A DNA stretch of 35,569 nucleotides from Candidatus Gallionella acididurans (lineage in GTDB: Bacteria; Pseudomonadota; Gammaproteobacteria; Burkholderiales; Gallionellaceae). The DNA lies in contig LSLI01000018.1 of the NCBI GenBank assembly GCA_001577345.1, forward strand, positions 1 to 35,569, in the 5' to 3' direction. Both the position numbers and the translations under genes were made by a program. The notes under the pieces were generated by a model, which was given only the letters and a program-made list of their open reading frames with translations, was not told the DNA's origin and made no database searches. Each line of letters begins with the position of its first letter. Within the stretch, counting starts at the first letter, position 1. Shown in pieces: positions 1-35,569 of the stretch.

Positions 1-507
1 GGTGTATCCATGGCAGGCAGGGGTAAATGCTAAAGTACATATCCGATGCCGAAAACTGACGCTGTATTGACAGCACAATCAAGCCATACACCTTTGTGAG
101 TTGCGGATGTGCGCAAGATATCTCAGCGATATTCTGCTGTATGTGCGCTGGCGCACTATAGCGGCTGTTGCCGCGCCCCGATCGAAACCGCCCTGGTCCA
201 AACGATATGAATGAGACCTTCCCATCGCAAGCCAGACTACGGGAAAATTTCGCGCAATGTGGGCCAGCGCACTGAGTGTCCCGAGTACCGGGTTTATAAC
301 TACGCCGTCGATGGTTGTCTCAAGGTCAGTCTAATCACAAGCTGGGCCTAGTCTCAGATTGGGCTAAAAAACCGGTGCGAGAGTTTGCCTTCGTCATGAA
401 GTAAAGAACATCAACGTTGAGGTCGGGGGTGCATTTACCCAAGATTGAGAATACGCGAGGGTTTTTTACTCATTTGTTTCTGCAACAACCTTTTAAGGAG
501 AATCAAC
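1..507. other. Region without a recognised gene, upstream of the DUF3494 gene
   Basis: I see no convincing gene here. The three forward frames close within about 70 bases of the left edge. One reverse frame stays open from about position 319 to the left edge, but its translation is rich in Arg, Ser and Cys, matches no family I know and has no good start with a ribosome binding site. It could be a decayed gene. The last bases hold the AAGGAG ribosome binding site of the following gene. No tRNA or riboswitch structure was recognised. Confidence 0.5.
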
Positions 508-1458
508 ATGAATCATTTTCAAAAACATTTTTCCGCGAGCCTGATTGCACTGGCCGCGTTACTGACTGCGCCGCTGCAGGGAGCTTGGGCTGCAACCGCA
601 CCGGTGCTCGGTACGGCGGCAAGCTTCGGTGCCCTGGGTGGCACGGGCGTAACTTGTACCAGCCCTATCCCAGCGCTCCCGGCTATCACCGTCGCCGGCA
701 ATGTGGGCTCTTTGCTCACGGCTCCTTCCTCAGTGACCGGTTTTCCGCCAGACTCTCCGCCTCTGTGCTCGCTTTCAGGCACGGTTCAGTTGGGCGCCAC
801 TGCGGCTTACGCCGACTTCATGACGGCCTACACCGCGATTGATACGAATAATCCCTGCCCGACCGATGCTGCGCATAATCTTAGCGGTGATCTCGGCGGG
901 ATGACTCTTTCGCCGGGTCTCTACTGCATCAGCGGGGTCGGATTGTTGTCGAGCCAGTTGACGCTCGATGGTGGCGGCAACGCCAACGCGGTGTGGATAT
1001 TCAAAGCCGCGTCCAGCATCACGGCCATTGGTGGCTCGGTAGTCATGGCCAACGGCGGCAACGCGTGCAACGTGTACTGGCGTACCGGCACTTTAGTGTC
1101 ACTCGACAATACGCAGTTCGTTGGAAACATTCTCGCGGGAACGGCCATCACCTTTACTACTCCCATCTCAAGCCTGACGGGTAGTGCGTTGGCGCAAACA
1201 GACGTAACCATGACTGGCGCCAGCATCACGGCCTGCAATGCAACTGTCGGTGGCGGTGGCAACAACGGCGGCGGCAATGGCAACGGTGGTGACAATGGGA
1301 ACGGGAACGACAATAATGGTGGTAAAAATCACCATAGTAAGGATCATGAAGGTTCCTCTAACAACCCTTTTGAATCTAGCGATAATCACAACAGCAACAA
1401 GGATCACAACAGCAACAAGGATCACAACAGCAGCAAGGATCACAACAGCGACAGCTAA
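508..1458 (+). CDS. Secreted DUF3494 (ice-binding-like) protein with repetitive hydrophilic tail
   Basis: The ATG at 508 is chosen because AAGGAG lies 7 bases upstream; an in-frame ATG at 445 lacks such a site. The 316-residue product starts with a signal peptide (MNHFQKHF..., cleavage probably after GAWA). Residues about 30-245 match the DUF3494 beta-solenoid family: LGTAASFGALGG near the start, DLGGMTLSPGLYC, LTLDGGGNANAVWIFKAAS, and ACNVYWRTG followed by FVGNILAGTAIT. That fold is known from ice-binding proteins and from adhesins. A Gly/Asn linker follows, then a tail of DHNS(N/S)KD repeats ending in DHNSDS. The tail is very hydrophilic and His/Asp-rich, so it could bind metal or polyanions (inference). 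The gene is monocistronic: a terminator follows it. Ice binding itself is not shown; a surface or matrix role is equally possible. The neighbouring type II secretion operon makes it a candidate substrate. Confidence 0.85.
   Translation: MNHFQKHFSASLIALAALLTAPLQGAWAATAPVLGTAASFGALGGTGVTCTSPIPALPAITVAGNVGSLLTAPSSVTGFPPDSPPLCSLSGTVQLGATAAYADFMTAYTAIDTNNPCPTDAAHNLSGDLGGMTLSPGLYCISGVGLLSSQLTLDGGGNANAVWIFKAASSITAIGGSVVMANGGNACNVYWRTGTLVSLDNTQFVGNILAGTAITFTTPISSLTGSALAQTDVTMTGASITACNATVGGGGNNGGGNGNGGDNGNGNDNNGGKNHHSKDHEGSSNNPFESSDNHNSNKDHNSNKDHNSSKDHNSDS
1384..1455 (+). repeat. 18-bp tandem coding repeat (HNSNKD units)
   Basis: Four near-identical 18-base units, of the form CACAACAGCAACAAGGAT with single-base changes in the third and fourth, encode the HNSNKD-like repeats at the C terminus of the DUF3494 protein. 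Such runs can change copy number by slippage. Confidence 0.8.
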
Positions 1459-1490
1459 TCCTGTCATCAATGTAGTCATCATGAAGCAAG

Positions 1491-1518
1491 AAAAAAGGAC
1501 CCTCGCGGTCCTTTTTTT
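1491..1518 (+). terminator. Rho-independent terminator after the DUF3494 gene
   Basis: An A6 run, a GGACC/GGTCC stem (1497-1501 with 1507-1511), a five-base loop and a T7 run (1512-1518) form a textbook terminator. The A and T runs extend the stem. It lies about 35 bases after the stop codon and separates this gene from the secretion operon. Confidence 0.9.
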
Positions 1519-1793
1519 CGTCTTGTGTACGCTAGCGCACATATCCCTTGCGCGGCCATCCCTATACTTCCCGAAACAGTTGATCAACCTGACAAGTGAA
1601 CAGGTTTTTGCGGGCAATGCGTTTGGTAAAGTGCTGGCGGTGATGCCCCCGATCGCGCTGCCGCAGGGGCGCGGGATTACCCGACTGATCCGCACAAACC
1701 TGATCCTGCCCGCAGGGCATGTTAAAATGTTGTTATTGGCATGACAAACATGTATTTTTCCATGCTACCCCTTAGTAAAGTCGGCGAGACCCC
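1519..1793 (+). promoter_or_regulatory. Intergenic region with candidate promoter for the gsp operon
   Basis: No gene is recognised between the terminator and gspL. A candidate sigma70-type promoter is TTGTTA (1730-1735), a 17-base spacer, and TATTTT (1753-1758), which would give a leader of about 30 bases before the TTG start at 1794. Each box matches consensus at four of six positions. A reading frame of about 88 codons beginning at the ATG at 1481 crosses the terminator and is probably not a gene. Confidence 0.35.
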
Positions 1794-3110
1794 TTGAGCA
1801 CACTCTATATCCGCTTACCTTCCAAAGCCGCCGCCGACAGCGCATCCCACTGGCCTGCCCTGCCCTGCATGTTCGCCCTTGTATCAAACGGTAACTTGTC
1901 GCATGACAATGCAATCGAACGCCAGGGCACAGCGCCATTATCAGACCTGTCCGACACGGTAGCAAAGGCGCAGCGCGTGGTGGTAATGCTGGCAGGCAGC
2001 GATGTCACCGTGTTGCGCATGCAGATCCCGCCGTTATCGGCAGCCAAATTGAAGGCCGCTCTGCCCAATCTGGTTGAAGACCAATTGATCGCCGACCCGG
2101 ACGACTGCGTGGTGGTCGCCGGAGGTATGGCCGACGGTTTGCGCACCATCGCTGTAGTGCAACGCACCTGGATCGAGCTATTGACCAGGGCCTTGCGTGC
2201 ATTCGGTGCGCGTCATATCACGGTATTGCCCGCGCAATTGTGCCTGCCCTGTCAGGCGGATCAGCCGGGTAGCGTGATCGCCGCCATCAACGACCGCAAT
2301 GACGGCGACCGGAATGCCGGTATCGACATGACGCTGCGCCTGTCGGAACAGGAGGGTATCGGCTTGGCGATCACGCATGAAAAAGATGACTCTGCTGCGG
2401 CCGTGGCAATACGCACCTTGTGCGCGGTGGTGCCCGAGAATCCTGTCATCCTGTATGTCCCGCAATCGATGGTGCGCGCCTATCAGGAGGTGGTCAATGA
2501 TGCCGTCTCGTTGAATAAACGCATCAGCGTATTCGCCGACAACTGGTCGCGCTGGATTACCGGCGCCAATCTCATGAAACTCGACCTGGCCGCGGGTCTT
2601 GTCGACGGGGCCGGCACCGGTATGGACTGGCGCCCGTGGCGCTGGCCGCTGGCGCTGGCCGGCGCGATCCTGATCATCAATCTCTTGGCGTTGAATATCG
2701 ATTGGTGGCACATGAAAAATGAGTCCAGCTCGCTGCGCGCGGCGATGCTCCAGATATACAAATCGGCTTACCCCAAGGAATCTGTCATCATCGACCCCGT
2801 CGCGCAAATGCACCAGAAGATCGCTGCCGCCAAACATGATGCCGGGCTCGCCGCACCGGATGATTTTACCGCCATCACTGCCGCCTTGGGCGAGGCGTGG
2901 GCCAGTGTTGCACAAGCGGCAGCGGGCAAGCCGGCAATTGCGATAGCCGCGCTCGAATATCACGATCACAGCCTGTTCGTGCGCCTGAAGCCCGCCGGTG
3001 ATATACCGACACAACAGATGAAAGTCGCGCTGGCCAAGTTTGAACTTGCGCTTGATCTTGCTCCTGCAGAGTCTGGAGCGGTCGTCTGGAAAATCAGGAG
3101 CGCCAAATGA
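1794..3110 (+). CDS. gspL: Type II secretion system inner-membrane protein GspL
   Basis: First gene of the secretion operon, 438 residues with a TTG start. GspL anchors the ATPase GspE to the inner membrane and pairs with GspM. The N-terminal half (residues 1-270) has the expected actin-like cytoplasmic fold: MSTLYIRLP, VVVMLAGSDVTVLRMQIPPLSAAK and a LVEDQL segment are typical of the family. A single membrane helix lies at about residues 283-304, within the WRWPLALAGAILIINLLALN region. A periplasmic ferredoxin-like domain follows to the C terminus. The ribosome binding site is weak (GGCGAGA), which with TTG suggests low expression. The stop overlaps the gspM start by 4 bases (ATGA). Identity rests on the pattern and on the operon context. 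Confidence 0.88.
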   Translation: MSTLYIRLPSKAAADSASHWPALPCMFALVSNGNLSHDNAIERQGTAPLSDLSDTVAKAQRVVVMLAGSDVTVLRMQIPPLSAAKLKAALPNLVEDQLIADPDDCVVVAGGMADGLRTIAVVQRTWIELLTRALRAFGARHITVLPAQLCLPCQADQPGSVIAAINDRNDGDRNAGIDMTLRLSEQEGIGLAITHEKDDSAAAVAIRTLCAVVPENPVILYVPQSMVRAYQEVVNDAVSLNKRISVFADNWSRWITGANLMKLDLAAGLVDGAGTGMDWRPWRWPLALAGAILIINLLALNIDWWHMKNESSSLRAAMLQIYKSAYPKESVIIDPVAQMHQKIAAAKHDAGLAAPDDFTAITAALGEAWASVAQAAAGKPAIAIAALEYHDHSLFVRLKPAGDIPTQQMKVALAKFELALDLAPAESGAVVWKIRSAK

Positions 3111-3619
3111 AATTGGCCGCGCTGATGCATCAATCCAGACAAACCTTTCTGGAATTCTGGGCGGCACGCGATGCGCGTGAGCAGTCCATGCTTGCCGTTG
3201 CGGCGCTGGTTGTGATATTTGGCCTGGCTTATGTCCTGTTGATCAATCCAGCCATGGCCGGTCGCGATAGCCTGAACAAAAACCTTCCCTTGCTGCGCCT
3301 GCAAGTCGCGCAGATGCAGGCATTGGCAAAACAGGCCACGGTGCTTTCCGTCAAATCAGCCGTTCCGCCGGCAGCCATGTCCAAGGAAAACATCGAGGCA
3401 GCGCTGGCACGCAATGGCTTGAAGCCGCAGAGCGTGTTACTGACCGGCGACTACGCCAAGGTGCAGCTCGCCTCGGTTTCATTTTCCGCCACCATGGAAT
3501 GGCTGGACGACATGCAGCAAACCGCCCTGCTTTCCGTGGTTGATGCCAATATTGTCGCGCTGCCCAAGCCCGATATGGTCAACGCGACGTTTACCTTGCG
3601 GCAACCCTCGCATGAATGA
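3107..3619 (+). CDS. gspM: Type II secretion system protein GspM
   Basis: 170-residue bitopic inner-membrane protein. It has a short cytoplasmic N terminus with the sequence FLEFWAARDAREQSML, which resembles the W..R..RE..LL signature of GspM. A membrane helix follows at about residues 27-48 (AVAALVVIFGLAYVLLINPA), then a periplasmic coiled segment and a ferredoxin-like domain (VQLASVSFSATMEWLDDMQQ). GspM forms the assembly platform with GspL, GspF and GspE. Its start is coupled to gspL by a 4-base overlap. Length is normal for the family. Confidence is high because of its position between gspL and gspN. Confidence 0.88.
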   Translation: MKLAALMHQSRQTFLEFWAARDAREQSMLAVAALVVIFGLAYVLLINPAMAGRDSLNKNLPLLRLQVAQMQALAKQATVLSVKSAVPPAAMSKENIEAALARNGLKPQSVLLTGDYAKVQLASVSFSATMEWLDDMQQTALLSVVDANIVALPKPDMVNATFTLRQPSHE

Positions 3620-3667
3620 TTCGAAATTCAAAATGCCGGCCCGGAAACGGCATAAAAAGGGAACACA

Positions 3668-4441
3668 TTGCGCCGCCTGTTAATATGGTCGCTGGCAGGG
3701 ATTGCCAGTATCGCGCTCACCGTGCTGATGTTTCTCCCGGCAACATGGATGGCGTCGATTGTAGACAAGCAGACTGCGGGCCGATTGACGCTCGGGGACG
3801 CGCGTGGCACATTGTGGCGCGGTTCGGCCTTCATTGGGGGCGCGGCCGGCGATAACGATCCGGTAACGCCGCTTTTGCCGGGACGATTTTCGTGGCACAT
3901 ATCCCCGATGCTGCTGCTGGGAAGTGTCAATGCCGAGCTGGAAAACGCCGCGGCATTGTCACAGGCCATCAGCGTGACAGGCAACTGGCATCAATGGCAA
4001 GTGAGTCCGGGGGCGGTTGTTTTACCGGCACAACGGTTGGCCGCACTGGGCGCACCGCTGAATACAGTGCAACCGTCGGGCCGGATGCTGTTGTCATGGG
4101 AACCTCTGCTGGTGACACTGCAGAATGGAAGGATAGGGATGACCGGAACCATCAAACTGGAAATGACCGATATAGGTTCGCGGCTGTCATCGGTCAACCC
4201 GTTGGGCAGCTATGAGCTGCTGCTGGCCTGGAGCGGAGATCATGCATCCGTGATGCTAAATACGGTAAAAGGACCCATGTTGTTGAGCGGTTCGGGGGCG
4301 CTTGGCAATGGACGCCTGCAATTTTCCGGCACGGCGCAAGCCGATGCGGGACAGGAAGAAAGGCTGGCGAATTTCCTGAATTTGCTCGGGCAAAGCCGCA
4401 GAGTTGGCGACAAAAATATTGTCGCCCTAGAATTCAAATGA
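3668..4441 (+). CDS. gspN: Type II secretion system protein GspN
   Basis: 257 residues, TTG start preceded by AAGGGA. An N-terminal membrane helix (residues 1-22) is followed by a periplasmic domain with the family-typical TAGRLTLGDARGTLWRGSA stretch and a beta-rich remainder (WHISPMLLLG, NPLGSYEL). GspN is an accessory, often dispensable subunit of type II secretion systems and is regularly found in betaproteobacterial operons. Its stop overlaps the gspD start by 4 bases (ATGA). A 48-base gap separates it from gspM, the only real gap in the front half of the operon. Confidence 0.85.
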   Translation: MRRLLIWSLAGIASIALTVLMFLPATWMASIVDKQTAGRLTLGDARGTLWRGSAFIGGAAGDNDPVTPLLPGRFSWHISPMLLLGSVNAELENAAALSQAISVTGNWHQWQVSPGAVVLPAQRLAALGAPLNTVQPSGRMLLSWEPLLVTLQNGRIGMTGTIKLEMTDIGSRLSSVNPLGSYELLLAWSGDHASVMLNTVKGPMLLSGSGALGNGRLQFSGTAQADAGQEERLANFLNLLGQSRRVGDKNIVALEFK

Positions 4442-6882
4442 TAAAAATTAAAATGACCATGAAAAAAATCCCGGGAAGAAAACAAGAAACCTTGATGTGG
4501 CTGCGCAGTGGCGCATTGATGGTATTGCTGTGCGCAGTGCAGGCAGTAGCAGCAGTAGAGCCGGTGCAACCAGTGCAGGAACAGGGCCTGAACACGGCCG
4601 GAGCCTCGGGCATAAATGAGGTCATCGAGCCCGGTAAAAAACCGTTTTCGCAGGATGCTGCGACCACGAAAAAAACCAAGTCTGAAAACAAGGATACGGC
4701 CTCGAATACAGGCACACTTAATTTTGTCGATGCCGATATCGAATCGGTGATTGCCGCTGTCGGCGATTACACCAATACGACATTCATCATCGATCCCAGG
4801 GTGAAAGGTACGCTCACGCTGGTATCCGAAAAGCCCCTCACCAAAACCCAGGCGTTTCAGCTGTTGTCATCAGTGTTGCGCTTGCGCGGCTACACGGTGG
4901 TAACCGGCAACGGCTATTCCAAAGTCGTGCCGGAAGCCGATGCCAAGTTGCAGGCCACTCCGATCCAGTCCGGGGCTATACATGGCGACCAGATCGCGAC
5001 ACAGGTATTTCATTTGCATTATGAAACCGCAGCCAACCTGCTGGCGGTGTTGCGCCCGTTGATCTCGCCCAATAACACCATCTCCGCCGACCCGGGCAAC
5101 AACACGCTGGTCATCACCGATTACGCCGACAACCTGCTGCGGCTGGCAAAAATAATCTCGACGATGGACCGGGCTGTGGGCAACGATCTGGACATTGTGC
5201 CCATCCGTTATGCGGTCGCCAGCGATATTGCGGCGATAGTCAATCGGCTGCTGGCACCGGGCGGGACGGCAACGGGCGGAACGGCACTCGGTACTGCCGC
5301 GCCGAGCAGCACTGCTGCTGCTCTTGCGCCGGGCGATCCCGGCAGCGTCACGGTGCTGGCCTATCCCCGCACCAATTCGGTCCTGATACGCGCAGCGTCC
5401 GAAGCACGCGCCAATCTGGCCAGGGTGCTGATCCAGAAACTGGACCAGCCGACTGCTGTGCCTGGAAATGTACATGTGGTCTATCTGAGAAATGCCGAAG
5501 CGATCGAGCTTGCACAAACCCTGCGTGCGGTTGTGACTTCCGACAGCACCGCGTTACTCCCGATCCCTTCGCCTCGATTCTCAACACCAAACTCTTCGTC
5601 ATTCGGAAGCACATCTGCCCCGCCCACCGCCACGCCCACCGCCACGCCCACCGCCATGCCCACAGCGGGCCAATCTCCCTTGACCGCTGGACCCGGCGCA
5701 AACCCGTTGCTTTCGCAAAGCGGTGGCGGCGGACCCGGCGCACCCAGCGGCGGATTCATCCAGGCTGACCCAAGCACCAACACGCTGATCATCACCGCCG
5801 ACGAGTCGGTCTATCGCGACCTGCGCATCGTCATCGACCAACTTGATGCGCGCCGTGCCCAGGTCTATATCGAGGCCATGATCGTTGAAGTAGATGCAAA
5901 CAATTCAGCCGAACTGGGCGCGCAATGGGCCGGCCTGGCGAAAAGCGCCAACGGTGCCGAGGTCGGTGCCGTGACCGCATTCACACCGCAGGGAGGGGGC
6001 AACAACCTGCTCACCCAGGCCGGTGCAAAAGCCGCAAACACGCTGGTGCCGCCGGGCAACGGCTTGACTCTGGGCATTCTTAACCAGGCAGGCCTGGGCA
6101 CACTGGTGCATTTGCTGGCAACCGATACCAAAGCAAATATCCTGTCCATGCCGAATATACTTACCCTCGACAATGAAGAAGCAAAGATCATCGTCGGCGA
6201 AAACGTGCCTTTCATTACCGGCCAATACACAACACCCGGCACGGTAGGGATAAGCCCGTTCCAGACTGTCGATCGCCAGGATATCGGCTTGACGCTGCGG
6301 GTGAAGCCGCAGATTTCCCAGGGTGGCACGGTCAAACTGGCGATCTATCAGGAAACTTCTGCAATAATCGATGCGACCAACCCGGCCGGGCTTATCACCA
6401 GCAAGCGCTCGCTGGATACCAACGTGCTGGTCGACGACGGGCAGGTCATCGTGCTGGGCGGCTTGATCGACGACAACGTGCAGGACAGCGTGGAAAAAGT
6501 GCCGGTGCTCGGTGATATTCCCTTCATCGGCAATTTGTTCAAGTACAAGACCCGCAGCCGCATCAAAACCAACCTGATGGTGTTTTTGCGGCCAACCATA
6601 ATTCGCAACGATGATCAGAGCGTGGATCTGGCCGGGGATCGTTATGACTTTATCCGCAGTGAGGAAGCCAAGGGACTGCCCGAGCAATCCAATTTCCTGC
6701 CCAACCTGGACAAGCCACAACTGCCCCCATTGGAAAACGGCAGTATAAACGCGGATAAAATGTTCGACAGGAGCAATGGCGGCTCTTTATTCAAGCGTAT
6801 CGTTCCGCCTGAAAAACTGCTGGCCATGCCCCCGTCAAGCCCCGTTGCGCAACCTCCGGCAGCGGTCACTCCCCAGCAGTAA
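4438..6882 (+). CDS. gspD: Type II secretion system outer-membrane secretin GspD
   Basis: 814 residues, the multimeric outer-membrane channel through which folded proteins leave. A signal peptide hydrophobic core lies at about residues 20-40. The N0 domain starts near residue 92 (TLNFVDADIESVIAAVG) and is followed by repeated N1-N3 domains, seen as LLRLAKIISTMDR, ANLARVLIQKLD and LRIVIDQLDARRAQVYIEA. The C-terminal secretin domain carries the family signature VPVLGDIPFIGNLF near residue 688 and then a KTNLMVFLRPTII strand. A Thr/Pro/Ala- and Gly-rich insertion sits inside N3, partly encoded by a 12-base tandem repeat. The C-terminal tail is Pro-rich; it may carry a pilotin contact (inference). 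No gspS pilotin is seen nearby. Overlaps gspN by 4 bases. Confidence 0.95.
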   Translation: MIKIKMTMKKIPGRKQETLMWLRSGALMVLLCAVQAVAAVEPVQPVQEQGLNTAGASGINEVIEPGKKPFSQDAATTKKTKSENKDTASNTGTLNFVDADIESVIAAVGDYTNTTFIIDPRVKGTLTLVSEKPLTKTQAFQLLSSVLRLRGYTVVTGNGYSKVVPEADAKLQATPIQSGAIHGDQIATQVFHLHYETAANLLAVLRPLISPNNTISADPGNNTLVITDYADNLLRLAKIISTMDRAVGNDLDIVPIRYAVASDIAAIVNRLLAPGGTATGGTALGTAAPSSTAAALAPGDPGSVTVLAYPRTNSVLIRAASEARANLARVLIQKLDQPTAVPGNVHVVYLRNAEAIELAQTLRAVVTSDSTALLPIPSPRFSTPNSSSFGSTSAPPTATPTATPTAMPTAGQSPLTAGPGANPLLSQSGGGGPGAPSGGFIQADPSTNTLIITADESVYRDLRIVIDQLDARRAQVYIEAMIVEVDANNSAELGAQWAGLAKSANGAEVGAVTAFTPQGGGNNLLTQAGAKAANTLVPPGNGLTLGILNQAGLGTLVHLLATDTKANILSMPNILTLDNEEAKIIVGENVPFITGQYTTPGTVGISPFQTVDRQDIGLTLRVKPQISQGGTVKLAIYQETSAIIDATNPAGLITSKRSLDTNVLVDDGQVIVLGGLIDDNVQDSVEKVPVLGDIPFIGNLFKYKTRSRIKTNLMVFLRPTIIRNDDQSVDLAGDRYDFIRSEEAKGLPEQSNFLPNLDKPQLPPLENGSINADKMFDRSNGGSLFKRIVPPEKLLAMPPSSPVAQPPAAVTPQQ
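5623..5658 (+). repeat. 12-bp tandem repeat inside gspD
   Basis: Three copies of CCCACCGCCACG (the last ending in ATG) encode a Pro-Thr-Ala-Thr run in the flexible insertion of the N3 domain. It is in frame, so copy-number change would alter linker length without breaking the protein. Confidence 0.85.
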
Positions 6883-6902
6883 GCAGCGATGGGAACTTTG
6901 TG

Positions 6903-8333
6903 ATGGATACCCGCCTTCTACCCTATGCGTTCGCCCGCGATTTCGCGCTGCTGGCACACCGTGACGGCGCTGCGGACGGCCCGGTCGAGGTCTGGATATC
7001 CGATGCGACCAAGCCGAACGCAATCGCAGAGGTGAGCCGCTGTTTCGGCCGCATCAGGCTGAAATCGATGCCGCGCAACGAGCTCGAAGCCGCCATCGCC
7101 AAAGCCTATGCAAGTTCGGGCGGCAATGCGGCGCAAGTCATCGATGAATATGAATCCGATCTCGACCTGACCAAGCTGATGCTGGACATGCCGGCTATCG
7201 AGGATTTGCTGGAATCCGCCGATGACGCGCCGGTGATCCGCATGATCAACGCACTGTTGACCCAGGCTTTGCGCGAAGGCGCATCGGATATCCATATCGA
7301 ACCGTTCGAACAGATTTCGGTGGTGCGTTTTCGCGTCGACGGCAGCCTGCGCGATGTGGTGCGGCCGAAGAAGGCGATTCATGCTTCGCTGATTTCTCGC
7401 ATCAAAATCATGGCGCAGCTCGACATCGCAGAGAAACGCCTGCCGCAGGATGGCCGCATCACGCTGCGCGTCGGCGGCAGGCCGGTCGATGTGCGGGTTT
7501 CCACGCTGCCCACCGCGCACGGGGAACGTGCTGTATTGCGCTTGCTCGACAAGGAATCCGGCAAACTGGATTTGCACAGCCTGGGCATGAGCGCGGACGT
7601 GCTGGAAAAATTCGACAAGCTGATCACCCAGCCGCATGGCATCGTGCTGGTCACCGGCCCGACCGGCTCCGGCAAGACCACCACGCTGTATGCCGCGCTA
7701 ACCCGGCTTAATACCACCAGCACCAACATCCTGACGGTCGAGGACCCGGTGGAATATGAATTGAACGGCGTCGGTCAGACCCAGGTCAATGCGCGTATCG
7801 ACATGACATTTGCCAAGGCGTTGCGCGCGATCCTGCGCCAGGACCCCGACATCATCATGATAGGCGAAATTCGCGACCTGGAAACCGCGCAAATCGCGGT
7901 GCAGGCATCCCTGACCGGCCATCTGGTACTGGCAACCCTGCACACCAATGATTCTGCGGCCGCGATCACGCGCCTGCTCGACATGGGCATAGAACCATTC
8001 CTGCTGTCGTCCTCGCTGATCGGCGTGGTCGCCCAGCGGCTGGTGCGAAAACTATGCGAGCACTGCAAACGGCAGGACGGCCAATTCTGGCATGAGACCG
8101 GCTGTGACAAATGCAGCCACACCGGTTACCAGGGCCGGCTCGGCGTTTATGAGTTATTGCAGACCACCGAACAGATACGCGCGCAAATCCATAACCGCGC
8201 ATCTGAAGCCGACATCCGTGCAGCCTCGCAGCGCGACGGGATGCTCACGATGCGCGAGGATGGCGAGCGCCGGTTGATCGATGGCACGACGTCGCAGGCG
8301 GAATTGCTGCGCGTCACCAAGACCCAGGAATAG
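6903..8333 (+). CDS. gspE: Type II secretion system ATPase GspE
   Basis: Cytoplasmic hexameric ATPase that powers pseudopilus assembly, about 476 residues. The start is either the ATG at 6903 or an in-frame GTG directly before it at 6900. The N-terminal domain (residues about 1-95) would bind GspL. The ATPase core shows Walker A GPTGSGKTT near residue 252, an Asp box (VEDPVEYEL), a Walker B/Glu box PDIIMIGEIRD near residue 315, and a His box (TGHLVLATLHTND). A four-cysteine zinc module (CEHC then CDKC) lies near residue 385, as in GspE and PilB. It sits between gspD and gspF, 20 bases after gspD. PilB of a type IV pilus is excluded by the secretin and GspL/M/N context. Confidence 0.94.
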   Translation: MDTRLLPYAFARDFALLAHRDGAADGPVEVWISDATKPNAIAEVSRCFGRIRLKSMPRNELEAAIAKAYASSGGNAAQVIDEYESDLDLTKLMLDMPAIEDLLESADDAPVIRMINALLTQALREGASDIHIEPFEQISVVRFRVDGSLRDVVRPKKAIHASLISRIKIMAQLDIAEKRLPQDGRITLRVGGRPVDVRVSTLPTAHGERAVLRLLDKESGKLDLHSLGMSADVLEKFDKLITQPHGIVLVTGPTGSGKTTTLYAALTRLNTTSTNILTVEDPVEYELNGVGQTQVNARIDMTFAKALRAILRQDPDIIMIGEIRDLETAQIAVQASLTGHLVLATLHTNDSAAAITRLLDMGIEPFLLSSSLIGVVAQRLVRKLCEHCKRQDGQFWHETGCDKCSHTGYQGRLGVYELLQTTEQIRAQIHNRASEADIRAASQRDGMLTMREDGERRLIDGTTSQAELLRVTKTQE

Positions 8334-8342
8334 GGACACGCC

Positions 8343-9563
8343 ATGCCAGCATTTCGTTATGAGGCCGTCGATGCGACAGGAGCCAGCCAGAAAGGCGTGG
8401 TCAATGCCGACAGCGCCCGCACCGCCCGTTCCGAACTGCGCGCGCAGGGTCTGGTGCCGATCAGCGTGGCTGCGATTGCGACCCAGCTCGACGGGAGCGG
8501 ACTGGCCAAACGCAGTGCATTCGGCGACCGCCTCTCCACGATAGAGCTCGCCCTGTTCACGCGGCAATTGGCAAGCTTGCTGGAAGCCAGCCTGCCGCTG
8601 GAGCAGGCATTTACCGCGTTGCTCGAGCAAGCCGAGCGAACCTATGTGCGTGATCTGATCGCGTCGATCCGCTCAGAAGTGATGGGCGGCTCATCGCTTT
8701 CCGACGCGCTGTCGCGGCATCCGCGCGACTTTGCCGACATCTATCGCGCACTGGTCGCATCCGGCGAACATATCGGCCAATTGGCGCGGGTGCTGTCGCA
8801 GCTGGCCGACTATATCGAACGGCGCAATACGCTGGTGCAAAAAATCAAGCTTGCATTTACCTATCCGGCGATCGTCACCGTGGTGGCATTTTTGATCGTG
8901 ATTTTCCTGTTGACCTATGTGGTGCCGCAAATCGTCTCGGTTTTCGAAAACACCAAACAGAAGCTGCCGTTCCTGACCACGGTGATGCTGGCTGTTTCGG
9001 ACTTCGTGCGTCATGACGGCTGGATCGTTTTGCTGGTCGTCATTGCGCTGGCTTACGCCTGGCGCCGCGCGCTGAAAGTCCCCGCGACCAAGCTGCGCTG
9101 GCATACCTGGTTGTTGTCGGCACCGCTGTATGGCAGATTCGAGCGCAGCCTGAACACCGCGCGCTTCGCCAGCACTCTGGCGATCACGACCGGGTCCGGC
9201 GTGCCAATATTGCGCGCCCTGCAAACCAGTCGCGACACGCTGACCAATGTCGCGATGCGCGCGCAGGTTGAAGAAGCGACGAACAGCGTGCGCGAGGGTG
9301 TGGGCCTGGCGCGGGCGTTATCGGTGCACAAGCATTTCCCGCCTATGCTGATCCACATGATCCGCGCCGGCGAGGTCACCGGAGAATTGCCGGCGATGCT
9401 GGAAAGAGCTTCCAGCGCACTGGAACAGGATCTGGAAAGGCGCGCGATGACCATGGCCGGCTTGCTTGAGCCGGCGCTGATACTGGCGATGGGCGTGGTG
9501 GTACTGCTGATCGTGCTGGCCGTGTTGATGCCTATCATCGAGATCAACCAGCTGGTTCACTGA
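8343..9563 (+). CDS. gspF: Type II secretion system inner-membrane platform protein GspF
   Basis: 406-residue polytopic inner-membrane protein at the centre of the assembly platform. It begins with the family-typical MPAFRYEAVDATG..KGVV, followed by two repeated T2SSF domains. The first (about residues 65-190) contains LALFTRQLASLLEASLPLEQA; the second (about residues 270-395) contains RFASTLAITTGSGVPILRAL. Membrane helices are at about residues 170-198, 225-245 and 374-400. Length and order fit GspF. It starts 9 bases after gspE and is probably co-translated with it. Confidence 0.94.
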   Translation: MPAFRYEAVDATGASQKGVVNADSARTARSELRAQGLVPISVAAIATQLDGSGLAKRSAFGDRLSTIELALFTRQLASLLEASLPLEQAFTALLEQAERTYVRDLIASIRSEVMGGSSLSDALSRHPRDFADIYRALVASGEHIGQLARVLSQLADYIERRNTLVQKIKLAFTYPAIVTVVAFLIVIFLLTYVVPQIVSVFENTKQKLPFLTTVMLAVSDFVRHDGWIVLLVVIALAYAWRRALKVPATKLRWHTWLLSAPLYGRFERSLNTARFASTLAITTGSGVPILRALQTSRDTLTNVAMRAQVEEATNSVREGVGLARALSVHKHFPPMLIHMIRAGEVTGELPAMLERASSALEQDLERRAMTMAGLLEPALILAMGVVVLLIVLAVLMPIIEINQLVH

Positions 9564-9596
9564 CGTTAACGCAGAACGCTGATTATGAGGAATTCA

Positions 9597-10001
9597 ATGA
9601 ACCGCTGGCCACTGATTGCAAGTTTCGTGTTATTCATCGCCCTGTGCGTTTCAACCGCCTATTGGGCGATGCAATTTTTCACGCCCCCGGTGCGGCGCGT
9701 CGCAGCACCGCCAGAGACAGCCCGGCCTGTCCCGCAAGCGGGTGCCGCAGCAAGTTTGTTTGGCGGTCATTCGGGTGCCCGCGACAGCAATTTTCAGTTG
9801 AAGGGCGTGGTGATGGCGAGCAATCCGGACGAAAGTGTCGCAATCATTGCCGCCAACGGAAAACCCCCGCGCGCGATCAGGGCCAATGGGGAAGTATCGC
9901 CCGGCGTCACGGTCAAGGAAGTGCAGAAACACTACATCTTGCTTATCGAAAGCGGCGTGGTCAAAAAAGTTGAACTACCCGAAATTGCCAAGCGCAAGTA
10001 A
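9597..10001 (+). CDS. gspC: Type II secretion system protein GspC (short form)
   Basis: 134 residues from the ATG at 9597, chosen because GAGGAA lies 5 bases upstream; an ATG at 9585 overlaps that site. An N-terminal membrane helix (residues about 5-25) leads to a Pro/Ala-rich linker and then the homology-region domain (FQLKGVVMASNPDESVAIIAANG) that contacts the N0 domain of GspD. The PDZ or coiled-coil C-terminal domain of enterobacterial GspC is absent; short forms are common in betaproteobacteria. Placing gspC last, after gspF, differs from the classical order in which it comes first. A homologous PilP-like role is less likely given the neighbours. Confidence 0.8.
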   Translation: MNRWPLIASFVLFIALCVSTAYWAMQFFTPPVRRVAAPPETARPVPQAGAAASLFGGHSGARDSNFQLKGVVMASNPDESVAIIAANGKPPRAIRANGEVSPGVTVKEVQKHYILLIESGVVKKVELPEIAKRK

Positions 10002-10008
10002 ATCCAGC

Positions 10009-10037
10009 CAGGGTCACATCAAATTGCAGTGACCCTG
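10009..10037 (+). terminator. Hairpin after gspC
   Basis: An 8-bp perfect stem (CAGGGTCA at 10009-10016 with TGACCCTG at 10030-10037) and a 13-base loop lie just after the gspC stop. There is no T run, so it may act as an RNA-stabilising hairpin or a weak terminator. Confidence 0.5.
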
Positions 10038-10060
10038 TCATCTGTCTTACCCGCGTTATG

Positions 10061-10091
10061 AAATATCTCTTCGTTGCGCGAAGAGATATTT
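10061..10091. terminator. Bidirectional terminator-like hairpin between gspC and mrp
   Basis: A perfect 13-bp stem (AAATATCTCTTCG at 10061-10073 with its complement at 10079-10091) around a 5-base loop lies between two convergent operons. Its A/T-rich outer ends give a short T stretch on both strands, consistent with termination in both directions. Tail strength is modest. Confidence 0.7.
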
Positions 10092-10098
10092 GAACAGA

Positions 10099-11193
10099 TC
10101 AGGTATTTTGCACCACGATCTTGGGGAAAGCCGCGCTGTGATCCTGGGCCATGTCCGCGACCTTGACCGCGATGCGGCGCGCGATCTGCTTGTAGGTTTT
10201 GGCGATGCTGCCGTCCGGATCGGACACCACGGTGGGGTTGCCCGAATCGGCCTGCTCGCGGATGCGGATGTCCAGCGGCAGGCCGCCGAGGAATTCCACG
10301 TTGTAATCGGCGCACATCTTCTCCCCGCCGCCCGCACCGAAAATATGTTCTTCATGGCCGCATTTTGAACAAATGTGCGTGCTCATGTTTTCCACGATGC
10401 CGACGATCTTGATGCCGACCTTCTCGAACATCTTGAGTCCCTTGCGCGCATCCATCAGCGCGATGTCCTGCGGGGTGGTGACAATCACCGCGCCGGTGAC
10501 CGGCACTTTTTGCGCGAGGGTAAGCTGGATGTCGCCGGTGCCTGGCGGCAGGTCCACCACCAGGTAATCCAGGTTGTCCCAGCGCGTCTGGTGCAGCAGT
10601 TGATCGAGCGCCTGGGTCACCATGGGACCGCGCCAGACCATGGGGGTATCTTCGCCGTCTATCATGAAGCCGATGGACATGGCCTGCAGGCCGTGATTGA
10701 TCATCGGCTCCATAGACTTGCCGTCAACCGATGTCGGCTGGCCTGATATACCCAGCATCGTGGGTTGCGAAGGACCGTATATGTCGGCATCCAGCACCCC
10801 GACTCGCGCGCCCTCGGCAGCCAGGGCCAGGGCCAGATTGACAGCCGTGGTGGATTTACCCACGCCACCCTTGCCGCTGGCCACGGCGATGATATTCTTC
10901 ACGCCTTCCACCAGCTTCACGCCGCGCTGCACCGCGTGCGGCACGACCTTGCTGGACACCGTGACGCTGACCTTGCCTGCTCCGGGCAATGCGGTTTTCA
11001 GGTGCGCCTCGACCATAGCCCGGATCTCGTCCCACACGCTCTTGGCCGGATATCCCAGCATGATTTCCAGAGCCACATCGTTGCCGCTGATCTTGATGTT
11101 CTTCACCGATTTGCCGCTGACAAAGTCCTTTTTGGTGTTTGGATCGATCAAATTCTTTAACGCGTTTTGCACATCAGTTTCGATAAAACTCAT
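10099..11193 (-). CDS. mrp: Mrp/ApbC-family iron-sulfur cluster carrier ATPase
   Basis: 364 residues, start supported by AGGAG upstream. Mrp/ApbC proteins are P-loop ATPases that bind and transfer [4Fe-4S] clusters to target proteins in the cytoplasm. The N-terminal MIP18/DUF59-like domain (residues 1-90) contains VKNIKISGNDVALEIMLGYP. The MinD-like core has the deviant Walker A GKGGVGKST near residues 106-114, then LDADIYGPSQPTML and DLPPGTGDIQLT. The cluster-binding CxxC motif (CSKCGHEEHIFG) is near residue 273. It is the last gene of a minus-strand block and faces the gsp operon. With many multi-cluster Dsr proteins encoded nearby, a supply role is plausible but inferred. Confidence 0.93.
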   Translation of the reverse strand: MSFIETDVQNALKNLIDPNTKKDFVSGKSVKNIKISGNDVALEIMLGYPAKSVWDEIRAMVEAHLKTALPGAGKVSVTVSSKVVPHAVQRGVKLVEGVKNIIAVASGKGGVGKSTTAVNLALALAAEGARVGVLDADIYGPSQPTMLGISGQPTSVDGKSMEPMINHGLQAMSIGFMIDGEDTPMVWRGPMVTQALDQLLHQTRWDNLDYLVVDLPPGTGDIQLTLAQKVPVTGAVIVTTPQDIALMDARKGLKMFEKVGIKIVGIVENMSTHICSKCGHEEHIFGAGGGEKMCADYNVEFLGGLPLDIRIREQADSGNPTVVSDPDGSIAKTYKQIARRIAVKVADMAQDHSAAFPKIVVQNT

Positions 11194-11273
11194 TATTCAC
11201 TCCTGGATCAGATTAAAGGCTTGGGTTCGGATTTTAAACTATGTTGACTAATTTTATCGGGTATTCTTCCCGG

Positions 11274-11648
11274 CTATTTTTTTGCCCCGGCACGCGGTTC
11301 ACGGCTTGCACCGGCCGCTGCCAGTCTATCCAGGTAATCCTGCCATAATGCAGCATGATTTTCACCCAGTTTGTACAGGTATTCCCAGGTGTAAAGACCG
11401 GTGTCGTGCCCGTCATCAAAATTTATCTGCACGGCATAGCTCCCGACCGGGACCAGTGAACTTATCACGACATCCTTTTTGCCCGTCTGCAATACCTCCT
11501 GGCCTGGACCGTGTCCGCTGACGTCGGCCGACGGGGAATACACCCGCAGATACTCGTGGGACAGCTGGTAAGACTCGCCGTCACCAAAGGTGATCTCAAG
11601 CGTGCGGGACTGCTGGTGCAATTTTATTTCGGTCGGCTGCTTGGACAT
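11274..11648 (-). CDS. DUF971 (gamma-butyrobetaine hydroxylase-like N-terminal) domain protein
   Basis: 124 residues. The ATG at 11648 is chosen because AGGAG lies about 12 bases upstream; an in-frame ATG at 11696 would add 16 residues. The sequence (MSKQPTEIKLHQQSRTLEI, then YQLSHEYLRVYSPSADV, VVISSLVPVGSYAVQINFDDGHDTGLYTW cut across two strands of the fold) fits the DUF971 family. This domain occurs at the N terminus of butyrobetaine hydroxylases and as stand-alone small proteins near Fe-S assembly genes such as mrp. The Lys/Ala-rich C terminus (AGASREPRAGAKK) is probably disordered. Its position 80 bases before mrp supports a shared role in iron-sulfur biology, which remains inference. Confidence 0.8.
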   Translation of the reverse strand: MSKQPTEIKLHQQSRTLEITFGDGESYQLSHEYLRVYSPSADVSGHGPGQEVLQTGKKDVVISSLVPVGSYAVQINFDDGHDTGLYTWEYLYKLGENHAALWQDYLDRLAAAGASREPRAGAKK

Positions 11649-11703
11649 GATACGGCGTTGCTCCTGTAGTGCGCCGCGCAAGGCGGCCGCGGACATAAAA
11701 ATG

Positions 11704-12132
11704 CTAACGTGGTTTGTAAAGCGTCTTGGCCAGCCTGACCATCTGGGAATACGGAAGCTCGGCCAGGCTGCCAAACTTTTGCAGCGACAATTCAAGCAAA
11801 CCGGCCACGTCATCCACCTGTTCACTGGCATCCAGAGAAAACTGCAGCGCTCTCAGGCCGCCGCATTGCATGCGCATTTCCTGTGCGTGCGGCAAGGGCT
11901 TGTCTATGTGCAATTTCCCCAGGGTAAAACTGAAATTGCGCCGCAACAAATCGCGCAATTCGATACAACGCACTAGCGCTTCGGCATTATTGCAGTAAAC
12001 GATCTCGCGCTCGGCTATATTGCGCTTTCCTGCCCTGGAGCAAGACGCACAATTGGCCAGTATGGTTTTTTCAAACGGGCAGGCATCCGCAACCGTTGCG
12101 GACAATGCCTGCCGATAAGCAGTTTCATCCAT
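11704..12132 (-). CDS. Cys-rich conserved protein of unknown function
   Basis: 142 residues, not assigned to a family. It begins 11 bases after the previous gene and has no clear ribosome binding site, so coupling is likely. Cysteines at positions 18, 28, 31 and 47 form a C-X9-C-X2-C-X15-C pattern in the N-terminal third; two more are at 56 and 90. Four regularly spaced cysteines could hold an Fe-S cluster or zinc (inference). The C-terminal half is helical (VDDVAGLLELSLQKFGSLAEL). No signal peptide or membrane segment is seen. It sits in a block with mrp and a DUF971 gene, which makes a metal or Fe-S related role worth considering. Confidence 0.6.
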   Translation of the reverse strand: MDETAYRQALSATVADACPFEKTILANCASCSRAGKRNIAEREIVYCNNAEALVRCIELRDLLRRNFSFTLGKLHIDKPLPHAQEMRMQCGGLRALQFSLDASEQVDDVAGLLELSLQKFGSLAELPYSQMVRLAKTLYKPR

Positions 12133-12143
12133 GAAATGCCGGT

Positions 12144-12371
12144 TTAATCGTCCTGTGGATTGGGTATGGGTGCACGTACCTGGTTGAGCAAATCCTCGGC
12201 GTGCAATTCCGTTTCGGCAAAAATCACCTTGATCGAGTATGCCGCATCGCCGGTCAGTTCAACGCGCATCTGCTTGGCGCGGTTTGATGCTTCACGAAAA
12301 GCATCGTGCTGCTCCAGCTTCTCCAGGTGTCGTATCGGCTTTTCAAATATCTTGTAAACAAAGTAAGGCAT
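12144..12371 (-). CDS. Small conserved protein of unknown function (75 aa)
   Basis: 75 residues, starting MPYFVYKIFEKPIRHLEKLE, with a GAAAGAG ribosome binding site close upstream. It is charged and probably cytoplasmic. A helical middle (HDAFREASNRAKQMRVEL) is followed by a strand-helix stretch (SIKVIFAETELHAEDLLNQV). The C terminus, APIPNPQDD, is probably flexible. I do not recognise the family. It lies between the ankyrin gene (50 bases) and the Cys-rich gene (11 bases) and appears to belong to the same transcript. Confidence 0.65.
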   Translation of the reverse strand: MPYFVYKIFEKPIRHLEKLEQHDAFREASNRAKQMRVELTGDAAYSIKVIFAETELHAEDLLNQVRAPIPNPQDD

Positions 12372-12421
12372 ATTTCTCTTTCAGCGGTTGGCACTTACGT
12401 GCTCTGCCGCGGATATATGGA

Positions 12422-12997
12422 TCAGGATTTTCCTGCAGGCTTCAGAAAGGTCACCACCCGCGACCCGGGTTCATTTTTGCTGGAGCAACTTCCCTCGCCC
12501 ACCCCCGCTTCCCGCTCCGCTTCGTGCAACACATTGATCACATCCACGTAATGCTTTTGTTTCACCATCATCAGCGCAGTAAGGCCGCCATCGTTCCGCG
12601 CCATGACATCGGCTCCCGCACGCAACAGCGTCTCCACGACGGCCGTTTCGCCATAACCCGCAGCCAGCATCAGGGGGCGTATCCCGTAGCCGATAGGCGC
12701 TTCAACGTTCGCCCCGGCATCGATCAGGGCCTGAACGACATCCGCAAATCCCCGATCCTGCTCGGCGTTATAAGCGGCCTTCATCAATGCTGTCCAGCCG
12801 CGCTCATCGCTTGCATTGATCTCGGCACCCGCCTCGATCAACACCCGAACCATGGGCAGGTTGCCGGTATGGGACGCCACCATCAAGAGAGTCGCTCCTT
12901 CGCTGTCACGCGTACCCGTATCGGCCCCGGCAGCCAGCATCTGCCGCACAGACTCGACATCACCCGTCTTTATTGCCCCGAATAATTTATCAGACAT
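12422..12997 (-). CDS. Ankyrin repeat protein
   Basis: 191 residues, start supported by AAGGAG. Four to five ankyrin repeats fill residues 3-160, each with the usual G-x-T/P-L-x-x-A and (V/L)L(I/L)xAGA signatures: VRQMLAAGADTGTRDSEGAT, LIEAGAEINASDERGWTALM, LIDAGANVEAPIGYGIRPLM, LLRAGADVMARNDGGLTALM. No signal peptide is seen, so the protein is probably cytoplasmic and binds a partner protein. The tail (SCSSKNEPGSRVV) is unrelated to the repeats. It follows petC by 180 bases. Which partner it has is unknown; the nearest complexes are cytochrome bc1 and the Fe-S factors. Confidence 0.85.
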   Translation of the reverse strand: MSDKLFGAIKTGDVESVRQMLAAGADTGTRDSEGATLLMVASHTGNLPMVRVLIEAGAEINASDERGWTALMKAAYNAEQDRGFADVVQALIDAGANVEAPIGYGIRPLMLAAGYGETAVVETLLRAGADVMARNDGGLTALMMVKQKHYVDVINVLHEAEREAGVGEGSCSSKNEPGSRVVTFLKPAGKS

Positions 12998-13176
12998 ACA
13001 AACTCCTTGTTGACTTCATTCCCGACATTGCGGTCGACCGAACGTTCGGGCTCCCGTGCAAAACGGCAATCTGACAAGACGGCGGGGCGCGCCTGTTCCG
13101 GCTGTATCATGCCGGTTGCATGCCATACAAGATCTCTGCTGATCATGCATGGCAAAGACGCACCCGCAGTCCCCGG

Positions 13177-13824
13177 TCAATGCTTTTTCAAACCGGCCCA
13201 GATTCTGTTCTTCACAGCATAAAGCAACGCCGTCAGAAAGAGCAGATACCCAATTACATAGTAGCCCAGCCTGTGCCTCTCCGCACTGTGTGGGTCGGAC
13301 GCCCACGCCAGAAATGAAACGATATCATGCGCGGTTTTCTTCAATTCTTCCCGTTTGGCAGGATCAGTTGCAGTACTGATCCCAAGCGGATCCGGCATCT
13401 TGGTTGCAGGGAAGATACGGTTGTGGGTCACCCCGTCCGGCGTGTTGTAATAACCCAGCAGGTAGGAATACACGTAGCTCGGCCCGCCCTCGCGCGCCTT
13501 GGTCATCAGGCTCAGATCCGGCGGCACCAATCCAAACATTTGCATGGCTGCTTCGTCCGATAACATGCCCGTAAGCGGCGCAGCAAGCGGTTGATCGCCG
13601 CGCATGAAATCCACTTTTTTCTTGTCGATGCCCAACTTGAGCAGGTCAAGATACGAGATATATTTCAGCGAGTGGCAGGCGTGGCAGTTATTCATCAGGT
13701 CGTCCATCCCGCGCTCGATTGCGGGCAGATCAGTATCAACCTTGATATTCTGAAGCGTTGCCTCTTCAGGCCATACTTGTGAGGAAGCACAACACAATAT
13801 CAATAAAACGATGAATTTTTTCAT
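13177..13824 (-). CDS. petC: Cytochrome c1 subunit of the bc1 complex
   Basis: 215 residues from the ATG at 13824, which overlaps the petB stop by 4 bases (ATGA). A signal peptide (MKKFIVLLILCCASSQVWP) leads into the periplasmic heme domain with one CHACH heme-binding motif followed by SLKYISY, typical of cytochrome c1. The distal Met ligand is probably in FPATKMPDPL. A C-terminal membrane anchor (YYVIGYLLFLTALLYAVKN) holds it to the inner membrane. It passes electrons from the Rieske centre to soluble cytochromes. The family pattern and the petA-petB-petC order leave little doubt. Confidence 0.95.
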   Translation of the reverse strand: MKKFIVLLILCCASSQVWPEEATLQNIKVDTDLPAIERGMDDLMNNCHACHSLKYISYLDLLKLGIDKKKVDFMRGDQPLAAPLTGMLSDEAAMQMFGLVPPDLSLMTKAREGGPSYVYSYLLGYYNTPDGVTHNRIFPATKMPDPLGISTATDPAKREELKKTAHDIVSFLAWASDPHSAERHRLGYYVIGYLLFLTALLYAVKNRIWAGLKKH

Positions 13825-15077
13825 TTGGTATCTCCACTGCGACGGCGCGCCTGCGATTGGGTTTTTTCCCTGGCCTCTCTTTCCATCAACTCCTTCAATT
13901 CTGGTGAAAGACCGCGCTTGATCAGCCATCTCTCCTCGGCTTTGGATATGAACGGGATCAGGAAGAACGAGCCGAAATAGAAAATTGTCGCAATATGCCC
14001 GATCAGGAGGGTACGTTCGGACACCGGGTGAGCACCGACATAACCCAGCACCAGCATATTTATAATAAACAGGTAAAACCCCAGCTTGACCATGGGTCGG
14101 TTACTTGCACCGCCGGGTATGCGGGAACGATCCAGGAACGGCATGAACGCGAACATCATCACCGACAATCCCATCGCCACCACACCACCCACCATGTTCG
14201 GCACCGAGCGCAAAATCGCATAGAAAGGCAGGAAATACCATTCAGGAACAATTTCGGCCGGTGTTTGCATAGGATTGGCCGGAATGAAGTTGGCCGGATC
14301 CATCAGCATGTTCGGAAAAAAGAACACGAAGATGCAATACACGATCAAAAATATGCCCAAGCCAAACAAATCCTTGCTGGTGAAATAAGGATGGAACGGG
14401 ATATTGTCCCTGGCTGCCAGATCGATGCCGCTCGGATTGCTGCTTTTGACGGTATGCAATGCGACCAGATGCACCACCACGCCACCAATGATCAGGAACG
14501 GCAACAAATAGTGCAGCGAGAAAAAGCGCGTCAGCGTTGCATCGCTTACGGAGTAGTCGCCGCGCAGCCAGGTCACGATTTGATCACCGAAGTAAGGCGT
14601 GACCTTGAACAGATTGGTGATCACGGTCGCACCCCAGTAGGACATTTGCCCCCATGGCAACAAATAGCCCATGAATGCGGTTGCCATCAACATCAGCAGC
14701 AAACCCTGTCCGGTCCACCACATCAGCTCGCGCGGCGCGCGGTAGGAACCGTAATAGAGCGTGCGCGCCATATGGATATAAATCACCATGAAGAAAGCCG
14801 ACGCACCGGTGGCATGCATGAAGCGCAACAGCCAGCCGTAATTAACGTCGCGCATGATGTGCTGCACCGAGTCAAACGACAGCGAAGCATCAGCCCTGTA
14901 GTGCATGGCCAAAAAGATGCCCGTAGCCACCTGCAGCACCAAAACAAAACCCGCCAGGAAACCGAAATTCCACCAGTAGCTGAGATTGCGGGGAGTGGGA
15001 TATTCGGTCAGGTCGTGCTTGACGAAGCTGCTGAGTGGAAACCGCTGGTCTATCCAGCCAATAACTCTGTTTTTCAT
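13821..15077 (-). CDS. petB: Cytochrome b subunit of the bc1 complex
   Basis: 418-residue integral membrane protein that binds hemes bL and bH and both quinone sites. The paired heme ligands are visible in the two helices RFMHATGASAFFMVIYIHM and FFSLHYLLPFLIIGGVVVH (His-X13-His and His-X14-His). The Qo-site PEWY motif is present (EIVPEWYFLPFY), as is WGQMSYWGATVITNL. It is a full-length, unsplit cytochrome b of the proteobacterial type, with about eight helices and a charged C-terminal tail. AGGAG lies upstream of the start. It begins 9 bases after petA. In lithotrophs this complex can run forward or in reverse. Confidence 0.97.
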   Translation of the reverse strand: MKNRVIGWIDQRFPLSSFVKHDLTEYPTPRNLSYWWNFGFLAGFVLVLQVATGIFLAMHYRADASLSFDSVQHIMRDVNYGWLLRFMHATGASAFFMVIYIHMARTLYYGSYRAPRELMWWTGQGLLLMLMATAFMGYLLPWGQMSYWGATVITNLFKVTPYFGDQIVTWLRGDYSVSDATLTRFFSLHYLLPFLIIGGVVVHLVALHTVKSSNPSGIDLAARDNIPFHPYFTSKDLFGLGIFLIVYCIFVFFFPNMLMDPANFIPANPMQTPAEIVPEWYFLPFYAILRSVPNMVGGVVAMGLSVMMFAFMPFLDRSRIPGGASNRPMVKLGFYLFIINMLVLGYVGAHPVSERTLLIGHIATIFYFGSFFLIPFISKAEERWLIKRGLSPELKELMEREAREKTQSQARRRSGDTK

Positions 15078-15086
15078 GGTCTTCTC

Positions 15087-15599
15087 CTAGGCTACGCCGA
15101 TAACGATCTTGTCAGCAGCAACAAATTTGTAAGGCGGCACTTCCAGGTTTTTCGGTGCGGGGCCGCGCACAACCCTGCCGCTGTCGTCATATTCGCTGCC
15201 ATGACAAGGACACAGCCAGCCGGAATCACTCTTGTTTGGCACACAACCCATATGCGTGCAGACCCCAACCACAACCAGCCATTCCGGCTGCTTGACCCTT
15301 TGCTGGTCGGACTCCGGATCCAGGACGCCATTGCTGGCCTCCATCGCCTTGATCTCGGCCTGGGTACGGTGATAGACAAATACCGGTTTCCCCTGCCAGG
15401 CGACTATATGCACTCCGCTTTCCGGTATTCCCGACAGATCCACTTCCGTTGTAGCCTTGGCCAGCACGTCAGCGCTCGGGTTCATGCTGTCTATAAAGGG
15501 CAGGCACGCGGCAGCGGCGCCAGCCACACCGACGACCGAGGTTACCTTGATCAAGAATTTGCGGCGCTTAGCGTCGCTTAATGTGTCTTTGTCAGCCAT
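15087..15599 (-). CDS. petA: Rieske iron-sulfur subunit of the bc1 complex
   Basis: 170 residues from the ATG at 15599, which has GGAG 8 bases upstream; an ATG at 15605 overlaps that site. An N-terminal twin-arginine-like anchor ([21 protein letters not shown]) tethers the protein to the membrane. The Rieske [2Fe-2S] ligands are in CTHMGC and CPCHGS, with the conserved flanking [18 protein letters not shown]. It oxidises quinol at the Qo site and reduces cytochrome c1. First gene of petABC. Confidence 0.96.
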
Positions 15600-15637
15600 T
15601 ACCATCTCCAGTTTGCATGTTATAAATTCTATAGCGG

Positions 15638-16546
15638 CTATTTCCGCACTGTTTTTTGCAGCGCATCACGAATCGCATCGGGCGTCTTCATGATGTTCAT
15701 GAAACTGTTCTTTCCCATCATGCTCAAGTCGGGAAAGTCGATTGCAATGCGAAAACGCGCATACATCGCATAAACCTTGTTGCCATCAACCAAGACCTCG
15801 TAGGGCAGGTGCGCGGTTGACTTGATATCATGGAAATCGATCTCGCTCATGATGAACCTGTCGTCCATATATTTTTCCGATTCGGTCGGAGCTTTCATCG
15901 CAACACCGAACACGCTTTCCTGCTTGCCCGGGATGTCAACGCGGTAAACCTTGGCAAGGCCGTTTTTATTGGCGGTCAATTTGGCATCAACTGCCTGCAC
16001 CGCGTCTTCGTAGCTGGGATATTCAGCCAGCACATCCAGATCGGTGAAATATTCCATGCCGAACATGTAATGGTATTTGCGCACCTGCTTGGCTGACATT
16101 CCATCCTTGGAACCGAACTCTTCCACTTTGCCCAGGGCTGCGCCCAATTGCGCCGCCACATTGCTCAAGTCACCCTGCATGCGGTATGCATTCGCCATGT
16201 ACACAGGATTGGTATAACTGACTTGCACAGCGTCCTTTGCCTTGGTGATGGCCACTCTTTGCACCGCACCGAAACCTCCATGTTCGGAAGCCGCCGCATT
16301 TTTTTTCAATTCATCGTTGGTCACGATCAAAATCTCGGCGTCAGGGTACGGGGAATAGTCACCGACTACGGTAAAGCCGCCTGCGCTCAGCGCCGCCTTA
16401 GCCTGTGCGGTTTTTTCGGCAACCGTTCCCGCACCGCTGGAAGCGAGCACGAACGGCTTCAAGAGCGCTTCATCCGCGTGCGCGATGACCACACCGAACG
16501 ATAATGCCATCGCCAGGAATATGCTTTTGAATAACATTCCGTTCAT
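15638..16546 (-). CDS. Periplasmic protein of unknown function, possibly DUF302-like
   Basis: 302 residues. The start at 16546 has a strong AAGGAGG site upstream. A signal peptide (residues 1-25, cleavage probably after AHA) directs export; no further membrane segment, heme motif or cysteine is seen. The N-terminal part ([37 protein letters not shown]) resembles the helix-strand pattern of DUF302 domains, and the rest contains [13 protein letters not shown] and [12 protein letters not shown] stretches. The DUF302 link is a weak resemblance only. It lies 38 bases before petA and 56 bases after cysG, so it may be transcribed with the bc1 genes. A periplasmic accessory for electron transfer or assembly is conceivable; function unknown. 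Confidence 0.65.
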
Positions 16547-16602
16547 GGTACTCCTCCTTTAGGTTCGTTTAAGTATGTGTATTTAATTTTACAAATATCC
16601 GG

Positions 16603-17007
16603 TTACCCCGGGTTGAACCAGGCCAGTTTTTCCCGGAGCGTGACGACGCCGCCAACAATGATCAGGGTCGGTGCATGCAGTTTTTCAGCCAGGGCAATTT
16701 CCGGCAGAGTTTCAAGCGTTCCGGTGACGACGCGCTGATTTTGCGTGGTGCCTTGTTGCACGATCGCGGCCGGAGTATTGCCCGGCAAACCGTGCGCGAC
16801 CAGTTCGCCGCATAGTGTCGCCAAACCGTGCAAGCCCATATAGACCACAACAGTCTGCCTGGGCCGGGCCAGTGCATCCCAATCAAGTTTCATGCTGCCG
16901 TCTTTCAGGTGGCCGGTCACGAATATGCAGGACTGCGCATGGTCGCGGTGGGTCAGCGGAATGCCCGCGTAGGCGGAAACGCCGGAAGCCGCGGTGATGC
17001 CGGGCAC
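16603..17007 (-). CDS. cysG: Siroheme synthase CysG, C-terminal fragment (methyltransferase part)
   Basis: The 3' part of a gene that is split by a frameshift. An ATG-initiated piece of 134 residues begins [24 protein letters not shown], the typical second half of uroporphyrinogen-III C-methyltransferase. In-frame homology extends upstream to the G run at 17079-17085 ([13 protein letters not shown] would follow if one G is added). It ends [17 protein letters not shown], the normal end of the domain. Joined to the upstream part, the protein would be about 457 residues, the usual CysG length. On its own this piece lacks most of the SAM-binding part and should be inactive. Confidence 0.85.
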
Positions 17008-17042
17008 GACCTGGAACAGGATGCCATGTTCGGCGAGCGTCT

Positions 17043-17975
17043 CTATCTCCTCGCCGCCGCGACCGAATATGAATGGGTCCCCCCCTTCAGGCGCAACACG
17101 CGTTTGCCCTCTTTGGCAAGGCGCACCAGCAGTTCATTGATTTTTTCCTGCGGCAAGGTATGGTCGTCGCGTTTTTTGCCCACATAGATACGCGTCGCAT
17201 CGCGCCGCGTCATTTCGAGAATCGGCTTTGACACCAGATTGTCATAGACCACCACGTCGGCTTTCTGCATCAGGCGCAAAGCCCGGAATGTCAGCAAATC
17301 CGGATCGCCCGGCCCGGCACCTACCAGATACACCTCGCCGTGCTGAATATTGTCCTCGTCGGCCAGCATTTGTTCCAGCATGGCCTCCGCACTGTTTTCA
17401 TCGCCGGTCAGCACCGTCTCGGCGATCACGCCTTCCAGTGCGTTCTCCCAGAAAATCCGGCGCTTGGCCGGATTGGTGACGCGCTGCTTGACCAGTTCAC
17501 GAAACCGTTCGGCAAATGCCGCAAGGCGGCTGTAGTTTTGTGGGATCACGGTCTCCAGTTTGCCGCGCATCATGCGCGTTAGGACCGGAGATGCTCCCCC
17601 GCTGGAAAACGCCACCATCAAAGGCGAACGGTCAAGGATGGCCGGCATGATGAAGCTGCACAATTCCGGATCGTCCACCACGTTTACCGGGATGTTGCGT
17701 GAGCGCGCCAGTTCCGAGACCTGCCGGTTGACGCTGCGGTCATTGGTCGCCGCAATGACCAGCGTAACTCCTTCGAGGTGATGTGCCTCGAAACGCGCGT
17801 TGATGGCTTCCACGCCCGGCAGCTTGGAGAGTTCGGGATCTATCTGCGGGGCGACCAGACGCACTTTCGCTCCCGCCTCCAACAGCACGCCAGCCTTGCG
17901 TTTCCCGACTTCACCCCCGCCGACCACGAGACAAAGTTTGCCGCGGATATCGGCAAATATAGGTAGATAGTCCAT
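17043..17975 (-). CDS. cysG: Siroheme synthase CysG, N-terminal fragment (dehydrogenase/ferrochelatase and start of methyltransferase)
   Basis: CysG makes siroheme, the DsrAB prosthetic group, from uroporphyrinogen III. Residues 1-110 form the NAD-binding precorrin-2 dehydrogenase domain ([23 protein letters not shown]). A ferrochelatase/dimerisation part follows to about 205. The methyltransferase domain starts at [17 protein letters not shown]. The frame breaks right after VLRLKGG, where the family continues with DPF(I/V)FGRGGEE; the actual frame reads [11 protein letters not shown] and stops. The start shares one base with the DUF4202 stop (TAATG), so the two are translationally coupled. 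Co-location with dsrN makes functional sense: CysG supplies siroheme and DsrN amidates it. Confidence 0.88.
17079..17085 (-). other. Frameshift site in cysG (run of seven G on the coding strand)
   Basis: The coding strand has AA then seven G then ACCCATTC. Eight G would give K-G-G-D-P-F-I-F-G and restore the CysG frame to the end. A missing base in a homopolymer is a common sequencing or assembly error, but a real phase-variable tract cannot be excluded. Confidence 0.85.
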
Positions 17976-18577
17976 TATTTCTGTATTGCTTTCAGGATCA
18001 ACGGTTGCAGAGCTTCCGGTAATTTTATTTTTCCCGCAAGTGCGAATTCATGTGCACCTGAGGACATCTTCTGCCAGGTCTTGCGTATGATCTGTATCCA
18101 TTTTTCTTCGGTGTATTCCGGGTGCTGTGCAGCGAAGCCGACGATGTAATCTTCAAGGAACACCAGATCAACCACGTCTTCCATCATCTGTGTCTCGGAG
18201 TTGACCTTCAAACCCTTCTTGCTGACGATTGCCTTGACGCGCGCCACCATGTCGTCATCATAACCTGATTCCTGCATGAGACGTCCGGCAGTTTCGGCAT
18301 GAAATCTGTACAGCCCGGTACGCCATTGCAGATAGCCATTCCTGTCCATGGGATAGTTGCTGCGCGGGATTTTCCAGCGCTGAATGTGCTGGGCGCGCAC
18401 CGCGAGCTTCACTGCCTCATGAGCCCCGGGTGCGTAACGTTGCAACATTTCGCTCAGCCTGTGCGCGTAGAGCAACTCCTTGGGATACTCCTGGCCATCG
18501 GCCATTTCCTTGTTCGGATCTTCGGCATTGGCCCGGTCAAAGGCGGCGATAGCCGCCTGATAAAGTTTCTGTGTCAT
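17975..18577 (-). CDS. DUF4202 family protein
   Basis: 200 residues from the ATG at 18577 (MTQKLYQAAIAAFDRANAEDP). The start lies inside the 3' end of dsrN, overlapping it by 41 bases. The sequence matches DUF4202 as I know it: AFDRANAEDPN, YAHRLSEMLQRYAP, LAVRAQHIQRWKIPR, YLQWRTGLYRFHAE and VVDLVFLEDY. The His residues in AH, AQHI and RFHAE suggest an HD-like, all-helical metal-binding site (inference). The family has no established function; I know it from genomes where it lies near siroheme, nitrite or sulfite reductase genes and from plant proteins misnamed as tRNA synthetases. Tight linkage to dsrN and cysG suggests a role with siroheme or its enzymes. Confidence 0.82.
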   Translation of the reverse strand: MTQKLYQAAIAAFDRANAEDPNKEMADGQEYPKELLYAHRLSEMLQRYAPGAHEAVKLAVRAQHIQRWKIPRSNYPMDRNGYLQWRTGLYRFHAETAGRLMQESGYDDDMVARVKAIVSKKGLKVNSETQMMEDVVDLVFLEDYIVGFAAQHPEYTEEKWIQIIRKTWQKMSSGAHEFALAGKIKLPEALQPLILKAIQK

Positions 18578-19988
18578 GTTGTTCGTTGGTTGGATGTGTT
18601 GATTCGAAATTCCTGCGCAGTTCCAATTTTCGCCGGATGAAAGCGACAAAGCGGGTCGCCCAATAGCAACTGCCGATGGTGCGCAAGTGGGTGTAGGAAG
18701 CCAGCAGGTTGTGCAGAACGAGTCCGTCCCGCTCACCGTTTATTCCGTAGCCGCGTTCGACATGGTAGGCAAAGCGGGTGTCCGGCGGCAGGTTTATCAG
18801 GCTGGAATAATGGAATTCATGCGCCTTGATCTGCTTCGCGGGTGCGTTGGGACGCGGCCACGGGTGCTCTCCGTCCTCTTTCAGGTGCACGTAACCACGA
18901 CCCACGGGCTTGTCATGCATTTTCACATCGCCCGGGATAGCGCCCACCATCCGGTAGCTGTGACCCTGATATTCGATGCTGCGCGACAGATACATCAGTC
19001 CGCCGCATTCGGCATAGGCCGGCATGCCATTTTCGATTGCCTGCTTGATCTCGCCACGCAATGAACTGTTTGCCTCCAGTTCTGCGGCACAAGTCTCGGG
19101 GAAACCGCCGCCGATATAAAGTGCGTCAATATCCGGCAGGCGTGCATCATTTAAAGTATCGAATGGCACCAGCTTTGCCCCTGCCGCTTCCAGCGCATCA
19201 AGGTCATCGGCATAATAAAAACCGAATGCCCGGTCGCGCGCTATGCCCACGCGCACCCTGTCGCCGCATTGCAGCGGACTGACCCTGGCAAGGTGCGGAG
19301 CGTTCAACGGCTCGTTTTGCGACAGCGCAAGCAGTTTGTCCAGATCGACCTGCTCAGCGATGGCGTCGCCTATCTGTTTGATTTTTTCCGTGGCGACACA
19401 AGACTCGTTGCTGGGCATCAGGCCAAGATGCCGTTCGACGATGCTGAGCCGCTCGTCGTGATGGATCGCGCCGACTACCGGTACATCCGTATAGTGCTCG
19501 ATGACCGCGCGCAATTTGGCCTCGTGGCGGCCTCCGCCCAGATTATTGAGAATCACCCCGGCGATATTGATTTCGCGGTCGAATGCCTGATAACCGAGTA
19601 TCAGCGGCGCGATGCCGCGTGTCATGCCGCGCGCATCGATCACCAGGAACACAGGCAAACCGAGCAACTTCGCCAGGGCGGCGTTGCTGTTGCTGCCGTC
19701 CAGCGCAAGTCCGTCATACAAGCCCTTGTTGCCTTCTACCAGATTCACTTCCGCACTATGACGCGCGAAAGTGGCGGTGATGTCATCGTGTTCCATCAAA
19801 TACAAATCGAGGTTGCGGCAGGCCCGTCCGGATGCCAGGCTGAGCCACATCGGATCGATGTAATCGGGACCTTTCTTGAACGGTTGGACCGCGTGCCCGC
19901 GTTTGCTGAGCGCGGCACACAAGCCTATGCTGACCATCGTTTTTCCGGAAGACTTGTGCGCCGCAGAAATCAGTAATCGGCTGCTCAT
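18537..19988 (-). CDS. dsrN: DsrN, siroheme amidase of the CobB/cobyrinate a,c-diamide synthase family
   Basis: 483 residues. DsrN amidates siroheme to siro(heme)amide for the sulfite reductase, using glutamine and ATP. The N-terminal synthetase domain has the P-loop ISAAHKSSGKTMVSIGL at residues 7-23 and PFKKGPDYIDP, both typical of the CobB/CobQ family. The C-terminal glutamine amidotransferase domain contains the IGGGFPETCAAEL signature and the nucleophile Cys at about 328 in YAECGGLMYL. The last residues (RRKLELRRNFESTHPTNEQ) extend beyond the catalytic part and overlap the DUF4202 gene. It starts 8 bases after dsrP. CobB of cobalamin synthesis is the alternative, but the dsr context and order support DsrN. 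Confidence 0.92.
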   Translation of the reverse strand: MSSRLLISAAHKSSGKTMVSIGLCAALSKRGHAVQPFKKGPDYIDPMWLSLASGRACRNLDLYLMEHDDITATFARHSAEVNLVEGNKGLYDGLALDGSNSNAALAKLLGLPVFLVIDARGMTRGIAPLILGYQAFDREINIAGVILNNLGGGRHEAKLRAVIEHYTDVPVVGAIHHDERLSIVERHLGLMPSNESCVATEKIKQIGDAIAEQVDLDKLLALSQNEPLNAPHLARVSPLQCGDRVRVGIARDRAFGFYYADDLDALEAAGAKLVPFDTLNDARLPDIDALYIGGGFPETCAAELEANSSLRGEIKQAIENGMPAYAECGGLMYLSRSIEYQGHSYRMVGAIPGDVKMHDKPVGRGYVHLKEDGEHPWPRPNAPAKQIKAHEFHYSSLINLPPDTRFAYHVERGYGINGERDGLVLHNLLASYTHLRTIGSCYWATRFVAFIRRKLELRRNFESTHPTNEQHDTETLSGGYRRL

Positions 19989-19996
19989 TTCAGGTT

Positions 19997-21175
19997 TCAG
20001 GCTGATTTCGGCAACTCGTGTGGTACGAAATCCAGCACGCGAACTCCGATGGTTGTAATCAGGAAAGCGATGCCCACACCGCCCATTCCCAGCATTATTT
20101 CAGGCAATGACGGCTGGTACAGGCCTATGGCTCCATCACCAAAACTGCTGGTAACCTGGTAGCCGGGAAAAATGGACAACGGAAACGCCTGGCCGCCGAT
20201 GATGAACACATACAGGAAGGAAAAACCGCCCAGGATGATCAGCAATGAGGCGGACAGTATGGACCTCGATTTACCCAGCGCAGGATGATAAATCAGCAGC
20301 AGCGGGAGCAGGTTCCCCAGCAGAAAGTAGCCTATCCAGAATATCAACGGATAAATCCCGCCATCGAGCAGTATGAAACGTTCGAATCCGGTTTGTCTTG
20401 CGAAATACAGGTTGGTCAGATGGTAGGCCGCAACAAAATAAAACGCGGCAATCACCAGGACGCCCATCAGGTTCTTCATGCGTTTCTGGACATAGGGATC
20501 CAGCAGTTTTTCGTTCCATTCATAGATGGAGGATTGCGCCACATGGAACACCGCCATACCCCAGGCGAAAGACATCACGATAAACATCGGCGGCAAAAGC
20601 GCCGTACCGTATGCCTGCCTTGCAACCAGAAAGGAAAAGATCACGCCCGTACCGGTCGTCAGCACAAAACGCCAGACAAACACCAGCAAACCCGCAGGCT
20701 TGGACCACGGGTTCATGCGTTTTTCCATCATGGTCCACAGGTACAGCGCAACTGCCGCGAACATGCCCGAATAGAGAAAGATGTTCCAGGCAAAGACAGA
20801 AGTGGGATTGAAGCGGGTCATCGCCACGATGATGCGGTCCGGGCGTCCCAGGTCCAGCATCAATACTGACAACCCGCCAGCGAGCATTGCGATGGAAAGC
20901 AGGCCCGCCAGGGGCGCCCTGGCCTTGTAGGCCGGCTTGTTAAATACCGAACCAATGGACGAAACGTTGAGGACGCCGGACGCCGAGACAATCAGAAAAA
21001 TGGCAAACACATGGGGCATCCCCCAGACAATCTGGTTGTTCATGCCGGTGATGATATGGCCGTGCCCCTCCATCATATGCGCCGCATACAAACCCATCAG
21101 CACGACCAGGCCACCGGCGGCAACCAGTGCATAGAAGATTCTGTTCTTGAACCGCAATGGAGAGTGGTTTGCCAT
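19997..21175 (-). CDS. dsrP: DsrP, NrfD-family membrane subunit of the DsrMKJOP complex
   Basis: 392-residue polytopic inner-membrane protein of the NrfD/PsrC family with about ten helices, for example FYALVAAGGLVVLMGLYAAH, VFAIFLIVSASGVLNVSS and PLAGLLSIAMLAGGLSVLML. It is the quinone-interacting partner of DsrO and DsrJ. The conserved LDLGRPDR motif after the third helix is present. It starts directly after the dsrO stop codon (no gap) with GGGG upstream. Conserved position after dsrO and length identify it as DsrP rather than another NrfD homologue. Confidence 0.95.
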   Translation of the reverse strand: MANHSPLRFKNRIFYALVAAGGLVVLMGLYAAHMMEGHGHIITGMNNQIVWGMPHVFAIFLIVSASGVLNVSSIGSVFNKPAYKARAPLAGLLSIAMLAGGLSVLMLDLGRPDRIIVAMTRFNPTSVFAWNIFLYSGMFAAVALYLWTMMEKRMNPWSKPAGLLVFVWRFVLTTGTGVIFSFLVARQAYGTALLPPMFIVMSFAWGMAVFHVAQSSIYEWNEKLLDPYVQKRMKNLMGVLVIAAFYFVAAYHLTNLYFARQTGFERFILLDGGIYPLIFWIGYFLLGNLLPLLLIYHPALGKSRSILSASLLIILGGFSFLYVFIIGGQAFPLSIFPGYQVTSSFGDGAIGLYQPSLPEIMLGMGGVGIAFLITTIGVRVLDFVPHELPKSA

Positions 21176-21907
21176 TTATATCCCCTGATAACGGAGACCG
21201 GTGTCCAGTCCCAGATCAGCGCGCACCTGGGTGGAAGCTTCCGTGCGCATCTTAATTGAGATTTCGCTGCCCGGATCGTTGAGATTGCCGAACAGGATGG
21301 ACTTGTTGGGGCACGCCTCGGCACATGCGGGTTGCAGGCCCTTATCGATGCGTTGCACACACATCGTGCAGCTCTCCACCACACCCTTGCCGCGCGGGAC
21401 ATCGGGCTTCTGGTCGTGCAGCGGTTCGTGCACGAATGAGCGTGCCTTGTAGGGGCAGGCCATCATGCAGTAGCGGCAACCTATGCAGATATGCTTGTCC
21501 ACCAGCACGATGCCATCTGCACGCTTGAATGAAGCACCCGTCGGACAGACATCGACACACGGGGGTTCCGCGCAATGCTGGCACATCATCGGCAACGCAA
21601 GCGATCGCTCGGTGCGCATGTCCTTGAGTTCGACCTTGCGTATCCATTGCGAGTCGGTCGGGCTCAAGCCGCCGGACAAACCATTCTCCTTGTTGCAGGC
21701 TTTCACGCATTTGTCGCAGTCTTCACAGTTTGCGGTGTTGATCAGCATGCCCCAGCGCACTTTGCCCGAAACAGCCTCGGTCTTTCCATGCGCCATGTCG
21801 AACATCAGCATTCCCGGGGCAATGGCCACTGCCGCCGCACCGACCGATGTTTTCAGGAACTGCCTGCGCTGCTCACTCGTGTTGCTCATCTCATTCGTAT
21901 CGCTCAT
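21176..21907 (-). CDS. dsrO: DsrO, periplasmic four-cluster ferredoxin of the DsrMKJOP complex
   Basis: 243 residues from the ATG at 21907, which overlaps the dsrJ stop by 4 bases (ATGA). A twin-arginine signal (RRQFLKTSVGAAAVAI) exports the folded protein. Cysteine motifs for [4Fe-4S] clusters follow: CEDCDKCVKAC, CQHCAEPPCVDVCPTGA, CIGCRYCMMACPY and CTMCVQRIDKGLQPACAEACP. This is the usual arrangement of NrfC/DmsB-like electron-transfer subunits. DsrO connects the DsrJ hemes with DsrP. An in-frame ATG much further upstream, inside dsrJ, is not used because the Tat signal would then be internal. Confidence 0.95.
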   Translation of the reverse strand: MSDTNEMSNTSEQRRQFLKTSVGAAAVAIAPGMLMFDMAHGKTEAVSGKVRWGMLINTANCEDCDKCVKACNKENGLSGGLSPTDSQWIRKVELKDMRTERSLALPMMCQHCAEPPCVDVCPTGASFKRADGIVLVDKHICIGCRYCMMACPYKARSFVHEPLHDQKPDVPRGKGVVESCTMCVQRIDKGLQPACAEACPNKSILFGNLNDPGSEISIKMRTEASTQVRADLGLDTGLRYQGI

Positions 21908-22278
21908 TTGGACTCCCCTTGCACCAAAGAGGAACTGCGCTTGCTGGAGTGGCATTCGAAACAATCGATCTTGACCGCTTCGAAACTGTGACAGCCTTCG
22001 CAGAAACTGTCGGCACGGCCGGTCACGCTGTTGTCGCGCAGGCTTGCGTGGCATTCGATGCAGTTTTTCAGGCTGAATTTCCCGCCGCGCATGCCCTGGT
22101 GTACCGTTTCATCGCGCTGCTGAAAAAGTACGCGCATATGGTTCTTGCGCATCCATTGCGGATCGGCCACGCACTGGCCGCCTTTGCCTATATCCAGCTT
22201 GGGCATGCCGTAAATTTCCGTGGCAGTTGCAGAAGCACACATGCATAGTATTGCCAGCAGAGCGAACAATTTTGACAT
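21904..22278 (-). CDS. dsrJ: DsrJ, periplasmic triheme cytochrome c of the DsrMKJOP complex
   Basis: 124 residues from the ATG at 22278 (a GTG three codons earlier is possible). A signal peptide (MSKLFALLAILCMCASATA) is followed by three CxxCH heme motifs, CIECH, CEGCH and CFECH, as expected for DsrJ. The preceding part has the family-typical GKGGQCVADPQWMRKNHMRVL, where Cys and Met/His are candidates for the unusual heme ligand known from Allochromatium DsrJ. It is 22 bases after dsrL. The small size, heme number and position are diagnostic. Confidence 0.94.
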   Translation of the reverse strand: MSKLFALLAILCMCASATATEIYGMPKLDIGKGGQCVADPQWMRKNHMRVLFQQRDETVHQGMRGGKFSLKNCIECHASLRDNSVTGRADSFCEGCHSFEAVKIDCFECHSSKRSSSLVQGESK

Positions 22279-22299
22279 TTCTATCACTCGCCCATTTGA

Positions 22300-24267
22300 T
22301 TAATCGCCCAGCCCCATCTGGATGTATCCGGTCGGGCACACATCCGCGCAAATATGGCAGCCGATACACTTGTTGTAATCGGTGTCGACATAGCGGCCCA
22401 GCGTGGCTTTGGCTTTGGGTACGCGGAATACGGCAGTTTGCGGGCAGTACACCACACAGTTGTCGCATTCGAAGCACATGCCGCAGCTCATGCAGCGTTT
22501 GGCCTCCGCTACCGCCTGGTCCTGGGGCAGCACGCCGAGGCGGTCCTGGAAGTTACCCAGCGCGGACTCCTTGCTCAGGGTAATCACGTTGCGTTTGTTG
22601 CGCGCGACGATGGAAAAATGGCCCAGGAACAATTTATCGTGCGGGATCACATAGCGATCCGAGCGATTGTCAAAATTGTGCACCGCGACATTGGTTTCGA
22701 ATGTGCCGCGCAACGGTTCATGCACCTCCTTGACCTCGAGTCCCTTTTCCACCATCTTGCGCATCAGGTCGAATTGGTGGGCATCAATCTTGGGGCGTTT
22801 CTCCAGGTCCTTGCCGAGCAGATAATTGTGTATGCCATCCGCCGCGATGGAGCCGTGGCCGATTGCCGTCGTCAGCAGATGCGGTCTTATGATGTCCCCG
22901 CCGGCGAACACGCCCTTCTGTCCGGCGACCAGGTAATTGCGATCCGTCGAGACAGCGCCCTTGCCGTTATTGAATTCTTCCAGCCCGGTAAAGTCCACCG
23001 CCTGCCCGATTGCCGACACAATAAGATCGGCGGGAATATCTTCCTCGGTCCCTGCTATGTTCTTGACCTCCAGCTTGCCGCCGACCAGCTTTGCCTCGCA
23101 CTGGATGATGCGCAACGCGGTGGCGCGTCCATCCGCGCCGCGCACGATGCCTATTGGAGCCAAGCTGCCGCGGATCGCGATACCTTCTGCGAGCGCCTGT
23201 TCTATTTCATGCTTGTTCGCCTGCATCTTGTCGATGGCAAAGATCGATGTCAGTGTCACTTCCGCACCCTGCTTGGCCGAAATCTCTGCCACGTCATGAG
23301 CGACCTGGCCTGCGATGGCCTGCTCGAAATCTGTAGGTTGGGATTGTTCAAGATGACCGAGGCGCCGTGCGACTGTCGCCACGTCGATGGAGGTGTCACC
23401 GCCACCGACTACCACTACGCGTTTGCCAACATGCTGGAGACGACCGTCATTGAACGCCTTGAGGAAGGCGGTAGCCGTCACCACGTTGGGTGCAGCGCTG
23501 TCTTCAAGTGGCAAGGCACGTCCGGCCTGAGCACCCATGCCGAGGAAAACGGCATCGAAGTCCTTGCGGATCTGCTCCAGAGTAATGTCCCTGCCCACGC
23601 GGCATTTCATCCTCGTCTTCACGCCCAGATCAGTGATGCGCTGTATTTCCGCATCCAGCACTTCGCGCGGCGTACGGAAACCCGGAATGCCGTAGCGCAT
23701 CATGCCGCCGAGATGTTCGTGCTCGTCGAACACGGTGACTTCATGACCCTTCAGGGTGAGCTGGTAGGCGCAGGACAAACTGGCCGGGCCGCCGCCGATG
23801 ACTGCAACTTTTTTGCCGGTGGGTTTGGCATCGGTATGGTATGCGAGGTTGTTGGCAATCCCGTATTCGCCGAGAAAGTGTTCCACCGAGTTGATGCCGA
23901 CATGGTCTTCAAGCGCATTACGATTGCACCCGGTCTCGCAGGGTGCAGGACAAACCCGGCCCATCACCGACGGAAAGGGATTGGCTTCGGTCAAACGCCG
24001 GAACGCATATTCCTGCCAGGGCATGGCCGGTTTGCCGTCGGCCCCGACCGGCGGCTTTTCGGTGCCGCGCACGATGGCCAGATAGCCGCGTATATCCTCG
24101 CCCGCCGGGCAACTGCCCTGGCAAGGCGGCGTGGACTGGATGTAGGTCGGGCATTTGTGCGTAAAGCTTGCCTGCATGATTTTTTCGCTCAGGCGGCCGA
24201 CTTTATTGTCCCCGTCTTTATAGCGGCGGAAGGTGATTTTTTGAGTTGTTTCAGTTGTTGATGACAT
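22300..24267 (-). CDS. dsrL: DsrL, NAD(P)H:acceptor oxidoreductase of reverse sulfite reduction
   Basis: 655 residues, related to the small subunit of glutamate synthase. DsrL associates with DsrAB and marks pathways running toward sulfur oxidation. N-terminal cysteines (C39, C49, C53 region PPCQGSCPAGEDIRG; then CPAPCETGCNR) bind Fe-S clusters. An FAD-binding motif (VIGGGPASLSCAY) is near residues 154-166 and a second nucleotide-binding motif (VVVVGGGDTSIDVA) near 287. The C-terminal ferredoxin domain has CMSCGMC near 591 and CIGCHIC near 634; this extension separates DsrL from plain GltD. Its ribosome binding site is GGAGG. The domain set fits the DsrL-1 type of sulfur oxidisers; the exact subgroup was not tested. 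Confidence 0.95.
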   Translation of the reverse strand: MSSTTETTQKITFRRYKDGDNKVGRLSEKIMQASFTHKCPTYIQSTPPCQGSCPAGEDIRGYLAIVRGTEKPPVGADGKPAMPWQEYAFRRLTEANPFPSVMGRVCPAPCETGCNRNALEDHVGINSVEHFLGEYGIANNLAYHTDAKPTGKKVAVIGGGPASLSCAYQLTLKGHEVTVFDEHEHLGGMMRYGIPGFRTPREVLDAEIQRITDLGVKTRMKCRVGRDITLEQIRKDFDAVFLGMGAQAGRALPLEDSAAPNVVTATAFLKAFNDGRLQHVGKRVVVVGGGDTSIDVATVARRLGHLEQSQPTDFEQAIAGQVAHDVAEISAKQGAEVTLTSIFAIDKMQANKHEIEQALAEGIAIRGSLAPIGIVRGADGRATALRIIQCEAKLVGGKLEVKNIAGTEEDIPADLIVSAIGQAVDFTGLEEFNNGKGAVSTDRNYLVAGQKGVFAGGDIIRPHLLTTAIGHGSIAADGIHNYLLGKDLEKRPKIDAHQFDLMRKMVEKGLEVKEVHEPLRGTFETNVAVHNFDNRSDRYVIPHDKLFLGHFSIVARNKRNVITLSKESALGNFQDRLGVLPQDQAVAEAKRCMSCGMCFECDNCVVYCPQTAVFRVPKAKATLGRYVDTDYNKCIGCHICADVCPTGYIQMGLGD

Positions 24268-24287
24268 TGCCTGCCTCCAATTAATTG

Positions 24288-25817
24288 TTATTTCTCACCC
24301 AGCCTGATTGCGTTGCTGACCAGCTGGTGAACACCACCGACCATTCTTCTGTCAAATCCGTATATAGGCATCACCTTGCTGAACTGGGTCTTGCAGATTG
24401 CGCAGATGACTGCCATGAAATTAACCCCGTGTTCATCCGAGACCTGTTTCAACACTTCCATGCGCGGCAAGGCACCCTTCACGCGCAAGTCCATCAAATC
24501 GTCGGTCAGCAGCCCGCCGCCGCCGCCGCAGCAGAATGTTTTTTCGTGAGTGGTGCTCGGATCCATCTCATGGAAATGGTTGGCCACCGACTTGATGATA
24601 TTGCGCGGAATATCGAACTGGCCACCGGGATATCCGCCCATGCTGGAACCGCGCGCCACGTTGCAGGAATCATGGAAAGTGATGATGTGCTTGTCGTTGG
24701 CTTCCTTGTCGAGGGACAGCGCGCCACGTTCGATCATGTCCCAGGTGAATTCACAGATGTGCGTCGGCTGCCTGTAACGGTGATCAAGTTGTTGCTGCAG
24801 CATCTGGGCGAACTTGTCATCCGGATCGGCGCCCTCGCCCACGCCGCTCAGGGTATTCCAGAAACTGTATGCCACGCGCCATGCATGGCCGCATTCGCCG
24901 ACCACGATGCGCTTTACGCCCAACTCGAGTGCGGCTTGGCGGATACGCAACGCCACTTTGCGCAATTGCTCATAATTGCCGATGAACATTCCAAAATTTG
25001 CTGCCTCGGATGACATGGACGACAGCGTCCAGCTGGTACCTGTCGCGTGGAATACCTTGGCATAACCGATCAGGCTGTCGATATGCGGTTCTGCAAAAAA
25101 ATCCGCCGACGGCGTGATCAACAGAACTTCCGCACCCTTGATATCGATCGGGAAGCGCACATCAATACCGGTGGCTTCCTTGACATCCTCTTCCAGCCCC
25201 TCCATCGTATCGATCAGCGCCGGGGCGGGCAAACCGAGGTTATTGCCGATCTTGTGCACTTTGCCGATGATTTCGATGTCGTACTTCTGGCCATAGCCCA
25301 CGGAATCCAGAATATCGCGTGCCGCCATCGTGACTTCGGCGGTATCGATTCCATACGGGCAAAATACCGAACAGCGTCTGCATTCTGAACATTGATGGTA
25401 ATAGTTGTGCCACTCGTCCAGCACTTCGCGGGTCAGGTCGCGCGCGCCTACAAGTTTGGGAAACAGCTTTCCCGGTAAAGTGAAATACCGCCGGTACACA
25501 CTGCGCATCAAATCCTGCCGCGCGACCGGCATATTCTTCGGATCCTGCGTGCCGATGAAATAATGGCATTTATCCGAACAGGCTCCGCAATGCACGCAGC
25601 TGTCCATGTACACCTTGAGCGAACGGTACTTGCCAAGCAGGTCGCCCATTTTGGCAATGGCTTTGTCATGCCAGTCGTCCACCAGCTTGCCCGGAAAGCC
25701 CAACGCCTCATTCATTTTCTCACCGGAAACATAAGGACCGCTTCCCTCCATCGCACCCGGCTTCAATGCGGGAATGATGGGAATAACACGGTAAGCCGGT
25801 GCAGTAATTTCCGCCAT
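24288..25817 (-). CDS. dsrK: DsrK, Fe-S subunit of DsrMKJOP (heterodisulfide reductase-like)
   Basis: 509 residues, cytoplasmic side of the complex and the site thought to act on DsrC trisulfide/disulfide. Two ferredoxin-type motifs are seen: CVHCGACSDKCHYF near residue 73 and CSECRRCSVFCPYGI near 143. The C-terminal part has HdrD-like CCG features, HDSCNVAR near 381 and CCGGGGG near 427, which build the special [4Fe-4S] site. It follows dsrM with only one base between stop and start, and GGAG lies upstream. Length and motif order match DsrK. Confidence 0.95.
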   Translation of the reverse strand: MAEITAPAYRVIPIIPALKPGAMEGSGPYVSGEKMNEALGFPGKLVDDWHDKAIAKMGDLLGKYRSLKVYMDSCVHCGACSDKCHYFIGTQDPKNMPVARQDLMRSVYRRYFTLPGKLFPKLVGARDLTREVLDEWHNYYHQCSECRRCSVFCPYGIDTAEVTMAARDILDSVGYGQKYDIEIIGKVHKIGNNLGLPAPALIDTMEGLEEDVKEATGIDVRFPIDIKGAEVLLITPSADFFAEPHIDSLIGYAKVFHATGTSWTLSSMSSEAANFGMFIGNYEQLRKVALRIRQAALELGVKRIVVGECGHAWRVAYSFWNTLSGVGEGADPDDKFAQMLQQQLDHRYRQPTHICEFTWDMIERGALSLDKEANDKHIITFHDSCNVARGSSMGGYPGGQFDIPRNIIKSVANHFHEMDPSTTHEKTFCCGGGGGLLTDDLMDLRVKGALPRMEVLKQVSDEHGVNFMAVICAICKTQFSKVMPIYGFDRRMVGGVHQLVSNAIRLGEK

Positions 25818-25818
25818 G

Positions 25819-26544
25819 CTAGTTCTCCGATTCCATTCGTTTCGCCCAGGCTGCGATATGGCGTTTTTCGCGGGGATTGTCTACCTGGTTGCGGCCGGGT
25901 GAGAAAAACAACCCGGGTGCATGCAACAACTTGCTGATCGGGAAAATCATCATCAATAGCGCGACCAGTGATAGATGCACATAAAGACCGATGCTGGAAG
26001 GCAGGGCCTGCAAGTCGAAATGCATCAAGCCAAGCATGAATCCCTTAACCGCTATCACATCGGTATGCACAAAAAAACTCATCGTCAGACCGGATATCGC
26101 GATCGCCATGAAAAGTGCGAGCATCAGGTGGTCGGAGGGAGTGGAGATATAGCGGATGCGCTCGACAAAAATTCGCCGCGCCCATAATCCAGCAACACCG
26201 GCCAGCATGGTGATGCCGGCATACGTGCCAAACGGCTGGACGAACGCAACCCAGGGCCAGACTGGGTCGGTGAAATAACGCAGGTGACGCAACAGAACCA
26301 GTGCCAGGCTGACATGGAACAACCACCCCAGGCCCCAGGTCCACAGATTCGCCTTGAAAAGGCTTTCAAACAGGAATACTTCCCGCATCATGCGCAACAC
26401 TACGCCGCCGGTGTTCATTGGTGCGGGCGTAGTAGGTATTTTAAGCGGTGCCGGAGTGCGGGTATAAACACCGATACGGTAAAACGTGCCCACGACAAAC
26501 ACCAAAGTGACAAAGTAAAACAGGATTGCAAATAAGGTGCTCAT
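25819..26544 (-). CDS. dsrM: DsrM, cytochrome b subunit of DsrMKJOP
   Basis: 241-residue inner-membrane protein of the NarI-like type with five to six helices (LFAILFYFVTLVFVVGTFYRIGVY at the start). His residues in GWLFHVSLALVLLRHLRYF and LYVHLSLVALLMMIFPISKLLH are candidate heme b ligands. DsrM exchanges electrons between the quinone pool and DsrK. It is of the short form found in sulfur oxidisers. There is no obvious ribosome binding site directly before the ATG. It sits 38 bases after dsrC. Confidence 0.93.
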   Translation of the reverse strand: MSTLFAILFYFVTLVFVVGTFYRIGVYTRTPAPLKIPTTPAPMNTGGVVLRMMREVFLFESLFKANLWTWGLGWLFHVSLALVLLRHLRYFTDPVWPWVAFVQPFGTYAGITMLAGVAGLWARRIFVERIRYISTPSDHLMLALFMAIAISGLTMSFFVHTDVIAVKGFMLGLMHFDLQALPSSIGLYVHLSLVALLMMIFPISKLLHAPGLFFSPGRNQVDNPREKRHIAAWAKRMESEN

Positions 26545-26582
26545 CTAGGATCAGTTGCAGTATATAAACTCAAATATCAGGA

Positions 26583-26918
26583 TCAGACGCAACCGGTTGG
26601 CTTGGGCAATCCGGCGATCTTGCAAGCCTGCTTGCCCGGACCATATGGGAACAATCCATACAGATACTCGCTGTTGCCCTTGTCGGCTCCCAGCTTTTTC
26701 CCTATCGCTTTGGTCAGCACGCGAACGGCCGGAGCGATTTGGTATTCTTCAAAATACTCGCGCAGGAAATTGATGACTTCCCAATGCTGCTCTGTCATAT
26801 CTACATTTTCAGTCTTGGCGATGTATTCGGCGATATCCTTATTCCAGTCAGCCAGATTGACAAGATAGCCTTCTTCGTCGGTTTCATATGATTTTCCTTC
26901 GACTTCGATGTTGGCCAT
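26583..26918 (-). CDS. dsrC: DsrC, sulfur carrier with both redox cysteines
   Basis: 111 residues, AAGGAG ribosome binding site. DsrC carries the substrate sulfur as persulfide or trisulfide between DsrEFH, DsrAB and DsrK. The conserved C-terminal arm KQACKIAGLPKPTGCV has both functional cysteines (C99 and the penultimate C110), which distinguishes true DsrC from TusE (one Cys). The core shows EQHWEVINFLREYFEEYQIAPAVRVLTKAIG. It follows dsrH as in Allochromatium. A second, cysteine-free family member is encoded at 31620-31949. Confidence 0.97.
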   Translation of the reverse strand: MANIEVEGKSYETDEEGYLVNLADWNKDIAEYIAKTENVDMTEQHWEVINFLREYFEEYQIAPAVRVLTKAIGKKLGADKGNSEYLYGLFPYGPGKQACKIAGLPKPTGCV

Positions 26919-26944
26919 GGTAATTCTCCTTAATGTTATTAAAG

Positions 26945-27241
26945 TTAAAGCCAGGATTGGCAGTTTTTATTGGTCGTGGTGAGATCGACGAAGCCGCCGT
27001 AATCGACCGGTGAAACACCATCGATGATGCGATCGCCAAATCCGCGCGCATCAAGGTCCGGCTGCAAAACATAAACTTTGCAGCGTCCCATCGCCTCGCG
27101 TATTTTATCCTCAAACACATTGCCGGATGTGGCGGCGTAGACCGCGTCTTCAATAAGCAAAATGTCACCCGATTGAACCACGCGCAAACAGCTGTCGAGC
27201 GCGCAGTTCGTCAAGGGTGATTTGTTGATGATATGCAACAT
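26945..27241 (-). CDS. dsrH: DsrH, subunit of the DsrEFH sulfurtransferase
   Basis: 98 residues of the DsrH/TusB family. DsrEFH forms a hexamer that passes sulfur to DsrC. The sequence has the family start MLHIINKSP and SCLRVVQSGDILLIEDAVYAA. Cys at 13 and 18 lie in the region of the conserved DsrH cysteine. The ribosome binding site is GGGAGA. It lies 14 bases after dsrF and 26 before dsrC. Confidence 0.94.
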   Translation of the reverse strand: MLHIINKSPLTNCALDSCLRVVQSGDILLIEDAVYAATSGNVFEDKIREAMGRCKVYVLQPDLDARGFGDRIIDGVSPVDYGGFVDLTTTNKNCQSWL

Positions 27242-27255
27242 TTAACGGCTCTCCC

Positions 27256-27621
27256 CTAGAAGCTCAAGACCACGTCTTGCTGATTCATCAACTCGCCCAT
27301 TTCTGCGCGCCCCAACACGGTCACATCCACCAGCAAGTCTTCCTCGCTGAGTCCGCGTGCCTGCATCGATTCCTTTTCCACATACAATTTCTCGATGTCG
27401 TAACCTTCCAGCGCGCGATAGGCCGGCGAAAAGTTTTTTGTCGCAATACCCTTGGTTTGTTGCCCCTTTTTAAGCTGGTATACGCCGTCATCCAGAAATA
27501 CCAGGGAAACATCCTGATCGAATGCAGCGGTGATCAGCACCACCTCAAGCGACTCCAGCGCGTATATCGTGCCATGCGGAGCCTTGCGGTTAACGAACAT
27601 GAATTTCTTGATTTCACTCAT
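27256..27621 (-). CDS. dsrF: DsrF, subunit of the DsrEFH sulfurtransferase
   Basis: 121 residues of the DsrF/TusC family: KKFMFVNRKAPHGTIYALESLEVVLITAAFDQDVSLVFLDDGVYQL is spread over the first 60 residues. It contains no cysteine, in line with the view that DsrF has a structural rather than catalytic role. AAGGGGG upstream of the ATG overlaps the dsrE stop. It lies between dsrE and dsrH in the usual order. Confidence 0.94.
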   Translation of the reverse strand: MSEIKKFMFVNRKAPHGTIYALESLEVVLITAAFDQDVSLVFLDDGVYQLKKGQQTKGIATKNFSPAYRALEGYDIEKLYVEKESMQARGLSEEDLLVDVTVLGRAEMGELMNQQDVVLSF

Positions 27622-27630
27622 CCCGCCCCC

Positions 27631-27990
27631 TTAATCGCCGAACACGATCAAACGATCTGTCTTGACGCCCGCTTCCACCATCTGTCCCAGACCGGAAATC
27701 CTGAAACCTTTCGCCAGGTTTTCCTCCTTGATGCCGCGTCGCAAAGCCGCCGCCACACAAACAACAAGATCCACGCCATGCTCTTCGTTAAGCTTGCCCC
27801 AGCGGTTCACAATATGCCGGTCATCCTGCGGGGGCTCTGTCAGCTTCGACGCGTTGTTCACACCATCGTGATAAAAAAACACGCGCCATACTTCATGGCC
27901 TTTTTCAATGGCGGCCTTGCAGAACAGGTAGGCCGTATCACTGGCCTGGTGCTGGTAAGGCCCTTCGTTAACAACAATCCCGAATTTCAT
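27631..27990 (-). CDS. dsrE: DsrE, catalytic subunit of the DsrEFH sulfurtransferase
   Basis: 119 residues from the ATG at 27990 (MKFGIVVNEGPYQHQASDTAY), preceded by GGAG. A longer frame would start inside dsrB and is not used. The active-site cysteine is in DLVVCVAAALRRGI, the position that carries the persulfide in DsrE/TusD. It starts 14 bases after dsrB. It belongs to the DsrE family proper, not DsrE2, since there is no membrane segment. Confidence 0.94.
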   Translation of the reverse strand: MKFGIVVNEGPYQHQASDTAYLFCKAAIEKGHEVWRVFFYHDGVNNASKLTEPPQDDRHIVNRWGKLNEEHGVDLVVCVAAALRRGIKEENLAKGFRISGLGQMVEAGVKTDRLIVFGD

Positions 27991-28004
27991 GCGGCCACTC
28001 CAGG

Positions 28005-29099
28005 TTAAAAGCGTATATGCGTTGAAGCATTGAACGTGGAACGAGAGCCGCGCCAATCGTCGATCAGATACTTGGTGAACGGCAATTCGGTCTTCTCGAA
28101 GAAACGCGGCCAGCCGATGCGGTCTATCCAGTCAGCCATGCGCTCCCATGGGCGCGCATCATCCTTGTAAACATTCAATATCCGCTTCACCACAACGCTG
28201 ACTTCGGGCCATCTTGGCGGATTATTGGGCAGGCCAGACGCGACCATTTTCATGAAAGTCGGTTTGCCGCGGGCGTTGGAATTTTTGCCGCCCACCCAGA
28301 TCGCCAGCTTTGAATACTCCGGATCATTGATCTGCATCGGCGGGCAGGGAGGATAGCAGGCCCCGCAGCACATGCATTTGGTCTCGTCGATTTCGAGGGA
28401 AGGTTTGCCATTCACCATGGCCGGGCGTATCGCCGCGACCGGGCAACGCGCCACTACCGTAGGACGCTCGCATACGTTGGCAACCAGATCGTGATTGATC
28501 ACCGGCGGCTTGGTATGCTGCACGATGATCGCAAGATCAGCCTGACCGCCGCAATTTATCTCGCAGCACGAGGTCGAAAGATGAACGCGATTGGGCATTT
28601 CCTCGCGCTTGAATTCAACGATCAGATCATCCATTAATGACTTAACCACACCCGAAGCATCCGTACCCGGAATATCGCAGTGCAGCCAGCCCTGGGTATG
28701 TGAAATCATCGAAATGGAGTTGCCGGTACCGCCCACCGGGAAACCGTGTTTTTCCAGTTCAGCGATCAACGGAGCGACCTTCTCCTCCTTGGACACCATG
28801 TACTCGATGTTGGAGCGGATCGTGAAGCGCACGTGACCTTCCGCGTACTTGTCGGCAATATCGCACAACAAGCGGATGGTTCCCACGTCCATCTGCCGCT
28901 GCGTGCCGGCACGCACCGTCCAGATCTGGTCGCCGCTGTGCGCCACGTGATGCAACACTCCCGGGCGTGGGCGGTCATGATATTTCCAGTTGCCGTAGTT
29001 CTTCGCCATCAACGGGTGCAGATACTTCTTGTTGTCCGGCACCCCGGTTTCCTTGGGCTTGCGCTTTGCGGCGGGTTTTTCTTGAACTGCTTGGTTCAT
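28005..29099 (-). CDS. dsrB: Reverse dissimilatory sulfite reductase beta subunit DsrB
   Basis: 364 residues, GAGGAG upstream. DsrB pairs with DsrA in an alpha2beta2 enzyme; in this direction it oxidises DsrC-bound sulfur to sulfite in the cytoplasm. Siroheme/[4Fe-4S] ligands are expected in STSCCEINCGG with an upstream Cys in TQGWLHCDIPG. A ferredoxin domain carries CMCCGACYPPCPPM. The end, WRGSRSTFNASTHIRF, is typical of DsrB. It lies 11 bases after dsrA. Confidence 0.97.
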   Translation of the reverse strand: MNQAVQEKPAAKRKPKETGVPDNKKYLHPLMAKNYGNWKYHDRPRPGVLHHVAHSGDQIWTVRAGTQRQMDVGTIRLLCDIADKYAEGHVRFTIRSNIEYMVSKEEKVAPLIAELEKHGFPVGGTGNSISMISHTQGWLHCDIPGTDASGVVKSLMDDLIVEFKREEMPNRVHLSTSCCEINCGGQADLAIIVQHTKPPVINHDLVANVCERPTVVARCPVAAIRPAMVNGKPSLEIDETKCMCCGACYPPCPPMQINDPEYSKLAIWVGGKNSNARGKPTFMKMVASGLPNNPPRWPEVSVVVKRILNVYKDDARPWERMADWIDRIGWPRFFEKTELPFTKYLIDDWRGSRSTFNASTHIRF

Positions 29100-29110
29100 T
29101 TCATGTCTCC

Positions 29111-30418
29111 TCAGGCGGCTTGCTGCTTTTTGATTTTCTGGGCGTTGATCTTGGCAACTTCCTCATCCCAGCCATCGGTGCGGACATATGGATTGGTGCG
29201 GGGGGTGGAAACCATGTTCGGATCGACTTCGACTTCCACGCCTTCCAGGAAATTGATCAGGCCGATACGCTCGATCATCTCGCCGGTACGCTCGTGCTCG
29301 AGCGCATTTTCCGCAAAAAAGTCTATGGTGCGCTGTCCCAGGTCAACCAGTTTCTGCACATCCTCATCCGTTTCAAGTTTCATGAAAGGAATAATGACCG
29401 TGCCCATCAGGCCGCCGATCTTCAGTGTGCTCTTGCCGCCGACCAGCACGCTCGCACCCTTGTCCTTGCCGGGAGCCAAAGCACCGGTCATCACATTGAT
29501 ACAGTGCATGCAACGCACGCAATCGTGGTTGTCGATCTCTATCGCGTGAGTGTCACTGATCGCAACGCTGGAGATACTCGGACCGGTTTTGACATTCTTG
29601 ATCTGCTTGAGCTGGAAAGTCTTGGTCGGGCAACGGGCCACAACGTCGTTCACCAGCTCGTCCATGCCATGCTTGGCAAACCACTGCTTGGCCATCGCTT
29701 CATCGGTGCGAATGTTGTCGCGCCAGGTTCCGATCACCGCCATGTCGGCACGCTGCACCGAATTCATGCAGTCGTTCGGACAGCCGGAAAACTTGAACTT
29801 GAACTTGTAGGGCAAGGAGGGACGGTGTATGTCATCCAGAAAAGTGTTCAGGACGCTGCGCTGCGCCTTGGCTTCGTCGTAACAGGACTGCTCGCAACGC
29901 GCCGCCCCCACGCAGGACATCGAGGTGCGCACTGCCGGTCCCGCGCCGCCGAGGTCAAAACCCATCTCGTTGATCTCGTCAAAAGCCTTCTGCACGTTGT
30001 CGGTGGTCGCGCCCTGGAACATGATGTCACCGGACTGGCCATGGAACGCAATCAGACCGGAGCCATGCTTCTCCCAGATGTCGCAAAACTGGCGCAGCGT
30101 ATCGGTATCGTAGTGCATGCCGGCGGGAGGCATCACGCGCAGGGTATGAAATTCAGTGCAATCCTCGTAAATCGGCTTGCCGGCTTCATCCTTCAGTTCG
30201 GTGAAGCGCGGGATAATCCCGCCGCCGTAACCAAATACTCCGACCGTACCGCCCTTCCAGTAGCCCTTCTTGGTCCGGTATGAAGTCTCAAGCTGACCGA
30301 GCAGGTCGACAACATAATCTTTATCCTTGGCCAGTTCTTTCAATCCAGTCACAAAACTGGGCCACGGACCATCCTCGAGTTGATCCAGGTTTGGGGTATC
30401 ATGCATCTTCTTAGCCAT
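29111..30418 (-). CDS. dsrA: Reverse dissimilatory sulfite reductase alpha subunit DsrA
   Basis: 435 residues, first gene of the dsr operon, with AAGGAAG before the ATG. The coupled siroheme-[4Fe-4S] motifs are complete: CVGAARC (C169, C175) and CPNDC (C213, C217). A ferredoxin domain follows with CVRCMHC (C300, C303, C306). The reverse (oxidative) type is inferred from the co-encoded dsrL, dsrEFH and dsrN and the proteobacterial context; phylogeny was not run. The upstream region carries two operator-like palindromes. Confidence 0.97.
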   Translation of the reverse strand: MAKKMHDTPNLDQLEDGPWPSFVTGLKELAKDKDYVVDLLGQLETSYRTKKGYWKGGTVGVFGYGGGIIPRFTELKDEAGKPIYEDCTEFHTLRVMPPAGMHYDTDTLRQFCDIWEKHGSGLIAFHGQSGDIMFQGATTDNVQKAFDEINEMGFDLGGAGPAVRTSMSCVGAARCEQSCYDEAKAQRSVLNTFLDDIHRPSLPYKFKFKFSGCPNDCMNSVQRADMAVIGTWRDNIRTDEAMAKQWFAKHGMDELVNDVVARCPTKTFQLKQIKNVKTGPSISSVAISDTHAIEIDNHDCVRCMHCINVMTGALAPGKDKGASVLVGGKSTLKIGGLMGTVIIPFMKLETDEDVQKLVDLGQRTIDFFAENALEHERTGEMIERIGLINFLEGVEVEVDPNMVSTPRTNPYVRTDGWDEEVAKINAQKIKKQQAA

Positions 30419-30757
30419 AATAATCTTCCTTTCAGTCGCGTTGCCCGTAGCTTGCTGCTGGCAAACGATTTAATGACCCGGCAGAGACGGGGGAATTGGT
30501 GATCCGGCTGAACTCATCCGCTGTGATACTGCGGTATGTCCATCTTCGTTGATCTATTAGCATCCTACGATATATTGCCTTGTGCATTCCATCACCCTTA
30601 GCGGGTATCTTCAATAACCCTTAAGGGTAGTAGTGTGCCTTCCCCCAGTAGTATTCCAATCAGAAGCAGATTAAAGATACACTGGGACGCATAAAATGAC
30701 TCGTTCAGAGTGATCTGCAAGGGGTGCCGTCATTTAACCTGATCAAGGGCAACTGTA
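30419..30757. promoter_or_regulatory. Divergent control region between dsrA and the cas6-like operon
   Basis: This 339-base stretch separates two operons reading away from each other and holds no convincing gene. A 60-codon reverse frame (30432-30614) has no family resemblance. Two related inverted repeats are visible, ACCCTTAGCGGGT at 30594-30606 and ACCCTTAAGGGT at 30617-30628, followed by AGTAGT direct repeats. On the plus side a possible -10 box TAAAAT lies near 30692-30697 but has no good -35 box, and none is clear on the minus side, which would suit activator-dependent promoters (inference). Confidence 0.55.
30594..30628. promoter_or_regulatory. Pair of ACCC/GGGT palindromes, putative operator
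   Basis: The perfect 12-base palindrome ACCCTTAAGGGT (30617-30628) and the looser ACCCTTAGCGGGT (30594-30606) have centres about 22-23 bases apart, roughly two helical turns, so a dimeric regulator could occupy both on one face. AGTAGT recurs at 30629-30634 and 30647-30652. The regulator is unknown; the half site resembles those of NarL/LuxR-type response regulators only loosely. Confidence 0.5.
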
Positions 30758-30982
30758 ATGACACAAATCAGCGAATTAGCCAGATTCAAGGTTCCTTTGG
30801 GAAGCCAGGAGATCGAATTGCAGCAGATAGATCATGTCGAGGGCGGCATGAGCCTGATGCGCATACGCATTCGGGAAGGCAAACGTTTTACCATTTTCGA
30901 CATTGATCCTGACACCGCTCAACATTGGGCCGCGGCGATGCAACGCTGGGCTGATACACAGAAACTGGCGGCAAATGACTGA
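30758..30982 (+). CDS. Small protein of unknown function, first gene of the divergent operon
   Basis: 74 residues, ATG preceded by AAGGG. The sequence (MTQISELARFKVPLGSQEIE, then LQQIDHVEGGMSLMRIRIREGKRF spread over strands, and FDIDPDTAQHWAAAMQRWADTQK) suggests a small beta-sheet followed by a C-terminal helix. There is no cysteine, signal peptide or membrane segment. I do not recognise the family. Its 3' end overlaps the start of the cas6-like gene by 8 bases (ATGACTGA), so the two are translationally coupled and probably work together. Confidence 0.7.
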   Translation: MTQISELARFKVPLGSQEIELQQIDHVEGGMSLMRIRIREGKRFTIFDIDPDTAQHWAAAMQRWADTQKLAAND

Positions 30983-31589
30983 CAACAATCTTCCCGACAT
31001 GGTCGATATAGTATTCGATCTGGACGGCGGCACGATACCCGCCGACTATCGCTTTGCGCTCTGGGCCGCATTGTTGCGCCTGGTCCCCCGGTTCGCGGAA
31101 GAAAAACGGGTCGGGGTGCTGCCGTTACGCTCGACAGTCAATAGTCAGGGTATGTTGCTTGCCAAACGCGCCAAGCTGGCAATACGCATGCCGACCACAT
31201 TTGCCGAGTCTGTCGCATCCAGTTTGGCCGGGCAGCAACTCGATATAGCGGGAAGCTCTATGCGCGTCGGTGCTGCGAAGACGCGCACTATCCAGCCCTA
31301 CCCGACTATTCACGCCCAACTGGTAACCGGTTCCAGTGATGAAGTGCTGTTCGTGGAAGACATCGGCAAACAAATGGCGGAGTTGGGCGTTACGGGAAAA
31401 TTGATCTGCGGCAAGCGCCTGTCCGTCAGCAGCGGCCAAAGAGATATCCATGGCTACAGTCTGGTTCTGCATGACCTGAAGCCGGAAGCATCAATACAAT
31501 TGCAATATGCCGGGCTGGGTGATGACCGCCAATTTGGTTGCGGCATTTTCGTACCCTACAAAGTCATCACCGGCTTGAGTGAAGATTAA
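30975..31589 (+). CDS. Cas6/Cmx6-like protein without a CRISPR array
   Basis: 204 residues from the ATG at 30975. It resembles the Cas6/Cmx6 family (type I-MYXAN): VDIVFDLDGGTIPADYRFALW at the N terminus, VGVLPLR, LAKRAKLAIRMP, and at the C terminus HGYSLVLHDL, SIQLQYAGLGDDRQFGCGIFVPYK. The glycine-rich GCGIFVP loop (188-194) is the Cas6 RNA-binding signature. Where I recall the family having PADH, this protein has PADY (Tyr25), so the likely catalytic His of the first ferredoxin-like fold seems replaced. No CRISPR repeats or other cas genes are present in the window. The next gene is a DsrC homologue. An RNA-binding role, perhaps on tRNA or another structured RNA, is inference. Family assignment is from memory of the motif pattern. 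Confidence 0.75.
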   Translation: MTDNNLPDMVDIVFDLDGGTIPADYRFALWAALLRLVPRFAEEKRVGVLPLRSTVNSQGMLLAKRAKLAIRMPTTFAESVASSLAGQQLDIAGSSMRVGAAKTRTIQPYPTIHAQLVTGSSDEVLFVEDIGKQMAELGVTGKLICGKRLSVSSGQRDIHGYSLVLHDLKPEASIQLQYAGLGDDRQFGCGIFVPYKVITGLSED

Positions 31590-31619
31590 GTTTTTTCCTT
31601 TTTTTGATGGAGGTCAGAG

Positions 31620-31949
31620 ATGGGCTATACCGTAGCAGGCAGAGAAGTTGAAACCGATGATGATGGCTACTTGCTGGAACCGGATTATGGCGACGAAATT
31701 GTAAACGTCATCGCCGCGGCAGAAGGCATTGAGCTGACACCCAGGCATTGGGAAGTCGTAAATTTCATGCGCGACCAGTACCGCGAACACGGGCACACGC
31801 CGAATTTCCGCAATATGCTGAAAGGCGTCAATGAATTCTGGCCCGAGGCGGACAGCAAAGCGCTGTATGATTTATTTCCGACCGGCCCGGCCAAGCAGGG
31901 TGCAAAAGTCGCCGGTCTGCCCCAGCCCTATGGCAAGGGCGGCTATTGA
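31620..31949 (+). CDS. DsrC/TusE-family protein lacking both C-terminal cysteines (RspA-like)
   Basis: 109 residues, GGAGGT ribosome binding site. The fold is clearly that of DsrC: DDDGYLLEPDYGDEIVNVIA, TPRHWEVVNFMRDQY, and the C-terminal arm AKQGAKVAGLPQPYGKGGY. Aligned with the DsrC encoded at 26583-26918, the first arm Cys is Ala95 and the last one is missing; the protein has no cysteine at all. It therefore cannot carry persulfide. Cysteine-free family members have been called RspA and proposed to be regulatory. It lies 30 bases after the cas6-like gene and before a tandem TusA gene, diverging from the dsr operon, so a regulatory or scaffold role in sulfur trafficking is plausible. Confidence 0.88.
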   Translation: MGYTVAGREVETDDDGYLLEPDYGDEIVNVIAAAEGIELTPRHWEVVNFMRDQYREHGHTPNFRNMLKGVNEFWPEADSKALYDLFPTGPAKQGAKVAGLPQPYGKGGY

Positions 31950-32017
31950 GGCCCATCCGCCTCAAAAGCTGATGCTTCAGGAATTAAGATGTTTAAAAAA
32001 ATGACAGGACATCCAAC

Positions 32018-32503
32018 ATGAGTACTAAAGACTTGCATGCCAATGTAAAGCTGGATATGCGCGGCCAGACCTGCCCCGCACCGCTGCTCGGTGCCAAGCG
32101 CGTGGTCGACGACCTGAAAAAGGAACAGGTTCTGCTGCTGATCTCGGACTGCCCGGGCACCAAGGACGATCTTTTTTCATGGGCGGAGCAGACCCACAAC
32201 AAGGTGCTGAAAACGGAAACCATGCCGGATGGCGGCACAGGCTACTACGTCATGAAAGGCAAGGGAGAATCGCACAAGGCAAATGTCATACTCGACATTC
32301 GCGGCGTGCATTGCCCGGGACCCATCGTGGAAGCCAGGAAGCTGCTGAACGGAATGAAAGTCGGCGAGACCCTCAAGCTCATCAGCAACTGCCCCGGTAT
32401 CCGCTCCGACATCGTCGGCTGGGCAGACACGACCAGTGTAAAGATTGTCAGCACGGTCGAAACGGCCCCGGGCGAATATGAATTTTTCCTGCAAAAGGGC
32501 TGA
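32018..32503 (+). CDS. Tandem TusA-family sulfur carrier protein (two domains)
   Basis: 161 residues made of two TusA (SirA/YedF) domains, about residues 8-80 and 88-160. Each has the sulfur-carrying CPxP motif at its first helix: MRGQTCPAPLLGAKR (C19) and IRGVHCPGPIVEAR (C99). Each also has a second cysteine 26 residues later in a CPG motif, SDCPGTKDD (C45) and SNCPGIRSD (C125), where TusA usually has Asp-Pro. The internal repeat, 80 residues apart, indicates duplication. TusA proteins relay persulfide sulfur for tRNA thiolation, molybdopterin and, in sulfur oxidisers, to DsrEFH and DsrC. The 68-base gap upstream holds only a weak ribosome binding site. Confidence 0.92.
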   Translation: MSTKDLHANVKLDMRGQTCPAPLLGAKRVVDDLKKEQVLLLISDCPGTKDDLFSWAEQTHNKVLKTETMPDGGTGYYVMKGKGESHKANVILDIRGVHCPGPIVEARKLLNGMKVGETLKLISNCPGIRSDIVGWADTTSVKIVSTVETAPGEYEFFLQKG

Positions 32504-32526
32504 CCGGATCTGCCGGCTGACCTGAC

Positions 32527-33123
32527 ATGCGCATCAAAAGCCAATGGTTCAAAAGTGACCGCGTAAAGACTCCGCAAGAGATTGCCGGGGCGATGGCGTT
32601 CACGATTTGGCGCATCGCCGACAATGCGCTGAAGAATACCCGCAGGGCTAATTTCGAGATTGCCATCGGCCCGCAGTATTTTTCCTTTATCACCGAATTC
32701 CTGGTGTTCCTGATCCAGGTCGCGGACCGTATCGCCCATCGCCAGCTGTCCGCGGACGACAGATTTGCATTCACCAGCACTTTGGCCAATCGCGTGGCGG
32801 AAACCCTGGCGGAAAATCAAAGCCGCCTGATGAATGACAGCATCACAAATCACAAGCAGCTTTTTATCGACAAGCTCAACCAGCGCGCCGGAGAATATGC
32901 CGAGTTCAACTATGGCGCTGACGGCCCCGAATTCGCCTTCACCCGCTACCTCGCGTTTTGCATGCGCGAAGTCATGGACGAAAAGGATGTCGAATGGGTG
33001 ATCGACCAGATGATGAGCATAGAGGCACCGGGTGCCGTGGACATGGTGGAGAAAACCATGCAGGACCTGTTTGCAAAGGAAGCCCCGCAGACACGCATCC
33101 GCAAGGTCACCAGCGGCGATTGA
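32527..33123 (+). CDS. Helical protein of unknown function
   Basis: 198 residues, no family recognised. It is mostly helical and soluble: TPQEIAGAMAFTIWRIADNALKN, then FITEFLVFLIQVADRIAHRQL, then RVAETLAENQSRLM and YLAFCMREVMDEKDVEWVIDQM. The middle hydrophobic helix (YFSFITEFLVFLIQVADRI) is too polar for a clear membrane span. One cysteine only. No DNA-binding motif is evident. It lies 23 bases after the tandem TusA gene and 27 before the dioxygenase gene, so it is almost certainly in the same operon. It may be a binding partner of one of the sulfur carriers (inference). Confidence 0.75.
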   Translation: MRIKSQWFKSDRVKTPQEIAGAMAFTIWRIADNALKNTRRANFEIAIGPQYFSFITEFLVFLIQVADRIAHRQLSADDRFAFTSTLANRVAETLAENQSRLMNDSITNHKQLFIDKLNQRAGEYAEFNYGADGPEFAFTRYLAFCMREVMDEKDVEWVIDQMMSIEAPGAVDMVEKTMQDLFAKEAPQTRIRKVTSGD

Positions 33124-33150
33124 TGCGCTCCGGGTTGCCCTGACCGTCTC

Positions 33151-34026
33151 ATGCAAAATCCGTTCGATCTCGACAACCCCGCGGCTTACCTGCACTGGCG
33201 CGACCGCAAGCTGGCCCGCGCTATCTGTGGTGCTGGCGAACTGGTCGTCGAAGTCAACAAACCCGACGCCCTGACTGTCGCTGAACATGCCGCGCTGCTG
33301 GATCGTTGCCAGCGCGGCAACATGGCGATTTATGCAAGCCACGCTGCGGCTGACGAAGATACCGTGCGCCGGTTCGGGCTGCAGTTCGGGCTGGCCAGCC
33401 TGGACGCCAACTGGCTGGCCGGCGAACAGGGCATTACGCGCGTCACCGTATGTGCAGATGACGGGCAGCGCCAGGCTTATATTCCCTATACCGACCGCGC
33501 CATCAAATGGCACACCGACGGCTATTACAATCCGCCTGAACGACTGATACGCGGCATGGTGATGCATTGCGTGCAGAGCGCCGGGCAAGGCGGCGGGAAT
33601 CGCCTGCTGGACCATGAGATCGCTTACCTGATGCTGCGCGATGAAAATAGCGATTTCATCCGCGCACTGTCCGCAGCGGACGCGATGACGATACCCGAAC
33701 GCACCGACGAACAGGGTGTGGCGCGCGCCGCGCAGACCGGCCCGGTGTTCTCGGTCGACCCGGCCAGCGGGACACTGCACATGCGCTATACCGCCCGCAC
33801 CCGCAGCATAATCTGGAAACAGGACGCCGCCACATTGGAGGCCGTCGCCGCTCTGGAAAAACTGCTGGCTTCCGCCCTGCCCCACATCCACAGCGTGACG
33901 CTCGAGCCCGGCATGGGGTTGTTGTGCAACAACGTGCTGCATGATCGCGCAGCCTTCAGCAATGAACCGGACAGCCCGCGCCTGCTGTTTCGGGCGCGCT
34001 ACCACGAGCGCATCGCGGCCAGCTGA
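33151..34026 (+). CDS. TauD/TfdA-family 2-oxoglutarate and Fe(II)-dependent dioxygenase
   Basis: 291 residues, last gene of the divergent operon. The iron-binding triad is visible: H121 and D123 in IKWHTDGYYN, and H264 in NNVLHDRAAF. The 2-oxoglutarate Arg is probably in RLLFRARYHER near the C terminus. The N-terminal part (VVEVNKPDALTVAEHAALLD) matches TauD-like folds. Such enzymes hydroxylate small molecules, often releasing sulfite from sulfonates such as taurine, but the substrate here is unknown and no sulfonate transporter is seen. Its location with sulfur carriers suggests an organosulfur or RNA/protein-bound substrate (inference). Confidence 0.85.
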   Translation: MQNPFDLDNPAAYLHWRDRKLARAICGAGELVVEVNKPDALTVAEHAALLDRCQRGNMAIYASHAAADEDTVRRFGLQFGLASLDANWLAGEQGITRVTVCADDGQRQAYIPYTDRAIKWHTDGYYNPPERLIRGMVMHCVQSAGQGGGNRLLDHEIAYLMLRDENSDFIRALSAADAMTIPERTDEQGVARAAQTGPVFSVDPASGTLHMRYTARTRSIIWKQDAATLEAVAALEKLLASALPHIHSVTLEPGMGLLCNNVLHDRAAFSNEPDSPRLLFRARYHERIAAS

Positions 34027-34067
34027 CCGCTGCAATTCCGGGCCGCCCATATTTCATCGCCGGCAAA

Positions 34068-34095
34068 AAGCCCGCCATCTTTCGACGGCGGGCTT
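34068..34095 (-). terminator. Terminator between the dioxygenase and fadL-like genes
   Basis: A 9-bp stem (AAGCCCGCC at 34068-34076 with GGCGGGCTT at 34087-34095) surrounds a 10-base loop. Read on the minus strand it is followed by a T run, so it mainly terminates the fadL-like gene. On the plus strand the tail is weak, but it may also act on the converging operon. Confidence 0.85.
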
Positions 34096-34121
34096 CAGGT
34101 TTGCAACAATCGGACTGGCGA

Positions 34122-35372
34122 TTACCAGCCGTAAGAAATGCCGATCGAGTCCTCGTGCATGCTGATGTTTGCATTGCCACCACCAAACCCGGCGGGGATC
34201 GATCCGGAACCGTTGACGGTCTGCTGGAAGGCATGTACATAAGCCACCGTAATTTCAGACTTGTTCGCCAGCGTCCAGGTTGCGCCCAGCGACAAATGGT
34301 TCTGCACCACGCCCGGCGCCAGGATGTTCAACAACGACTGGTTGCTCGGTATCTGCTGGTTGTTATGGTTGAGTCCGCCGCGCAGTGTCAGCTGGGAATC
34401 GTAGACATAGCTCATCCCGAGTTTGAACGCCGTCATGTTCTGCCAGCCGAAGCCCGGACCATTTGAAGCTCCCAGCGGGGATGCTTGCGGAAAGGTATTG
34501 CCAACGGAAGCGACGCCCGAATAATCGATCTGCTCGACATCGAATGCTACCGTGGTTGCCTGCGTCGCCTTGACAGCAATACCCACCCCATAGTTGGCCG
34601 GGATGTCGAAGTTGCCCTGGCCGGCAAACAGGCCGCTGTAACTGCTGAAACTGCTCATCTTGGTCTTGCTCTGGTAGGTCGCGCCCAGCGTTACCATAGG
34701 CGTGATTTCCCCGGTCCAGCCCACCTTCAGGCCGTAGCCGGTGGATGTGTCCGTGCCGTTATCGCTCATCGCAGCTGAATTGCTGGACATTGAACCCAAT
34801 GCCGGCCCGTTTAACCCGGTAGCGCTGAACATCTGGTAGGCCAGGTTCAGCGAGACGCCTACCGAATTGGTCGCGTTGAGTTTCTTAGACCAGGTCGGCG
34901 CAATGAACAATTGTTCCAGGTTGATACCGAGGTTGCCGCTGGCGCCAACGGCGCCGAACGGGTTGTTGTTGTACTGGGTGTTCATGCCGCCGTTGCCGTA
35001 GACAACCACGCCCAGTGCGGTGTCGTTGCTGATCATCTTGTTATAGCCAAAATCGGGAATGAAGAAATTGCTCCTGCCATTGCCGTCATAAGAACCATTC
35101 AGGCCAGCACCATTGCCAGTAATATCGGCGTTGCGGGTAGGCTTGAACCAGGTCAGCGCGAAATCGGTGCGATCGCCCACCATAACCATCCCGGCCGGAT
35201 TGGCGGCAGCCGCGAAAGCGTCCTGGGGCAGCGCAATGCCGGCGCCACCCATGGCTTCGGTTTTCGGGCCTACGCCGATCGGAAAGTAACCGTTGGTGGC
35301 ATGCGCCAGCGGAGACACCATTACACCTGCGGTCAATAGCGAAACAAGCAACTTGTTTTTTTTCATTTTCAT
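34122..35372 (-). CDS. FadL/OmpP1/TodX-family outer-membrane transport protein
   Basis: 416 residues from the ATG at 35372 (MKMKKNKLLVSLLTAG), where a signal peptide begins; an in-frame start at 35426 would cover the promoter. Cleavage is probably after AHA, giving the mature NGYFPIGVGPKTEAMGGAGIALPQDAFAAAANPAGM, whose N-terminal hatch motif (TEAMGGAG...ANPAG) is the family hallmark. Alternating strands (FALTWFKPTR, SVGVSLNLAYQMF, LGATYQSKTKM) form the 14-stranded barrel, ending in an aromatic W. FadL proteins take up hydrophobic molecules. In a sulfur oxidiser, a role in uptake of hydrophobic sulfur compounds is conceivable but unproven. Confidence 0.9.
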   Translation of the reverse strand: MKMKKNKLLVSLLTAGVMVSPLAHATNGYFPIGVGPKTEAMGGAGIALPQDAFAAAANPAGMVMVGDRTDFALTWFKPTRNADITGNGAGLNGSYDGNGRSNFFIPDFGYNKMISNDTALGVVVYGNGGMNTQYNNNPFGAVGASGNLGINLEQLFIAPTWSKKLNATNSVGVSLNLAYQMFSATGLNGPALGSMSSNSAAMSDNGTDTSTGYGLKVGWTGEITPMVTLGATYQSKTKMSSFSSYSGLFAGQGNFDIPANYGVGIAVKATQATTVAFDVEQIDYSGVASVGNTFPQASPLGASNGPGFGWQNMTAFKLGMSYVYDSQLTLRGGLNHNNQQIPSNQSLLNILAPGVVQNHLSLGATWTLANKSEITVAYVHAFQQTVNGSGSIPAGFGGGNANISMHEDSIGISYGW

Positions 35373-35390
35373 GACGATACCCCCTCGATA

Positions 35391-35419
35391 ATTATAGTAA
35401 AGAACCCCGTCGTTACGAA
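35391..35419 (-). promoter_or_regulatory. Candidate sigma70 promoter of the fadL-like gene
   Basis: A perfect TATAAT (35396-35391 on the minus strand) is preceded, after 17 bases, by TTCGTA (35419-35414). Transcription would begin about 10-15 bases before the ATG region at 35372, so the leader is short. Confidence 0.5.
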
Positions 35420-35432
35420 CAGCCATTGCAAC

Positions 35433-35569
35433 TCAGACAAACAAACAGATATCGGTATCTCCGGCAAAACCCATGAACATCGCCGCACCGCCGTACTCAC
35501 ATTGTTCGATGAATTCCTTCTTGTCGAATTCGAACAGGTCTACCGTCATCTGGCAGGCGATGAATTTCA
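35433..35569 (-). CDS. DsrE2-like sulfur-trafficking protein, 3' end only
   Basis: Only the last 45 codons are in the window; the gene continues past the right edge. They read KFIACQMTVDLFEFDKKEF, then CEYGGAAMFMGFAG and a final DICLFV. This fits the C terminus of DsrE2/DsrE-family proteins, where ACQM(S/T)xD carries a conserved cysteine and the protein ends in (N/C)LF(I/V). DsrE2 proteins usually lie in rhd-tusA-dsrE2 clusters that deliver sulfur to the Dsr or sHdr system. Whether the missing N-terminal part has the expected membrane segments cannot be seen. Confidence 0.75.
   Translation of the reverse strand, partial: KFIACQMTVDLFEFDKKEFIEQCEYGGAAMFMGFAGDTDICLFV

Follow-up and report, generated by a model that had tools for sequence, protein, structure and literature searches.

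What is a Cas6-like gene doing among genes for sulfur-carrier proteins and an oxygenase, directly beside dsrA? This question is raised by a locus of Candidatus Gallionella acididurans on contig LSLI01000018.1 (assembly GCA_001577345.1), of which we analyzed the stretch from position 1 to position 35,569 (35,569 nucleotides; hereafter, the window). A preliminary description of this DNA listed six tightly spaced genes transcribed away from dsrA and assigned their products to protein families. The ORF list indeed shows six tightly packed plus-strand genes at 30758-34026, with dsrA on the minus strand, and Pfam and NCBIfam profiles bore out the named families, with the helical protein ("Hel") matching none:

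26583-26918, minus strand: DsrC sulfur carrier with two C-terminal Cys, for comparison (PF04358, 160.7 bits)
29111-30418, minus strand: dsrA, first gene of the dsr operon (TIGR02064, 500.6 bits, above its cut-off)
30419-30757, no strand: intergenic region between the divergent dsrA and module
30758-30982, plus strand: DUF6967 small protein, 74 aa (PF22295, E 2.9e-32)
30975-31589, plus strand: Cas6-family (Cmx6-like) protein, 204 aa (PF09559, 184.5 bits, cut-off 26.7; TIGR02807, 147.9 bits, cut-off 98.85)
31620-31949, plus strand: DsrC paralogue "DsrC0", no cysteine, KGGY end (PF04358, 115.4 bits; TIGR03342, 97 bits, cut-off 53.5)
32018-32503, plus strand: tandem TusA with both Cys-Pro motifs (PF01206, two stretches)
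32527-33123, plus strand: Hel, all-helical protein of no named family (AF2 pLDDT 91.4)
33151-34026, plus strand: TauD-like Fe(II)/2-oxoglutarate oxygenase, putative dsrQ (PF02668, 65.5 bits, cut-off 27)

The gaps to the next gene are 30 nt after cas6, 68 nt after the DsrC-like gene, 23 nt after tusA and 27 nt after the helical gene. The ATG of cas6 overlaps the DUF6967 stop by 8 nt (ATGACTGA, 30975-30982), and we therefore place the start of cas6 at 30975 rather than at that of the longer TTG ORF. An Rfam search of positions 18000-35569, which takes in the stretch separating dsrA from the module, gave no match up to an E value of 0.5.

Conservation of the module beside dsrA

A search of genomes for conserved co-occurrence of the families near dsr genes had been suggested as a check, and the co-occurrence proved strong. 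Among 275 sampled genomes of the class, 85 contained both Cas6 and dsrA and 180 contained neither, with 5 genomes having Cas6 only and 5 having dsrA only; nine of these ten mismatches were contig-edge cases. Among loci with enough flanking sequence, a divergent dsrA adjoined Cas6 in 64/64 beta-type and 32/38 gamma-type loci. DsrC0 was found downstream of Cas6 in 72/75 beta-type and 32/40 gamma-type loci. The pairing of Cas6 and dsrA is retained even in genomes of 1.0-1.1 Mb, and we found no gene fusions joining members of the module. Since the majority of these genes reappear next to dsrA at most of the 120 other loci, the gene set is not a product of chance, and the earlier observation was both right and understated.

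The core of this module, which lies divergent from dsrA in dsr-bearing gammaproteobacteria, including the beta-type, contains a non-CRISPR gene of the Cas6 family. This gene is regularly accompanied by genes for a small protein (DUF6967 or a protein termed f8) and for a KGGY-ending DsrC paralogue that lacks the terminal Cys. To these are added Hel and the DsrQ oxygenase. Of the 81 beta-type loci, 72 further encode a persulfide transferase, an MST-type rhodanese in 49 and a TusA tandem in 23; no locus has both, and 9 have neither. The module is almost certainly a genuine functional unit connected with oxidative Dsr. It is also apparently undescribed: the open literature contained no description of it except for the dsrQ part, which is already published, while most subscription papers lay outside the scope of this search and an earlier description is possible. 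The alignments drew on selected rows (28/41 for A1, 36 of about 100 for A2, 33/80 for A3 and 25/108 for A4). Estimates of dN/dS were rough, with an oddly high value for dsrA, and carry no weight in the conclusions.

The Cas6-family protein and its partners

The Cas6-like protein is homologous over the whole domain to the type I-B/I-MYXAN Cas6 (Cmx6; PDB 8fcj chain B, profile E 3.3e-27), with which it shares a C-terminal glycine-rich loop (GLGDDRQFGCGIF in the window). By pattern this loop is kept in 120/121 Cas6 proteins, 80 of which had been retrieved via part of the loop, and in 39/40 gamma-type proteins, whose loci were found without that motif. After GCGxFxP, an HK or QK pair appears in 39/40 gamma-type proteins, again found independently of the motif, as opposed to 0/7 relatives from cyanobacterial plasmids; the overall count of 119/121 is in part circular, since the search pattern behind 80 of the loci included the HK motif, and 39/40 is the fair count. 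The dsr-linked proteins form a clade separate from the seven plasmid proteins (support 0.996). In the window protein, the dsr-type HK motif has a Tyr as its first residue instead of His. Tyr also stands at the helix alpha-1 position, where many relatives carry a His that we take to be the candidate catalytic residue of CRISPR Cas6; this His is present in 39/40 gamma-type, 31/81 beta-type and 7/7 plasmid proteins. The position may not be decisive, since the CRISPR Cas6 of 8fcj aligns with Asn there.

Could this be a stray CRISPR gene, whose product matures crRNA in trans? TIGR02807, PADLOC and Pfam all give it CRISPR names. However, there is no repeat array in positions 27000-35569 of the window, and the neighbours of these genes are dsr genes rather than cas genes (in a locus search that covered models other than those for cas3, cas7 and cas8). 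A different Cas6 family (PF08798) is moreover encoded on another contig of the host, at most 2 kb from a cas1 match. Across genomes the tie to cas1 is weak (43/90 genomes with Cas6, 64/185 without), whereas that to dsrA is near perfect. We consider maturation of crRNA in trans extremely improbable, and the view of the gene as a CRISPR relic as largely refuted. Pfam, NCBIfam and PADLOC all score this lone Cas6 gene as CRISPR (I-MYXAN), a systematic mislabel.

DsrC0 belongs to the same family as DsrC and TusE (for example DsrC, PDB 1yx3; profile E 1.8e-31), but forms a separate group, with a KGGY tail in 108/116 relatives. None of these 108 KGGY proteins has a Cys within the last six residues, the region in which DsrC and TusE bear their sulfur-accepting Cys, whereas the DsrC sulfur carrier has Cys second to last in 94/94. 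The Cys at the upstream DsrC position is found in 19/75 beta-type and 0/33 gamma-type KGGY proteins, 75/108 have no Cys in their last 109 residues, and the window protein, in which the upstream Cys is likewise absent, has no cysteine at all. A phage-like contig bears the same KGGY DsrC paralogue; for Cas6 relatives, a search of viral contigs that used an HK-based pattern confirmed none. "DsrC" proteins without the terminal Cys, at least one of them phage-borne, can newly be read as regulators or mimics rather than as sulfur carriers. A regulatory DsrC relative has a precedent, as the DsrC of Allochromatium vinosum is reported in PMC5944118 to bind DNA upstream of dsr.

The predicted structure of DUF6967, with four strands and a helix, most resembles PUR/PC4-type nucleic-acid-binding domains; no sequence similarity to PUR, PC4 or Whirly domains was found. 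DUF6967 and f8 were also considered as a single family, which was rejected (profile comparison probability of 5%). For Hel, a fold like that of the Cbp3/UQCC1 assembly factor was considered as a candidate. The best Foldseek hit of Hel had an E value of 0.34, and no Pfam family was matched by more than 3 of 36 relatives (best E 0.0011).

Judging by its TauD family and its association with dsr, the window oxygenase is the dsrQ of the literature, a TauD-like gene that neighbours dsr operons (Lenk et al. 2012, via PMC7596348) whose co-occurrence with dsr is already published. In its passage on dsrQ, PMC7596348 mentions no accompanying Cas6, DsrC paralogue, DUF6967 or Hel. By pattern, DsrQ proteins carry the WHxD motif in 97/97 cases and the distal His in 94/97. 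The whole gene group might serve DsrQ in releasing sulfite from sulfonates, in line with the TauD family, the intact WHxD motif and a published speculation (PMC7596348). This would leave Cas6, DsrC0 and Hel unexplained, and three loci (L039, L052 and L071) carry f8, Cas6 and DsrC0 with no TauD gene nearby; we therefore hold sulfonate oxygenation to be a very unlikely role for the group.

Possible functions of the module

Two functions in which RNA would be chemically altered were considered. In the one, raised in the preliminary description as a sulfur-dependent RNA modification, sulfur would pass from TusA or rhodanese to the DsrC-like protein and on to an RNA held by Cas6. TusA acts with TusBCD, TusE and MnmA in a tRNA thiolation system, and the module shares with that system the TusA domains, with Cys-Pro-x-Pro in both domains in 23/23 tandem loci (the window included), and a protein of the DsrC/TusE family. 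The frequent transferase in beta-type loci and the upstream Cys kept in some of their KGGY proteins would fit such a relay. The DsrC-family protein of the module, however, is devoid of the terminal Cys, TusA itself occurs in only 23/81 beta-type loci, a search of the same strand out to 4.5 kb revealed no transferase (TusA or rhodanese) in 38/40 gamma-type loci, and an MnmA-like gene is not among the six. The proposal is therefore unsupported, and we regard it as quite unlikely.

In the other, the Cas6-like protein would be an endoribonuclease that cuts hairpins of the polycistronic dsr mRNA and thereby sets relative gene levels, as its family membership and the alpha-1 His of most gamma-type proteins could suggest. 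Stems of at least 9 pairs are present in 17/32 gamma-type and 32/59 beta-type dsrA-dsrB gaps, and in 22/33 and 41/58 dsrC-dsrM gaps, respectively, against 1/4 for the latter in Cas6-less loci of another class, which are too few to weigh. However, dsrA-dsrB stems of 11-12 pairs also occur in 3/4 of these Cas6-less oxidative loci, and beta-type dsrA-dsrB stems are commoner without the His (24/40) than with it (8/28). In the window, where the protein has Tyr at this position, the dsrA-dsrB, dsrB-dsrE and dsrC-dsrM gaps (11, 0 and 38 nt) contain no such stem. Folding scores covered one in three beta-type loci in addition to the gamma-type loci. The fair control consists of four loci, because only L162-L165 among the 30 other-class loci show the full oxidative-type dsr order; the four gamma-type loci scored as lacking Cas6 are contig-edge cases and hence no true control. 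Folding, inspection and control thus revealed no clear specificity of the dsr intergenic hairpins as Cas6 targets, with the comparison of His and stems running contrary. Processing of this kind appears unlikely; that the protein binds RNA without cutting it is more probable.

We tentatively favor, with a probability of roughly 40%, an RNA-binding accessory or regulatory system that matches the production or assembly of DsrAB and its partners to sulfur supply, which is close to the RNA-sensing control of sulfur oxidation proposed earlier. In such a system, Cas6 and DUF6967, with its PUR/PC4-like model, would bind RNA, in the simplest case a dsr transcript. DsrC0 would dock through its conserved arm at the sites of DsrC, on DsrAB, DsrEFH or DNA, while being unable to join the normal sulfur relay, and could for this reason read or block the state of the system; the choice of bound RNA and the docking place are guesses. 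The transferase may supply a sulfur-dependent input, and DsrQ one dependent on oxygen and 2-oxoglutarate. A possible but doubtful alternative is a maturation factor made of protein only, in which the Cas6 fold no longer binds RNA and acts as a scaffold that, aided by DsrC0, DsrQ and the small proteins, helps to load siroheme into DsrAB or to protect or repair it. The retained glycine-rich loop argues against it, as does the apparent resemblance of the DUF6967 model to a nucleic-acid-binding fold.

A more specific form of the RNA-binding regulatory system, and a speculative one, is a metabolic ribonucleoprotein switch with Cas6 co-opted as its RNA-binding core: Cas6 and its PUR-like partner would hold dsr mRNA, and the KGGY DsrC mimic would sense free or sulfur-loaded DsrAB, coupling enzyme synthesis to assembly and substrate supply. 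If such a switch exists, the phage-borne DsrC mimic would let a phage interfere with it. The pathway concerned, sulfur oxidation by Dsr, is central to the sulfur cycle and a major bacterial energy pathway, and the module would then be a clean case of an RNA-handling protein of a CRISPR family working in core energy metabolism rather than in defence.

The module and its Cas6-family protein

The module occupies positions 30758-34026 of the window and comprises six genes, all on the plus strand, transcribed divergently from dsrA.

Genes of the module and neighbouring dsrA
29111-30418, minus strand: dsrA, divergent from the module; heads the dsr operon, which runs toward lower coordinates
30758-30982, plus strand: DUF6967 protein
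30975-31589, plus strand: Cas6-family gene
31620-31949, plus strand: DsrC-family gene
32018-32503, plus strand: tandem TusA
32527-33123, plus strand: helical protein (Hel)
33151-34026, plus strand: TauD-like oxygenase

The start of cas6 overlaps the stop of the DUF6967 gene (ATGACTGA), and the remaining intergenic gaps within the module measure 23-68 nt. Consensus patterns retrieved 5 promoters (2.7 expected) and 7 terminators (4.4 expected), neither clearly above chance. Elsewhere in the window, the siroheme synthase gene CysG (16603-17975, minus strand) seems split into two ORFs, at 17043-17975 (profile positions 1-303 of 450) and 16603-17007 (329-449 of 450), which from the sequence appears to reflect a frameshift, either in the gene itself or in the assembly.

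The Cas6 protein exceeds the cut-offs of both Pfam and NCBIfam and matches six PADLOC Cas6 models, and its profile retrieved the Cas6 of PDB 8fcj (type I-B) with E 3.3e-27. A CRISPR role for this gene, the only PF09559 gene in the host genome, was rejected, since no repeat array was found in window 27000-35569 and a Cas6 of a second family (PF08798) lies on contig C93 of the same genome, less than 2 kb from a cas1 match. Among seven relatives from cyanobacterial plasmids, used for comparison, six adjoin cas3 genes. The remaining one, a Cmx6-family gene on Gloeobacter morelensis plasmid pGMOR1 (locus L156, 3974-4765, plus strand), has no annotated cas neighbours. Within about 1 kb downstream of it comes a gene of the PAPS-reductase family, with a cupin gene after that; this Cmx6-family gene is possibly a second non-CRISPR use of the family.

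Our search of the open full-text literature, which covers few subscription papers, turned up no account of Cas6 within dsr clusters, and this negative is not proof that the module is novel. Where the papers examined name Cas6 in sulfur-oxidiser genomes, the mentions are confined to CRISPR paragraphs or rule lists. The words Cas6, TauD and dsrQ (the published name for the TauD-like gene beside dsr) are all absent from a 2024 study of Dsr oxidation history.

Co-occurrence with dsrA and gene order

PF09559 was present in 90 of 275 genomes from the class, as a single match in all but one. Counting as dsrA any match with E no higher than 1e-50, a threshold we set and which takes in six fragments under the curated cut-off, we found both genes in 85 genomes, Cas6 only in 5, dsrA only in 5 and neither in 180 (Fisher p = 4.6e-58, a rough guide only because the genomes share kinship). 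The contig edge accounts for position in each of the five Cas6-only genomes, lying on the dsr side inside the TauD gene or within about 400 bases past it; in four dsrA-only genomes (G104, G117, G199, G076) the contig stops inside dsrA or less than 2 kb away, on the expected Cas6 side. The fifth, G203 (86% complete), is a possible true exception: over 12 kb of sequence flanks its dsrA on the relevant side, and the module is absent there. By comparison, cas1 was found in 43/90 genomes with Cas6 and 64/185 without (p = 0.048). Across 259 genomes of the phylum, Cas6 appeared in four (the window's own and three from the same order), all with dsrA; 36 more, all outside the class, had dsrA without PF09559, and the tie between Cas6 and dsr is therefore confined to one class.

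Gene order was read at 121 loci: the window, 40 gamma-type loci hand-picked from the 90 Cas6-positive genomes with an eye to spread and to where they sat on the contig, and the best 80 named loci among at least 572 confirmed relatives. The named loci belong mainly to Thiobacillus, Hydrogenophilales, Gallionellales, Sulfuricella and other Betaproteobacteria-type entries; some carry phylum- or class-level names only, and one bears the label Rhizobium. Where at least 3.6 kb was available on the dsrA side, a divergent dsrA (midpoints within 4.5 kb) was found in 64/64 beta-type and 32/38 gamma-type loci, and DUF6967 or the small-protein family f8 lay upstream of Cas6 in 61/64 and 34/38. Next after Cas6 came DsrC0, a DsrC paralogue without the terminal sulfur-accepting Cys, in 72/75 beta-type and 32/40 gamma-type loci. 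Hel was present within 4 kb at 67/67 beta-type loci, and at 19/30 gamma-type loci when the distance was extended to 8.7 kb; TauD was downstream in 59/67 beta-type and upstream in 29/38 gamma-type loci. The resulting orders, each with exceptions, are DUF6967-Cas6-DsrC0-[transferase]-Hel-TauD (beta-type) and TauD-f8-(f19)-Cas6-DsrC0-f13 with Hel farther along (gamma-type). Even genomes of 1.0-1.1 Mb (G037, G136, G245) keep dsrA, TauD, f8, Cas6, DsrC0, f13 and Hel together.

Past DsrC0, more genes recur in the gamma-type loci (e.g. L042, 10326-16144): two 2OG-Fe(II) oxygenases (f14, f16), DUF6866 (f15), small unknowns (f13, f17, f18) and a Glycos_trans_3N-domain (TrpD-like) protein (f20). At two loci (L118, 15201-15494; L151, 15248-15544; both minus) the opposite strand encodes an extra protein of DsrC/TusE type that has a single C-terminal Cys, and a TusA gene lies farther on.

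DsrC0 outside the module and the module's probable history

A DsrC paralogue with the KGGY end typical of DsrC0 is encoded on IMG/VR contig IMGVR_UViG_3300032087_002997 (L214, 5974-6315, plus strand), from a viral collection, whose remaining ORFs seem phage-like. According to two reports, some published viral 'dsrC' lack one or both Cys (PMC4164917; PMC8190135, five with neither), and therefore some phage dsrC may be DsrC0 and not sulfur carriers. The DsrC-like gene THSYN_22565 mentioned in PMC5944118, which is numbered near the dsr cluster described there, is perhaps also a DsrC0.

Four loci from other classes, probably Alphaproteobacteria, show the oxidative-type order of dsr genes (L202-L205). 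In them TauD (DsrQ), f8 and DUF6967 adjoin dsrA divergently, followed in three by CysG. Their genomes yielded no PF09559 match and no Hel, and the stretches read no DsrC0. The likely history is that the gamma/beta line added Cas6, DsrC0 and Hel to an older DsrQ-f8-DUF6967 set.

Possible functions of the module

As candidate RNA targets we considered hairpins in dsr intergenic regions with stems of at least 9 pairs. Such stems occurred in the dsrA-dsrB gap at 17/32 gamma-type and 32/59 beta-type loci, but also at 3/4 oxidative loci lacking Cas6, and in beta-type loci they associate with the absence, not the presence, of the alpha-1 His of Cas6, a candidate catalytic residue; hairpin targets are therefore without clear support. 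In the dsrC-dsrM gap the counts were 22/33 and 41/58, versus 1/4 without Cas6. Long GC-rich hairpins occur in both gaps in many species (e.g. L133, L126, L122), with little evident sequence conservation.

Two components of the module look like RNA or nucleic-acid binders, its DsrC relative is unable to act in the usual relay of sulfur, and one or two sulfur- and oxygen-linked enzymes complete it, all adjoining dsrA. Most simply read, the module would be a device matching the expression of dsr, or the assembly of DsrAB, to the flux of sulfur; DsrC of A. vinosum itself reportedly binds DNA upstream of dsr (PMC5944118). The main rival reading is a protein-only role in maturation, to which the CysG link of the TauD-f8-DUF6967 set lends some weight.
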